Assembly: GCA_905221615.1 (NCBI GenBank)
Contig: CAJNDT010001015.1
Location: 36,082-100,081 of the forward strand
Origin: Symbiodinium sp. CCMP2592
Lineage: Eukaryota > Sar > Dinophyceae > Suessiales > Symbiodiniaceae
DNA length: 64,000 nucleotides
Direction: 5' to 3'
The notes beneath the pieces were generated by a model, which worked only from the letters and a program-made list of their open reading frames with translations, was not told where the DNA came from and did no database searches. The position numbers and the translations under genes were made by a program. Of this stretch, positions 1 to 64,000 are shown piece after piece (positions within the stretch are counted from its first letter, which is position 1; each line of letters begins with the position of its first letter).

Positions 1-2570
1 CATCATTTTTGTCGCCAATGGGCAACTACGGCGATGTTCGCAATATCATTGAGATGATGCGATTGGTTCTGCCGAGTCTGTTGAATTTGCATGCTGTGTT
101 TCTTGCTTCGGCATAGCTCTTACTCTGTTCTTCGCAGTGAGCGTCGAAATCGCAATGCAGGAATGGCGCTGAGTAACGGCAGGAGGTGCGCTGCGTTTCT
201 TGTCGGCTGCACGAAACTCCGCAGACTCGAACAGGGACCTTCCTGCCGCCATGAGCGCAAGGCAGGAACCGTCCCGATGAAAAGGGGTGTGGGGAGAGGG
301 CTGTGGGTTGTTGCTGTGTTGCTGTTTGACATCCAGGTCAGAGGAGCTATCCTCGGTGCGTTGCTTGGCGCCTTTGCGTAGAGGTCGAACAGCCGGCGCT
401 GTAATAGGTGATCCTGATACATGCTGCTGTGGCAGGACCTGGACCTATTCATTGTAGTCAAAGCAGACCTCACCTGTAGAAGGGTTGATAGCTGCAAGTC
501 GTGGCCATCTGTGCGTCTATCTATCTAGTTATCTAGCTGTATCTACTCATCTAACGTATCGTAACGTAGCCTAATTCGTGTCCTGTTCTATCCTATCCTG
601 TCCCATCCGGCTGCCTGGTTATCTATCCATCCATCTGTATATCTGCACATGCCATCATGTACTGTAGGTGTTTTGTAGGTGTTTATAACTAGTAACTAAG
701 CATTGCATACCTACGTGCTGTGCTTTTGGCTCCGAGGCTACCAGCTCGGCCTGGTCTTCCTGGGCCTTTCAGGTTTGCCCCAGCAAAAAGCCCAGACAGC
801 GGGAGCACTGCATGGCAGAGCAGATCAGCACATCTCCAAAAGGCCCGGCTGGTTGGAACGAGCTCCAGAGTATGAGTTCATTCTCCAGGTCAGGGACCAG
901 CGAGCTAAAAATAGACCGGGAGCGCTTGCCACGACGAGGCTGGGGAGGTGGCGAAGCGACTGCGGCCGCGGGTTCCAGCTCCACCAGTAGGCGCGCACAT
1001 GGCGCATGCCTGCAGGGAATGCCTGCGGATTGCCGTCCTTCCACTGTGGAGACGGAAGGTCATGGCATCTCCGAAGAGGAGCTGCGAAGCCTGCTCCCAG
1101 GAGAGCGGCGGAGCAACGCATGCAGCGCCCCCGGCGGCCTCCTGCTTTTCCGTCTCCACAGGCTCGGTGACGGCAGTCCGGGTCGAGGAGCGGACAGCAT
1201 TGCGGCTGCCCGAGCCACTGGGACGCAAAGATTTGCAATTTGATTTACTCCAAATCTCCCCAGTCTCGTGAAGCTTTGGTTGCTCCTTTGCCTTGAGGCC
1301 CGTGGACTACATCTCGGTGGATGTCTGGGAGGACAGCTTTCAGAGTGCACAGAGTCCCATGGAATTGGTGCCCTGATGCCAGGAGCGCTTGGGGCTCCTG
1401 GACCGGAACCTGGGTTCGTCACAGTGACAGAGAGTGAGGTCAGGGGTAAACTTAGGCAGGGATGCGCGTATGGCCGGGATAGCCGTACCCCTGGGGCCTT
1501 TTTCCATGGTGCACCACAACTGGTCATTTTGAAGTCCAGGCCACCCCCATAATACATAACAATTCCCACGCGTACTGTATCCATCCATCGGGAGTTGACT
1601 ACTTAACACCTGCGGCTTGAAATATCTACGGTGCAAAGAGATCCGACATGTCTAAGAACACGGTGGACGGTTTCGAAATTGATACTGTTTGCATGCAGGG
1701 AGCAGGGTTTTTCAAGAACTTAAGACGAGGGCACTACTGTTACGGGAATAGCAGATGTTTTTTCCTGGAATTGTGGATGAATCTTGTCTACGTTTTTCGA
1801 GACAGCAACTCGTCGGCCCAACCCCCAGAAAACACACCAGCCCTTGAAGCCCTGCCTTCGACTCGTCGGAAACCACGTTGTGCTCCTGACGGACACCAAG
1901 GAAATCTTGCGGGAGCAGGTGCCTTTCCCCCCCCGGCTTTGCACTCATGGCTTTGCGTTCCTCATGTCGTTTGCACCTGCATTCGTGGTTGAAGCACTGG
2001 CACATGGAGAAGGGTATCGCCGATTGCTGCACATGTGGATCAGACGGAGGATCTTGAGCATTTCACGTCCTCACAGACACAGGGCCATTTGGGCAGCAAC
2101 ACCGCAAGCAGCCACAGGCAAACACCGATTCAGAGATCTTCATATCACTCAACAGGTAGCCTGGGAGGCCGCAGCATCAGGTAGGACACCAGTGGATGAA
2201 TCTATACAGGTTGGGAGCTAGGGACTGCCTTGTATTTTCGACTCGCTGGTCGTGTCGTTCACTCGCTGTTCCACTCGCCGTCGTGGCAGAACCAGCCGTC
2301 TGCCCGTGCTCCCTCGCGGGAGTTCGTGCCAGAGGGCCGAACAAGAACGTACCATGAGACGCCGGACGCTAAAAAGCAAAACAACGTTCTGATCGTCGCT
2401 ACGGAGCGGACGTGAGGACGTGAACCACTCCGACGGGCGCAGTAGCTTGCCAAAGAAACAAACATTGAACCGCATTCGCACGCATCACTGCCATATTTTG
2501 TCAACACATTGTCACAGCTTTTGTGATATTTAAATAATAGGGACAACGACGTCGTTCCAGGCCACTCGGG
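1..2570. other. gene-poor stretch, no supported gene
   Basis: I see no reading frame here with protein-like composition or a recognisable motif. A GC-rich block at about 770-1250 is open in several frames on both strands, as expected from composition alone. 520-640 is a run of CTATC/ATCC-type simple sequence. Confidence 0.5.
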
Positions 2571-2665
2571 GATCATCCAAACTTTTTGCACTAAGTCTTG
2601 AGGGACTATAACTTCACCTTTCTCGCGCTGGACCTTCGAAACCTCGGACTTAAAAACCGGACTAC
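2571..2665. repeat. dispersed repeat, copy 1 of 2
   Basis: About 95 bases starting GATCATCC recur in direct orientation at 3760-3856 with roughly 85 percent identity. Shared blocks include ACTTTTTGCACTA, ATAACTTCACCTTTCTC and TTCGAAACCTCGGACTT. No coding potential is shared between the copies, so this looks like a fragment of a dispersed non-coding repeat. Confidence 0.75.
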
Positions 2666-3139
2666 GATGCAAGTGCCTCGAAGGGTTTCTCACCTGCAAT
2701 TCATGAGTCGTTGCATGTTGCTGCTCATGTCAGTGCCTGCAACACTTTGAATGATACAGCCAGATTTTTTTGATATGCGAGGCAACCCGGCAGTCAACTA
2801 CAGCATGCTGAGATATCTCAGCGTCGCGCAGAAGGGCATGTGGCAGGCGCTGATCTTACTCATTGGACTCGTCTTGACCTGGTTCGACAAACCAAAAGCT
2901 CGTTCTGCTTTGCACTGAGACTGTGCTGCGCATTGCGGGTCGTCGTAGGTGTGAGGTGGTTGGGTTGTTTTTGTTTGGAGTTGTTCCCATTGGCTGGTCA
3001 CTTCAGAAAACTCAGGCGCCAAGGGCAAACACCGAGCTTGGCTTAACATCATGGTGTACAATCACACGAAGGACAAGATCTGGAATTGCCTGCCGCAGGC
3101 GGGACTCTATTTTGGTTTGAAGAACGAGCTGGGTTTGTG

Positions 3140-3530
3140 AGGTCCAGCAGCCCAGGAGGTACGCCTAGCCTGACGGTTTCGGGGCCGAAAACCAGCACGC
3201 GCCAGAGGGAATTCCAGCACGCGTTGAGGTACGCCACGCCTATCCCCGCCGTATGCATATCCCCGCCTCTGTTCGGTTTGCTGGGAGTCCTTCCTATTTA
3301 AATTATATAAACCCTGGTGTACGCGCATCCCCGCCTCTGTCCGGTTTTGGGAAGATGGCCTGGGAAAGCTCCTGCCTGCCTTCTACTGTTAATCAAGCCA
3401 GGCAAGATACGCCCAGCCTTGCCTAAGTTGTCCCGGCACCCTTGGGGGCCAGTTTTGTGCAGTTTTGCGCAGTTTTGGCCCCTTTCCCGGCCGAGGAGGT
3501 ACGCCTATCCCCGCCTTGTTGTTGGAGGCC
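3140..3530. repeat. short dispersed words TACGCC / ATCCCCGCC
   Basis: The words GAGGTACGCC and ATCCCCGCCT recur at about 3157, 3229, 3241, 3256, 3328, 3496 and 3507, each embedded in unrelated flanks. This resembles decayed copies of a short interspersed sequence. No longer unit could be defined by eye. Confidence 0.45.
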
Positions 3531-3759
3531 TTGGAACCATGGTTTAGGACACAACAACGAACATTGAATCTGCGGGATTTCCCACACAGCAGTGATAACT
3601 CGAAACACCTAACCAAGACATGTCTGTGACAGATCCAAGACCACTCGTCGTGCTTGAAACCGGAAGAATGGACAAAGTTGTGGACTAGTGCATCCAACTC
3701 CTTTCTGGGCTGTGCGAAAACTCGTGGTTCTGGCGTTGCAGATGAGGCTTATATTCGGG

Positions 3760-3856
3760 GATCATCGCAGGACTTTTTGCACTACGTCTTGAAGGACGAT
3801 AACTTCACCTTTCTCACGCTGGACGTTCGAAACCTCGGACTTCGAAACCCGGACTA
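3760..3856. repeat. dispersed repeat, copy 2 of 2
   Basis: This is the second copy of the 95-base repeat at 2571-2665, same orientation, about 1.2 kb downstream. The two differ by scattered substitutions and one small indel near the start. Confidence 0.75.
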
Positions 3857-5702
3857 GCCTTCTCCTGTGCTCTGCCCTTGTTTTGCACTTGGCCTCTTCT
3901 TGGAGTGCTACGTCTGTAAAAGCATCATGCACTGGGTTTAGAGAATCCTAGCAGCCCTGAGTGACTATGTCGATGTTAACTGTTGGGATCTGCATTGCAT
4001 CTGTATTCGACAGCATATTGCATGTTGTGCCTGGGTGTTACTGAGAGTCTTGCCACTCGCAAAAGCTTTGATAATACATCCTCACTGCAATCTGGCTTTT
4101 CTGACCACTGTGGCATGCTATTGTATGCTGCACATGCTTTGCTTTGTGTTTCACTAGCACTCCACTTGTTGATAATGTTCAAGTCGGTCTGCAGTAGCTC
4201 TGCATTTTATGAGATTTAGTTAACAAAACATTGGTTTGCGCTTGAAATGCGCCTGGTCTGCGCCTTAACTATACCCACTGCTACATTGGTCTGCGCTTGG
4301 TCTGCGCTTGATCTGCGCTTGGTCTGCGCTTGCTGTCCCTAGTCTAGGCCAGTAGCCCTGACTGCATGTAAATTGCATTAGGTATGCTTGAAATATGCAA
4401 TTCATATACTCTTTGTTTGCATGGTGTATTCATGTGCGGTCTTCTTAGTTGTTTGTATCAGTAGCTATAACTGCATGTCACTACTTGTGTACTGATTAGC
4501 AATGCAGACAGTGCTGCTGGTGTGATATGGTGCCAGTTTCATGGTCGTTTCTCGCTTTGCAACCAAAAGCACTGGCAGGCTGCAAGCACAACATGCCATT
4601 GGCAGCTCGGGGTTGCAATCCGGCTTGAAAACATATGGGGCATTGAGGCCAGCTCGCAACGAGCCCGGAAAAATGCCATCATGCAGAACGATGAGCTAAT
4701 TTGGTCACTGGAACCCCTGCTTATTTGAAGGCACAGGGTCCTATCTCACAGAAGACTGCCCTCCCCATGACTATGGCCCTTTGCCGATGGACCGGGGTAC
4801 AGCATCGTGCAGATGAAGGACTTTTTGTTTTGTTGCCGCACCCAACGGACGTCACATCCACAAATCCATCCGGGGAGTTTTCCCAGACACACACGTTGGA
4901 CCATGGCATGGTGTTCGTGATGTTGCAGCCTGTATTCAAAGAGTTGAATTAAAGATGCGGACACCGCGAACACAGTCTGATCTTTGGGATTCAAAATTCA
5001 GCATTTACAAGAGAGATGATACACACCTCAAGGACTAGGCCCTGCACCACGAGATTTGTTTACCTTGGCATTCTTAAGTTTCGCCCCCATGTGGCACTAC
5101 ATGCTGCCAAAATGATGCCAGACAGCCCTCAGAATCGACCTTCGCCCGACTTGAGCCCCCAAAAGGCACAGGGGCACGGCTATCCTGCAGTACGCGGTTC
5201 CCCGCCTATGGTGGCCCCCAATGAGGCATCCCTCTATTGCAGGACAGCACGCCCACGAGACGCCACGTCGGCCAATGCTTTCCAACTCAATTGAGTGTGT
5301 GCGACATTCTTTAATTCACTGATCGGCATGCGTAGTTGATCTGCGACACTTAAGGCTTCATTCCTCTGGAGCCGCGCTTCAACAAGAGGCTACTACGGGG
5401 GTCTAGACTTTCTGAACTTGGCAAACCCTTTTCGGCAAGTGAGGCCCTGCACGTGGTCCATCGTCAAGGACTCCAGTGAGGTTGGTTTCATCACTTGCAG
5501 GCGACATGGCAGTCGCTAGATGATGTCGGCTTGCCGCCATGTAGTCCGCAACATTGACAGATTCTCTCTCAGCACCACGCCAGCTCCGGTGCGGAGCCTC
5601 CACGTCGTGAATGCGGCAAGGCCATGCCGGCTGCACCGGAGCGAACGGCACAAGCTGAGCTCAGCCCTACTCTGCTCGGCTCCTCTCCTGTGGCTTCTCA
5701 GG
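3857..5702. other. gene-poor stretch
   Basis: No supported gene. The only structured sequence is the 11-base tandem repeat at 4288-4331. The stretch ends at the first fibronectin-like fragment. Confidence 0.45.
4288..4331. repeat. 11-bp tandem repeat, 4 units
   Basis: Four consecutive units of GGTCTGCGCTT (the third reads GATCTGCGCTT). A further partial unit lies just upstream at 4255-4265 (GGTCTGCGCCT). Confidence 0.9.
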
Positions 5703-5747
5703 GCCGACGAGTTGCGTTTGGCCTGGGAGCCGCCTTCAAGCGACGGC
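5703..5747 (+). CDS. fibronectin type III-like exon fragment (strands B-C)
   Basis: The frame reads ADELRLAWEPPSSDG, matching the L-x-L-x-W-x-P-P-x-x-D-G signature that begins an FN3 domain. It follows a TCTCAG that could be a splice acceptor (the exon would start near 5701). The next FN3 piece, GGYRIEVLC at 5873-5899, follows a CACAG. Between them is about 125 bases with no FN3 reading, so an intron is likely. Exon ends are not certain because dinoflagellate introns use GC and GA donors as well as GT. FN3 domains are usually extracellular or scaffold modules. Confidence 0.5.
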
Positions 5748-5872
5748 GATCTGCCGCTGCGCCCCTTGGACTGCGCCATGAAGCTTCATGTAAAGTGTAA
5801 ATAGCGATATATATGTATAGACAGGTACAGACTCTAGACGTGAGGCCTGTGCTGTGCTTTGGCCATGTCACA

Positions 5873-5899
5873 GGCGGATACCGGATCGAGGTGCTGTGC
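5873..5899 (+). CDS. fibronectin type III-like exon fragment (strand C)
   Basis: Reads GGYRIEVLC directly after CACAG, the usual continuation of a W-x-P-P-x-x-D-G segment in FN3 domains (GYRIEV). It probably belongs to the same domain as 5703-5747. Very short, so only context supports it. Confidence 0.35.
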
Positions 5900-6062
5900 A
5901 GGGCCACTGTCACAGAAATGCTGCACGTTTTCCGTTGCAGGCGCGAGAACCTCAATTCGGTGGACGCATTTCGATGGGAGCACCCGGCGTGGGGTACTTG
6001 CCCGACGAACCCAGGCGACCCACAGCACGGCACCATGGACTGAGAACCAGAGAGCCCTGAGC

Positions 6063-6113
6063 CCTTTCAGGACAGCAAGTGCTCCGGCATCACCGGAGCC
6101 TTCTGTCACGCTC
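6063..6113 (+). CDS. fibronectin type III inter-domain linker fragment
   Basis: Reads PFRTASAPASPEPSVTL. The R-T-A-S-A-P-x-x-P-x-x-P pattern is typical of the Pro-rich joint between consecutive FN3 domains. It supports a multi-domain gene in this region, but the upstream and downstream domain parts are not adjacent. Confidence 0.35.
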
Positions 6114-6228
6114 AAAAACTTGAGCGGAAACACGGAGTCTTAGCTTTGAGATCGTTTGTGGCTTTCGACTACTGCTAGGCTGTCCCTCACAAGCTAATCT
6201 TTACCGATTCCTTTGAACTTTCTCTGTG

Positions 6229-6270
6229 GCTGAGGTGTACACGATCCGCGTATGGGCCGTGAACGAGGCA
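6229..6270 (+). CDS. fibronectin type III-like exon fragment (strand F)
   Basis: Reads AEVYTIRVWAVNEA, the Y-x-x-R-V-x-A-V-N-E signature of the second half of an FN3 domain. The frame closes at a TGA soon after, at about 6283, so an exon end must lie near 6270 if the gene is intact. Confidence 0.5.
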
Positions 6271-7015
6271 TGGGTCTGGGTTTGATGCCAGCCTTTTGCA
6301 CCTCAGCAGTTATCGGTTCTTGCTCGAATGTCTTAGTAGACCACAAGCACACAGATGGCATAGACCTCTAGAGGTTCGAGTTCCTGCACGTTGGTGTCGC
6401 TGCTACGGCAATGGCGACGATGATGACGACCAGCATTGCAAGAATGACGTCTGTAGTAGTTGTTCCTTCGACTCATTTTCCTCTTCGCCTTACACATGTC
6501 GCTCTCACTGTGCCCACGTCATGGACAGGGTCTAAAATGGTCTGAAAGGGTTCACCCTCGATGTCTAGTATACCGTAAAGATGAAGCGGAGCTGCGCTGA
6601 ACTACACTGCTCGAGAAGTGTGGCATTCGAAGTGTTTAGTGATGTTCTTGATTCTTGACCACAGCTTGCAGCGGTGAAAGAAGGAGAAATTGTGTGCCAA
6701 ATCAAATTGGCAAGTCCGCGAGCGAACCTGGCAGATATCAGAACGCTCTGCCGCTCCAGGCTGGTGCAGGCCCGGCGGCAGAGGCAAAGCGACCGCGGAA
6801 AGACGTGGACGTATCCTCACGACGCGAAGTCTTTGAGCTCCGCAGCTCCGCCCGCAGCTCCGATCCGCGGGAGGTCATCGGGCAGACAGGGCCAGTGGCT
6901 CCTGGTCTTTGTGGCGAAGCGCGCATCGCTGTGGAAGGGGAGATGTCTGCACCTACCTCAGACCGTCGCGGTCGCCCACAAGACCCATTGCAGCAGTTGC
7001 AGCCAGTTGTCCGGC

Positions 7016-7093
7016 CGTGCTTTTGAGGCATTGACCATCGAGTGGGAGCCACCCGCGGACAACGGCGGCGCTGACCTCGTTGCATACAGGATC
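7016..7093 (+). CDS. fibronectin type III-like exon fragment (strands B-C)
   Basis: Reads RAFEALTIEWEPPADNGG then ADLVAYRI, a very clear FN3 first half: L-x-I-x-W-x-P-P-x-D-N-G-G, then a Y-R-I strand. This is the best preserved of the FN3 pieces. Its partner second half appears to be 7473-7511 in another frame, implying an intron of about 380 bases between them. Confidence 0.6.
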
Positions 7094-7472
7094 AAACCGT
7101 CTCGAAGTTTCCAGCCTTGAAGATCTGGGGAAGCGCTGAGAGCCTGAGAGGATCTGGCTGCGACCCGTCTTCCAGGCGAGGGGAGAAAAACGAGCGCTCG
7201 CCTCGCCATGCCTCGCCTGCTGCAGGACGGTTTGGGAGGCTTCTTTCCTTCGGATGGCTTCATCGACCTGGGCCTTTTCGAGCACAGGCTTCGAAAGCAA
7301 AGCGACCCGTCGCGGATTCCTGTTTGACTCTTTGACCTTGGGGACAGGTCTAGAGGCTCTCGAACGCAGAAAGCCCCCGTGAAGTGAGCTGCTGAGCTGC
7401 TGAGCTGCTGGCTTGCGGCCTGGCCCGAAGGGATGTCAGCTGAGGCTTGACCAGCTGCCTTCCTGCTCGGGA

Positions 7473-7511
7473 TGCCTTTGCAGCGTGGCAGCCATCAATT
7501 CTGCAGGCAAC
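7473..7511 (+). CDS. fibronectin type III-like exon fragment (strands F-G)
   Basis: Reads CLCSVAAINSAGN. V-A-A-I-N-S-A-G is the classic end of an FN3 domain and complements the first half at 7016-7093. With 5703-6270 it suggests at least two FN3 domains spread over small exons of one gene on this strand, either active with many introns or decaying. Confidence 0.5.
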
Positions 7512-8132
7512 TTTCGGCTTACGCAGATTTCGGGATCCATGCTTTTCTCTTGCGACGGGCAGGGCTTACCGGCTGTGCCTCGGAGGCGCCGTCCGGATTC
7601 CAGCCCTCTCTTCTCTTTTGCGCTTTGTCGCCTTTTTTTGTGTCAGGCTCCTGTGGTTTGGGCGAGCAACATGGACCGGCAGAAGGAGATCTTCGAGCTC
7701 GGCTGCGTGGCGGAGACTAGGGGGAGAGAAGCTTAGCAGAGAGAGGGAGGGAGGGCTCCAGAACAACCCCTAGCCGCAGTGACAACCCGAAAGATGACAG
7801 CCTGGACCTCAGTATAAGTGTCCGGTCAAGTCGGGATACTCTCCAATCCCCGGAAACCCCAAGCACCCTGCTTGGCAACATGTCAGAGAGCCCGCAGCGA
7901 CAGCAGCTGAGCCACTTCAAGTAAGCTGACAACAACCCTGGCCTCCCAGACGGCCAGCCACCACGACAGACAAACTCGAACAGCACCTCATGTGCAGGTG
8001 GAAGCCCAGAGGGGGAGACCCAACCAACGCGCCTGCAAACAAGCACGCACTAAATCGCCAGCTTGCAAAGAAAACTTACTCTGCGAACGAGCATGTGTCA
8101 TCGCATACTGCTCTGGTTTGTGAGATTATGAT
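7512..8132. other. no supported gene
   Basis: Open frames are short and compositionally random. Possibly intron or 3' flank of the FN3 gene. Confidence 0.4.
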
Positions 8133-8366
8133 ATGCAGTTTCGACGTGTCCTGATGGAGTGGATCAAAAACGTAGCGATCAGGGGAGCTGGCAGCTCAAG
8201 CTCTGATGGCCTGCACGAGATGCTCCGGCAGGCTGTGAAGAGCACACCGGAACTGTCACAAGCCAAATGGCCAAAGGTGAAGTACCGAGTACCTTCCAAC
8301 TTCGCAAGCGAAATGCACAGAGCTCCGGAGGGAACTCGGCTGCCCGCATGGTCCGCCGGGGGGTAG
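8133..8366 (+). CDS. hypothetical short ORF
   Basis: A 77-codon ATG ORF of ordinary amino-acid composition (middle part SSDGLHEMLRQAVKSTPEL). I recognise no family. It may be an exon or chance; nothing around it helps. Confidence 0.15.
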   Translation: MQFRRVLMEWIKNVAIRGAGSSSSDGLHEMLRQAVKSTPELSQAKWPKVKYRVPSNFASEMHRAPEGTRLPAWSAGG

Positions 8367-8840
8367 CTCGGTGTCCATGTGCGCCTCCTGCAAGCCTTTG
8401 ATGTCGGGTAGGCACTCGCGGCGAAGAAGGTCCGAAAGGGATCGACGGCGCCGCGATCGCTGCTTTCTATGACCGGCATGGCGTTTTGACTAGGTTTCCT
8501 GCACCGTCTGAGGGATTAGTACAGCCCGCGTTAATGAAGCGGGCCACAGCTTTCCCAAAGAGCCACTTTCGTGTTCAGTGCCAGGGTCTGTTGTGCCCCA
8601 ATTTCTCCATCCGCCTCCATGTCTACATCCCCTTGCCGGCATCTTCCTTTTCCTATGCCCATCGGTGCTCTTGTCTGGGGACGGGCATGGACCCCGGCTG
8701 GGCCTGGCCCTTTTTACTGCCTTGGCTCCCAACTGACGGTTTATGTTTGTCAAAAATTATATATATGTGTATACACATCCGACAGCTGCTGCCAACTGCT
8801 GGGCTTCCAAATGCAGCAGCACCGAAGAAGTGCCCCATGG

Positions 8841-9098
8841 ACTGGCCGGCGAAACCGACCGACCATACTGTGACCCACTTCGAACGGTTCCGGGCAAGGT
8901 CGGATGTCCCGCACTGAAGCCGGTATCCCGGCCTCGGTTCTGGCCGGCGAAATCGGCCTACTGTGGCACACTTCAGGTCTTTGAGGTGGCGATGGGGCAA
9001 AGTCGGAATTCCTACCTTGCTGGCTGGCCGACGATTCGGGCCAAACTGGAGCACACTTCAGGTCTTTGCGGTGCCGATGGGGCAAAGTCGGAACGGGG
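8841..9098. repeat. degenerate tandem repeat, 3 units of about 83-100 bp
   Basis: Units begin with CTGGCCG(G/A)CGA at about 8842, 8940 and 9024. The second and third share CACACTTCAGGTCTTTG and GATGGGGCAAAGTCGGAA. The first unit is more diverged. Non-coding. Confidence 0.7.
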
Positions 9099-9584
9099 GC
9101 TTCCTGAATCCAGCTAGTATAACCATGTGGGGAAGCAAAGCGCCGCGCTTCTGAATCCCGCGGGTACTTGGGCGAAAGCATTTGTTGATGTGCCAGTATG
9201 TGCGGAAAGCATTCTGGTCGCGCTGGAATCCTGTCAGCACTTACGTGCCTTTAGACACTGGGGGACATAGCAGGGTGCGGTCAAGGTAGGCTGCATCTGC
9301 GAAGAGAACAGCATCACTAGATTTAAGAGCTCTGCGACGCGAAGCGAAATAAAGGCTGGCAGGGCTAGCAAACTTCAGGAAACTAAATCAGAATCGGTGT
9401 CGACTCATCCAGACTCCACAGGTCTTAGGGTGGCACAGTGTCGCGGTTCAAGTTCTGATACGCCACCACTTTGGGAGCTATGTTTTCAAGCCCCAGGTAC
9501 TGCGTCAAGAAGTGGGCACTGAGCCCCCTTTTAGCAGCGACGCTGCATGTGGTTTCGCCGTACTTGGGTTGCGCCACGGACCTC

Positions 9585-9815
9585 AGAACATGCACGTCAT
9601 GCATTATGTGGTTGGGCCATGGATGGTGTGGATTCACAACGTATTGCAGAGCATATACGTCACGCATTATGGTTGGGCCATGGATGCTGCATGAGAACTT
9701 ATATCACAGCATGAACGTCATGGCAGGGTTCATGGATGCTGTGAATTGAGAACGCATTGGCCCATGCACGTCAGTGTATGCTTGGGCCAAGTTGGGCCAT
9801 GGATGTGCCAGCAGA
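9585..9815. repeat. degenerate tandem repeat, about 58-bp unit, 4 copies
   Basis: Four units carry CACGTCA/AACGTCA followed by GGTTGGGCCATGGATG or a decayed version, at about 9591, 9654, 9714 and 9767. Periodicity is 55-65 bases and the sequence ends at about 9815. Confidence 0.7.
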
Positions 9816-10800
9816 ACCCCTTAAACTTCAAAGCGGGGTGAAACATGTTCTGCTTTCGGTCCCCGTTCAGATTCAGGGCATCAGCCGGGCAGATGCCATG
9901 AACGCTGATATCTAAACCGCGCATGGCTTGGGGCTCACAGCTCGGCGTCCTGAGCGCCCTCAGCGCCCTCCGCGCCTTCATGCTTTCAGGGCCCTCATCG
10001 CCTCGGCATGCCCTGAGCATGCCTGGAGACCTTCAGCATGTGGCGTTGTTTGCAAACAGGACACAGCGGACTACCACATTTTAGCGTCTGTTTGACGTGC
10101 GTTCTCGTGATGTATTTGCAACTACTGAAGGCAGGGTTTGGCTGTCTACTGCTGCCCCCCTTCGGTTCGTGCTCCATGGGCAGATACGGACAGGGTGGGG
10201 TCCATTTTGCTGGGCTACCACTACTACCACCACTACAAGGATGCTGTGTCCTACATTCACATCGTGGCAATTTTCTCCACAAAGCACGCAGCATCGTGCA
10301 AAAGTCGTGCTATTATGCTTACAGGATTTGAGCTGTCAACGAGTTCACGTTCACCTGGGATTGCAAATGTGCGTTCTAATGGACCGAAAACCACACGACA
10401 TAATTAAAATAGATTGTCATCCCAAGCACCCCTTTCGGAAAAACCCTCGCCAACGCGTTCGCGAAGAACATGTACGTTGCAGACCCTGTAAAATCAGCAT
10501 CGGCACCGACAAGACAGGGGTGAAAAACGGTGCCGCGCAGGCATGCGCAGGCACAGCAGGTGGGCCGCCTGGCCATAGCAATCACTTCACTTCAGCATAC
10601 ACACAAAGAGCCGGCCCGCAACCCCAGCATACAAACAAGCGAGGTGAGTAAAAGGAAAGGAGCAGCCCAGCACATACCACTGGGGAAATGTACGGGAGGC
10701 TGGTTGGGGCTGTTGGCAGGTCGTGTCCAAAGGCTTAGAAAGTGTTCCAAGCAGCAGTCGGAGCTGAACACTGAGAGAGGGTAACTAGCTAGCCCTAGCA

Positions 10801-12840
10801 ATCATGGTTAGCATGCTGTGTCAGGTCCATCTGCCGCATTTGCCAAGTTGCGTCGTGTCCGTACAAGCTGTTTTCTGATGATTGCAGCCTTGTTCGTACT
10901 CGATGCAGGGTCAAAGCTTCATGCGTGTATCACGCACTACCCTGCCATGCGGGGAATGTCCCTTGCAGGTAGGCTTTCAACTCGTGCGATTGGGATCGAT
11001 GTGTGTACAGTTTTGTTGACTTTGGCATCTTTGGCAGAAGTATATCTCGTGATGCTTGACATGATCCCCAGCAGCCTGTTGCACTTATATACAGTGGGCG
11101 AGCGTAAGCTGTAAAAGCTCTGTTCGCGTTGGGGGAAGACGATACGTGCTCACATTGCTCACTTTGTTGGTCTCCTTTATGTACTTTTAACATCCGCCTC
11201 TTCCCTGAAGTGGTGAAGCCGATGGCTGTAAGAGACAAGTGCGTGGGGAACCATCGTTTTCTCGGCACAAGCTTCATCCGGCGCCGCATGGCTTGAATTC
11301 CGGGGGACCTGATCCGTCCCTCATGCCCGGGAGGGAGTGGCAGCGACAGATAGAGAGAGATACTAGCAGAGTCCCAGAGCCAAGAAAAAACAGAAGGACG
11401 TGAACCATGGCAAGCAGAGTCGTCGTCATCATCATCACCATCACCATCACCATCACCAGCAGCAGCATCATTACCACCATCAGCATCGCCACCGTCGCTT
11501 CCCGCGAATATGGAAAGTAGCAAAAAAAATCTCAAAAGACTCGGTGTTCGCTGGGTTCGGAAAAAGCTGGAACGACTTGTTTCAACTCGGCAAGACGAAG
11601 GCTAGTTGCGGCCTCAGGCATCACTGAGGGATGGGCACCTACGACCTACATAAAACCAAGAATCGACAGTCACCGTCTCTTGCGTCTCTGAAAGAAAGAT
11701 CCTTTTCTGTCATCCCTGTGGGTATAGCTTTTGTCCATCTTTGTGGCTACAGTATCATATTTTAGGATGCATTCAACAACGGGTCTGTGCTAGCGAGTGT
11801 GAATTCGGCGACTGCAGGAACTGCAGGAATGTCGACTGCAGACTGCAAGAGCGAACCGTTGGATTGCAGGGTCTGCGGACCGCAAAGACGAAGCCATGAG
11901 AAGAAGCACTCGGGAACGCACCTTCGACTGCGATAGTATGCCTCTGGACCAGAAGTGATCAACATCAGGGAGTCGCGCCTAATCATCGACCACATCGTCA
12001 TCGTGGACAAGGATAAGAGCCAGAAAGGATGGTGGTGGTGGTGGTGGTGGTGGTGGTGGTGATGATGGGATGGCGACTGGTGTGTTGTTTGGCAGTGTGC
12101 TCTGAACTTGGACATGTGAGTGCTTGAACCGCCACAACATGTTAAAGACACCACTTCGAGGTTCCTCTCCCTCGGCGTCTCCCTCGTGCTCGGGCTCGGC
12201 GGGCCTCTCCGCGGGACGCTCTCGCGGCTCTCGCGGATCCGTGGTAACGTCCGAGGAGGCCAAAGCTGCTTAGCTGCTTGTGTATTGTTGTCTAAGATCA
12301 TATAAGGTTTGGCAAGAGCAGAGCTGGGACACTGCGCATATGACCGCGACGAGCCTTATGATGGTGATGAAGTAGTCGTCCTTCTCCTGCTCCTCCACCG
12401 CCTCTGCTTCGTCGCTCCCTGCGCATCATGTTCATTCGACTGTATCATGAGCGGTATCATGAAGATCATCATCAGCACCCTCAGCAGTCAGCTGTGATAA
12501 TTGTCCTTGTGCTTGCTTGCTCACCCGCTGTCTTGCAAAAGGCGCGCTTTCGGGCTGCGGGTGCGGCAGGAGCTTGAAGCACATTGCAACACAACAACCT
12601 GCACAGAGAAGCACGCCTGTCACGATGTCAGCGAGGAAAGCCGAGATCGCAGGAAGCGGCAGGGCATCCGTGCACACTCGAAGGAACAGCGCAAGGACCG
12701 CAGAGTCTTTGTCGATCCGTTGCTGCTTTCTGCAGCTCGATGCTCGATGCCAGGAACCGCTGCAGAGCCTGTGACTGCCACCAGCAGCGCCACGAGTGCA
12801 AGTGTGCCGTGCGGCTCCAAGCTGCAACTTTTGCAACTCT
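10801..12840. other. gene-poor stretch with trinucleotide repeats
   Basis: 11420-11485 is a CAT/CAC trinucleotide run and 12028-12063 a GGT run. Both produce long His or Pro/His reading frames on one strand or the other, which I do not take as genes. No other structure seen. Confidence 0.4.
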
Positions 12841-12844
12841 TTGT

Positions 12845-12991
12845 TCGGCCTTGGTGGAGTGGGGTCGTGTCTGCCGCTGTTTGCCGCTGTTGATTCAAAA
12901 AACAGGCTGCGGTGGTGTGAAGAAGTGACGTGTGGGTGGGTGCGGGGGTGCGGTGGGCAAGAGGAAAACATACATACTCAGCACACTGTTT
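12845..12991 (+). repeat. dispersed repeat, inverted partner at 53317-53465
   Basis: About 147 bases (from TTCGGCCTTGGTGGAG to GCACACTGTTTTT) match the reverse complement of 53317-53465. Shared blocks include TGCCGCTGTTTGC, CTGCGGTGGTGTGAAGAAG and GGGTGGGTGCGGGGGTGC. Identity is roughly 80-85 percent with indels. The copies lie 40 kb apart in opposite orientation; probably fragments of an uncharacterised transposable element. Confidence 0.75.
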
Positions 12992-13140
12992 TTGCAACTT
13001 CAGAATGAGATGATGCCCATGGTGAGGCTTGCACGGATTTTAGTCTTTTGCAGAACTTTGTTGAAAGACGAATCTATCCATTATCATGATGTTACGGTGT
13101 TCAGTTCCAGCATGGTGAATCTGAATTTGGGTGCGGCACG

Positions 13141-13250
13141 ACTCACGCGCCACCCCCGACCCGACCATCCCAATCATCCCAAACCCCTCCCGCCCCGGAA
13201 ACGCGCCACCCTGACCCGACCATCCCAACTATCCCAACCCTCTCGCTTTG
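13141..13250. repeat. 2-unit tandem repeat, about 55 bp
   Basis: CGCGCCACCC(C)...GACCCGACCATCCCAA...ATCCCAAACCC occurs at about 13147 and again at 13202. GC-rich, non-coding. Confidence 0.65.
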
Positions 13251-13254
13251 TAGT

Positions 13255-13620
13255 TCTAGAATAGTATTACAACAGTAATTATAACGAGAGTAAGTGCAAT
13301 GTCAAAATATAGTGCGTTCAATAGTGATAATAAGAACACTATTAATTGGTAATCGAAACGAGAGTAAATTGCTAATAGCAAGAACAATAATACTACTGCG
13401 AGTGATAAGGGTGATAGTACTATAGTAATACTAGTAGTACATATAAAGCAACAATACTTATAGTAATAGTGAGAAGAATGGTAAGCGTAGCAAAAACAGC
13501 ACTAGAGAGAACAGTAATAACAATAACACAGTACTACTAATCATAGTAAAGGGGTAGTGTCTCTGAAATAATTCGAATGACAGCAATACGGTCAAGTTGA
13601 GACTAAGACTCTGCAACAGT
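13255..13620. other. AT-rich low-complexity stretch
   Basis: Dominated by AATA/AGTAATA/TACTA words with no open frame of note. It sits immediately upstream of the degenerate copia element. Confidence 0.6.
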
Positions 13621-14021
13621 GACATCTAGCCAGTCAGCCATGCATTCCGTATGGGCCTCGTTATGCTTAACAGCAGGGGCCCCTGTAGAGCCTCGACAAG
13701 TGAGCAACGGACGACCTCCGTGGTCGTGGACAACTCCGAGTGCTGCGTGCGCTTAGTTGTGCAAGTGTCTGAGCCCCTCTTTACGCTTCGTTGTGCTAAC
13801 CCTGCTGCATTGGCAGCGGAGCACAAGCTCCAAGGACCTCGGAACAGTCCGGAAGCAGCCTGTGATCGTGCCCCCTCTCTACACGATTCTGTTCTACCTG
13901 GGCACGGTCTGCGCCTTGGGGTCTTCTACGTCCTCACGGCGATTTTCTCCTTCGACTCCGGCAAGTTCCCATGTCTTTGTGAACAGTTTTTCCTTTCACT
14001 TCAGTTTTCGCAGTCGTCGAG

Positions 14022-15500
14022 ATGGACGAGCGGAGCAATGCACCCGCTTGGGACGGATCGGCCAGGAGCTGGCGCCGGTACACGCGCGAAGTGGCATGGT
14101 TTGTCCAAGGCGCATCCTTGCACAAGCGCAGACACTGCGCATCGACTCCTGAGTCGACTTTCAGCTCCAGCAAGGACCCTTCCGATGAGTTGGAATCGAA
14201 TGTCGTTCGAGCAGCCAGGTGGGACGAAGTTTTATCTTCAGAAGCTTGCAGCTTCGCCCCTCGTCAGGAAGACCTTCCCCAACGCGGCGGCCATCTGCTC
14301 TCAGTATTTCTCCTTTCAACGACGTCAAGGAGAAAACATTTCCAGTTTTCTCGTTCGTGAATCCCTCGTCCACGAGGAATTCAGTGAAGCCATCATCAGA
14401 CTCCGTGAAGACAAAAATGGAGTGAGCCAGGAGAAACGGGATTTCGGCTTACCAGCGGATGATGGCGATGACTGGGAAACGCGAGGTTGGTCTTGGTGGG
14501 ATGATGCTCACTGGGGCGAAGACGAACTTCGTGAGGATGAAGGAGCTGATGGAGAAGGCGATGGACCTGTGGGCGGTGCCTCTAAGACCGCCGATGGTGG
14601 TGATGCAACAGCAACTGCAGCTGGACCGCGAGCTACTACGGGCTCATCTCCGAGCCATCATGCCGAGGTCGGCTCCTCTGGTCCTCGACCTCCTTCGGTT
14701 CGTGCTGACGGTCCCTTGGAAAAGCCATCGATCGATGAGCTCAGCCTTGCCGACAGCTTCATCCTCGAAGTGTTGCGGGGGTGGCGGCTCTGCCGGGCTT
14801 AGTGCGGAGGAGAAGAGGGAGACGATTGCAGCGGCCCTACAGAACCTGTGGGAAGAGCAGGTGTTAGGGCACAAGCACCAACAATTCGGCTCCTATCAGA
14901 ACTTCGTGGCGTACCAGGACGAGATGGACGTCTACTACCAGGAGGGTGAGGACGATTGGCGGCATCAAGATGACGGTTGGTGGGACAACTACGCGTATGC
15001 CGCGGACTTCTACGAGGATGAGAGTTGGTGGCCTGAAAACCCCTGTCGGGAAATCAATGTGGCCAAACAGCCCGCTGAACCTCCGGATGCAGGCCGCAGA
15101 GCGAGTTACAGTTGCAGAATCGTTGGCGGCAGAGGCCAACAGGTCTTGGTCTGAGGCTCAGCGGGCCACTCAGCTGCTTCGCAAAGATCGTGGCTTCGGC
15201 ATGTTCGCGCCAACACGATGCTACAACTGCGGTGGCCCACATCTGATTCGCGACTGTCCTTCCGGCAAAGGCTCCTCCTTTGGCAAGGGGAAGGGCAAGT
15301 TCAAGGGCTATGTCATGGAATCGGATGACTTCTATGCCAACTACGTGGGCAAGGGCAAGAGCAAATCCAAGGGCAAGCGGAACATGTGGATGGACGTGCA
15401 AGCTGCGTGGAAAGGCAAAGGCAAGGGCAAAGGAAAGGGGAAGATGGATCCCAGCCGGTCCGTGAATGCCTATGCCACCGACCTTTACCTTGGCGGCTTG
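14022..15500 (+). pseudogene. copia Gag with zinc knuckle, frameshifted
   Basis: It starts MDERSNAPAWDGSARSWRRY (frame of 14022), jumps frame near 14150 to a stretch with MSWNRMSFEQPGGTKFYL and NAAAICSQYFSFQRRQG, again near 14795 (LSAEEKRETIAAALQNLW), and again near 15045 (AERVTVAESLAAEANRSW). A zinc knuckle lies at 15219-15257, CYNCGGPHLIRDC: spacing is C-X2-C-X3-H-X4-C, one residue shorter than the canonical C-X2-C-X4-H-X4-C, so it may be damaged. A Lys/Gly-rich basic linker (KGKGKGKGK) follows. Gag would package the element RNA. The ATG at 14022 is chosen because homology starts there. Confidence 0.8.
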
Positions 15501-16100
15501 GAAACGGTTCCTTCACTTGGTCTGAATGCCTCCAGCTCGTTGCCCTCCAAGCACAATGACTCCAAGCAAGGCATGCTGGACTCCGGAGCTACCGCATCTG
15601 CAATTCCCGCCGCTGTTGTACGGAGCCTAGTAGAGGCAGTTCTTAGCCGCGACCCTCAGGCTCCATCGAAGTCGATCAGTCCGCGCGGCCACGTGCTGTT
15701 TGCAGAGTTGGGTTGTCGAGTACGGTTTCTGGTTCACGTCAAAGCTTCTGTCTCTACATGCTGCCAAATCCGACAGAGTATTATCCGAACAACCTTGACC
15801 GAAGTACATTGTGCCCGTCTTGGTAGGTATGGACTTCCTTGGCCCATCAGGCGTGGGGATGATCCTTGACTTTGCGTCAGGACTTGCCGTGAATACTCAA
15901 GACAGCCATCCTACCGTCTACAAGTTGAACACCAACACAAAGGGCACTACGTCATTGACATTGTTGAACATCTAACTAAGGGATGCAGCGGCAGCAGTGG
16001 TCATGCCAAGGTCGCTGTGAAGTCTGCAAAGTCCGTCTATAATCATCAACTGCTGGAGTTAGGGACAGCCACATGGTTTGACATGACAGTGTGTGACCGA
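15501..16100 (+). pseudogene. copia aspartic protease region
   Basis: GMLDSGATASAIP puts the catalytic D-S-G-A at 15579-15590, in frame with the Gag linker. The frame is lost around 15720-15790, and homologous sequence resumes in another frame as VPVLVGMDFLGPSGVGMILD and then KGHYVIDIVEHLTKG. The protease would cut the polyprotein; this copy cannot make a continuous product. Confidence 0.75.
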
Positions 16101-16750
16101 CAGTTAGATGATCAGGAAGAGCAGCTTTCTCGTGAGTGCATCTGGAGATTGTTTGAGGCTTTCACACGCAACCTCCCAGCCGGCAGCCTTTCAAGCTCAG
16201 GCTTCGATGAGTGGCACTCTTGCCGCAACCAATTCCCCGACGACTTCCTCTTCTCGTTCTACTCATGCCAACGACGCCGCTGCAGCACCTCGACCCCGAG
16301 ATCAACCAGCTGCTCCAGCAAGCAGCCCGTGCCAAGGCAAAGGCCAAAGCAAAGCCGATTATGAACCTCAGCAGAGTTCAGAAGATGGACCCGAGGGACC
16401 CTCGAGCATCTCCCAACCAGTGGCCATGCATGGGGAAGCACACAGCTTCACCGACGAAGGGCAACCAACATGGGCAGTGGATCAACTGCGTGGTTTGCGG
16501 TCTACGTCTACTCTACACTCCGAGAATGGGCTCAACGGGACAACACACTCAGTGCCGCAACCCGGAGCTGGTGGCCCGATGTCTTCGGGAGCTCCGGAAG
16601 TTGATGCACAGCCGGATGCCAACGAAGACCATCGTGGATGCCATGCAAGCCGAGATCGATGCCGAAGAGACCCTGAGCATTCTAATCTCCGAACACGTGG
16701 GGACGGGACAAGCGTCCTCAAACTACAAAACACGACAGTACGGCAACCAT
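16101..16750 (+). pseudogene. copia pol spacer domain with QW-x-x-CVVC motif
   Basis: In one frame this reads NQHGQWINCVVCGLRLLYTP, a Cys-containing block I associate with dinoflagellate copia polyproteins, followed by an acidic helix (LRELRKLMHSRMPTKTIVDAM). It ends at 16750, where the integrase core would be expected; none is present. No function is assigned to this block. Confidence 0.55.
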
Positions 16751-17030
16751 TGAGGACATTCTCACCCATGGACCTGGTGAAGGTGTGGAGACGAGTTTGG
16801 CCAGCAGAACAACATCGTGGACCACGTGGAGGCTTTAGGAAAACTGGTCGACCTCACTGGATGGGTCCTGGACGTGTTGTCTTTTCAGAAGTTCTCCCTC
16901 ATCAGAAAGACCTGGAAGACGACAGAAGGCACATCGTCTGGGTCCTCAGGAACCCAGCTACTCCGATGCTCGGTGCACTCTGTCAGACAAGTGACTGTGG
17001 ATGAGCGCTTTGTCTACGAGACGACTGGGC
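16751..17030 (+). pseudogene. copia integrase C-terminal remnant
   Basis: Reads SPMDLVKVWRRVWPAEQHRG, then GRPHWMGPGRVVFSEVLPHQ and, after a frame change near 16940, TQLLRCSVHSVRQVTVDERF. This is the post-catalytic segment that normally follows the D-D-E core. Upstream there is neither an HHCC zinc motif nor D-D-E residues, so an internal deletion removed the core. Confidence 0.65.
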
Positions 17031-18413
17031 AGGAGCAACCCTCTAAATGGAAGTCCTTGGCTGATGTGTTGCCAAAGAAAGAGTTTGTGGACATCACGGA
17101 CCAAGTGCCCGAGGATACCGAGGTCCAACTTCCTTCACTACCACCACAACCTGATGAGAGCACCGTCGTCGCTCCTACCCGGCGACTTCGACACAAGGTC
17201 ACCTTCAGACCTGGCGACTATGTGGACAGTCCTGTTGGTGATCGCCTACACAAGAGGAAACGAACGACTACGGCGAGGAAGGAGAGCCTGCGACATCATC
17301 TACTACAAGATCACTTGGTGCTGGTGAAGCACCTGAGCCTCAACCGACCAAGAAGGCCAAGGTGCAGTATGACCTCAAATGGATTGAGGAACTTGAGGCA
17401 GGTGCTGCCGAAGAGGCTCAAGAAGCAGAATTGTTCACGGTTATGGAGGATGTGAATGAATTCCTCAAGGTGGAGTTCGAACTACCAGCGCCCCAGTCCA
17501 ACCGACAGCGCAAGTTCCTGGAGCGAAACCTTGTGGCCTACATGGTCAAAAAGATGCGGCCTACATGGTCAAAAAGATGCGCGATGCGGAGGTGAGCCTC
17601 AGCCGACTTTCACCACAAGAGCAAGCTTTGTTCGACAGGGCGAAGTCCAAAGAAGTACGCCCCCTTCGTGGCAAATGAAGCAGTTCGCCGATGTCTTGAT
17701 CAAACCGAGGTCAACAAGTCCTACGCTTCAGGGAGGATTGTGAGAGCACGATGGGTGCTCACGTGGAGGTTAACCCCTCCTGCGGACTTGCAGGAGGCTG
17801 TCAACGATGCCATGACCAATGCCGACAAGACCCTCCGCACCAAGGACGGCAAGCGCAAAGCAAAGGCACGGGTGGTTCCTCTTGGCTTCGAGCATCCATC
17901 CCTTCTGGATCCAAACTTCAAGAACTCAAGCCCAGTTCAATTGACACTGGGCCGCAATCTCCTTTGCGTCCTCTCCACCCAAAATTCAATGGGACCTAGA
18001 GGCTCTGGACTTGGAGACGGCATTTCTTCAAACAGTGCCTACGGAAGCTGACCGTGAGCTTTGGACATATGGAGTTCAAGAACTACGGGATGCCTTGGAC
18101 GTGGGTGACGAAGGAATACTTCGCACCCTGAAGAACATCTACGGTTCAACGCCGGCTCCGAGAGGGTTGTGGCTCTCACTTCACAAAAAGTTGACAGAGC
18201 TTGGTGGAGTACCAATCCTTGGCGAACGGTGCCTTTGGGTTTGGTTCTCAAAACTTGAGACCGACCGTGGAAGCAGATCGACAACGCCTACACATGGGGG
18301 ATGGTTAAAACCAGAGCGTATCGCCACGCTGGCGCTGACATCGAGACAGTGATGGACGCAAACAGCTACAACAAGAACGTCATCAATCAGGACTACTACG
18401 TGGAGTCGTTGAT
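17031..18413 (+). pseudogene. copia reverse transcriptase, frameshifted and truncated
   Basis: Recognisable RT blocks are RIVRARWVLTWRLTPPADLQ, KDGKRKAKARVVPLGFEHPS, AFLQTVPTEADRELW, GSTPAPRGLWLSLHKKL and GERCLWVWFSK, in at least three frames. The next recognisable block is already AYTWGMVKTRAYRHAGADIE, so the segment holding the catalytic V-D-D is deleted. Homology stops at VINQDYYVESLM, exactly where the satellite array begins. A 23-bp tandem duplication at 17535-17580 adds one of the frameshifts. Confidence 0.8.
17535..17580 (+). repeat. 23-bp tandem duplication inside the copia remnant
   Basis: GGCCTACATGGTCAAAAAGATGC occurs twice back to back (17535-17557 and 17558-17580). Because 23 is not a multiple of three it shifts the frame; the reading resumes as RDAEVSLSRLSPQEQALFDR in a new frame. 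It looks like a small replication or repair error after insertion. Confidence 0.95.
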
Positions 18414-20880
18414 GCGCGAAACCCTGCCGGGGGACACGCCTTGCGATTTGAATTTTGGTACCTGTTTTGCGCTCAAGTCTGTAGGGGGACACCCTTTGCG
18501 ATCTGCGAGCTTTTAAAGCCTTAGGGGTACCTGAGGGGAACAGCCCTTGCGGTTTATGATTTGGGCACTTATTTCTGATACAGACCTGTAGGGAGACACT
18601 CTTGGCGATCCGTGATTTTGGGATCTGCGTTTCTTCAGAACCTAATGGGACACCCCTTGCGGGCCCCGGTCCCCAGCCCCACTCCGCCGCCGCATCTGTT
18701 GGCAAAATCTGGCGGAAGTGAGCCGCCACCGAGCAAAAGGCCTGTAAATACCGCGTTACACAAAGGGCTAGAGATTTCACACATCTGCTGGCAAAATCTG
18801 GTGGAAGTGAGCCTCCATCGAGCATAAAGCCTGTAAATACTGCAAAAAACAAAGGGCTAGGGCTAGGGATTTCACTCATCTGTTGGCAACATCTGGCGGA
18901 AGTGAGCTGCGACCGAGCAAAAGGCTGATCACAGCTCACTTCCACCAGATTTTGCGAGCAGATGTGTGAAATCCCTATAGCCCTTCGTTTAATGCGGTAT
19001 TTACGCGATGGCGGCTCATTTCCGCCAGATTTTGCCAGCAGATGTGTGAAATCCTTAGCCCTTGTTTTAACGCGGTATTTACATGCTTTCTGCTCGGTTG
19101 CGGCTCGGGCTCTACCGACCCCCCCCCCCCCGGCACACCCCACCCGTGGATTATTCTGCGCGAAACCCTGTCGGGGACACCCCTTGCGATCTGCGAATTT
19201 TTATAGGGGGAACCTTAGGAGGAGAGCCTTTGCGGTTTATGATTTGGGCACTTATTTCTGATACAGACCTGTAGGATCCTGTAGGGAGAGACTTTTTGCG
19301 ATCCGTGATTTGGGGATCTGCGTTTCTTCAAAACCTAATGGAAAACACCCCTTGCGTGCCCCAGCCCCCAGCCCAGCCCACCACCGCATGTGTTGGCAAA
19401 ATCTGGCGGAAGTGAGCCGCCACCGAGCAGAAAGCCTGTAAATACCGCGTTAAAACAAGGGCTAGGGATTTCACACATCTGCTGGCAAAATCTGGCGGAA
19501 GTGAGCCGCCATCGAGCAAAAAGCCTGTATATACCGCATTAAGCAAAGGGCTAGGAATTTCACACATCTGTTGGCAACATCTGGCGGAAGTGAGCTGCGA
19601 TCGAGCAAAAGGCTGATCACAGCTCACTTCCGCCAGATTTTGCGAGCAGATGTGTGAAATCCCTAGCCCGTGTTTCAACGCGATATTTACCTGCTTTCTG
19701 CTCGGTGGGATTGCTGGGCGTGCGGAAGAAGCAGGCGTGGGCTGGGGTACACACCTTTCTCCCGGCACCGCCCCACCCGTGGATTATTCTGCACGAAACC
19801 CTGCCGGGGGACACCCCTTGCGATTTGAATTGTGGTACCTGTGGGGACACCCCTTGCGATCTGCGAGTTTTTGTAAAGCCTTAGGAGAAACCTTAGGAGG
19901 AGAGCCTTTGCGGTTTATGATTTGGGCACTTATTTCTGATACAGACCTGTAGGGAGAGACTCTTTGCGATCCGTGATTTTGGGATCTGCGTTTCTTGAAA
20001 ACCTAGTGGAAAACACCCCGTGCGTGCCCCAGCCCCCAGCCCAGCCCACCACCGCACGTGTTGGCAAAATCTGGCGGAAGTGAGCCGCCACCGAGCAGAA
20101 AGCCTGTAAATACCGCGTTAAAACAAGGGCTAGGGATTTCACACATCTGCTGGCAAAATCTGGCGGAAGTGAGCCGCCATCGAGCAAAAAGCTTGTAAAT
20201 ACCGCATTAAGCAAAGGGCTAGAGATTTCACACATCTGCTGGCAAAATCTGGTGGAAGTGAGCCTCCATCGAGCATAAAGCCTGCAAATACTGCAAAAAA
20301 CAAAGGGCTAGGGATTTCACACATCTGTTGGCAACATCTGGCGGAAGTGAGCGGCGACCGAGCAAAAGGCTGATCACAGCCCACTGCAGCCAGATTTTGC
20401 GAGCAGATGTGTGAAATCCCTAGCCCGTGTTTCAACGCGATATTTACCTGCTTTCTGCTCGGTCGGAAGGCTGGGCGTGCGGAAGCAGGCAGGCGTGGGC
20501 TGGGGGACTGGCGGTTGGAGCGACACTACACACCTTCCACCAACCCACCCACCCACCGCTGGCCCCCCCCCACCCGTGGATTATTCTGCGAAACCCTGCC
20601 GGGGGACATCCCTTGCGATTCGATGATTTTGGTACTTGTGTCGCGTGTAGGGGTACACCCCTTGCGATCTGCGAGTTTTTCTAAAGCCTTAAAGGGAACC
20701 TTACGGGAACAGCCCTTAGTTTATGATTTGGGAACCTATCTCTAACACAAACCTGTAGGGAGACACCCTTTGCGATCCGTGATTTTGGGATCTGCGTTTC
20801 TTCAAAACCTAATGGGACACCCCTTGCGATTTATGATTTTCGGATCTATCTCGCGAGAAAGCCTGTAGCAGTCATTTCTT
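18414..20880. repeat. satellite-like tandem array, 3.4 units of about 630-800 bp
   Basis: Units begin GC(G)CGAAACCCTG(C/T)CGGGG at 18414, 19158, 19791 and 20588. Each carries several GGGACACCCCTTGCGAT words, then TTTATGATTTGGGCACTTATTTCTGATACAGACC, then a CCCCAGCCC stretch and a run of about 85-90-bp sub-repeats, and ends in CCACCCGTGGATTATTCTG. The last unit is partial and lacks sub-repeats. Length variation comes from the number of sub-repeats. Long reverse-strand frames here are a by-product of the repetition. Confidence 0.9.
18700..19095. repeat. 85-90-bp sub-repeats with inverted copies (fold-back)
   Basis: Direct sub-repeats (AATCTGGCGGAAGTGAGC ... CCTGTAAATACCGC ... GGGCTAGGGATTTCACACATCTG) are followed at about 18930 by the same sub-repeat in reverse complement (GCTCACTTCC ... 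CAGATTTTGC ... CAGATGTGTGAAATCC), so the strand can fold back on itself around GCAAAAGGCTGATCAC. The same arrangement recurs at about 19393-19700 and 20053-20465. Confidence 0.85.
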
Positions 20881-21845
20881 GTGGAGGATGAGGTAGAAGA
20901 CTTTTCTTTTTGGAAGCTGGGGGAGCTCTGGCTTCTTCTGCTAGGTTACTAGGAGCGAAGTCTCTTCAATCTTCTTAAGATAAAGGCGACTTACCAAGAG
21001 GTAAAGGCTCTCTCTGCTAGAATGAATCTCGTCTCTTACCAAGAATAACTTGGAGTGAGCTCTCTCTCTCTTCTTGAAACTGCCCGGAGTTTGGGCGTGC
21101 TTGTGCCATCCCGGTGCAACTAACACCTCCGGCGTCATAAAGGTGTCTCGCAGGCAATGGAGCGCGTCTACTCGCGCGTCAACCTGGTCGAGAAGGAACA
21201 AGCCGACGCTGCCGACAGAAAGCTGGACCATGGCCCGCGCAAGGGTTTGGCAGGTGGTGGCTCCCTGGCTGCCGCCGGCCATACCATGTCTCGGCCATTC
21301 TCAGCCGCAGAACCGCGGATCCCTCCTGGCAGCGGAGCCAGCAATGGAGGGCGTGCTCGCATGGTTCTCGGCCGAGACCGCAACCGGCCAAGCTCTGGGA
21401 TTGCGTGACATGGGATCGCCCTGTCATGTCGACCCAGAAAGCATTCACTGTCGTGGACCCCTTCTTCGCTATCGTCGCTGCTGGCCACATCCCCGAGCTC
21501 TGCCGTCACTTGCAGGAGGTGCCATGCTAGGTGTTTCCATCGTGCTTCTTTGTGATTCTCTGTGACTTCACATTCGTGCGCCTCCACGTTAGCTGCGCTC
21601 TTGCCTGCCAGGACAGCGCTTGACGGTCGCCTTCGTTCCTCCGACCTGGCTCACTTGGGCGCTCGTCCGTGATGCCTGCATGAAGCTCCCCGTGCCATCC
21701 CACCGCCCTGAGGATTTTCTTGCAGCCTTGTTCTAACCTCTCTTGCACTGGAGTCTTTAAAAAAGAAGCCGATGCAGTCGCCAACAACCTTGCCAAAGGG
21801 CTCGTTTTCACACCGTCTGCTGCGGACGGTGCGTGCATGCATACA
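20881..21845. other. no supported gene
   Basis: GC-rich stretch with overlapping short open frames on both strands and no recognisable motif. CTCTCT-rich at 21000-21070. Confidence 0.4.
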
Positions 21846-22305
21846 TACCTAGGTAGCCCCGAAGTTATGTTGACTTATAAGTCCATATAACTCCACATAA
21901 GTCCACATAACTCAACATAACTCAACATAACTCCACAAGTCCAAATAACTTCGACCCTTTTTTTAAGGAAGTTATGTTGAGTTATCTTGAAACCGGCTGA
22001 CGACGAAAAAAGTTATTTGGAGTTATTTGGAGTTGTGTATTTTCGTTGTTTCAAAGCAGTTAAAGTTATTTGGAGTTATTTTTATAACATTTATGAACTT
22101 TTTGCTGCATTACATAGTTTTGGCTCAAGCAAAGCGTTTTTCACGTGCGACATCCAAGATGTCGCAAGTCTTGAATCACTTGAAGGCAGCTCAAGGCTTC
22201 CTACGGCAGACGATGGCACTGCCGAATTTTGCACTTCTGCAGGGACAGCAGGGTCGTGTGCTTGAAACCATGCTCGGCAAGAGCTCGTCGATGTCGACAG
22301 AGGTC
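21846..22305 (+). repeat. 460-bp inverted repeat, copy A
   Basis: Runs from TACCTAGGTAGCCCCGAAG to GTCGACAGAGGTC and is the reverse complement of 51339-51799. By eye the copies differ by about two substitutions and one 1-base indel, so they separated recently. The first half is built of AACATAACTC/AGTTATGTTGA words in both orientations; the second half holds a spliced-leader relict and the first 49 codons of the gene at 22159. Copy A is the complete 5' end of a longer unit; copy B stops after 460 bases. Confidence 0.92.
22118..22129 (+). other. relict dinoflagellate spliced leader (DinoSL) 3' end
   Basis: TTTTGGCTCAAG equals the last 12 bases of the conserved 22-base dinoflagellate trans-spliced leader. 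It lies 30 bases before the ATG at 22159. Upstream of it the leader match decays (CATTACATAG). It is also present in inverted copy B. A leader in genomic DNA in front of a start codon is the known mark of a gene that re-entered the genome from trans-spliced mRNA. Confidence 0.6.
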
Positions 22306-23310
22306 GCGAGCCAGATTCTAGCAGAGCTGGACGATGCGTGCTGGGGTATGGAGACCGCGGGGAGGATGAAGGAGATGGTTTCAAATATGGTCCAGGTAGA
22401 GACCGTTCCGGCCGCGACTGCTGCACGGAAGACTTTGCAAGACTTTACGAACTTCCCGCTGTACATGACGGAAGATCAGTGGCAAGCCTTGCAGAGGCAG
22501 CCTTCGGCGGCCGAAGTCCTAGGCCTTCTAGCCCCGATGCTTGCAGAGTTAGGCCTTCGGAGTCCTACCGAGGGCACCTGTGCAATGTTCGGTTACATGG
22601 TACGGCAGGAGGCAGTGCCTGATCAAACGAAGTTCACGAAGGACTTTCCTGAGTTCAAGGCTCGCTTCAGAAAAGGCCTGCAGGTCAAAGGCGACCCGGT
22701 GGATTGGCTGCCGAGCCTTCCGGCGGAGATGCAAGATCTCCCGGCAGCACTCAGTGCTCGGATCTTCAGCAACAAGCCGGCGGCGAAGCCCAAAGTAGAT
22801 CTGGAGAAGCTGAATGCCCTCACGTCGCAGTACAAGAAGCGGCGATACCCATCGAACAGCGAGATAGTGGTGGAGCAGCCAGAGCAGAGCTTGCATCGCT
22901 TCGCCTCTTCGGCTAGTGCCGTTATGGATGCTGTGGCTGGGAAGCTGGACGATATCAAGCCGGCGGAGGCAAGTGGAGGTGCAAAGGCAAGTGGAGATGC
23001 CAAGGCAAGTGGAGATGCTATGCCCAGCTGTCTCCCGCTGGAAGATCAGCCGCCAGCCCAGCTTCTTGCGTTGGAGGACGTGAAGATAGAACAGAAGTCT
23101 GAGTGCAGCGAAGGCCCGAGTGTCGCTGCAGAACTCAGGGCACTAGCAGGCAAACGGAAGCAGGAGCCGCCAGCCAGTGCGGAGAGTACCGTGAAACGGA
23201 AGCCTGCGGCAGCAGTAAGGCAGAGACCGGCAGCAGCACAGTTAATGCTAGTGCCGGCTCCACTGTCAGAGCCAGAAGCAAAGGCAGTGCCGCGTCCATC
23301 CGCGTCCTAA
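22159..23310 (+). CDS. hypothetical protein, dinoflagellate repeat-associated family
   Basis: The ATG at 22159 follows the spliced-leader relict and gives 383 codons starting MSQVLNHLKAAQGFLRQTM. It is a soluble, helix-rich protein without signal peptide or membrane segment. The first 220 residues look folded (TSMSTEVA-like helices, AELDDACWGMETAG, MTEDQWQALQRQPSAAEVL); after about residue 250 come AKASGDAKASGDA repeats and a basic KRKPAAA tail. I believe similar sequences are numerous in Symbiodinium genomes, but no function is known to me. The Ala/Lys/Pro tail continues in another frame after the TAA at 23308 (KPAVLRKPSAAPAVLGKP to about 23450), so a frameshift probably shortened it. The gene lies just inside inverted repeat A. 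Confidence 0.6.
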   Translation: MSQVLNHLKAAQGFLRQTMALPNFALLQGQQGRVLETMLGKSSSMSTEVASQILAELDDACWGMETAGRMKEMVSNMVQVETVPAATAARKTLQDFTNFPLYMTEDQWQALQRQPSAAEVLGLLAPMLAELGLRSPTEGTCAMFGYMVRQEAVPDQTKFTKDFPEFKARFRKGLQVKGDPVDWLPSLPAEMQDLPAALSARIFSNKPAAKPKVDLEKLNALTSQYKKRRYPSNSEIVVEQPEQSLHRFASSASAVMDAVAGKLDDIKPAEASGGAKASGDAKASGDAMPSCLPLEDQPPAQLLALEDVKIEQKSECSEGPSVAAELRALAGKRKQEPPASAESTVKRKPAAAVRQRPAAAQLMLVPAPLSEPEAKAVPRPSAS

Positions 23311-23455
23311 GTGTAAGCCTGCAGTGCTTCGGAAACCCTCAGCAGCCCCTGCGGTGCTTGGGAAGCCCTCAGCAGCACCCGCGGTGCTTCGCAAGCCTGC
23401 GGCAGCCCCTGCGGAGCTGACAGCCTCTGCGGGACAGAAGCGGAAGGAAATTGCG
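23304..23455 (+). pseudogene. out-of-frame C-terminal tail of the 22159 gene
   Basis: In the frame +1 relative to the upstream gene this reads KPAVLRKPSAAPAVLGKPSA and on to AELTASAGQKRKE, a clear continuation of the KRKPAA-type tail. At the DNA level it is a tandem repeat of about 27 bases (CTTCGGAAACCCTCAGCAGCCCC-like, three units). The frame runs on into microsatellite DNA without protein-like sequence. Confidence 0.55.
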
Positions 23456-23602
23456 GGATACACGATGGAGGAAGGCTACTTGCCCGGCCCAACGGCTGCG
23501 GCCGTTGCCGGTGGATTGCCGGATGCACTCCCTCGTGTTTCCGGGCGTGAGCGGGGCAGCGGTCACGGCAAGCATGCAATATTCCCGGCTGCACTCGGTC
23601 TT

Positions 23603-23604
<2 letters not shown>

Positions 23605-23635
<31 letters not shown>
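23605..23635. repeat. (TA)n microsatellite
   Basis: Uninterrupted TA run of about 31 bases. Confidence 0.95.
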
Positions 23636-23636
<1 letters not shown>

Positions 23637-23980
23637 CCGAGGGATCATGCATGGCAACGATCTTCCCGAACCTCGGTAGGCGTAGGATAGTAGCGCTCAC
23701 ACCCGGAGTTTTGCAGTGGCCCGCAACAAGTGTTTGCACAAACACGTCGGCATGAGCCAGCCTGTCCTGCTGCATGTTTGCAGATGTTCTTAAGTTTTTG
23801 TATATATAGCCGCGAGGCTCAAGAGGGGCAGGCTTTCCGGGCTGCAGAAGGGCCCCTGCCGTGAAGGCGAGACTGGGGTTTCCTTTCGGGTTTGGGGTTT
23901 AAGAGTGGCTGCATGTGTGCCTGCAGGTTGACAAGGGTGCCTCCCACTTGAAGGCGGGCGGGAGCGACAAAGACCAGAGA
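23636..23980. other. no supported gene
   Basis: Unique-looking sequence between microsatellites. GGCTCAAG at 23816-23823 matches the last 8 bases of the spliced leader, too short to mean anything alone. Confidence 0.4.
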
Positions 23981-24157
23981 GAGAGAGAGAGAGAGTATAA
24001 TGATAATATAATATAATATAATATAATATAATATAATATAATATAATATAATATAATATAATATAATATATTATAATATATATAATATAATATAATATAA
24101 TATAATATAATATAATATAATATAATATATATATATATATATAATATATAATATATA

Positions 24158-24200
<43 letters not shown>
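23981..24200. repeat. (GA)n then (TATAA)n/(TA)n microsatellite
   Basis: GAGAGA at 23979-23994, then about 200 bases of ATAATAT-type repeat shifting to pure TA by 24160-24200. Confidence 0.95.
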
Positions 24201-24202
<2 letters not shown>

Positions 24203-24490
24203 AGATGTGCGGCTTCGGTCGCCATCTGCTATAGAAGGCAGACGTGTGGCTTCGGTCACCGTTTGCACTCGAATGACGGCAGATGTGCGGCTTCGGTCGC
24301 CGTCTGGCCTGAGAGACGTGTGGCTCCGGTCACCGTCTTCGGAGACGGGATGCAGATGTGTGGCTCCGGTCACCGTCTGCAGAGATGGCAGAGGTGTGGC
24401 TCCGGTCACCTCTGCAGAGATGGGATGCAGACGTGTGGCTCCGGTCACCGTGTGCAGTCATGCACCGTGTGGCTACGGTCACCGTGCAAA
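24201..24490. repeat. minisatellite, about 8 units of 33-41 bp
   Basis: Core GTGTGGCTCCGGTCACCGTCTG occurs about eight times (starts near 24206, 24244, 24285, 24319, 24358, 24393, 24434 and 24468) with spacer variants such as CAGAGATGGCAGAG and CGGGATGCAGAC. (GA)n and (TA)n follow to 24542. Confidence 0.85.
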
Positions 24491-24509
24491 AGGAGAGAGA
24501 GAGAGAGAG

Positions 24510-24540
<31 letters not shown>

Positions 24541-24611
24541 TAATTTTTCATGTAGAGAAATATAAGAATTTTAAATTTTAAATACTATATAGATATATGT
24601 CCTGGCAGGTC

Positions 24612-25012
24612 ATGGGCCGACGAAGTGGAAAGAAGAACGACGAGGAGCGAGGCCGCCACCGGTCCCGCTCAAGCAGCCCGGACCGTCGACCCAAGCCCCG
24701 TCGCAGACGTCGCAGCCCGAGAGAGCTGAAAGAGTTCACGCCATGCGAGAAGCAGCGGAGAAGCACCAGGCGGAGGAGACCGCACGACGTGCAGCGGAGG
24801 CCGCGGCGGCAGCAGCGGCGACGGCAAAAGCGGCGACGGCAAAGGCAGCAGCAGGAGTGCCGGAGCCCGTTCTCCCTCCCTCAAGTGAGGCCCGAGCAAG
24901 GAACGAGGCCAAGGCTGAAGCCTTGCGGGACCAGCTCCTGGGCGGTGGCGGATTGGACAAGGCGGCGGTGCTGACCAGCCTCTGGGAGTCGACACTCCGA
25001 GCTGTGCTGTGA
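24612..25012 (+). pseudogene. Arg/Ser-rich then Ala-rich coiled-coil protein, frameshifted
   Basis: From the ATG at 24612 the frame reads an SR-like segment (RHRSRSSSPDRRPKPRRRRR) to about 24735. The neighbouring frame then gives the more protein-like continuation REAAEKHQAEETARRAAEAA, TAKAATAKAAAGVPEPVLPP and LLGGGGLDKAAVLTSLW, ending TGA at 25012. A frameshift, or an unrecognised short intron, near 24735 would join them into about 133 residues. SR-like N-termini occur in RNA-binding proteins, but no RNA-binding domain is seen. Confidence 0.4.
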
Positions 25013-25726
25013 GGCAGCGCTCCGGAGCAAGCACCCTGCAGCCCCATGAGCTCCCCGCCTAGTCTTGCTAGGTTGGGTTGTAGCTCAGGGCTGCTGTAGA
25101 GTAGCCGAGCCGGCCTGTAGCTCCCTGCGAAGCCCTGCATCTGCAATCGCCTGAAAGAGCCGTAACATAAACCCTAAACCTGAAACACCCTAAACCCAAG
25201 GAAAAATTCAGATGCAGGGTGACTCCATGTCGTAGCTGACTTCGCAGGGCCTCGACAGGAGGATCTGCTAAGCCAAACAGGAAGCACCCCCGGAAACACT
25301 CAACCCTATATAGAATCCAAAATATGAAAGCTATAAAATTTATCCTCAACCCCGGAAGCCCTCGGCCCCAGTACAAACCCTTGACCCGGCATGAAGAAAT
25401 AAAGATAAGATAATATAGGAAGCCCCATGGTTGAGTGCTTTAGGGTTTATTCTAAAGCTGAGTGCTCGTAAAACTCTCGCCCGGATCTGTCGAAGCCCAG
25501 TCTTAAGTCGTAGAGTGGCCAGACGGCGAAGCGGAGCACTGCGAGCTGGAACTCGGAGAAGAAAAGGGTGGAGCTGTTTTTCGACAGGGATTCTGTAACT
25601 ATACATGTGCAAGCAGCTTGGTGTAGCCGTGATGTTTCAAGACAGTGCCCTCTAGAGTCCATTTTGGGAAGCAGCAGCAGACCTTGGGCCTCGGCATCGG
25701 CAAGGCCATATATATATATATATAGA

Positions 25727-25763
<37 letters not shown>

Positions 25764-25770
25764 CATGTAT

Positions 25771-25823
<53 letters not shown>

Positions 25824-25884
25824 CATATACATCGCGAAAGCCGCAGAATCCCCACCCGTGTGGCACAGGTTGGGCTCGCCAGAG
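25013..25884. other. no supported gene; microsatellites at the 3' end
   Basis: 25150-25460 is A-rich with several CCCTAAACC words (25169-25195), then unique sequence. 25709-25760 is (TA)n, 25774-25812 (CT)n, 25813-25826 (TA)n. Confidence 0.5.
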
Positions 25885-26430
25885 ATGGCGAAGCAATGGT
25901 TTTCTCGCGGTGAGCTTTGTGCACTGCAGCAGTCTCTGCTGCAGAGTTCGCTTCCCCCTCCTGTGGATTGGCTGGACTTTGAGGCGGAGGCGGTGCGAGA
26001 AGCACTCTACTGGGCGATGAAGAGTGCTGATGAGAATCGCGACAAGTCCGCTCGCGTCATAGCAGCACTGTGTCTCTTAAGATTCCAGTGGGAGGACCTT
26101 CTTAAGGAAACCGGAGCGGATCATGGCCAAATGTACAACGGATACAGCTATGTGCCGGCAGAGCCTGAGTATCCGCGGCTCACAGAGCAGGAGCGGGTCA
26201 GGGCGCTCACGGCAGAGTGGAGCCACAGCCGAGTCGACCGGCAGGTTCGCGAGTTGCGACATGCTCTGAGAATTATCCCCGCTTATTTCGGTTCCAACTT
26301 GAACCGAGAGTGGGAGAGCTACTTCGAAGCTGCTACGGAGCAGCTTCAGATCACGATGATGCTGCTGGAAATCGTGCACAACAGAGACTATAGACTGCTT
26401 GAAGGCCTCGAAATGGAGGAGAAGAGTTAG
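25885..26430 (+). CDS. hypothetical protein, 181 aa
   Basis: ATG at 25885, the first after the microsatellite; stop TAG at 26428. The product is a mostly helical acidic protein (MAKQWFSRGELCALQQSLLQ; SADENRDKSARVIAALCLL; RQVRELRHALRIIPAYF; LEIVHNRDYRLLEGLEMEEK). No zinc motif, signal peptide or membrane segment. The frame is open for about 40 codons upstream, but those encode microsatellite-derived Leu/Ser/Tyr-Ile runs. Family unknown. It lies in line with the genes at 22159 and 26912, so it may be part of the same element. Confidence 0.5.
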   Translation: MAKQWFSRGELCALQQSLLQSSLPPPVDWLDFEAEAVREALYWAMKSADENRDKSARVIAALCLLRFQWEDLLKETGADHGQMYNGYSYVPAEPEYPRLTEQERVRALTAEWSHSRVDRQVRELRHALRIIPAYFGSNLNREWESYFEAATEQLQITMMLLEIVHNRDYRLLEGLEMEEKS

Positions 26431-26488
26431 TGCTCCTGCTAGCTCTCCGGAGAGACTCCTTCTGCTGATCTTGGCCTTGCAAAACGTC

Positions 26489-26732
26489 CGGCCGGAGGCG
26501 TAGGTGATCGTAGGTGTTTGTAGGTGGTCACTCTGGGCCACCTGGCTAGGCAGGTGGCGTAGGTGGCGTAGGTGGTCTTATTTCCTTACCTTTCCATGGA
26601 TCTGGAGGCGTAGGTGGTGTAGGTGGCCTGCTTTTCCTTACTTCTCAGGTCGGGCCAGGCGTAGGTGGTGTAGGTGGCGACCCTGGCTTAGGCCTTCAAC
26701 ATGGGGGCCTGGCGTAGGTGATTGTAGGTCTG
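26489..26732. repeat. GTAGGTGG/GGCGTAGGTG minisatellite
   Basis: About twenty CGTAGGTG or TGTAGGTG words with variable spacers (CTCTGGGCCACCTGGC, CTTATTTCCTTACC, CCTGGCTTAGGCC). The pattern resembles a decayed minisatellite. It lacks TTTAGGG, so it is not the usual telomere repeat. Confidence 0.8.
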
Positions 26733-26911
26733 TAGGTGGTACTCTGCGGCGAAGCTGCTGGCAGGAGCTTTTCTGGAATCGCTGCTGTCTGTTTCTTTGT
26801 GGATTTAGGAAGCAGAAGTAGAGCTGCAGACTGGGATTTCTTGGCCTCCGCAGCTACCTACTTTCAGCTTCTAGTTTGCCCCTCTCCTCCTAGCTTGGCC
26901 AGACCGCAGCC

Positions 26912-27920
26912 ATGGTTGCCGCCTTCGAGGACGCTCAAGTCGAAAGCCTCGAAAGCCAGACCCAGCCGTTGCAGGACACGGCAGAGCCGCAAGCTTGTGT
27001 ACTCTGCCAGAAGACCTTCGCGGCCCAGGACCTGACCTGGCGGTGGACAAGCAAGAAGTGCAAGACCTGTGCCGCTCTGGAGATGAAGTTGTGGCGGCAG
27101 CTCAGGCTGGGGTCCTTCGAGCCATGGAAGAATACCACCGCGGCAGAGAAGGCGGAGTTCTACAAGGGCTCAGGCGAGTACAAAGACTGGCCGACGCTCG
27201 AAGCTCGTCTCACGGACGTCCTCACGTCCCGTGCCGTTCGCTTCCAGAAGGAGTGTGAGAAAGGTGAGTACTTGCCGGCTACGGTGTACTTGGCGAAGGG
27301 CTTTACCCAAGAGCACATCGACCATTGCGATGATCGCCGCGAGCATCCCCACCTCGGCGAGACTATCAGAATCCCGATTCAGTCTCGCAGCACCGGCGAG
27401 ATCAAGGAGTCGATTCAGGAGGAGATCAACAAGAGGGTGAAGGACGTTCGCAAGAAGAAGGGGGACCCGACCACTAAAGACTGGGACCTACCGTCGCACA
27501 CCACGAAGGAGAGTCAGACAGCAAAAGCGGAGACAGCCGCCAAGAAAGCGGCGGTGAAGGCGAAGAAGCAAGCTGTGGCTAACCTCGCTGTGGTGCTCCG
27601 TCAGCACCTGGGAAGGGAAGGAGACCGACCCGGCGCTGCTCGCCAAGCTGAAGGACCTGAAGTGCAAGCTGGGCCAGTGGAAGCTTTCGGCCGAGCAGGT
27701 CCTCGCGAAGAAGGACACCGAGGAGGTCGTCCCCCTTGCCTTTTCCAAGAGCGACCTGAAGACCTTGAGCAAGGAAGTACAGGACGTGCTGGGGGACTGC
27801 AAGCAGGCCCAGAAGGAGAAGAACAGGTTGAAAAAGGCCGCGAAGGAAGCGAAGCCGGCAGCGACGGAGGCAGAGAACCCGCCTGCCCTAAAGAGACGCA
27901 GGGTCAACAAGGGCAGCTGA
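26912..27920 (+). pseudogene. hypothetical protein with CX2C...CX2C zinc-binding motif, one frameshift
   Basis: ATG at 26912 in a CCATGG context. Residues 29-32 and 50-53 form C-x2-C ... C-x2-C (CVLCQKTF ... KKCKTC), probably one zinc site, followed by an aromatic-rich helical segment (KLWRQLRLGSFEPWKNTTAA) and a Lys/Ala-rich part (ETAAKKAAVKAKKQAV). Near 27590-27620 protein-like sequence moves to the +1 frame: ETDPALLAKLKDLKCKLGQW, then a Lys-rich coiled-coil, ending PPALKRRRVNKGS at TGA 27918. Together about 330 residues. A basic C-terminus and zinc site suggest nucleic-acid binding, but I do not recognise the family. Confidence 0.5.
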
Positions 27921-29105
27921 GCCGTCGCCGAAGTAGGAGGTTTCACGTGATCCTCCGCCCAGGTAGCATGAATCATCGCATGCAGGCATGCATCTTGCAA
28001 GGCCATAGTTTTTTAGCAGCAGGTAGTTTTTTCTTGTAGCTTTCTATAATTCGATGCAATCTAATTCAAGACAACGAGAACCGATGCAGACCACTGAGGA
28101 CGAAACAAGCAAGGAGTTGCGAAGACCATGGTCAGAAGCGTCGTTGTGCACAGCTTCACTCTTTCTGCAGCCAGTTCTGCTCCAGACCCTGTGTAGCCTC
28201 GCCCCTGCAGTGCCTTGTACAGTATGCGGCAGCGTCAAGCTTGTCTGTACAACGCATAATATAATATCTGTCCAGAATATATTCTTGTTCGAACTGGCAG
28301 GCGAGCCCCGACACCGCGAGGCGTTCGTTGAGAGAACGTTCGCGGTCCCCCAGGGCGACGTTCGAATGGCGCTGGTGTTGGAAGAAAAGCATCGGCCTGG
28401 GCGGTGCCGTCGTGTGGTGGTGGAAGTGGTTCAAGTATCCATCGGCCCGGGACCACACTTCGGCAGAAGCCGGCGAGCCGGCCGCGGCATCGTCGCGGGG
28501 CACGAAGCGGAGGTGCGAGAGGTCTGAGTCGGAGGACTCCGAGCAGTAGCTGCCAGTTTTTGCAATTGCTGTGCATTCGCGGCATGTCGCATGTCACAGC
28601 AGATGCACTGTATAGAGAGTCTTCTCAAATCGAATTTGCTTTCGCCGCTGCCGTGGGACAGCATGCCCGTGAAAAGCGTGAGCCCTTCACAGCTGGAAGT
28701 AGTGCAAGCTTCGGCCTTATTCTAATAAGCAGCCCGATACAGATCCCCGTCAGGGCTATATGCGGCCGTATTAGTTGGAAGCTGTGAGCTGGAGGGCAGT
28801 AGTGCTTGCCCTGTGTCTGTACGGCATCATGTACCTCGTGACGAGGAACGAGTTACGACTATGTGTGCTAGCTTACCTATTACTACTCGAAGCTATCGAA
28901 GGTAGCTTCGCTAGAAACGAAGTTTCGTTCGCTATCGTCGCTCGCAGGAGAGTTGCCTCTGACATGCGAAGACAGGATAGCTGTGACTTGGAATGGCTAC
29001 GACGGTGTGTGACCGTGGCCATTCTGGATAAAGTCCCCCATCAGGGGGGGTAATTTTGAAGTAGTGGGGGATAGAAGGGGAACTTGGCTATTTAGCCAAG
29101 CGAGA
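27921..29105. other. no firmly supported gene
   Basis: A frame at about 28328-28549 without an ATG has an SR-like start (RERSRSPRATFEWRWCW) and a charged end (RRCERSESEDSEQ). Another at 28775-29053 is hydrophobic at first (VVLALCLYGIMYLVT). Both could be decayed exons. A short inverted repeat (GAAGCTATCGAAGGTAGCTTC) lies near 28891. Confidence 0.3.
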
Positions 29106-30817
29106 ATGGCCTCCCCGCGCTCCCCTTCTGCTTCGCGGACGGCTAGCCCACAGTCTCCAGCTACTACGGTGATTCCGGCTAGTCCTGGAGGCGAGGAGCC
29201 AGGGAGTCCAACCGTCTTGCCCACGGCTGTGCCGGAAGAGCAGGGCGTTGGACCGGCTACCCCCTCCAAAAGGATAGGATAGCGCTCTTGTGCAGAAGCG
29301 TGCGGTCCTAAATAAATACCATGAGCATCTGGCGTCGCGGGGCTTCGGTGTGCTCGATCTACCCTCGGCCTAGAGGACGCGGAGGATATTGGGCACCAAG
29401 TGGCCGAGGAGCTGGGCGTTGGCTACGACGAGTACATCGGCGACTCGATCTACCTGTGGATACAAGAGGCCCGGGAAGCTCGGGACCTGGTGGAGAGAAC
29501 GTCGGGATACAGGGCGACTTCGCTAGCGTGGGTTAACCTCAGCAAGCGGCCGGCGATCGAAGGCATCGGCCTTCAGGAAGATAGCGAGCCGGAGCCACCG
29601 AAAGGGGATAGGCAGAAGCGCTTGGTCAACGAGGGCTCCCTGGCGCAGGCTAGGGAAGAAAGGCTACAAGCAACCTGGGCTATCAAGCTCAAGGAAGAGC
29701 TAGAATTGTGCGAGGCGCCGGTGCTGAAGAAGCTACAGGGGTGCCTGGACCCGGATAGAGCGGTGTTGGCGCTAGCGGGGAAAACCCGGGCTAGCACTCT
29801 CAAGCGCTACGTCTCGATACACGTGAGATGGCGGCTATGGCTACGGGAGGCTAAGAGTGGACGCCCCCCTGGGCTACCGGCCGACCTGGCCGACTACATA
29901 ATGGCTAGGGGCGACGAGCCCTGCGGGCGAACGGTCCCCGAGGCGATCCTCAAGGCCATCAGCTGGATAGAGAGGGTCGCGGAATGGGCGACCGAGTCGA
30001 GAGCTACCTCAGGCAGGATAGCGTGGGCGATCAAGGATACGGTCGTCGAGAGGCTATCCTGGAAGGCGCCCTGGACGCGGCGAGCCCCCCGATATCCTGC
30101 GGCTATCCTGGCTAGGTGGGAGCGCCTGGTCCTGGATACAACTGTGGCCGTCGGCTGGAGAGCTTGGGCCTGGGCTAAGCTCCTAAAGGTTTGGGGCAGC
30201 TTGCGATGGTCGGACCTCCAGGCTATGGTCCCAAACGAACTGGCTATGGTGGAAGGTCGGCTATCCACCATCCTGCGACGGACGAAAACCACCGGGGCTA
30301 ACAGGCGCATACGGGAGCTACCTGTATGCATCTCGGAGAGAGCCTACTTCGAGGACCCTGGCTGGCTACAGGCGGGCTTCGACCTGCTAAAGAACCACGC
30401 GGGCTACCAGCGGGACTATCTCATGCCCAGGCTAGGCGAGAGAGGCGCCCTGGAGAAGAAGATGGCTACCTACGCAGATGCGATGGTGGCAACAGCGGGG
30501 CTACTGGCTATGGTGGGGATCCCGACGGTTGCCCGTGGCTACTGGTCGGAGCACAGTGAGAGAGCAGTGCTACCCACCGGGCTGAGCCTAAAGCCGATCC
30601 CGCCGGCAGATAGAGATATGCTAGGACGCTGGAAGCCCGAGGGCTCGGATACCTACATCCGCTCCTATGGCGGAAGGGTCGCCCGACTCCAGGCTATCTA
30701 CGCAGAGGCGGCTAGGGAAGAGCAGCTAGATGAGAGGGAGATTGCTGGCGACCTTGGAGGCTGGCTTTTCCGGACCGGCAAGGCTAGCGAGCAGGAAGCT
30801 GAGAAGCTGTCTGGAGA
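29106..30817 (+). pseudogene. tyrosine recombinase, 5' part, disrupted by copia insertion
   Basis: Starts MASPRSPSASRTASPQSP at 29106 (Pro/Ser-rich N-terminus). Two frame changes (near 29280 and 29370, with KRAVLNKYHEHLASRGFGVL between) precede the long frame from 29373. Core-binding domain: KTRASTLKRYVSIHVRWRLW. Catalytic domain: box I Arg at 30204 in WGSLRWSDLQAM, H-x-x-R at 30552-30563 (EHSERAVLP), and W-K-P-E-G-S-D-T-Y-I-R-S-Y at 30633-30668 with the likely nucleophile Tyr at 30666 or 30654. These are the R..HxxR..Y residues of the phage-integrase/tyrosine recombinase family, which cuts and rejoins DNA through a phosphotyrosine link. The reading is interrupted at codon position 2 by the LTR at 30818; the rest is at 39725-40199. 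Strong GCTA/GATA word bias. Confidence 0.8.
30813..30817 (+). other. target-site duplication GGAGA (left)
   Basis: GGAGA directly precedes the left LTR and is repeated directly after the right LTR (39720-39724). Five bases is the usual duplication length for copia elements. Confidence 0.95.
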
Positions 30818-31025
30818 TAACAAACATTTCGCTTAGGAGTGTGTTGCCCTATAATCCTGTAGATGAGCTGTTTGCCACATGATTTTGTATAGTATGGAAC
30901 AAATGTTCCACTGTGGTGTTTAGGCTCAAGGGACGCACCCAAGACAGCCGTGCGCCCGAGGAAAAGTGAAGTGCGAATATCTGTGTGAAGTGAAAGGGTC
31001 CGGAACGTACCCGTAAAGCGTTTTA
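30818..31025 (+). repeat. left LTR of copia element (208 bp)
   Basis: Base-for-base the same as 39512-39719 in my reading. It carries ATAATCC and TTTTGTATAGTATGG AT-rich words and, at 30919-30930, TTTAGGCTCAAG, one mismatch from the last 12 bases of the dinoflagellate spliced leader. It would hold the promoter and transcript ends of the element. Confidence 0.97.
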
Positions 31026-31043
31026 TGGTAGCGGAGCTGAAGG
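31026..31043 (+). promoter_or_regulatory. primer-binding site of copia element
   Basis: TGGTAGCGGAGC begins at the first base after the LTR. It matches 10 of 12 positions of TGGTATCAGAGC, the initiator-Met-tRNA primer site common in plant copia elements. Position and TGGT start fit a tRNA-primed minus-strand start. Confidence 0.8.
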
Positions 31044-31133
31044 CCAGGACCTTCGGCTAAAGAAGAGCCCAATACAAGGAGAAACGAGCCTTGGGCCCCA
31101 GTGTCACGGAAAGTGAAAAGAAAGGAAAGTTGA

Positions 31134-34100
31134 ATGGCCACGCCAAGTCCAGCTGGAGACGCGGATTTGCCTGTGTCCCCTGGTCACGGTGGTCAAGGAG
31201 GAGATACACCAAGTGATACGCCAATGGCGATGCCTGCACCAGATGGAGTTGCAGGAGGATCCCTTCAGGCCCTGATAGGGAACCTGTCGGCAGCAGCGCA
31301 AGCTTTGGCAAGTGCTGCAGGTACAGGAAGTACCAGAAGTTACGACTCTGCAGCTAAGCTGGTGAAGAGTCCGGATGTGTTCGCTCCAAAGAATCTGGAG
31401 GAGGAAGTTTCACAGTGGCCAGATTGGAGTTTCAGTTTCAAAGTGTTTGTGGGCTTCATTGATCCCACCTATGCAGAAGAGTTGAAGAAAGTGGAGCTGG
31501 CACCACCAAATCCAGCAGATTATACAGTTGGTGAAAGAGAGAGAAGTACAAAGCTGTATGCGATTTTGGCCTCGTATCTTAGGAACAGGCCATTGAAGTT
31601 ATTGAAGTCAGAAGGAAGTCCAGATGGATATTCTGTCTGGAGGAGACTGTTTGAAGAGTTGGAGCCGTCAAGCCGAACAAGAGGGCTGGCAATGGCTCAA
31701 GCTCTAGTGAGCTTTCCCCAGATGACGAAGGGGACTTCTATCTTAGACTATCTGCTTACCTACGAAAAACTGGTGGCAGAATACGAAAAACTGTCCGAAG
31801 GAAAACCCTACGATGAGAATTTGAAAATCGGAACAGTACTCAAAGGTTTGCCAAATGAGTTGAGGAAGCATATCCTGATAGGATTGACCCCTACGACGAA
31901 GTACGCAGACATCAGGAAGAAGTTGCTTGAGTATGAAAGAAGTACCCAATCGTGGAATGCGGAGAACATTTTGCAGTCTTTCAACATGGAAAGCGCAACG
32001 AAGAGTACACCCTACAATGGGCCACAACCAATGGATATTGATCGAGTGAAAGGAAAAGGAAAAGACAAAGGAAAAGGAAAAGGTCACGACAACAAAGGAA
32101 AAGGAGGAAAAGGGTACAACAACAAAGGAAAAGGAAAAGGAAAAGGATACGACAACAAAGGAAAAGGAAAAGGAAAAGGATACGACAACAAAGGAAAAGG
32201 AAAAGGTGGTTATAGAAATGCACGAGCAGTGGACGCTGGTGGCTACGGGAAAGGAAAGTTCATAGGAGAGTGCCACATATGCGGAAAGACAGGACACAAA
32301 GCAGCTGATTGCTGGCAGAATCAAGGAAAAGGAAAAGGAGGTAAAGGCAAAGTGAGACAGGTAGAAGAGGAAGGAACCCATCAAGGAGATCACGAAAAGA
32401 GTTCCTCTAGCAATGCCCCTCCTGCGAAGAATGAGACTGGTCAAGTAAGGCAGATTACAGCTGAAGCAGCGCGCCAAGCAAGAAGAGTTGAGATGACACA
32501 AGAATGGAACGATGAGGATGAAGAGCTCAACTTTGTGAGATTGTGTCAAGAGTTTGAAGGTTTGGTTCAAGGAGAGCTGAGAAGAGTTGAGGAGTTTGAT
32601 ATCTCTTCGAGCGATGAAGTGGAAGAGATCGAGGAAGAACCGACTGATGGTTTGATGGAGTGGTACCAAGGATGGTGGTTCTTGGAAACAGAAGTTGAAA
32701 GAAGTGTGAGAATGGTTTCTGAAGGAGATGATGTGAGAAGAGCAGCAAGAGAAGTGGATGCATGTGAGGTAGTGCTCGACAGTGGAGCTGACTGCCATGT
32801 GTTGCCTATGGATTGGGCAGAAGAAGTCGGAGAAACTTCGAACTTTGAGTACCATCTGAAAGATGCGCAAGGGAAAGTGATCCCAACGTTGCCTGTGAGG
32901 CAGAATGTGACGTTTGTTTTCACAAAGGAGTCTGGAAAGAAGTTGAAGATCACTGACAGTGCTGTTTGCGGCAATGTCACCCAACCTTTGTTTGCGGTAG
33001 GAAAGATGTGGAAGCTAGGTTGGGGTACGGTGAATGAAGATGGAAGATTGTGGTTGAAGAAAGGAAGTGTTCGGATACCGATATACTTCAAAAGGAATTC
33101 CTCAATGGCGAGGATGTGTATACGGAGACTTGAAGGAGAAGAGATGACGGTACAGCCTGTGAGGCTGGAGCGAGAACTGAAGAATGAGTTGAAGAGCAAA
33201 GAAGATGAAGATGGTTGGTTTGTGCTAAATGACGGCACGCCTGCAAGGTTTGATTGGTTTATGGGGAAGACGTTTGACCCAACGGGTCAGTTCCCTAATA
33301 GACTCTATGAGGGAGCAGGAGATGAAGGCGATTATTTTCCTTATAGGACAACCTTGCTAGGAAAGATGAAAAGAAGTGGAGAAAGAGTGTTGAATGAAGT
33401 GGATTGGAAGAGTATGGATTTCTTTGAGTGTACGGAGATCTGGAAGGATCGCGAAAGAGTGCAACTTGGGGCGAGTCCTCAAGCAAGGTTTGAGGTGATG
33501 GTCACCTTGTTGGAAAAGGGATTGAAGGAACCGAGTGACTATGGGTTGCTCACGAACTTGGAAGAGCTTGAAAGAGAACTGGCACAAGAAGGAGTGCCAA
33601 TGGAGGTCACAGGAACCTCCTCAAGTTCGAGAGACAAAAAGGAAAGTGAGAAAGAGGAACCGAAGAGAGGAGTTCCAGTGATTGGTGAAGATGAGGAAGA
33701 AGTGATGGTGATTGGACCAATGAAGTTGACACGCCAGAGTGAGTTGAAGGAGATGAAAGCGGCGTGCAAGTATCTGCATATCTCGAAGAATGGATCGAAA
33801 GAGATCTTGTGGAAAAGATTGAAGAAAGAGGTTGCGCTGAGCAAAGTGAAAGCGCAAGCCCAAATCTCTGAGGATATCAGAAAGGAGTTTGAGAGAGAAC
33901 CAATTCCAGAGGCTCTGCCTGCTTTGCCGAGCCCTGAAGAGATTGAAGCGCATGAGTTGACGCATTTGCCGAGAGCGCCCTGGTGTGAAGCATGCCAGGC
34001 AGCAAAGAGCAGAGAAGACAACTTTGAAGAGACGAAAGAGAAAGCGCAACGGCCCGTGTTTAGCTTGGACTTTATGTTCACAGGAACACAAGGAGATGAA

Positions 34101-37100
34101 AAGGAGAGAGATCCGCTTGCTATTCAGCTTGCGGGTGTTGACAACGACACGAAGTTCCTGATAGCTATTGCGGTACCAACGAAAGGAGGAGATGCGGTTA
34201 TAAACCACGCGGTAAGTGAAGTGGTAAGAGTGTTAGCCCTTTTGGGTTACGCTGAAGTGGTGATTAGAACGGATACCGAGCCAGTGATGATTGCCATCAG
34301 GAGAGGAGTTCAAGTGGCAAGAACAAGACAAGGTTTGAAGACGGAGTTGCAAGATGCCACGCCTGATGAGCATCAAGGGTTGCCTGTGGAAAGGTATATC
34401 CAAACTGTGAGGAACCTTGCAAAGACGTTGTTGGCGACGGTTGAGCAACGAAGTGGAACGGCCATCGGATCTGATGTCCCGCTTTATAGCTGGGCGTACA
34501 GACATGCAGCATGGCTGCACAACAGGTTTCATGTTGGAAGAGATGGCAGAACTGCGTTTGAAGCGACAGTGGACCGAACGTACAAAGGGAAGCTGGCCCC
34601 GTTCGGGTCAGCAGTGTTTGGAAAAGCAGTGCCAAAGACCAAGGAGAAAGGAGAACCTTGGGAGAAAGGAGTCTTTCTTGGAAAGGACTACGCGAGCAAT
34701 CTGAACTTGATTGGCACAGGTAGAGGAGTGATCAAAGCGAGGACAATGAGAAGATGTGCTGAGGCATATCAGCCGGAGCTTTTGCAACTTTCGGTTGGAG
34801 CTCCATGGGATCATCAGTTGAAGGCTTTGAGGTTTAAGAAGAAGAGAATTGTGCCTATTGATGATGGGCCAGGACTGCCAAGATTGGCGGTGGAAGCTGA
34901 CAAAAGAGCAGAAGAAGAAAAGAGAAGCGAGCCTTCGCCGCCGAGCGACCGCCAAGGAAGCTCAAGTTCTTCTAGCAAGAGTTCGTCGCTATCTGGAGCA
35001 ACGCCAGAAGCAATGGACGACGAGAGCGATGACGATGACGATGATCCAGGAGAGGTGAGAACAAAGAGAAAAGCAGAAGATGAATTGGTGCCCGATGAAA
35101 TGACGTTGGAAGAGTTTCAAAGAGAAGTTGCAAAGAGGAATGCAGAAGAAGAAGGAGAAGGGTCACCAAAGAAAGAACTAAGAGTAGACGAAGGAACTGG
35201 AGAGGTAGAAGAAAGAGTTGAAAAGGTGCCGAGACTTGGAGACGAAGCACGAGGAAGCGCGGCACGAGTGGAATACCATATTCGGAGATTCGCCAAGAGC
35301 GAAGATCCCGAAGAGCATGGAGATGAGTATGTTGATCTCGACGAGACACAGTTGTTTCTGGAAGAAAGTCGAGAGTTCCAGAGCAAGTGGAACGAGAAGG
35401 TGTGTGAGACAGAAGAGGACCTAACGGTTACTTGGTCTCACGAGTATGATGATGGGCCACCAAAGTTGGAAGATGAAGATTTGGAAAAGGTGGACCTGAA
35501 AGCAGAGAGAACAGAAATCGAGAGACTATTGGAGATGAAAGTTCTCAAAGAAGTGGAACTGGATGAGAATGGAGAGTTGAAGAAAGGACCGAATGGAGAA
35601 GAACCAAAGAGACTCAGTACAAAGTACGTGTTGGATTGGAGGCATAGGGACCTCCAATGGAAGAGGAGAGCCCGCCTAGTGGCGCGGGAGTACAAGTGGC
35701 TGACGGACTACGATCTCTCAGCGCTATACTCACCAACGAGTATTGGTTCGAGCATCAAGCTGTTATCAGCTTTGTGTGCGAGTTCAAGAGACTACGAGAT
35801 GATCTCGATAGACATTTCGGACGCGTACCTTCAGGTGCCACAGAAGGAGTACACGGTTGTGAGTTTAGGAGGAAAGTGGTACCAGCTGCAGTACACCCTG
35901 CCGGGACAACGAACAGGAAGCAGTGATTGGTTTGAGCACCTACGAGAAATCCTGGAGAAAGAGAAGATGGTTTCCGATGTGGGGTTACCAAGTTTCTTCT
36001 ACAAGTTTTCAGAGAACCCAGGAGAAGGTGGAACGCTGATGAGTACACATGTGGATGATTTGGAAGTGTTTGGAAAACCAAAGGAGAACCAAGCGGTGGT
36101 TGATCTGCTGCTGAAGCACAAGTTGAAGATAAAGCTGGAAGGACCAGTGAAGGTTGGAGAAGGAAAGTGTACTTTCTTGAAGAGGACGTTCTTAGGAACG
36201 AAAGAAGGAATAGAGATCAGGATGGACGGCAAGTATCTTGAGAAGTTGGAAGAGATTTTAGGTTTGGGAAAAGCCATGCCGAAGAAGTTGCCGTTTCCAA
36301 TGGATTACGGAAGATCGTTGAAGGACGACACGCCCTTGGATGCAGATGAACATCATCTGTATAGATCCTGTGTAGGAATCCTACTGTATATGACACCGGA
36401 GAGACCTGATTTGGGATTCGCTACGAAGTGGTTGTCTGGGAAGTTGGCAGCGCCAACGCGAGGAGACTTAGCAGTGCTTAGGCACGTGGCAAAGTATGTG
36501 AAAGCGACAGCCCACTACGTGATAGAACACAAAGAGGCATATCCTGGAAAGAGTTTTCTAGATCCAAGTGATAAGAGAACTGAGAATGCCTACAAAGATG
36601 TTTTTACGGCAAAGAGTTTGATCGAGGTAGTGACCGACGCCGACTGGGCGACCGATCGTGAGAATAGGCAGTCAACGAGCTGCGTGTTGATTTTCGTGAA
36701 CAGTAACATCGTTTACTTTCACGCGAGAAAGCAAAAAGCGACGGCTTTGAGCAGCTGCGAAAGCGAACTGGTGGCAGCTGTTGGAGGTTTGAGTGAAGGA
36801 GTTTTTCTACAAAACCTGCTGCACAGAGTTCTAGGGATTAGGCCGGAGATGGTGATTAGGATGGATTCTAGCAGTGCTAGGTCTATTCTCATGAAGAAAG
36901 GCCTAGGAAGAACAAGGCACATTGATGCAGGACTGCTTTGGGTTCAAAGACTTACTTCTGTAGGTCTTCAAGTGAAAGCGATAGCTGGAAAGGAGAACCC
37001 TGCAGATGTAGGAACAAAGGCTTTGTCGAGGAACGCTGTTGTGAAGTGTTTGGAGAGAATCGGTGTGAAAACTGGGGAAGAGAGTGAAGAGGTCAGGATA

Positions 37101-39095
37101 GCAAGTGACTTCAAGATCCCTACGAAGTATCTGAGAAGACTTGTGATGATGATGATGGTCCAGCAGTGTGATGGACTAAGAGAGCAAAGCAGTAGAAGCA
37201 GTGAAGGTGGAAACCTTGGTTTGGTGATGATGGTGATGATGATGACATTGGTTGTTATCATGGCTTGCAACGGTAGCTTGTGGAAGAGTCTGGTTGGAAG
37301 TGTTGAATGCATGTTTTGTTCCGCCGCTGCCGTTTTTGACTCAAGGAAGAAAGTGAAAAGAGAGGAAGTGAAAAGAAAAGAATTGAGGAGAAAAGAAGTA
37401 GAAGAAAAAGAAGAAGTGAAAAAGATGGCCGACGACGCGGCCCTCAAGACAATGATCAGTGACGAATGCCGCAGCATAGAGTCCGTAACCCTCTGGGAAA
37501 GAGAGCTCAAAAAGGAGCGAGAGAGGAGATTAACCCTGGATGCCCTATGGCCCGAAGTGCAACGCCTCAACCAAAAGTATGAGCCTAAAGAGGCGGCCCC
37601 GTCAGAAGCTGCAAAGACGGAGGTTAAAGTGCCTGAAGAGTTCAAGAAAACAGCCGAGGAATTGGCTGGAGAGGCACAGGGAAGCAAAGGAAGTGCCGAA
37701 GGAAGCCAGGCACAGGTTATGGAAGATAGAGTGAGCGAACTGAGGCAGAAAGCCTTGGATGCTTCCGAGAGGCGAAGGGGCCAGAAGGAAAGGGCAAACG
37801 AAGCCGCAGAGAAGGCGAAGGAAACAAAAGAAGAAGAAGAGAAAAAGAAAGAGAAAGAAGAGGAGGAGCAAGAAGCCTCCGAAAGCGAGGAGAAAGTGAG
37901 TTCGGAGAAAGAAGAGGAAGAGCAGAGCTCCGAAAAAGAGGAAGAGAAAAAGAGAGGTGAAAAGAGAAAGAAAGAGTCTGAGTCCAGTGATGATGAATAC
38001 AAAGAAATCATGGACAAGATGGCAAAGAAGTCAGTTCTGGAAGAGGAGAAGAAAGTGCAGGACCTGCTTGGGCAGATGCGAGTTCTGCAGGAGAAAGTGG
38101 ACGAAAAGAGAAAGAAATTCACGATTTATAGTGACTTGTATACTTACAAGCAAAAGCAGAAGAAGATCAAGGAGGAAGAACGAGACAGGTTGATTGCAAA
38201 AGAGATAGAGGTAAAGGAAGAGCTGAAGCGGGTAGCGGACGAAGCGTTCGTTGCCAAAGAGTCCATAGAGAAACAACTGGACAAGCTGAGAGCCGAAGAG
38301 GAGGAACAGGAAAATGAGGCTACATTGATAATGGACGCAGAGTCCGCCCTGCAAAAAGAGATGGACCAATTGAGGCCGAAACTCCATACTGCACTGGAGG
38401 AGTTGAAGGCAAAAAGGAAGGAACTGCAGGTTCCAGCGGGTGGACTGCTTCAGGGCGAAGCTGAGCAAAAGCTGAAAGAGATGGAGAGCAAGAGGATCAA
38501 AGAGATTAAAGAGCTCCAAGAAACGAAAGAAAAGGAGATCAAAGAGGAGATTGACAAAAAGGATAAAGAGATCAAGGAGCTAAAAGAGGCAAAGGACAAA
38601 GAGATTGGAGAATTGAATGAAGAAGTGAGAAAGCTGAAAAAGCGCAAAAGCAGTGCTGGGTCGACGCAAGGCCCACCGAATGAGGATGCAGAGAAGATGA
38701 AAGAGGAGCGCAAGAAAATGCGCGAGACTATCAAGGAGCTTGGAAAGAATAACAAGGCCCTCGAAGATGAGCTCCAGGTGCTTAAAGAGGAAAGCCGGAT
38801 CAACGAAGATCCTGATGCGCAAAGCCAGGCAATGGTTTGCGCGGTATGTTCGCGTTTCGGACATGGTTCCGAAACGTGTTGGGATGCCGATTACAATTAT
38901 ACTGCCTCAGGGCAGTATGCCCCAAAGATGCAAAGGGAAGAGATGAGTAAGGAACAGTTCCAATCCTGGTACAAGAAAAACGAATTGATAATTCGAAGAG
39001 CATACGCGAACAGGTTGGAGACAAACAAGAAAAAGTACCGCACAGACAATGCGGAGAAGGGCAAAGGAAAGAAAGCCCAGCAAAAGAACAGCTAA
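31134..39095 (+). CDS. copia gag-pol polyprotein with long C-terminal extension (2653 aa)
   Basis: One frame from the ATG at 31134. Gag (~80-280) is followed by KGKGKG repeats (~305-365) and a perfect zinc knuckle CHICGKTGHKAADC (~379-392). Protease: VVLDSGADCHVLP, Asp549. Integrase: HELTHLPRAPWCEACQ zinc motif (~940-956), then D in FSLDFMF (~979), D in RTDTEP (~1046), E in LPVERY (~1086), the D-D-E triad. RT ~1495-1795 with catalytic THVDD (~1639; H replaces the usual Y). RNase H ~1830-1975 with DADWATDREN, SSCESEL, RMDSSSA and KENPADVGTK. After this comes a hydrophobic segment VMMVMMMTLVVIMAC (~2030-2045), then about 500 residues of Lys/Glu-rich coiled coil, a second zinc knuckle CAVCSRFGHGSETC (~2569-2582) and a basic tail. 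All catalytic residues checked are present, so the enzyme set looks functional. Copia proteins normally end soon after RNase H; the extra ~680 residues have no function I can name. Confidence 0.95.
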   Translation: MATPSPAGDADLPVSPGHGGQGGDTPSDTPMAMPAPDGVAGGSLQALIGNLSAAAQALASAAGTGSTRSYDSAAKLVKSPDVFAPKNLEEEVSQWPDWSFSFKVFVGFIDPTYAEELKKVELAPPNPADYTVGERERSTKLYAILASYLRNRPLKLLKSEGSPDGYSVWRRLFEELEPSSRTRGLAMAQALVSFPQMTKGTSILDYLLTYEKLVAEYEKLSEGKPYDENLKIGTVLKGLPNELRKHILIGLTPTTKYADIRKKLLEYERSTQSWNAENILQSFNMESATKSTPYNGPQPMDIDRVKGKGKDKGKGKGHDNKGKGGKGYNNKGKGKGKGYDNKGKGKGKGYDNKGKGKGGYRNARAVDAGGYGKGKFIGECHICGKTGHKAADCWQNQGKGKGGKGKVRQVEEEGTHQGDHEKSSSSNAPPAKNETGQVRQITAEAARQARRVEMTQEWNDEDEELNFVRLCQEFEGLVQGELRRVEEFDISSSDEVEEIEEEPTDGLMEWYQGWWFLETEVERSVRMVSEGDDVRRAAREVDACEVVLDSGADCHVLPMDWAEEVGETSNFEYHLKDAQGKVIPTLPVRQNVTFVFTKESGKKLKITDSAVCGNVTQPLFAVGKMWKLGWGTVNEDGRLWLKKGSVRIPIYFKRNSSMARMCIRRLEGEEMTVQPVRLERELKNELKSKEDEDGWFVLNDGTPARFDWFMGKTFDPTGQFPNRLYEGAGDEGDYFPYRTTLLGKMKRSGERVLNEVDWKSMDFFECTEIWKDRERVQLGASPQARFEVMVTLLEKGLKEPSDYGLLTNLEELERELAQEGVPMEVTGTSSSSRDKKESEKEEPKRGVPVIGEDEEEVMVIGPMKLTRQSELKEMKAACKYLHISKNGSKEILWKRLKKEVALSKVKAQAQISEDIRKEFEREPIPEALPALPSPEEIEAHELTHLPRAPWCEACQAAKSREDNFEETKEKAQRPVFSLDFMFTGTQGDEKERDPLAIQLAGVDNDTKFLIAIAVPTKGGDAVINHAVSEVVRVLALLGYAEVVIRTDTEPVMIAIRRGVQVARTRQGLKTELQDATPDEHQGLPVERYIQTVRNLAKTLLATVEQRSGTAIGSDVPLYSWAYRHAAWLHNRFHVGRDGRTAFEATVDRTYKGKLAPFGSAVFGKAVPKTKEKGEPWEKGVFLGKDYASNLNLIGTGRGVIKARTMRRCAEAYQPELLQLSVGAPWDHQLKALRFKKKRIVPIDDGPGLPRLAVEADKRAEEEKRSEPSPPSDRQGSSSSSSKSSSLSGATPEAMDDESDDDDDDPGEVRTKRKAEDELVPDEMTLEEFQREVAKRNAEEEGEGSPKKELRVDEGTGEVEERVEKVPRLGDEARGSAARVEYHIRRFAKSEDPEEHGDEYVDLDETQLFLEESREFQSKWNEKVCETEEDLTVTWSHEYDDGPPKLEDEDLEKVDLKAERTEIERLLEMKVLKEVELDENGELKKGPNGEEPKRLSTKYVLDWRHRDLQWKRRARLVAREYKWLTDYDLSALYSPTSIGSSIKLLSALCASSRDYEMISIDISDAYLQVPQKEYTVVSLGGKWYQLQYTLPGQRTGSSDWFEHLREILEKEKMVSDVGLPSFFYKFSENPGEGGTLMSTHVDDLEVFGKPKENQAVVDLLLKHKLKIKLEGPVKVGEGKCTFLKRTFLGTKEGIEIRMDGKYLEKLEEILGLGKAMPKKLPFPMDYGRSLKDDTPLDADEHHLYRSCVGILLYMTPERPDLGFATKWLSGKLAAPTRGDLAVLRHVAKYVKATAHYVIEHKEAYPGKSFLDPSDKRTENAYKDVFTAKSLIEVVTDADWATDRENRQSTSCVLIFVNSNIVYFHARKQKATALSSCESELVAAVGGLSEGVFLQNLLHRVLGIRPEMVIRMDSSSARSILMKKGLGRTRHIDAGLLWVQRLTSVGLQVKAIAGKENPADVGTKALSRNAVVKCLERIGVKTGEESEEVRIASDFKIPTKYLRRLVMMMMVQQCDGLREQSSRSSEGGNLGLVMMVMMMTLVVIMACNGSLWKSLVGSVECMFCSAAAVFDSRKKVKREEVKRKELRRKEVEEKEEVKKMADDAALKTMISDECRSIESVTLWERELKKERERRLTLDALWPEVQRLNQKYEPKEAAPSEAAKTEVKVPEEFKKTAEELAGEAQGSKGSAEGSQAQVMEDRVSELRQKALDASERRRGQKERANEAAEKAKETKEEEEKKKEKEEEEQEASESEEKVSSEKEEEEQSSEKEEEKKRGEKRKKESESSDDEYKEIMDKMAKKSVLEEEKKVQDLLGQMRVLQEKVDEKRKKFTIYSDLYTYKQKQKKIKEEERDRLIAKEIEVKEELKRVADEAFVAKESIEKQLDKLRAEEEEQENEATLIMDAESALQKEMDQLRPKLHTALEELKAKRKELQVPAGGLLQGEAEQKLKEMESKRIKEIKELQETKEKEIKEEIDKKDKEIKELKEAKDKEIGELNEEVRKLKKRKSSAGSTQGPPNEDAEKMKEERKKMRETIKELGKNNKALEDELQVLKEESRINEDPDAQSQAMVCAVCSRFGHGSETCWDADYNYTASGQYAPKMQREEMSKEQFQSWYKKNELIIRRAYANRLETNKKKYRTDNAEKGKGKKAQQKNS
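37218..39095 (+). other. C-terminal extension: membrane-like segment, coiled coil, second zinc knuckle
   Basis: Part of the same ORF, listed separately because no standard copia element has it. A Met/Val-rich hydrophobic stretch of about 18 residues is followed by heptad-like Lys/Glu segments (KEEERDRLIAKEIEVKEELK) and ends with a C-x2-C-x4-H-x4-C zinc knuckle and KGKGKKAQQKNS. It might be an envelope-like, a second nucleocapsid-like or an anchoring module; the sequence does not decide. Confidence 0.75.
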
Positions 39096-39501
39096 AGGAG
39101 AAAAGGAGAGAAGAGAAGAAAGAAAGACCAAACCGGAGGTCTATAAAGAAAAAGGGAATCTGAAGGCTGAAAAGCCCAGAGGGGGAACTTCGTTCCCAAA
39201 CGAGGAAAGAGTTTTCTGAAAGTTGTACGACAACTGCACCACGAGAAGCCGAAGAGTTTCTTCACGAGGAGAGTTTAAAGTGTTTGAAGTGTTTGTGGCT
39301 TTGAGCCACCACGAGTTCTTTTGAGGCTGAAAGGGCCAAAGAAGTGAACGAGTTTGAGAGCGGCCAGTAGGAGTAGCTCTGTTTCACTCGTCTCACACCA
39401 CGACAAAAAGCGAGTGCACAACGAGTGTTTCAAAAGGAGGAAAGTGCGACTGTTTTGGGTTCGTTGCACCTCTAGGAAAGAAATGGCAAAAGAGGATGCA
39501 C
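39096..39501 (+). other. copia 3' untranslated region
   Basis: Purine-rich non-coding DNA between the stop and the polypurine tract, no gene seen. Confidence 0.7.
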
Positions 39502-39511
39502 GAAGAGGGGG
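39502..39511 (+). promoter_or_regulatory. polypurine tract of copia element
   Basis: GAAGAGGGGG directly abuts the start of the right LTR, the expected place and composition for plus-strand priming. Confidence 0.85.
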
Positions 39512-39719
39512 TAACAAACATTTCGCTTAGGAGTGTGTTGCCCTATAATCCTGTAGATGAGCTGTTTGCCACATGATTTTGTATAGTATGGAACAAATGT
39601 TCCACTGTGGTGTTTAGGCTCAAGGGACGCACCCAAGACAGCCGTGCGCCCGAGGAAAAGTGAAGTGCGAATATCTGTGTGAAGTGAAAGGGTCCGGAAC
39701 GTACCCGTAAAGCGTTTTA
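39512..39719 (+). repeat. right LTR of copia element (208 bp)
   Basis: Identical to the left LTR in my reading, offset 8694 bases throughout. Followed by GGAGA. Confidence 0.97.
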
Positions 39720-39724
39720 GGAGA
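39720..39724 (+). other. target-site duplication GGAGA (right)
   Basis: Matches 30813-30817. Confidence 0.95.
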
Positions 39725-40199
39725 GCTGCGACGAGAGTGGGCTAGCGAGCGCATCGTGGAGATGGTGGCTGGTCCGGGGATACCTGAAGAAGTCGTGGCG
39801 AGCGATCCTCCCGAAGATAGACCCGACTCCTCGGCTAGTGAGCCGGAGCTGGGACCGGAACCCAACCGGAACCGGCCGAGGCAGCTCCTTAAGAAGGCTA
39901 GGTGCACGAGCTATATCATAGTTGAGCTTCCAGGGAAGAAGTACAGGCTACACAAGGGGGGCCAGGCCGGGTGCTGGATGGGCCGCCGTAGGATATTTAA
40001 GAACTCCCAAGAGTTTTCGGCGAGGCCCGAACCCAACCAGTACACGCATGTCTGTAGGCTATGCTGGCCGAAAGGCCGAGGCGAAGAGTCCCCGTCTGGT
40101 GATAGCGACACCTCTCAGGCTAGCACCGGCGACCAGAAGCCGGAGCAGGGAGAGGAAGAAGATTTCGGAGAGGTCTGCAGGGAGTACCTCCGGGGATAG
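39725..40199 (+). pseudogene. tyrosine recombinase, 3' part
   Basis: If the copia element and one GGAGA are left out, the frame of the 5' part enters here without shift (29400-30817 plus 39725-40199 is 1893 bases, 631 codons including the stop), proving this is the same gene. It encodes an acidic linker (SDPPEDRPDSSASEPELGPE) and a Cys-containing end domain (KKYRLHKGGQAGCWM ... YTHVCRLCWPKGRG) that I associate with dinoflagellate recombinases of this type. C-x2-C-W near the end may bind zinc. Same GCTA/GATA bias as the 5' part. Confidence 0.8.
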
Positions 40200-40657
40200 T
40201 ACCCCAGTTGCCCATAGCTCCGTTGCCGGCTATTCCGTTCGGCTGGGGACCGCCTTTTGCCTGAAGGGATAGAAACGCCGGGAAAGCAGCGGGGCTGGAC
40301 AACGGGGGGATACGTCCGGGGGGGGCCTCTCGGGATATACTCTTTCCTTCCCATCTCTCCGGGGGCGGCGGGCCCAGGGGGAGAAAGAAGGGGAGAGAAG
40401 AGAGGAGAGAGAGAGGAGAGAATCACGTTGTTGCACTTGCTGTCTTGTCTGCTGGCTAGGACGTAGGCTGCGAGGTTCTTAGGCAGGCTAGGCTGCATGC
40501 GCACATGTCCGGCTGAGTGTGCACTGTGGGCTAGGGCACGGCACAAATGCACTTGCTGCGGCTACTGTGGCTAGGGTGGAGTAACGGACCACCAGCTTTT
40601 CTGGAGAGCCCACGCTAGGTGGGCGAGCCTGCGTGCCCTCGGGCCGGATAGCGGCAC
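40200..40657. other. intergenic spacer with G-rich block and shared motif
   Basis: Contains runs of G, GAGAGGAGAGAG purine runs, and TTCCTTCCCATCTCTCCGG at 40344-40362, which recurs at 42723-42741 in the next spacer of the same element. Probably non-coding. Confidence 0.55.
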
Positions 40658-42488
40658 ATGGCTACTGCCCCCAGCTGGGCAGACCAGACTGAGTCGGCTA
40701 GCGTCCAGGCGCAACGGATAGAAGTGCTACGCCTCTTAGAGGACTGGCTAGAGACTGACCCGGCTAGCTTGGCCGAGCAGATATACGATCGGCTAAGTCT
40801 GGATAAGCAGCACGAGCTTCTCCAGCTAGTGCGAAAGGCTAGAGACATGAGGCGAGCCGAGTGCCAGGAGGGAGCTAGCATACAGCCTGGCGGCCGGCTA
40901 TCTGCCAGGCTACTCAAGTTCCAAGGAGCTAAGTCTTGGGACGATATCTCTGCGGAGCTCGAGGCTAGCCTGTCCACCACCGAGGCTAGATACCTTGAGC
41001 AGAGGATAGAGAAGAATCGGCAGCTGGCCGGGCTACGACCACACCGACCAGGGGAGACCCTGGAGGAGGATAGCGTCACGGATAACGAGCTGGAGGCTAG
41101 GGGGAGGCCCCGGAGGCTACCTGGTCTAGCGCCGGGCCGCCACCCGAACGGCTAGACATGCTACACAAAATGATGGCTAAGCTAGAGGCGGAGGTCCGCG
41201 GCACGGCTACCCCTGTTGCTAGGCAAGAGGAGCCCCATCCTGGGGCAGAGGAGGCCAGCACAGGGGATAGCACAGCGGCGAGGCCCAAGAAGCCGGCTAG
41301 GGACCCGCCGACGGTCCAAGAGTCCAAGGCTAAGAACAAGCTGCGGCAGGGGAGTGCAGCGGATAAAGAAGAAACGGCTACCACCCTGCCGTTCTCGGCT
41401 GGGCTAGACCCGGCCCAGGTCGTCAATCCGGGTCCGGGGCTACAGCAGGCTAGGGCAGCCGCGGCAGAGACCACGGCTACACCGCTAAGGGCGAGTACAG
41501 AGTACCCCGCCCAGGGCGAAAGCTTGAAGCAGTTTCTGGCTAGATGCATGCAGGGCTACCGTGGCCCGCCTTCGGACGTCCCGGCCTATGTGGCTAGGAT
41601 GGAGGAGGTCTTCCGGATAGGCACCTTTCAGGACGGTCCGGATAGCAACCACAGCAGCAGCGGCGGCCAGGCAAGGGCGAGCCGGGATACGATCCCTTCC
41701 CGCCCTTGAGGCCGCAGGCTAAGAGCACCACCAAAGGACGCGGTGGGGATAGCGACCGTGGCTACATCCACCCGGATAGCAGCCACCCGCTGGACAGAAG
41801 GCCAGGAGCGGGCCGATACAACGAGGCCCAGTGGGAGGCTATGGCCGGAGACGGCCGGATAGCTCCGGAGAGGCCCGCGCTCCAGCAGGGAGCGGCGGTG
41901 AACATCAACCTGGATAGGCTACTTCGCGAAGAACCCGATGTGGTGCACCGGATAATGGCGCCCCCGCCAGTGGCTAGTCAAGCCAAGGGCCGACCACTCG
42001 GCCCGGATAGCGGCATGATCGATCAGACCTGGCTATATGTTGCTAGGGCCCAGTGGCACCTGGGGAGCTATGAGAAGGGCGGTCGCCAGGATAGAAGGAT
42101 ATCGCAGTTGTCGGATAGAGGCCGCGATGTCAGCGGCAAGGGGGCGATACACGACCCCAACTGGATATACAAGCTAGAGGATGAGGACTTCATCGCGGTT
42201 AGCACCCGGTCCGGCTATGCAAAAGAGCTAACAGAAGCGATCCCGGAACAGGGATGGATACTGTGCAGGCCCCAAGGGGCTACCCCTGGGGTAGGCCGAT
42301 GGGAGCCTGCCGGGGCTATCTTCAGATGTATAGTGGTCTGTGATCACTGTCGGCTAGAGCAGTGCAACAAAAGGATGTGGTACTGCCTGGATACGCACGG
42401 GGATAGAGGCCATACGTGCAATAGCTGCCGGCCCCCGTCCGGCGGCCCGGCTAAGGGAGCTGGCAGGGGCCGAAAAGGCCCGGGCTAA
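40658..42488 (+). pseudogene. Gag-like protein of the tyrosine-recombinase element, two frameshifts
   Basis: ATG at 40658 (MATAPSWADQTESASVQAQR). Protein-like sequence changes frame near 41120 (joining to SAGPPPERLDMLHKMMAKLE) and near 41695 (to LRPQAKSTTKG), ending TAA/TAG near 42486; about 605 residues in all. N-terminal helices (VLRLLEDWLETDPASLAEQI), an acidic middle, then FLARCMQGYRGPPSDVPAYV, and near the end a Cys/His cluster CDHCRLEQCNKRMWYC ... CNSC that could bind zinc. I cannot name a family; its place between a recombinase gene and another Gag-like gene, with identical word bias, argues it belongs to the element. Frameshifts suggest decay. Confidence 0.5.
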
Positions 42489-42846
42489 AGCACGGTCGTA
42501 TGGCTAGATCTCCCAGACTTGCGGCTAGTGAAGAAAACAGCGGATAGTGTGTGGACCTCGCGCTTTCACTTCATGTCGGCTAGTGCCTCCGGTTGCCAGA
42601 AAGAAGAGAGTGCCAGGCTAGGTTTTCCCAGGATACGTGAAACCTGGGACGGGGGGGGGGGCACTCCCTCTTTCCCAACTCTCCGCGGGGGGGGGGGGCC
42701 CGGGGTCTCGGGTTGATACTCCTTCCTTCCCATCTCTCCGGCTAGGGGGGGGAAAGCCCTGCTGAACGACCACATGGCTAGAGCTTTTGATTTCAAGAAC
42801 GACAGTAGCCGAAAGGTAGCTAGCCCGTTGGCGGGCTAAATCCAGA
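42489..42846. other. intergenic spacer with long G runs and shared motif
   Basis: Two runs of 11-13 G (about 42650 and 42688) and two CCCTCTTTCCCAACTCTCC/TTCCTTCCCATCTCTCC-like blocks, the second identical over 19 bases to 40344-40362. G runs could form quadruplexes or mark assembly trouble. Confidence 0.55.
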
Positions 42847-43775
42847 ATGGCTTCACCGCCCGACCCAGCGGAGCTAGCGAAGGGCTCCACGGATTTTCGC
42901 TACCTTTTGACCCAGAATCGGGTCCCGGATACCTCCCAGGCTACCTTGTTCAAAGCCGGGATAGACACGATAGCGAAGTTTTCGGCGAGTTTCAAGGACG
43001 AAGCCGACCTCAAGTCGGTGCTAGCCAAGGACTTCTCGATAGAGCCAGAAAGCTCACTAACAAACAGGGCGCTAGCGGCTGCCTTCGTGGTTGCATGGAG
43101 AGCCGCGCAGGCCAGAACCCGCGAGCAGGCGGATAGAGAAGCGGCTAGCGAGGTCCGGGAATGGGCCAAGCCCATCCCCCAAACGGAATACATGGCTATG
43201 CGCCAGTCCTTCTCGCAGAAGTTTGGCGAGCCCGAGGATAAGCATATTCCGGCTAAGGAATATATTGAGCGAAAGCTGCACGAGCTAGAGACGGGCGAGT
43301 TCAGGGCGGAGCCCCTGAACGAGGTGCTGTCCAGAGACGAGATAGACCCGGATGTGCTAGTTCCCCAGTGGGATAGCAAGGGCACCGCCCTCGTGCTCAA
43401 GAAGGCTACCTCGAAAGGGGCGATGCCATCCGGACCGGAGCAGCTACGGCTACGGCTAACAGTCATGCAAAATGCACTTCTCATGATAGGCCTCCAGCAT
43501 CCAGGGCGAGCAGAACTCAAGGATATCGACTTCCAGCTCTTTGAGAAATACAAAGACTATCTGCTCGGCGACTTCAGAACGCTATCCGGAAACAGGCCTA
43601 CAAGCAGATGGTCCTCAAGGGGATAGCCTTCGCGGACGCGCTAGTCCAGTCCTGGAAGGACGCGGCTACCAAGGAGCGGCACTTCACGACTCCGTTGTCC
43701 CTCTGTGCTAAAAGGCCGCAGCCCTGGAACTGGGATAGCACCAACACCCCGCCGGCTAAGCCCAACAATCCTTAA
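42847..43775 (+). pseudogene. Gag-like protein ending in W-K-D-x-x-x-K-E-R-x-F motif, one frameshift
   Basis: ATG at 42847 (MASPPDPAELAKGSTDFRYL). Helical throughout. Near the end QLFEKYKDYLLGDF is followed, after a frame change near 43580, by AIRKQAYKQMVLKGIAFADA, LVQSWKDAATKERHFTTPL and a TAA at 43773. This K-Y-x-D-Y-L-L ... A-W/S-W-K-D-x-x-x-K-E-R-x-F pattern recurs, as I recall, in proteins of dinoflagellate recombinase retroelements. About 308 residues if joined. Likely structural, RNA- or capsid-related. No RT gene follows; sequence becomes AT-rich and unrelated after 43790. Confidence 0.6.
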
Positions 43776-44173
43776 CCCTTTGCGCCGAACCAGAACCACA
43801 GGGTTTAGATCAACAAGGCTTATATGAAAGGAACCCAAAATCTCATTTTTGTATGTGGTTGGCTTTATTTGTGTTTAAAAGTGTTTTTTTGTATTTAAAA
43901 GTATTGTTTTGTATTTAAAAGTTTTTTAAATAGGTTTTTTTGTGTTTTACAGTTGTTAAAATTCTTTTATTTTATTTTTGGTGTAAAAAATACATGTTTG
44001 TGAATTTTGTTTCTGAGTGAGTCAATTGGCTTCCTGTTGTTCTACCTGGTTTCCTGCTGCTGTATGTCTACAAAATTGTTGTTTATTTGTTGTTGAAGTT
44101 AATAATTTTTAAAATTTAATCTTTTTAAATAGTTTTGGGTTGTGATTGAACAAAGAAGGGAGGCCGTAGTGAC
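43776..44173. other. T-rich spacer
   Basis: TGTATTTAAAAGT-type words repeated three times at 43878-43922, otherwise T-rich low complexity. It separates the GCTA/GATA-biased element from the GGCAGAGTGCC island. Confidence 0.6.
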
Positions 44174-44200
44174 ATGTTGACTTGCCTTGAGATCTTGCCC

Positions 44201-44734
44201 TTACCCACACGGATCGACTGCCCTTCTCGGTTCGTGGGCACCGTTGGCCGGGTGTCAGGTTATGAGGCGATTGTATCTAGACCGCCTTGGGGCCAACGTG
44301 CCAGGGCAGTGGCATATGACACCCGGACAAATGGGCTAAAGTGCCGGGTGGGGCGGTTGAGGGGTTGTTCGCAGCCGTGCTTACAGCCTTGAAGGGGAGG
44401 CCATCCATGCTTGTCGTCACGTTTTGTTAGGGAGCCTTGCGACTTGGATCGACAGAGGCAGAGTGCCACCTTACCCACACGGATCGACTGCCCATCTCGG
44501 TTCGTGGACACCGTTGGCCGGGTGTCAGGTGTTGTCGATGGTACCTGGACCGCCTTGGGGCCAACGTGCCAGGGCAGTGGCATATGACACCCGGGCACAT
44601 GGGCTAAAGTGCTGGGTGGGGTGGTCCAGTGGTTGTGGCTTTTTTATTTTTCTCCCAACCAGGAGGGGAGGCCATCCATGCTTGTCACGTTAGTTAGGGA
44701 GCCTTGCGACTTGGATCGACAGAGGCAGAGTGCC
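44201..44734. repeat. 267-bp direct repeat, 2 copies
   Basis: Copy 1 44201-44467, copy 2 44471-44734, both from TTACCCACACGGATCGACTGCC through GGCATATGACACCCGG and GAGGGGAGGCCATCCATGCTTGTC to GACAGAGGCAGAGTGCC. About 88 percent identical. Each ends with the GGCAGAGTGCC motif. No coding potential in common. Confidence 0.9.
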
Positions 44735-45176
44735 AGTCGAGCCTCTCGAGGTTGCCTTACTTAAGTCCCTGCCCCATCGGGGTTGCTCCCCACACCGTTG
44801 GCCAGGTCTAAGTGTTCGGTTTGAATCCAAGCCTAGTGAACGCCTTCTCTTCCATTTCCTTCTCTCCCATCGGTCTTCATCGGCTTCCAGCCCATCGAGA
44901 AGTGGATGCCAACTGCTGGGATCTCAGCATCAGCTTGCTTCAGCTACTTCCATTATTATGGTACAGTCCTGGCACCGAGGCTCATGACGAGGATCCTGAG
45001 GACATGCTGCCATCGCAGAGGACAAGCTGCCTTGCATAGTCAGTGAGCGTGTCATGTATCGCAACTTGCCGCTGCAGCAGTTGTGCTCGCTGTTGCCCTG
45101 CGTAATCTACTATAGTCGTGTTACAGCTGCTCTGTCTCAAGTCTAAGTCGTAGTAGGCCCCCCTGCAAGCCGGCAG
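44735..45176. other. no supported gene
   Basis: Unique-looking sequence between the 267-bp repeat and the first gene of the island. The last 50 bases (from about 45125) start the 870-bp duplicated unit. Confidence 0.4.
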
Positions 45177-45515
45177 ATGTCGTCGACGTCGTGGAGTGAC
45201 AGTGAGTCTGTGGGCTCGGACTGGGTTCTGGTTGACGATGAGGGTGCAAGCACTGCGGGCTCGGTCGCGGACAGTTTTGACGACGATGATTCTGTGATTC
45301 CGTTCGACACGATGCTAGAGGAGTGCTTTACGACATTCTGGATGTTTCTGAATTCTCAAGAGCGTGGGCAAGTCTTGCAAGTAGCATGGTCTGTCAATGA
45401 GCAGATCATGTTCACACTCTTTCCGAGACTTCGGCGGGATTTTCGGCAAGGCAGAGTGCCAGGAATTTTATATTACAATGTGTCAGACGAATTTCTGGCG
45501 TTACTGCTTCAATGA
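45177..45515 (+). CDS. hypothetical acidic protein, paralogue 1 (112 aa)
   Basis: ATG at 45177, MSSTSWSDSESVGSDWVL. Ser/Asp-rich acidic N-terminus with DDDD, then a conserved helical part (FWMFLNSQERGQVLQVAW) and GRVPGILYYNVSDEF near the end; the G-R-V-P comes from the GGCAGAGTGCC word. No known domain. The duplicate at 46043 keeps the frame and C-terminal motif despite differences in the middle, which suggests it is, or recently was, a real protein. Confidence 0.6.
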   Translation: MSSTSWSDSESVGSDWVLVDDEGASTAGSVADSFDDDDSVIPFDTMLEECFTTFWMFLNSQERGQVLQVAWSVNEQIMFTLFPRLRRDFRQGRVPGILYYNVSDEFLALLLQ

Positions 45516-46042
45516 TTTGTCGTGTTTGTACAGCCTCCGAGACCGTATTACGGATGTTGGGGAAGGCAGAGTGCCGGGTTTGCGTGTGTTTAGAGGATTT
45601 TGAATTCGACGATCTCGCCAGCAGAGCTAGACTGTCCGATTTGAGACCTCAGCGGTAGTGTGCGCAACTTGGATTCAAAACGGTTACCCAGCATGACATG
45701 CTGACTACACAGTGCCGGGTGGCAGTGACGTCCTCAGGACCCTGCTGTCTCCGAGGCTGGCTGCCTGCCTGCCTGCCTGCATAGTCTGTCAGTGAGTTGC
45801 CTTGCACCATACATGATCGACATCTGTCTGCCGGCCAGGGAATCAAGTGATTCATTCATACTGATGTAACAGTAGTAACACAATGTTACATATCATTGAT
45901 TAATGTACTGTATAGTGATGCATTAGTCACTGTTAATGTTTTAATCTTTGGACAATTGAAGTGTGCTCGATGAAAGCAGTGATCCCGACGACCTGCTCTG
46001 TCTCTAGTCTAAGTCGTAGTAGGCCTCCGTGCAAGCCGGCAG

Positions 46043-46396
46043 ATGTCGTCGACGTCGTGGAGTGACAGTGAGTCTCTGGGCTCGGTCTCGGACTTATTGG
46101 CTGTTGGCGAGTTTGCAAGCACTGCGGCGTTTGGGGGTTCGTTTGTGGGCTCGGTCGCGGACAGTTTTGACGACGATGATTATGTGATTTATTTCGACGA
46201 GCTGCTAGAGGAGTCCTTTTCGACATTGTGGATGTTTCTGAATTCTGAAGAGCGTGGGCAAGTCTTGCAAGTAGACTGGCATATCAATGACATGATCCTG
46301 TGCGTACTCGTTCCGAGATTTGTGCGGCAAGGCAGAGTGCCAGGAATTTTACATTACAATGTGTCAGACGAATTTGTGTCGTCACTGAATCAATGA
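46043..46396 (+). CDS. hypothetical acidic protein, paralogue 2 (117 aa)
   Basis: Same start (MSSTSWSDSES) and end (QGRVPGILHYNVSDEF) as the gene at 45177, 866 bases upstream. It has a longer Ser/Gly middle, and the segment before GRVP is shorter. In-frame indels and mostly conservative differences between paralogues indicate coding constraint. Function unknown. Confidence 0.6.
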   Translation: MSSTSWSDSESLGSVSDLLAVGEFASTAAFGGSFVGSVADSFDDDDYVIYFDELLEESFSTLWMFLNSEERGQVLQVDWHINDMILCVLVPRFVRQGRVPGILHYNVSDEFVSSLNQ

Positions 46397-46843
46397 TTTG
46401 TCGTGTTTGTACAGCCTCCGAGACCGTATTACGGATGTTGGGGAAGGCAGAGTGCCGGGTTTGCGTGTGCTTAGAGGATTTTGAATTCGACGATCTCGCC
46501 AGCAGAGCTAGACTGTCCGATTTGAGACCTCAGCGGTAGTGTGCGCAACTTGGATTCCAAAAGGTTACCCAGCATGACATGCTGACTACACAGTGCCGGG
46601 TGGCAGTGACGTCCTCAGGACCCTGCTGTCTCCGAGGCTGGCTGCCTGCCTGCCTGCCTGCATAGTCTGTCAGTGAGTTGCCTTGCACCATACATGATCG
46701 ACATCTGCCGGCCAGGGAATCAAGTGATTCATTCATACTGATGTAACAGTAGTAACACAATGTTACATATCATTGGTTAATGTACTGTATAGTGATGCAT
46801 TAGTCACTGTTAATGTTTTAATCGTTGGACAATTGGGTGCTCG

Positions 46844-48142
46844 ATGAAAGCAGTGATGCCGACGACCGTTTCAAGGTGCTCAGGGAGTTCCGAGGCAGAG
46901 TGCCAGACTTCTGCTGCTGACCATCAGAATCAGGCCAATCACATTGACCTTGGCAGTGATTACTGGAACGAAGCCGTGCAACAACTTCGGTGGAATTGTT
47001 TACACTGTGGCAGATCAGCTGCCGACTATACCACCGGGCTCCGAAAGATCCAAAGGGCTGCACAATTGGATCAACGAATCAAATTGGCAGTTGAGGCCAT
47101 CTCAGATTTCGGAGATATGGATATGAAGTTGTACAAAGCATGGACCGGCCAGACAGATGTGCTGCCTGGGTCGATCCCGCCACCTCGGCCATGCCAGCAT
47201 GATGTCGAGACGTGGCCCATGGATGATGTTTTGATTTACGACCATCCCCAGTGGCAACTGTTTGTTGGCAGTATTGGTTGCCCGATCCGATATGACCAGC
47301 TCCGGGTCAAGCCTGACATTGTCATCTCTATGAATGCAGATGACAGACCTCGGAATTTTGAGCCATGGGACTGGTATCAGTATTTGGCGAATTGTGGACC
47401 GTTTGGCACTGCACATCTTCGGTATGGTGGCTGGGATCAAACACATGCCAATGACTTTGATGCTGAACAAAGAAGTCATGAGTTCAAGACCATTTGGCGC
47501 CGCCTCATTTCAGATTTCAGAAAGATTATGATGTGCTGGCAGCGCTCAGCAGAGGAGTTCAGCCAGAGTCAAAGGCAGAGTGCCATCAAGGGCAAAATGA
47601 TGGGCAAGGCCAATGGCGGCAGGGGCAAGGGCAAGACAATCAGCAAGGGCTACAGCGGCCCCTGTCAGGTTTCCAATCACATGCAAAGCCAGAAGGCATC
47701 GACGAAGGGCTCATTTGGCTATGGCTGCTCCTATGACAAGGGCTTCAGCAAGGGAAGTGACATGGGCAGCCTGTTCGGAAGAGCCGCTGATGGAAGGCAG
47801 AGTGCCGATGGAAGGCAGAGTGCCTTGAAGGTGGCCGATGAGACATTCCCTGGTGAGCTCGGTAATGCTCTTGCTTTGTTGGAGGCGATGAAGCTTCAGG
47901 GAGGTGGTCGGAAGCGTGGAGGCAAGAAGAGGCCAATTCGTGTGCTTGTCCATTGCTACGGTGGCATTAACAGGACCTGTGCTGCTTATTGTGTCCTAGT
48001 CATGGCCTTTGCCTCGATGACCATGGAACAAGCCATTGTCAGGTGGATCAACCACCGAGCCTACTATGCTCCATTCCGGGATCGTGAGTACATGATTGAA
48101 GCACTGCTGGAAATGCAGGATGAGCTGCACACGTACAGTTGA
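46844..48142 (+). CDS. hypothetical protein with PTP/dual-specificity phosphatase-type HCX5R motif (432 aa)
   Basis: ATG at 46844; the start lies in the tail of the duplicated unit and is also present, truncated, after unit 1 at 45970. Residues 30-230 have no family I know (WNCLHCGRSAADY; PWDWYQYLANCGPFGTAHLR). Residues 245-310 are Lys/Gly/Ser-rich (KANGGRGKGKTISKGYSG). Residues 366-385 read RVLVHCYGGINRTCAAYC: His370-Cys371-x5-Arg377-Thr is the catalytic loop of cysteine-based protein phosphatases, followed by a helix as expected. The usual upstream general-acid Asp loop is not obvious. It contains four GGCAGAGTGCC words (46894, 47574, 47796, 47814), three of them read as R-Q-S-A in the linker. 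A cysteine phosphatase or RNA-phosphatase-like fold is an inference from one motif. Confidence 0.65.
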   Translation: MKAVMPTTVSRCSGSSEAECQTSAADHQNQANHIDLGSDYWNEAVQQLRWNCLHCGRSAADYTTGLRKIQRAAQLDQRIKLAVEAISDFGDMDMKLYKAWTGQTDVLPGSIPPPRPCQHDVETWPMDDVLIYDHPQWQLFVGSIGCPIRYDQLRVKPDIVISMNADDRPRNFEPWDWYQYLANCGPFGTAHLRYGGWDQTHANDFDAEQRSHEFKTIWRRLISDFRKIMMCWQRSAEEFSQSQRQSAIKGKMMGKANGGRGKGKTISKGYSGPCQVSNHMQSQKASTKGSFGYGCSYDKGFSKGSDMGSLFGRAADGRQSADGRQSALKVADETFPGELGNALALLEAMKLQGGGRKRGGKKRPIRVLVHCYGGINRTCAAYCVLVMAFASMTMEQAIVRWINHRAYYAPFRDREYMIEALLEMQDELHTYS

Positions 48143-48660
48143 TCATCGACACTGAACCCGAAGTCCATGGTCAAACAGTTCTGCTCCAATGAATGATTCT
48201 GAGCCGTCGAAATTTGTGTCCCGACACTGGCCCAGCCAGAGAGTCCTGGACCCGACACTGGACTGCTGGCTGGAAGTGAAACACAGTCCTTACCTTGAAA
48301 AGGCTAATAGTTACATTCCCACTTTCAGCTGGCAGTCACAGCTTAATTCGTGCGTTTAAACCTGGCTGCCGGTGTTACTGACTGAGCTTAAAAAGAAAGT
48401 GAGATCATGCCCGTCTCGGTTGTGGAAACTGTCAGTTCCTTTGTCGGTTGTGCCGACATGGTGATCAGGGCCGCTGGGGCGATTGGATGAGTGAATCCAG
48501 CCGGCGACTCAGTGGGTGCAAATGTGACTTTAACAGTCAGTCTCCGGTGATTGTAATGAGTGCTCATTTTTGCCTACTTGTGCTGTTGCAGCTGTCTGGG
48601 TTCCGGTGTAAGGCAGAGTGCCCTTGTCCCATTTGTGCAGTGGGCAAGTCATTATCCGCC
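48143..48660. other. spacer
   Basis: No supported gene. One GGCAGAGTGCC at 48612, 49 bases before the next ATG. CCCGACACTGG(C/A)C occurs twice (48221, 48251). Confidence 0.45.
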
Positions 48661-49248
48661 ATGGAAAACACGGGCGCAGTTCGCCAGCGCACTCGGCTGC
48701 AAGAGTTTTCAAGTTGGCAGATGGCCAACTTGAGCAACGCCGGTCAATCCCAAAGAACAAGTCAGGTCGGGAAGGGAGGAAGTAAGGGAGGAGGAAAGCC
48801 AGGGCCAGGGCAGAGTGCCAGTGCGAGCAAGGGCGATCTTGGCAAGGGCAAGGGAAAGGGCAAAATCCCGATGCAAGACCCCAACCAGATCCTTTACACA
48901 TACTTCATGTGCGTGGAGGACGTTTGGCAGGCAGTGGGCAGTGTATGTGATGATAATCATAGCATGTGTTGATTGTGAGTGTTTCTTACTGCTTGACTGG
49001 ATGTCTCCCTGCAGGTTCGATATGAATTCTTCAAAGCGAACGGCATCGCCGCTTGGGCGCAACCCGGTGCCACGCAGGATAACACTCACAAAAGTTATCC
49101 GCACTGGTCCTTGCGCCCCACGGCCCAGACGGCCCTTCAACGCTACCAATGGTGGCCAAAGTGCATTAGATGGCCACTCAGATTCAAGCAATGCTTCGAC
49201 GCTACATTTATTTATTATCTTATACCTACGGATCTTAATACTGACTAG
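48661..49248 (+). CDS. hypothetical basic protein, two exons predicted (join 48661-48942, 49015-49248)
   Basis: ATG at 48661: MENTGAVRQRTRLQEFSSWQ, then a Lys/Gly/Ser stretch (KGKGKGKIPMQDPNQILYTY) and EDVWQAVGS. There a GTATGTG...CTCCCTGCAG segment of 72 bases would splice to VRYEFFKANGIAAWAQPGAT and 77 open codons ending TAG at 49246. Without splicing the frame ends at about 48972. The product is about 171 residues, basic. GGCAGAGTGCC at 48809 is read Q-S-A. Unknown family. Confidence 0.5.
48943..49014 (+). other. predicted 72-bp intron
   Basis: GT at 48943, pyrimidine-rich end and CAG at 49012-49014. Removing it leaves the frame open for 77 more codons. It contains stop codons in the frame of the first exon. 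Confidence 0.5.
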
Positions 49249-49338
49249 AATCAAGTAGCAACTTCAACATGATCTCAGTTCAGGATCGATCAGCATGCAC
49301 CGCCAGCTTACCTGAAGCTGGAACTCACCGGTGCAGGC

Positions 49339-49617
49339 ATGCAAGTGATGACGGAGAGAAGATGGCTCTATTCCTGTAATGAGGGCTGGGCGCGGGGGGT
49401 GGAGAATTTGACGCTGTGGGACGGGGAAGTCACCGACGGTGACCAAATCTTGTGGACCACGACCATGGTGAGATTCGCTTACGACGAAGATGATCCGGAG
49501 GCCTGGAATGAAGAGCGTGTGCAAGATGAGGAGGATTACAACGAGTTCGAACCTATGATTGAGCAAGTTCAAATGACACCTGTAGACAGCGAATTCGTTC
49601 AAGTCGAAAGGCCGTGA
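49339..49617 (+). CDS. hypothetical acidic protein (92 aa)
   Basis: ATG at 49339: MQVMTERRWLYSCNEGWARG, then a strongly acidic tail (EDDPEAWNEERVQDEEDYNE). Stop TGA at 49615; three GGCAGAGTGCC words start 9 bases later. No family recognised; size and acidity resemble the paralogues at 45177 and 46043, but the sequence does not. Confidence 0.5.
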   Translation: MQVMTERRWLYSCNEGWARGVENLTLWDGEVTDGDQILWTTTMVRFAYDEDDPEAWNEERVQDEEDYNEFEPMIEQVQMTPVDSEFVQVERP

Positions 49618-50156
49618 GAAAAAAGGGCAGAGTGCCTTAAAAGGCAGAGTGCCAAAGGCAGAGTGCCCACCATTGGACCATTCAGTGAGTGGGTTGGCCC
49701 AAATTCCAATATCAATTTAATTTTCAGGCCAGGACAGTGACGAAGGCAGAGTGCCAGGAAGGCAGAGTGCCAGGTGGGTCAGGCTTCGTCGACTGACTCT
49801 TCTCAAGTTTTTCAGTGCCGATGTCTGCTCATGTGGACTTCTGCCTGCCTTTCGCACAGCAACAGGTTATTTGTTTGTGGTGCAGGCAAACCAACAAGTC
49901 ATGATCAAAGTTGTGAGTGTTTTGGAGAAGGCCTCGTCGCTGTCAGAGTAGTGCCTCCAGAAGAGCATTGCTTGCTGCAGAAGCAAAACTGTGAGTGCTG
50001 AGACTTCTGAAGACCGAGCACTTCTGAGTTCTGTTGGATGTGTTGGGTTTGCGACTGTGCTGAGAGAGTCTGAGTATGAATGAAAGTGACCATGCAAGGT
50101 TTGGCCGTCAGCTGGCGTCTCCAGACCCCAGGATTGCTGGTCATCGGTGCTGTTCT

Positions 50157-50525
50157 TAGCTTCCGATCATGCTGCTTCTGCGTTGCCAAATTCAACTTAG
50201 CATTCTCGGGCTTCTGAAGTGTCATGTCATGATTGTTTTGCCTATGGCTTATGATGGTTGCTCAGGTTTCAAATGTTGCTGCAGTGGTCCTTGAATCATG
50301 GCATATGGCAGATTTGAATATCAACACAGCCCTTGAATTAGGTTTCATTCGTGTGCTAAGCTCCCGATCATGCTGAGTCTGTCTGGCCCCTCAATTAAGT
50401 TAAACTCCGTGTAGCTGCTGCTTCAATAAAAGTGTCATGTCATGATTATTCTGTCGATGGAGTTGCTCAAAGTGAAGTGAGTCGTGGTCCTTGAATGATG
50501 GCATATGCATGATATTTAATGTCAA
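50157..50525. repeat. diverged direct duplication, about 200-bp period
   Basis: CCGATCATGCTG, TGTCATGTCATGATT and GTGGTCCTTGAAT(C/G)ATGGCATATG occur in the same order at 50163/50363, 50219/50433 and 50284/50485. Confidence 0.75.
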
Positions 50526-50689
50526 TGTGAGCATAATATCAAAATATAGTTGATATAATTTAAATTGTGTCAAATACTAGTAACTATAATCTAACAACAC
50601 ATTGACGTCAGAGGTAGTATATCATTTCGACATTATAAGGCAGAGTGCCGCCTCGCCATTCTTTGCAGAGTGCCTTGAGCTGGACTGAG

Positions 50690-50763
50690 AAGGCTGAGTG
50701 CCTGCATCTGGCTGGACAAGGCAGAGTGCCGCAATCTGGCTGGACAAGGCAGAGTGCCGCAGG
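50690..50763. repeat. 28-bp tandem repeat containing GGCAGAGTGCC
   Basis: Two full units and a partial of AAGGC(A/T)GAGTGCC + GCAATCTGGCTGGAC-like sequence, starting at 50690, 50718 and 50746. The last ends 3 bases before the ATG at 50764. Confidence 0.85.
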
Positions 50764-51338
50764 ATGACAGCGCCTGTGCATACGAGTCCGCTTGGTCAGA
50801 CGTTTTGGGCCAATGTGCGAGCCGGCAACATCACCTGTGAGTTTTACGAACAAGAGCTGGATGGATCCTTGCAGATGGGTGGGAATTATCCCTGGCCGAT
50901 CAAAAAACCTCTAGAATACTATGTCACAGCCTTCGGTGAGGTCCGCCTGCAATTCCGCGTGAGAGGCGGGAAAGGATTCAAACAGTGCAAGTGTGAATGG
51001 AAATACATCGGTCATGGAATGAATCGGGACTCAATGATTGCGAGGATCCACAGCCGTGGGTCATCGACATTCTGAAGCTTCTGCGCGAGGTCAGGATTCC
51101 TCGGTCTGAAAGGCAGAGTGCCGAAGTCCTCAAAGCCTCGACAGTCGCAGCAGAGGCCCTGAGTCTGGTGGATTCTATTCCTGAAGATGCTCTGGACTTC
51201 CATCATCCGACAGATCAGGTGCACCTCTGTGTCAAGCTGCACAGGCCACTCGCAAAGGATGAAAAAGAGTGTGGAAACCAATTTGACTGGCGTTTTCTGC
51301 AATCTCGAATGTTCACAATGCACAGGTGCCCTCGGTCG
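50764..51338 (+). pseudogene. hypothetical protein, frameshifted and cut by inverted repeat B
   Basis: ATG at 50764: MTAPVHTSPLGQTFWANVRA, then YYVTAFGEVRLQFRVRGGKG and CKCEWKYIGHGMNRDS. Near 51035 the protein-like reading moves to another frame: EDPQPWVIDILKLLREVRIP, RSERQSAEVLKAS (R-Q-S-A from a GGCAGAGTGCC word), ALDFHHPTDQVHLCVKLHRP and CGNQFDWRFLQ. At 51339 the sequence becomes the antisense of the 22159 gene, so the 3' end was replaced. About 190 residues, no family recognised. Confidence 0.5.
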
Positions 51339-51799
51339 GACCTCTGTCGACATCGACGAGCTCTTGCCGAGCATGGCTTCAAGCACACGACCCTGCTGTC
51401 CCTGCAGAAGTGCAAAATTCGGCAGTGCCATCGTCTGCCGTAGGAAGCCTTGAGCTGCCTTCAAGTGATTCAAGACTTGCGACATCTTGGATGTCGCACG
51501 TGAAAAACGCTTTGCTTGAGCCAAAACTATGTAATGCAGCAAAAAGTTCATAAATGTTATAAAAATAACTCCAAATAACTTTAAACTGCTTTGAAACAAC
51601 GAAAATACACAACTCCAAATAACTCCAAATAACTTTTTTCGTCGTCAGCCGGTTTCAAGATAACTCAACATAACTTCCTTAAAAAAAGGGTCGAAGTTAT
51701 TTGGACTTGTGGAGTTATGTTGAGTTATGTTGAGTTATGTGGACTTATGTGGAGTTATATGGACTTATAAGTCAACATAACTTCGGGGCTACTTAGGTA
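51339..51799 (-). repeat. 460-bp inverted repeat, copy B (truncated)
   Basis: Reverse complement of 21846-22305. Read on the - strand it holds the same AT-rich start, the spliced-leader relict and the first 49 codons of the 22159 gene, then stops. It keeps the 5' end and lacks the rest, the opposite of normal 5' truncation by reverse transcription. Confidence 0.92.
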
Positions 51800-51841
51800 G
51801 ACAATGACAAACCTGATAAAAATTATGTCTTCAATGCTTAG

Positions 51842-52153
51842 ATGAAAAACCAAATACAGAGAACATCACAGAGAGAACTTAGAGAGAAAACACAAGAGCA
51901 TTGTCAAAATACTCAAGAAAAGGAATTAAGCAAAAGAAAAGAGTATAGAGAACAGAACAGAGACAAGGTCTTAGAACAAAAGAAAACCTACAGAGAAAAC
52001 AACACAGAAACAATATCAAACTACAGCAAAAAATATTACAGTAAAAACAAAGAGCAAATACTAACCAAAGACAAGCAATATCAAATACAAGTGATACAAT
52101 GCCCTGTTTGTAAATGTCAAATAGGAAAGTATCGTGCGCGAACAAACGAATAA
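51842..52153 (+). CDS. Lys/Glu/Gln-rich small protein, large-DNA-virus-like (103 aa)
   Basis: ATG at 51842, MKNQIQRTSQRELREKTQEH. Repeated K-x-Y-R-E-x-N-x-x-x-x-x-E-Q-K-K blocks (YREQNRDKVLEQKKTYRENN) end in CPVCKCQIGKYRARTNE. This pattern of YREKNK repeats closed by a C-x2-C is common in short proteins of large DNA viruses of algae and protists. It looks cut off after the Cys pair, as relatives usually continue with R-H-x-x-S-x-x-H. It lies in an AT-rich block unlike its neighbours, suggesting transfer. Function unknown. Confidence 0.55.
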   Translation: MKNQIQRTSQRELREKTQEHCQNTQEKELSKRKEYREQNRDKVLEQKKTYRENNTETISNYSKKYYSKNKEQILTKDKQYQIQVIQCPVCKCQIGKYRARTNE

Positions 52154-52860
52154 ACATCAACATAATTTGTTACAACCAGCAGAACCAGAAGAATAAGCAA
52201 CCATAATATTATTATCAAATATAATATTATCGTTGAACCCCCCACTACGCCCTAGAAGGTAACAAACTTATCCCAATGGCTAACCCGGCTAACCCGAAGC
52301 TCTACAATCTTGGCTTTAGTTGTTAAAACGCTTGAGTAGCGATGATTTTATATATTGAAAACAAGCTACTTCAAGCAAATATTTTGATAAAAATGTGTAG
52401 GGAGTGAAAAATAAAACGCTTAAGGTGCCTAAGTCATTTTTAAAGAAGATTTTAGGATTTTAACCTTGGCCCTAGGAGTTGACCCCAGTAGTGTGAAAAA
52501 ATAGACAATTGGCCAACCAAAGTTCTAGGATCGCGACTTTAATATGGGCGAATTCTACGAACCGCCCGAATAAAGCCCGATTAAGCTTTGATCCAAGCCG
52601 TGGAAAAACGAAGCTAGGGGACAAGTCAAAAAGTGATGTAAAAGTAAGTGGTAGAAAAATGAAAACGAATGAGGAGCGACAACACACCTATTATTTATTG
52701 CCGGGGCTGGGGCGTGAGCGAAAACTAGAGATATGCCTAAGCGAAAATTTTAAATGAAAAAAAGAATGAGATAACGCTTAGAGGAAAACGAAGCAGAGAC
52801 CCAAATCATGAATTCAGAGGGCTGAGAGGGACAATGAGAAATGAATAAGGAGACGAGGGT
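52154..52860. other. AT-rich stretch, probably foreign or decayed
   Basis: Continues the AT-rich block. A frame at 52509-52757 (ANQSSRIATLIWANSTNRPN) is weakly protein-like. AACGCTTA/CGCTTAAGG/AACGCTTAGAGG words recur (52329, 52416, 52773). No named feature. Confidence 0.35.
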
Positions 52861-52959
52861 GAAGAACAAGTGGGATACAGTGATGAAAAACAACAGATGA
52901 AGCAGGCACGACAACACCTAACCACCCACTCCTCAGGACCCTTATTTCTACAACTTTTC

Positions 52960-53215
52960 CCCTGCGCACCGTCCGCGCACCCGATGTCGCGCTCCCGGCC
53001 CTTGTCCCCGCCCTCCCCCGCGCACCCGATATCGCGCAACCGCCCCTTGTCCATGCACCGTCCTCGCACCCGATATCGCGCTCCCGCCCCTTGTCCACGC
53101 CCTCCCCGACATCGTCCCCCCTCCCCCGCGCACGTCCGCGCGCCCGATATCGCGCTCCCGCCTGTTGTCCACGCACTGCAGCACCGTCCGCACACCCAAT
53201 ATCAAGGCCCGTCCA
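52960..53215. repeat. GC-rich tandem repeat (GCGCACCCGATATCGCGCTCCCGCCCC)
   Basis: GCACCCGAT(A/G)TCGCGC occurs at about 52977, 53024, 53068 and (GCGCCCGATATCGCGC) 53138, each followed by CCCTTGTCC or CTGTTGTCC and (CC)ACGC. Units 45-70 bases. The palindrome GATATC is conserved. Confidence 0.8.
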
Positions 53216-53316
53216 CGGTTTAGTATTCTAAAGCTCTTCCGTTAAGATAGGGCCCGATATCACGCACCTCTCGTTGGAGCACTAAACGAGAACCCAACCC
53301 CAGAGGGGTTTCGAGA

Positions 53317-53465
53317 AAAACAGTGTGTTGAATGTGTTCTCCTTTCCCACCGCACCCCCGCACCCACCCACATGCACGTCACTTCTTCACACCACCGCAG
53401 CCTGGCTTTATCTGGAAATGAAAAGCAGCAAACAGCGGCACACACGACCCGACCCCACCAAGGCC
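53317..53465 (-). repeat. dispersed repeat, inverted partner of 12845-12991
   Basis: Matches the reverse complement of 12845-12991 over about 149 bases. Confidence 0.75.
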
Positions 53466-55590
53466 GAATACCCAAAACACCCAAGCAACCACAGAAGGAT
53501 GTCGATTTCTTCTCTTGCTCTTGATTGCGTCTGCTGTGGAGGAAAAGGATGCTCGTCAGCTGGAGCATCTCGGCACGCGGCTCCCTGACTGCCGGAGCCG
53601 CCCAGAAAGCCTTGCAAAAAGGGTTCGTTCTCCTGCTGAGCTTCTGGGTGACTCTTAGAGGATCCACACGTTTGCATCCAATTCAATCTGCGCACTGAAT
53701 CAGAATGCCACATAATCAACGGACATGGGCCCTTTCTGCAGGGCTATTGTTCGGCACAAGATCAAGATGAGGATCATCCACCGCAGCAGCTCCACATCAC
53801 CATACAGAGACGCTGAACTTGAAGCAGCGGAATCCGGAACAGACGCGCACGAATGGCAATGTAGCAATTTGCCTGTGCACGTGCCGGGGCATTCTGCCAT
53901 CAACGACGGAGGCTCAATTTCGTTCCGCGCGAGCGTATCTCTTCGCGCCATGGCTCCTCCACTTTTGACGGCGATGTCTTGGCTCCGTCCACCCGGGCCT
54001 GCCCTAGCCCTGGCTCGGCTTCGAGCGCAGATGCGCGGTAGCACCGAGGCCGGGGCCCGAACTGGGGAAGAAGACGTGGACCTCCCTTCATACAGAGGCG
54101 ATGGCCAGAATGCTTTGGCCCATGCACTGGCGGGACAAAAGTCTTCCCCAGTCGCCGAGGCAGAAGACACACATCGCAATTTAGGGTTTGCAATGCACTC
54201 AGGGGCGAAGGCGTCAAGGATGCGGAAAGTGGGCTTTTGTATCCCAGCACAGATTCCATGCAGTCTGTTGAGATTCAACATTCTGATTTCGACGTATACG
54301 CACAGAGCGCGTAGACTTTCAGCGGCTTCGGCTGGCCCGGAGTTCACCATATAAGTACAGTTTCGATACTTGGCTGGCCGCTTGGAGTGCTTGGTCTGTA
54401 GACTCTTACTGTCATGAAGGACAAGTATTTAGTTGTCGCAGAGTTTGGAACAAATCGTGCCCAACAACTGTAATGAACCTTGTTTGTTAGTCCTCGGCTA
54501 CTGCAATGCTCGACTTCGCAATGAAACTGCATGCATTGGTGCGTTTAATAAGTTCGACGCCGAAGAGCATCCGCAATCCAGCCGATCGTCAGCCCAATCG
54601 CGTGAGTTGCCTCGAGCCGTTCGGCTGCTGACTTGTGCAGTTCGGCATGAGCATGCATGAACCGCTGACTTCGTTGTCTTCGTCGTCCTCTTCGCCCGGC
54701 AGCTCGCACTGCATAGATGGCATGGATGTAAAAACGTCTTAAGGGTGCACAAGGCGACGAAGCCACACGGGGCATCGCAGGCCCGAGATCCGAGAATTTT
54801 CGACGGCAAGATGCACACGCGGGGAGTTTCGATTGACGTCTTACCCGCGCGAGGGGGGGGGGGGGGGCGTGGTGATCAGGTCTTGGCTGTTCAGCTGCGA
54901 TGCCTGGCGATGAGATACATCGCCACTGGCGACATCTTCAAGTGCCTCCACAGTTTTGCACGGACATTCGCTCACACTTTCGACGACACGACCTTACAGG
55001 CCCACGTTGGCTCCGAAGTGTCAAGGATGCTCCGAGCCGCTGTCGACCTCGACCCGTGTGCCACCCACAGCCGCTGTGCGCATGACACGAACTCCCACAC
55101 TGCGCTCCTGCACTGTATGCCGTCGCCTCCCCAGCATATCCCGGCACATCAGTGTCAGGGATGTCTTGGCCTGATCATGCAGTTGGCCGCTGTAAGTTTC
55201 TTTTTGCGCATATGCCCAGAGCCTCGCCGACGAGAGTTTGCGGCCTCTCTTTCGGACCGAAGGTTTTTTTTTCCGTTATGAAACATTCCCTGCAATGCCA
55301 CCCGCAAACGCACCGCTCCCTTCCAGCTTTCTGTCGACTCTGGCATTAGGCAGACGGCCCCTTGTGGCACCTCGAGACTCGCTCAGGGGCCAGGCTACCC
55401 TGCGATCTCTGGGAGGCTTCGGCCTTCGGCTTTCTGGGTGCACCAACCCCCGGGATGTAGGCTCGCCGGTGTTGGCATGTGGCGCCCGAGCGCACGAAAG
55501 CAACAAGATTTTCTCTCGGACAACCAACCCTGCATGTCGGCCAGCCTGCCGGAGCAAATAGGGGGAGGCCGACAGCTAAGAGCTGGCTAA
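53466..55590. other. no supported gene
   Basis: Open frames of 100-210 codons occur on both strands at 53700-54350, but neither has motifs or plausible composition, and they overlap. A run of about 15 G lies at 54856-54870. Nothing else seen. Confidence 0.4.
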
Positions 55591-56170
55591 GAGTGTCTGC
55601 CGGAGATGCAAGATTGCGGACACGGCTGTGTTGTATGTGGAGTGAAATGGTGAATGACCATTATATAGTAAGAATAATCAAGATAGTGACATAGTAGATC
55701 CGACATGCACGGGTGGCTGCCCAAGATGCAAAAACTACGTTCTGCTTGTAGCAGTAAACTTAGTATTACCTGTGGTATAGTGCCTGGCATAGTACATGGT
55801 CTATTACTTGGTATAGTATGCGGTTTAGTACTTTGTATAGTACACGGTGGTACGTGATAGTGCGTGGTAGTATCTGGCAGTACGTGGTAGTATGTTGTAG
55901 TACGTGGTAGTACACGGGAGAAGTTGAAACATACTTGGAGGCCTAAGAGTGGCTGCCCGAGATGCAAGAGTATTTCTGAATCTCGGGCTGCATTGTAAGT
56001 GGAGTGAAATGGTAAATTATTGTTGTACTAAGAATTAAGAATAATCAAGATAGCAAATAACAGGTCCTGCATGCAGGGGTGGCTGCCCAAAATGCAAAAA
56101 CTGCGTCCTGCTTGTAGTAGTAACTTAGTTGTACCTGTGGTATTGCACCTGGTACAGTACGTGGTTTTGA
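55590..56170. repeat. diverged direct duplication with TAGTACGTGG minisatellite
   Basis: 55595-55790 and 55943-56165 share GAGATGCAAGA, GTGGAGTGAAATGGT, AGAATAATCAAGATAG, GGTGGCTGCCCAA(G/A)ATGCAAAAACT and TTACCTGTGGTAT. Between them, 55785-55920 is a run of GTAGTACGTG/TAGTA(C/T)-type words about 10-16 bases long. Confidence 0.8.
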
Positions 56171-56593
56171 GGCTGCCAACCTGCAAGTGCCCGCTGTTCA
56201 GCATAGGCGGCATGTTGATGTCCTGCCTCAGCCCGGCCCCTACGGCAGTTGGAGGCCTGCAGCACAACCAATTGCCGCCCGATGTTGCCATCATCAATGC
56301 TGTGGGGGCCTGGTGGCCTTCCATATCGCAATGCCACCCACGCGACTCTTGTTAGAGACGCAACGATGCTGACGCGTCTGGCGGGGTCCGGTATCGCGGC
56401 AAGTGGTTGCGAAAATCGAGCTTGTTTCGTGTGGTGGCCAGCTGGCCCGTCGAATGCATAATTTTGCGACCCCGTTGCCACATCCAGCTCTTGGCGAATT
56501 CGAGTTGCAGGGTGTGCTGTGGTGTGCTGTCGCTGCAAGTTGATGTGTAGTTGCTGGGGTCCTCGTTTTCGGTACATGGCGGCAGGAGTAGTT

Positions 56594-56630
56594 GGCAGCA
56601 GCAGCAGCAGCAGCAGCAGCAGTCGTAGCC
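56594..56630. repeat. (CAG/AGC)n trinucleotide repeat
   Basis: About nine consecutive AGC units, with more scattered AGC to 56680. Gives poly-Ser/Ala/Cys readings in different frames. Confidence 0.9.
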
Positions 56631-57683
56631 GTACCGCAGCCCAACCGTGCAGCAACAGCAGCAACAGCCGTAGCGGCAGGGTAACATATTTTCTGCCATC
56701 GCAAAATTTTTGGCAGCGCAAACTGTATGAGTGCTGTAGTCGTTGTCGCCGCCATGGTAACTGTAGCAGCGTAGTAGCTCCAGTTTTCCGACACGACTTT
56801 GGGCAATCACGCAGGCAGCCGAAAGTAACGCGCACGACCGCGAGTTTTCCAATCCGCTCCCGCCATTGGGAATTCAAGCAGCGAGTACGCCAGAGCGCGC
56901 TGTAAGAAGGTTGGCGGGAAAATAACTTCTCTGCAGCAGAAAACCTGCCTTTTGAATGTTCTTGAAACTTATTTTGTCGCAATATTAATCCTGACTAGCA
57001 GCCATGCCGGAAGGCAGTGGCACGGAGGCCTTGCCACTGCGAGATGTGGCACACGACACCTTTGAACATGAAAACCGATTGGAAAAACTTCAAGCTTCTT
57101 TCTGCTAGATCGAAGCTTGGGGTTGGAGCTCGCCTGCAGAGCCGTGTGCTTCCTCAGCTTTGTTGCCTGCCTAAAGCTCGCCTCCCAAGCCTTCTACTTC
57201 CTCAAGATTCCTGCGGTGCGCAGTTCCATGCTCTGCCGCCCGACCGCATGCTGATAACCAGGTGGCGGCGGATGCGGGTCCCTCTGTCGATGGCGACCGC
57301 CACGCCGCATGCCCTCCAGTGGACTGCTCACCCGCCGAGCCACAAGCCCTCGAGCATGCATAGACGCGCATCGTGCACCCTCTGACAGGCGCCCTTGCAA
57401 GGCACTGACGCGACCTGGGCCGCCGCGCCTTTGCGTCCTCGCCTGCGACGTTGGCGGGCGCTGGAACGCTGAGTCGCTCCGGGCTCAGTGCGCTTTTGCC
57501 GCCCTGCTGGCAAGCAGGGCTGGCCGTGCCGCTGTTAGGGTTTCTTGAGCGTGCTTTGCAAAGCACACTTGCCACCACGCTGCTCGGAGCGCTACATGCC
57601 TGCAGGGTCTAAGGCCCTGTAAACGTTCATCTGTGCCCGAAAATCTCCCTCTCGAGACCTCCTTGTTTTAAAGCTTCCGGCGC
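56631..57683. other. no supported gene; 5' flank of the DIRS-like element
   Basis: Short overlapping open frames on both strands at 57170-57580, no motif. The left boundary of the retroelement could not be placed: no inverted or split direct terminal repeat matching the sequence after 63717 was found by eye. Confidence 0.4.
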
Positions 57684-58136
57684 ATGTCCTCGACCTGGCC
57701 GTGGGGAGCTATCCTCGGATACCTTGTTTGGTGTGACCTCCGTCGTCCTTCTGTCTCAGAGCTTGCCGCTTCAGAGGTTGCATCTCTTCGCCGGGAAGTC
57801 GAGGCGCTAAGGCGGCTGCTTGAAGACTTGGAGCAGTCGGCCGCGGAGAGGGATTCTTCAAGGTGGTGGTTGTTAGTCTGCTATCGGGCTTTGGTGATCA
57901 CTTGGGTCTTGGGTGCAGTGATTCTCTACTTGAGCTGGAAGAAGAAACGAACTCCTGTATCGCTGCCCGCCATAACCCTGGAACCTTCGATAACTTCACC
58001 GTCGGAGTTGGATACCCCATCTTCGCGGACATCGACCTCGGTGTCCCCTCTTCCCAAGGCGAGGCCGGTGCGGCCATCTGACCTAAGGCTTCGGGCCAAA
58101 TCGAACGATGGGGAATCTGACCTTGGACATTCCTGA
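57684..58136 (+). CDS. small coiled-coil and single-pass membrane protein of the DIRS-like element (150 aa)
   Basis: ATG at 57684, MSSTWPWGAILGYLVW. Residues ~27-52 form a heptad coiled coil (VASLRREVEALRRLLEDLEQ), residues ~59-84 a strongly hydrophobic segment (WWLLVCYRALVITWVLGAVI) followed by KKKR, so the C-terminus is probably cytoplasmic. The tail is Ser/Thr/Pro-rich. It overlaps the next gene by 29 bases in another frame. DIRS elements are not generally known to encode a membrane protein; the tight overlap with the Gag-like gene argues it belongs to the element. Confidence 0.6.
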   Translation: MSSTWPWGAILGYLVWCDLRRPSVSELAASEVASLRREVEALRRLLEDLEQSAAERDSSRWWLLVCYRALVITWVLGAVILYLSWKKKRTPVSLPAITLEPSITSPSELDTPSSRTSTSVSPLPKARPVRPSDLRLRAKSNDGESDLGHS

Positions 58137-59298
58137 GGTCCAGGTCCTTGTGAATTTTCCTGGAGACGCTAATGGTCTGAATTGGCATCACCGCATTCTT
58201 CTGCACAGGGTTGCTGGAGCAGAGTGGATCGCCCTCACACCTGACTATGACTTGGAGCGCCATAGTCTGGGAGCCATCCGGCACAGAGTCTTGGATCGGA
58301 GGGCCCCCTTCCCAGACGACATAGCAGCTGAAGTGTACGCTCACGATCCTGTGGGGCGAGCACAACTCAGTGTCTACAAGAGGCGGGCCCAGCTGATGGC
58401 CTCCGTGCTTGGTGATGGTGCCGTGGAGGAGCTCGACACCGTCCTGTGGGTGATCGCGGACCCGACCCATCGGAACTTTGGTACCGAGATCGACGCGGGC
58501 CTCTTGGATAACGAGGCTACCGGCGTGGCCTTTGCATCCAAGGGGGTTGCGATTGTCGACGGCGAGGAAGTCTTTGTGGAGAGAGTCCACAGCAGCGGGC
58601 TTGCGGCTTGGAAGGCGGCTCGTGGCGATGTTCGGCTACTTGGAGACCACAAGGATGGCGCAGGAAAGCGCAAGCTGGACCTCGCCAAGGCAGTGGCTTT
58701 GATGCGATCGCCCAAGGATGACGAGTTTCCCATTGCGGGAGTTCGTGCCGCAAAGGAGCTTCATGAAAGTATCAGCGAGGGCCCTGGGAACTTTCTCAGT
58801 TACCATGCCGAGTGGCTTCGGCTGTCTGGGGTTTCATCGAGGAATGCCGCTTCACATGTCCATCGTAACCTGTGTGATGTCCTTCGGCTCATGCACTCTT
58901 ATGATCAGCTTGACTGCAGTGCCTTGGCGTGTGGTGAGACATTGTGCCGTTGGATGATCCAGACCGAGCTGGCGGTGGAGAGATCGCCGGCACAGCCGGA
59001 CTACACGGGGCTGGACATCGTGGCGGGAACTGCCACGCTTCCGGATGGTCGGGCTACCACCACGAGATTCAGTGAGTGGGTGTCCGGCAGAATGAAAGAT
59101 CGCGCTGCCATCTGGAAGCAGGAGAGGCTTTTCAAAGCGGAGCGGAAAGGCCGTGGCCGAGGCTATGACCGGGAGAACGAGGACACCTCGGACGAGGAGT
59201 CGCCCAACGGCAAGGGACGCAAAAAGAAGAAGAAAAAGAACGAGGAGAAGGCGGACAAGGACAGCCCTGGCTCCTCGGGAGCCGGGGCAAAGGCCTGA
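58108..59298 (+). CDS. Gag-like protein of the DIRS-like element (396 aa)
   Basis: ATG at 58108, MGNLTLDIPEVQVLVNFPGD, uninterrupted to TGA 59296. N-terminal part has GLNWHHRILLHRVAGAEWIA and LTPDYDLERHSLGAIRHRVL; the middle has LSYHAEWLRLSGVSSRNAA and HRNLCDVLRLMHSYDQLDC; the end is basic and charged (RKGRGRGYDRENEDTSDEE; KKKKKKNEEKADKDS). No zinc knuckle. Position before RT and the basic tail fit a nucleic-acid-binding structural protein. Similar sequences are, as I recall, common in Symbiodinium predicted proteins. Confidence 0.7.
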   Translation: MGNLTLDIPEVQVLVNFPGDANGLNWHHRILLHRVAGAEWIALTPDYDLERHSLGAIRHRVLDRRAPFPDDIAAEVYAHDPVGRAQLSVYKRRAQLMASVLGDGAVEELDTVLWVIADPTHRNFGTEIDAGLLDNEATGVAFASKGVAIVDGEEVFVERVHSSGLAAWKAARGDVRLLGDHKDGAGKRKLDLAKAVALMRSPKDDEFPIAGVRAAKELHESISEGPGNFLSYHAEWLRLSGVSSRNAASHVHRNLCDVLRLMHSYDQLDCSALACGETLCRWMIQTELAVERSPAQPDYTGLDIVAGTATLPDGRATTTRFSEWVSGRMKDRAAIWKQERLFKAERKGRGRGYDRENEDTSDEESPNGKGRKKKKKKNEEKADKDSPGSSGAGAKA

Positions 59299-59365
59299 TT
59301 GAGGTCACTTGTGGCGGGGTCTTTGTCGGGGGCAACAGCCTGGACTCCGCATACGCACCGGCAAC

Positions 59366-61714
59366 ATGGATGCATGGAGTGACTTTGGAATTCGGTTCCG
59401 GTCGAAGGATCGGAAGCATGGGGAGCCATTCCCACTGCCTCGGCTGTCAAAGTGGAGATCGGTGGGATCGGACCCGGTGCAAGCGCTGAAGCGGCGAGTG
59501 GATGGTGCCTTCAAGGTCTTGAACGATCTCGCCTCGGCACCTTTTGATACAGCACCTTGCAGCCTTCCTCTCACACAGTCCCAAACGTGGATGATGAATG
59601 ATGTGATGAGGAGGGTGGCTGCTTTTGGAGAGCCGCCGCCTGGCATTGACGAGGAGACGGCAATCCGCGACTTGGCCGCGAAGGCCAACCTCTACATGGA
59701 GGAGGCTGCGCACCTTGCCGACTGTGACATGGATAAGATCAAGGTACTTCATCGACGGCGCCCTGTACTACCAGCACATGGACTTTTACCTCCGCATGCA
59801 CGTGTTTACCTGGACCATTTCGCCGAACTCATCGAAAAGAGCCCTGGCGAGCTGGAGATGGAAGCGGAGACGAGTGATCCCATTGAGCCGTATTGGGACC
59901 CTCGCCTCAGGAACGATAAAGCACTGCGCCTCAAATTCTACCATGCTCTCCAGGATGCTGGCCTGCTCACCTTTCGACGCAGACGAAAGGCCAGGGTTGG
60001 CTTCTTTGTGGTTCGGAAAAAGGACGGGATGCAGCGGCTGATTGTGGACGCTCGCCAGTCTAATCAACGACACCGGCGGCCTCCTACGACTGCCTGGCTA
60101 CGGCAGCTGGGATGGTCGATGTCGACTTCGGGGACCTTGTTGGCTCGGGCTGCGGACCAGTCAGTGAAGCCTGTCTCCCTTCAATGGCTGCCGGTGACGT
60201 GGGGGATTGTTTTTACAACTTTTCTCTGGACATGGTTTCAAGCTGGTTCTGCACGGACGATGTGGACACAGCCGGAAACCTTCGGCGCATGGGCTTTGAG
60301 GTAGACAATATCTTCGACGACGCCACCCAGAAGTACATCACTCCGGCGGATGACGAGCCTCTGTTCTTCGCCTTCCGTGGGATGTGCATGGGATGGAGTT
60401 GGGCCCTCTACCTGGCCAACGAGATTGTTGTGCATCAAACAGCTCTCGGAGGCAGCCTTGAAGAGGACCGTTTTATCCGGGACAAGAAGCCCCCGCCACG
60501 AGTGGGTGCGAGCGAGCCTGGGGTGGGGGTCTATGTCGACAACGTGAATATCATTGGGCTCGGGCAACAACCGGTCAACGACGTCATGGACGCTGTTGCG
60601 GACCGCTTCGCTGGCCTCGGGATTCCCTTTGAGGTTACGGACAAGGCGGGGGACCCGGTCATCGAGTCCCTCGGCTTGGAGTTCAACTTTGAGGGCGGCG
60701 GCATGGTGGTTCGTGACACTCGGAAGCGGGCCTGGCGGCTATGGTTGGCGACCAAGGCTCTGGCGCGTCGACAACGAGTTTCTGGTGAAGTCCTTCGTGT
60801 TTGGCTTGGCCATGTGAATTTCTACTTCCAGTTGAACCGGTCCTGCGTGTCGGTGATCTCGGCTTGCTATCGCTTCGCGGCGCTACACCTTGGGCGCAGA
60901 GGTCATGTGTGGCCGAATGTGCGCAAGGAACTTCGACAGGTCATGGGACTTATCTTCTTAGTGGAGGTCGATATGGCAGCCCCTCGGGTTAGCACGGTCC
61001 ATGTTGGCGACGCGTCAATGTATGGATTCTTTTTGATGAAGACGGAGGCTACCCGGGAAGAAATTGATCGTGAGCTCCGTGTTCGTGAACACTGGAGATT
61101 TATTCCAGGAAGGCTGGTGCATAAGGTGCCAGCTGTGCAAGACGGCCCCATCAGACAAGACTTCGTGGGCCACTGTCACCTGTGGGATCGGCACGGAGTA
61201 CGGCAGGCAGCTTCGTGAAGACCTGGATCTGGTCGCTGGGCGACCCTTGGAACGCAGGCGAAAGCAGCTCTTTGGCCCGGCGAAAATCGCTGAGCCAACC
61301 CTCCTGGAGGCCAACCTCCATCCTCCTGTGCATGACTGTTGGCACGACTCCCGACGTTGGGGCCTGATCCAGGCTGCTCCTTGGAGGGACCCAGCCGAGC
61401 ACATAAACCCCAAAGAAGCTCGAGTATGTGTGATGGGCCTCAGACGCTGGGCTCGTTCATCAAGCAACTTGGGGAAGGTTGTCTTCACACTTAGTGACAG
61501 CTTGGTCTCAGTGCTGGCGTTGGAAAAGGGGAGATCCACTTCGGCATCCCTCAACCGAGTGTGCCGCAAAGCTTGTGCATATGCAGTGGGGGGACGAATG
61601 ACATGGAGGATAAGGCATATTCGTACTGAGCACAACCCGGCTGACAAACCCTCACGGCTTTACGATCCTCCCACTTCTGCCTCGAAGCCTTTGTCCCGCT
61701 TTGTGGTCACCTGA
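59366..61714 (+). pseudogene. DIRS-like reverse transcriptase-RNase H, two frameshifts
   Basis: First ATG of the frame at 59366 (MDAWSDFGIRFRSKDRKHGE). RT fingers VGFFVVRKKDGMQRLIVDAR at about 59997-60056. A frame change near 60070-60090 leads into AGMVDVDFGDLVGSG, GDCFYNFSL, MCMGWSWALYLANEIVVHQ and the catalytic GVYVDNVNIIG (Y-V-D-N at 60532-60543, Asn replacing the second Asp). A second frame change near 61170 restores the first frame (GIGTEYGRQLREDLDL). RNase H: VHVGDASMYGFFL, FTLSDSLVSVLALEKGRS and RIRHIRTEHNPADKPSRLYD. The last block is typical of DIRS/gypsy-type RNase H. Whether Y-V-D-N is a family trait or damage is not decided by the sequence. Confidence 0.8.
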
Positions 61715-61716
61715 CC

Positions 61717-62715
61717 ATGTCCTCTTTCGAGCAAGGTGGTGCTGCCGGCGACGAGGGATTCGAGAAGAGACGAGGCGGACCAGAGCCAGATAGCGGGTTC
61801 AAGGGTCGTTTTGCTTGGGAACTCTTTAGTGGCACGGGAAACCTCACAAAAGCTATAGATCGAGCAGGGTTGCCTTGTCTTCAACCTCTTGATGTATGTC
61901 GAGCGCCTCATCACGATCTGACCCATCCAGCTGTGCAGCGTATCGTCCTTGATGTGTTGCTTTCTGGTCTGGTCTGGTACGTTCATATGGGCACTCCTTG
62001 CGTGGTCTGGAGCAGAGCACGTCACAACATTCAGAACCATAAGAAGGCTCGGGCAAAAGAACGGGTCGGAATACAACTGGCTGCCTTCAGTGCTCGAATC
62101 GCTTGGCTGTGCTTGGACTTGGGGGTTGGGTTTTCCATTGAGAATCCAAGGAGTTCTTTGTTGTGGAGTTTTGCGCCTATTCTGCAACTGCTTGGTGATA
62201 GCAGGGTGTCCTTTGTGACCTACGACAGCTGTCAGTACGGAGCTTGTTGCAAAAAACCCACGGCACTCCTCACCAACCTGCAGTCCTTAAGTTCGCTCAG
62301 TCAACATTGTGATCGGAGTCACCGCCATGAAGTCCTGAGACGCTCGTGGCGAGTTAAGCGAGAAGGTCGCTGGATCACTGAGGCTCGTACGGCATCCGCC
62401 GGCGCATACACAGTGGCTCTGGCTTCAGCTTGGGCGAAAGCCTTGAAGAAGAGCGGCCCTCAGGTCTCACGCGACGACTGTGAGGATCCCGTCCAGGCTG
62501 AGCAGGTTGAGCGCCTACTTCAGGGAGAACGAGATCCTTTGGTCCCGCGTGGGCCGGCGGGCTGTGGAGTCGTCTGCGACGCAGACGTCGACTCCCTCCG
62601 TGCCGAAGGCATTGTGTTTGGCCAGCACAACAAGAAGGAGGCCGCTGTGCTCACCGGTGGACCGTTCAAAGCAGTCTACCCCGCCGAAACCTCGGCGGGC
62701 GCAGCGAAAGCCTAA
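61717..62715 (+). CDS. C5-cytosine methyltransferase-like protein of the DIRS-like element (332 aa)
   Basis: ATG at 61717, two bases after the RT stop; uninterrupted to TAA 62713. Motif I-like ELFSGTGNLTKAI (residues ~35-47, S-adenosylmethionine loop), motif IV-like GTPCVVWSRAR with the Pro-Cys pair (~91-101), motif VI-like ENPRSSLLW (~142-150) and a later DSCQYGACCKKPTALLTN block. In C5-cytosine methyltransferases the Pro-Cys Cys attacks cytosine and the motif VI Glu assists; both are present. The methyltransferase usually described in DIRS elements is of the DAM (adenine) type, so F-x-G-x-G/P-C/E-N order is noteworthy. The only gene of the distal half that is unbroken. Confidence 0.65.
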   Translation: MSSFEQGGAAGDEGFEKRRGGPEPDSGFKGRFAWELFSGTGNLTKAIDRAGLPCLQPLDVCRAPHHDLTHPAVQRIVLDVLLSGLVWYVHMGTPCVVWSRARHNIQNHKKARAKERVGIQLAAFSARIAWLCLDLGVGFSIENPRSSLLWSFAPILQLLGDSRVSFVTYDSCQYGACCKKPTALLTNLQSLSSLSQHCDRSHRHEVLRRSWRVKREGRWITEARTASAGAYTVALASAWAKALKKSGPQVSRDDCEDPVQAEQVERLLQGERDPLVPRGPAGCGVVCDADVDSLRAEGIVFGQHNKKEAAVLTGGPFKAVYPAETSAGAAKA

Positions 62716-63717
62716 AGTCGACCTCAGTGGAAAGGAGTTGCCTGTGGGCCTCAGACTGCGTGCAGCCAAAGTCTCTCAGAAAACTCTGGACTCTTACCTC
62801 ATGCAGAGTGCCTCTTTTGAGAAGTGGGCAAGAGAGCGCAAGGCCAAGGTCAATAAGAATAACCTCGACAAGCACGTCGTCAAGTACCTCACTTGGCTTT
62901 TTGAGCACGAGGATTCGGAACCTTGGACGGCAGCTTACTTGGTTTATGGTCTGCAGCTTCTCCGGTGTGACATACCAAAGCATCTTTTCCTCCCAAACGC
63001 TAAAGAAGCGTTGGCTGGCTGGCGCAAGCAGCGACCAGGCTCCATGAGACTGCCAGTCCCCGAGGAGTTTGTCTACGACGTAGTGTTGTTTCTGGCCCAG
63101 CAGCACCTTCAGCTTGCACTGTTGGTCCTTCTCCAGCTCGATGGCTACCTCAGACCTAGTGAGGCACTCGGCTTGACCCAGGACCCCTTGGTTCCGCCGG
63201 CAGGGGCGCGATACCCCCGCTGGGGGATTGTGGTGGCGCTGGAAAAGCTGGGGGAGCGAACAAAGGCTCCACAGACGACAGCATCTTCGTAGGTGACCTC
63301 GCGGACCGACGGTGGATGCGAGAGGTCATGCAGTTCCTCTGGGACACGTCAGAGCATGCTCTCTTTCCTGATTGCAATCTCAGCCTCTACGAGCGCTAAT
63401 TGACGGAAGCCACCGCCGCTCTTGAGTACACAGGTCACCATATTCTGCGTCACTCTGGAGCCTCCAACGACCGTGCCCACGACAGGCGCAGTTTGGCAGA
63501 CATCCAAAAGCGCGGCCGTTGGGTTGCAAAGAAAAGTGTCCTGAGATATGAGAAAGCAGCCCTCATGCAGCGACAGTGGAAGTTTGCTCCGCAACACCGC
63601 TTGGCTGACATTCGGGCTGCGCCTAAGTGCTTGGCAGCGGCGCTGCCTCAGCTGCTTCGGGCAAGGCGGTCGGACCGACCACAATCGTCAAAACGGGCTC
63701 GTTTGAATGGGAGGTGA
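62480..63717 (+). pseudogene. tyrosine recombinase of the DIRS-like element, broken
   Basis: The reading frame overlaps the end of the methyltransferase gene; no ATG occurs in it before 62801, so the start is unclear. Core-binding domain: LRLRAAKVSQKTLDSYLMQS and NNLDKHVVKYLTWLFEHEDS. Catalytic domain: box I LDGYLRPSEALGL (Arg near 63151), then a frame change near 63270-63290 to DSIFVGDLADRRW, an in-frame TAA at 63397, then H-I-L-R in TGHHILRHSGASND and IQKRGRWVAKKSVLRYEKAA with the probable nucleophile Tyr. R, HxxR and Y are all present although the frame is broken. It would integrate the circular cDNA. Confidence 0.75.
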
Positions 63718-64000
63718 GCAGCTGAAGCTTTTGTGTCACTGCTGATTTGAAAGAGGGGCTGAGGCCTTTCACTCTTCAGCATTCCAGGCCTGTCATACAA
63801 GGCCGGCTGTACATGCAAGCCGCAGCTCACATCATGCTACCACGCTGTAAAAGCCTGGGCACATTGTGGGAGTGTCATGGGCCTTTGGTATGTCGCTAGC
63901 GTTGGTGCCCAGCTCCTGCCGCTGGAGGTGTCCAACAGGTGCTCAATGCACCGCTTGGGCACTGGAATGCACTGGACAGTTCGCGAATTGCAAACTTTCC
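63718..64000. other. 3' flank of the DIRS-like element
   Basis: No gene. GGCCTTTCACTCTTCAGCATTCCAGGCC and similar short inverted words are present, but no terminal repeat could be matched to the left side. Confidence 0.35.

Follow-up and report, generated by a model that had tools for sequence, protein, structure and literature searches.

Why does a single 11-base word, GGCAGAGTGCC, recur so densely in one part of the window (the whole 64-kb stretch of DNA analysed here), and what is it for? As the first-pass annotation had stated, 21 exact copies, all on the + strand, lie between positions 44457 and 51122, and the rest of the 64 kb holds none on either strand. The chance expectation given there, 0.002, was too low, as 100 shuffles put it at about 0.05 (largest count, 1). 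A one-mismatch search of the 64 kb returned four further places: two in the island, at 50664 and 50692, and two outside it, at 53888 (−) and 62802 (+). In total, the + strand of the island carries 21 exact, two one-mismatch and one two-mismatch copies. An A is found at position −2 in 18 of the 21 window copies and at −1 in 19 of the 21, and the fuller word across the whole element described below is AAGGCAGAGTGCCA(G).

The supposed gene island does not consist of host genes; it is part of a giant element bounded by terminal inverted repeats (TIRs). Positions 43769..51326 (+) are a truncated 5' fragment of this element, with 94.9% identity to contig C1 (reverse complement 14829-22330). The left TIR (43769..43821, +; inner end approximate) lies where similarity to C1 starts, and the outer flanks differ. 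C1 is the only contig on which the whole element was read, and its ends give an inverted match of 70 bp (86%, E 3.6e-17), of which about 17 bp are an AT repeat. If a 14.7-kb repeat at the N gap merely reflects an overlap that the assembly left unmerged, the element is about 28.7 kb long; otherwise it is 43.5 kb. The statistics on orientation, spacing and frame use given below all come from this one element, in an assembly with a gap. A Pfam scan of three sense frames (C1rc 20001-33607 and 48381-58341 at E<=0.1, single ORFs at 0.05; the opening 5.2 kb and the frames of the antisense strand covered in part) gave no match to a protein-primed DNA polymerase B, retroviral-type integrase, packaging ATPase or capsid in the frames scanned, nor to a transposase domain in the element sequence scanned. 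An Rfam scan of the window had 0 matches.

The claim that the word is confined to the island holds within the window and fails beyond it, as the same contig and the genome carry more. Three more copies lie in the first 20 kb of the window's contig (C1015:8804, 9524 and 10244), and the 1.098-Gb genome contains 20,442 copies compared with 244 of a reversed control. As far as tested, this 84-fold excess speaks against a uniform density explained by composition, and the contexts, which are not those of a single segment, speak against descent of all copies from one duplicated segment. Thirteen other genome stretches (122.7 kb) held 0 copies, where the genome mean would predict about two, and the places with copies in the DNA that was read (C1, the window and C1015:7.5-10.3 kb) all fall within a single element family. 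This giant-element family presumably also accounts for most of the genomic total of 20,442.

Within the fragment, where every feature lies on the + strand, copies occur in genes and in spacers, as first described, and those inside genes include GRVP, RQSA and AEC readings; the 267-bp, 870-bp, 28-bp and 18-bp duplications named in the first-pass annotation are all present. Two 267-bp subterminal tandem repeats (44199..44735) each end in a copy (44457..44467 and 44724..44734). A small fast-evolving gene is present as two ORFs (45177..45515 and 46043..46396), each with a GRVP-reading copy (45450..45460; 46331..46341) and with another 3' of its stop (45565..45575; 46446..46456). The next gene (46844..48142) encodes a 432-aa protein that has a weak phosphatase-like C-terminal match below the Pfam cut-off and 10 homologues; it contains one copy read as AEC (46894..46904) and three read as RQSA, of which one (47574..47584) is invariant in 11/11 aligned proteins of the family and two (47796..47806 and 47814..47824) belong to an 18-bp tandem unit. 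A further copy (48612..48622) lies 38 bp 5' of a possible start ATG at 48661, whose frame is open upstream too and reads KAEC at that copy. The GQSA-reading copy at 48809..48819 has as its C1 counterpart a 15-bp array of two exact copies and one mismatched copy. One copy (49626..49636) directly follows an ORF stop codon and is succeeded by array copies at 49643..49653 (spacing 17) and 49657..49667 (spacing 14); beyond these are 49745..49755, a place at which C1 is without one 16-bp unit, and 49761..49771, also in a 16-bp unit. The last group comprises a copy 5' of a truncated gene (50639..50649), the one-mismatch copies TGCAGAGTGCC (50664..50674) and GGCTGAGTGCC (50692..50702), both identical in C1, two copies in a 28-bp tandem unit (50720..50730 and 50748..50758), and an RQSA-reading copy (51112..51122) inside the truncated gene itself (50764..51326), which is a gene start, frame-broken and cut off, of what is a 1271-aa ORF in C1.

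Along C1, the word is strongly oriented. The non-redundant body contains 66 exact sense copies, one antisense copy and nine one-mismatch copies. Nine further copies lie near the right end, in a subterminal 93-bp array, antisense to the genes; these were counted against a directional-tag reading. The subterminal copies thereby point inwards at both ends, sense at the left and antisense at the right. The 41 sites have a mean gap of 666 bp (largest, 1610) and are spaced more evenly than random, with a gap CV of 0.48 versus 0.82 by chance (P=0.0004). ATG-ORFs of at least 250 aa, which cover 43.7% of the element, hold 32 of the 66 copies, read as GRVP in 25 cases, RQSA in five and KAEC in two, and copies are present in all three frames, within and between genes. 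For copies less than 100 bases apart, the distance is a multiple of 3 in 13/13 cases within ATG-ORFs of at least 150 aa, versus 3/12 outside them. Gene direction was assigned from this frame test and from the ORFs with homologues, because antisense ORFs of at least 120 aa (48; longest 437 aa) are nearly as numerous as sense ones (42; longest 1293 aa).

Comparison of the window with C1 indicates that the copies change less than their surroundings. On each side, 20 of 21 copies could be paired and are identical, the two exceptions being differences in tandem-array copy number. In the 19 of 20 pairs tested, 0/209 bases were changed versus 88/1622 within 60 bp (Fisher 1.8e-5). When all motif columns of both copies are counted, 7/231 are changed, which is not significant (p=0.39), and all seven come from one extra C1 array copy aligned to window sequence lacking a copy. 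Copies outside genes are likewise unchanged between the paralogues, and no synonymous changes were seen within the word in the two paralogues compared. The unchanged copies could also stem from copy-to-copy conversion.

Protein homologues extend this comparison. KAEC or EAEC is found near the N-terminus in 4 of the 10 homologues of the phosphatase-like protein, and tandem copies of the motif occur in homologues P0003, P0004, P0007 and P0009. Two KAEC sites that lie where the sequences can be aligned carry different motifs in different homologues, with no net insertion. In a 962-aa family, P0012-P0015 retain most GRVP/KAEC sites. At three columns where the element's protein has GRVP, other members have different peptides: GVVP in P0016 and GVLP in P0017 at column 188, GVLP in P0017 and GIVP in P0018 at column 484, and GVLP in P0017 at column 797. 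More such peptides appear in P0016-P0018 in other columns (166-180, 202, 459 and 775); these variants are seen as peptides only and lie in short gappy linkers. Neither GRVP nor KAEC peptides were found in P0019 and P0020. We infer that, where a distant homologue has another peptide at a shared site, that peptide represents its lineage's own version of the tag. Only 12 DNA strings are compatible with two overlapping proteins predicted for close homologues, and 12/12 contain exactly three copies of the word. A PDB sequence search returned weak phosphatase matches only (E 0.17 and worse) for the phosphatase-like protein and nothing useful for a 385-aa ORF; six proteins had no match in PHROGs; none of 66 candidates proved homologous to the gene D fragment at E<=0.01; and viral contigs held no relative of the phosphatase-like family. 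Structure models reached only low confidence (mean pLDDT 50 and 47) and gave no usable fold match, and the model of a 962-aa-family member (mean pLDDT 47) had no PDB match at E<=0.001.

Our results, drawn from one element and one paralogous fragment, show how the copies are distributed, oriented, framed and spaced, that paired copies are unchanged, and where the element ends. They support a model in which the word is probably a directional tag, recognised as nucleic acid and repeated along the giant TIR element. The first-pass annotation had offered a self-spreading mini-insertion and a conserved binding site; the latter fits best because the copies are unchanged relative to their flanks, use every reading frame, lie between genes too and are evenly spaced. 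Selection would act on the nucleic acid and not on the peptide, since copies lie in genes and spacers, in three frames and in the gene direction, at steps of about 0.7 kb. That a linear protein motif (EGRVP, RQSA or KAEC) is what is conserved is hardly credible: RQSA is indeed invariant at one site throughout its family, but one DNA word yields three different peptides, 34/66 copies lie outside long ORFs and the extragenic copies are just as unchanged. Self-spreading survives in part, in that short units are gained and lost locally in tandem, and fails as pure mini-insertion because it does not explain the two KAEC sites. A functionless selfish repeat of 13-15 bases, spreading by slippage, tandem duplication and conversion, would account for the word arrays, with their short units and spacings of 13-18, 21, 23 and 28, for paralogues that differ by whole units and for the tandem copies in four homologues. 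We nonetheless consider it unlikely, given that decayed copies are few (66 exact versus nine one-mismatch), paired copies stay unchanged although their flanks differ, the spacing is too even, the element body keeps a single orientation and the KAEC sites vary without net insertion.

If the word is a tag, it might be recognised as RNA or as DNA. Recognition of a hairpin, GGCA-GAG-TGCC, in the transcribed RNA would match the 4-bp stem with GAG loop proposed at first sight; taken alone, the 14-mer has a folding energy of -4.4 kcal/mol, and one two-mismatch copy (TGCAGAGTGCA, C1rc 31290) keeps the stem by changes on both sides. However, native contexts favour the stem no more than shuffled flanks do (mean probability 0.32 versus 0.34, p=0.72, n=66), the other seven of eight two-mismatch copies, a small set, are not compensatory while scrambled words average 3.6 two-mismatch copies, and single changes fall on stem and loop about proportionately (7/9 in the stem, which makes up 8/11 positions, and two in the loop), so that such a hairpin is very improbable. 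A DNA-level tag, to which a transposase or a packaging, partition or chromatin factor would bind in the element's double-stranded DNA, as happens at the subterminal repeats of DNA transposons, is a real possibility that overlaps with our preferred explanation and competes with its RNA-level form. The near-palindromic core, the inward-pointing copies in the subterminal repeats at both ends and an even spacing without preference for genes speak for it. Conversely, a dyad-symmetric site would not need a 66:1 orientation in the body, the flanks (AA...AG) are asymmetric, and the known subterminal repeats of DNA transposons stay close to the ends.

Under the tag model, a sequence-specific reader, most simply encoded by the element, would act on transcripts or on the element's DNA, the RNA level being slightly favoured because of the strand bias. 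Copies are gained and lost by local tandem duplication of short units, and point mutation seems capable of creating them too. The tag would presumably benefit the element.

Short, abundant words of this kind are familiar from bacteria. The USS of Pasteurellaceae is a short word with thousands of copies and lineage dialects, and the DUS of Neisseriaceae has the same properties, with a distinct dialect per lineage (PMC3630211). Like these, the element's word is short and present in thousands of copies, far above chance (20,442 versus 244). DUS and USS, however, tag bacterial chromosomes for natural transformation, whereas the word here was read only on one eukaryotic element family, shows a strong orientation bias along the body of the element and has no known uptake process. 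As to dialects of the DUS/USS type, three distant homologues, compared as peptides only, differ at some of the same sites. Rickettsia palindromic elements are likewise read within proteins, but are insertions of about 100-150 bp, compared with only 11-15 bases for the word. CACTA/hAT subterminal repeats and Chi and KOPS sites are short repeated or oriented binding words; to our knowledge, none of them runs throughout the coding sequence of an element in a eukaryote, and we know of no eukaryotic mobile element tiled through genes and spacers with one oriented, evenly spaced word conserved at the nucleic-acid level. Maverick/Polinton elements share the possession of terminal inverted repeats, and the length of about 28.7 kb (43.5 kb in the alternative) can be compared with their 15-40 kb class, present in the dinoflagellate Breviolum minutum according to the portion of PMC11071213 consulted, which mentions no such tag. 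Unlike them, the element yielded no match, within the scanned sense frames, to a DNA polymerase B, integrase, packaging ATPase or capsid domain. A full-text literature search for GGCAGAGTGCC and its complement yielded no algal paper, judged by title, and, at the level of listings, the tag did not appear in work on palindromic or hairpin elements of dinoflagellates, on TIR transposons of Symbiodiniaceae or on giant elements. Prokaryote contigs contained 54 stretches in which two copies lie close together; these were set aside, their contexts being, by eye, unrelated tandem or CRISPR-like repeats, and two of them, L031 and L049, carry AAGGCAGAGTGCC. Viral contigs gave 0 and two stretches with the word, and phage records no match.

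Finally, it is possible, though we regard this as tentative, that the element marks its whole length with a directional identity tag and that, in every dinoflagellate lineage of it, the tags have together changed to a version peculiar to that lineage, which would imply a co-evolving reader protein able to distinguish its own element's nucleic acid from other nucleic acid. If the tag model is correct, the word would provide a handle on how giant dinoflagellate elements recognise their own DNA or RNA and a sequence marker for finding such elements, and would offer a testable case of tag-reader co-evolution outside bacteria.

The 11-base near-palindrome GGCAGAGTGCC (hereafter the tag) has 21 exact copies in the window when both strands are searched; every one is on the + strand, and they span 44457-51122. 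Shuffling the window sequence yields a mean of 0.05 exact copies, and tolerating one mismatch adds only 4 places, so the first-pass annotation was right in counting 21 same-orientation copies here and none elsewhere in the 64 kb. Its description of the tag as confined to one island holds inside the window but is a window effect beyond it. The genome-wide count of the exact 11-mer that it proposed, made over 1,098,105,373 bases in 5383 contigs (the window being G000:C1015:36082-100081), gives 9890 + 10552 copies, against 118 + 126 for the reversed control word. Among the first 100 matches listed, all tag places lie on another contig, C1 (1,147,141-1,184,237). In the DNA examined, the tag was found in three places, namely the C1 element, the window, and the stretch at 7.5-10.3 kb on the window's own contig, C1015, all of which belong to one element family. 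Another 13 stretches (122.7 kb in total), for which the genome mean predicts about 2 copies, contain none, a weak hint that the tag is limited to this family. At ~76 tag copies per element, we infer roughly 270 full-length element equivalents in the genome.

The window island (43769-51326) is 94.9% identical to 14829-22330 of the reverse complement of C1 (C1rc). Similarity between the two copies sets in at TCCTTAACCCTTTGCGCCG, with unrelated outer flanks, and this terminal sequence recurs in inverted orientation at the other end of the C1 locus (70 bp, 86%, E 3.6e-17, partly AT repeat). Given this shared start and its inverted counterpart, the C1 locus is, judged by its sequence, a giant element with terminal inverted repeats; AT repeats border it on both sides. 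The locus also includes a 14.7-kb, 99% repeat that begins directly after 100 N (gap at C1rc 33608-33707) and is probably an unmerged scaffold overlap, which would give an element length of ~28.7 kb. The window fragment stops at 51326, within a gene whose C1 counterpart is a 1271-aa ORF and whose frame is broken in the window; it is a relic. Pfam scans of the C1 element, covering the sense frames of C1rc 20001-33607 and 48381-58341 and single ORFs, gave no match above the cut-off, with a phosphatase and a few others below it. At C1rc 45978-47132 (L066:7869-9023:-), a 385-aa ORF contains FLEIFAGQGN and GTPCSSF stretches, which we take to be reminiscent of a cytosine-5 DNA methyltransferase; it has no Pfam match, and a PDB search returned no useful one.

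Several other features of the window were observed. Tandem gene copies at 45177-45515 and 46043-46396 show 32 amino-acid-changing versus 1 synonymous difference in 108 codons (dN 0.20, dS 0.08), with non-coding flanks 94-98% identical, and the small acidic protein that they encode looks, on this comparison, to be under strong diversifying selection. A 2653-aa ORF at 31134-39095, ~4.7 kb to the left of the island, has an RVT_2 reverse transcriptase domain and is presumably Copia-like. One 10-20-bp tandem unit (ATAACTCCAC) occurs in opposite orientations at 21877-21950 and 51695-51768, the latter array lying among inverted repeats directly right of the truncated element, and one 89-bp unit forms three separate arrays at 18693-20367.

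The tag is the commonest complex 11-mer on the sense strand of the C1 element; the runner-up, its shifted forms aside, is a 20-copy repeat. In the sense orientation, the non-redundant element body holds 66 exact copies, 9 with one mismatch and 8 with two; a single copy is antisense. For scrambled versions of the word, the averages at 0, 1 and 2 mismatches are 0.01, 0.23 and 3.6. Nine more antisense copies lie near the right end (C1 (L065) rc 57107-57850), in an array of ~93-bp tandem units that are CCCTAA-rich (telomere-like). ATG-ORFs with a length of 250 aa or more make up 43.7% of the element and contain 32/66 copies (read as GRVP in 25, RQSA in 5 and KAEC in 2), so the tag neither clearly favours nor clearly avoids genes. 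Where adjacent copies are separated by under 100 bases, the spacing is a multiple of 3 in 13/13 cases inside ATG-ORFs of at least 150 aa and 3/12 outside (p=1e-4), or 12/12 and 4/13 with a cut-off of at least 200 aa (p=3.5e-4), which supports translation of the ORFs and a gain of copies that would have been under frame selection. Because ORFs reaching 120 aa number 42 in sense and 48 in antisense, open frames by themselves do not show the direction of the genes.

Window and C1 have 21 tag copies each in the aligned region; 20 are paired and identical, and each sequence has one unpaired copy, which belongs to a tandem array. Near-copies at 50664 and 50692 are also identical in C1. When all motif columns are counted, 7/231 bases are changed (p=0.39, not significant), all seven in the extra C1 array copy, which is aligned with window sequence lacking a copy. 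With the array copy at 48809 omitted, 19 pairs differ at 0/209 bases, versus 88/1622 in flanks within 60 bp (p=1.8e-5), 37/834 within 30 bp (p=2e-4) and 155/3491 within 150 bp (p=1e-4). Even with the flank rate halved, to answer a possible objection that the copies were chosen for being exact in the window, the chance of zero change is 0.003-0.02. The 2 bases on each side of the tag are unchanged in 19/19 pairs.

Protein homologues extend the comparison. The 432-aa phosphatase-like protein has 10, one named Symbiodinium necroappetens, which suggests that the genome is that of a dinoflagellate in the Symbiodiniaceae. RQSA at 244-247 is invariant in 11/11 aligned proteins, with tandem copies in P0003 and P0004, and a second RQSA site is present in 8/11, in tandem in 3 of those 8. 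KAEC or EAEC, another frame of the tag, stands near the N-terminus of P0001-P0005, and KKAEC elsewhere in P0007, P0008 and P0010, without net insertion. P0007 and P0008 show one kind of array read in two frames (ARQSAAAARQSA, QGRVPLLQGRVP); assuming that these close homologues have the DNA in common, only 12 DNA strings fit both, each with exactly three tags. In the predicted structure, pLDDT is under 50 at the RQSA sites, and the whole model is poor.

The use of three frames, the presence in coding sequence and spacers alike and the unchanged copies point to selection that would act on the tag as nucleic acid. One-directional copies in the element body further suggest a directional reader, and we slightly favour one that recognises the tag in transcripts. 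Such a reader may instead act on the element DNA: tag copies point inward at both element ends, and the tiling is even, with 41 sites (copies less than 100 bases apart merged) at a mean gap of 666 and a largest gap of 1610 (CV 0.48 vs 0.82 random, P=0.0004; P=0.0026 merging at 60, and 0/5000 random placements at 150). A hairpin form of the tag, the first-pass annotation having pointed to a 4-bp stem with a GAG loop, is not favoured by the native contexts (0.32 vs 0.34, p=0.72) or by the 30 contexts without other tag copies (0.36 vs 0.32, p=0.52). One of the eight two-mismatch copies in C1 is compensatory (C1rc 31290).

The element resembles Mavericks in size and terminal inverted repeats, although their defining domains were not found in the frames scanned; Mavericks are reported in Breviolum minutum (PMC11071213). 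For GGCAGAGTGCC itself, the result listings of a full-text literature search offered no description. The tag may work somewhat like DNA uptake sequences, which have dialects (PMC3630211). Among homologues of the 962-aa C1 ORF, most of the GRVP and KAEC sites are retained in P0012-P0015 (79-86%), where one KAEC site corresponds to a two-mismatch tag copy in C1, and neither peptide was found in P0019 or P0020. GRVP is absent from P0016 (46%), P0017 (47%) and P0018 (38%). Alignment column 188 instead has GVVP in P0016 and GVLP in P0017, column 484 GVLP in P0017 and GIVP in P0018, and column 797 GVLP in P0017, with more such peptides nearby in other columns. P0017 contains five copies of QGVLP and P0016 three of RGVVP; no peptide of this kind is repeated in P0018. 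At the peptide level, these GVVP, GVLP and GIVP forms have the look that lineage-specific versions of the tag would have.
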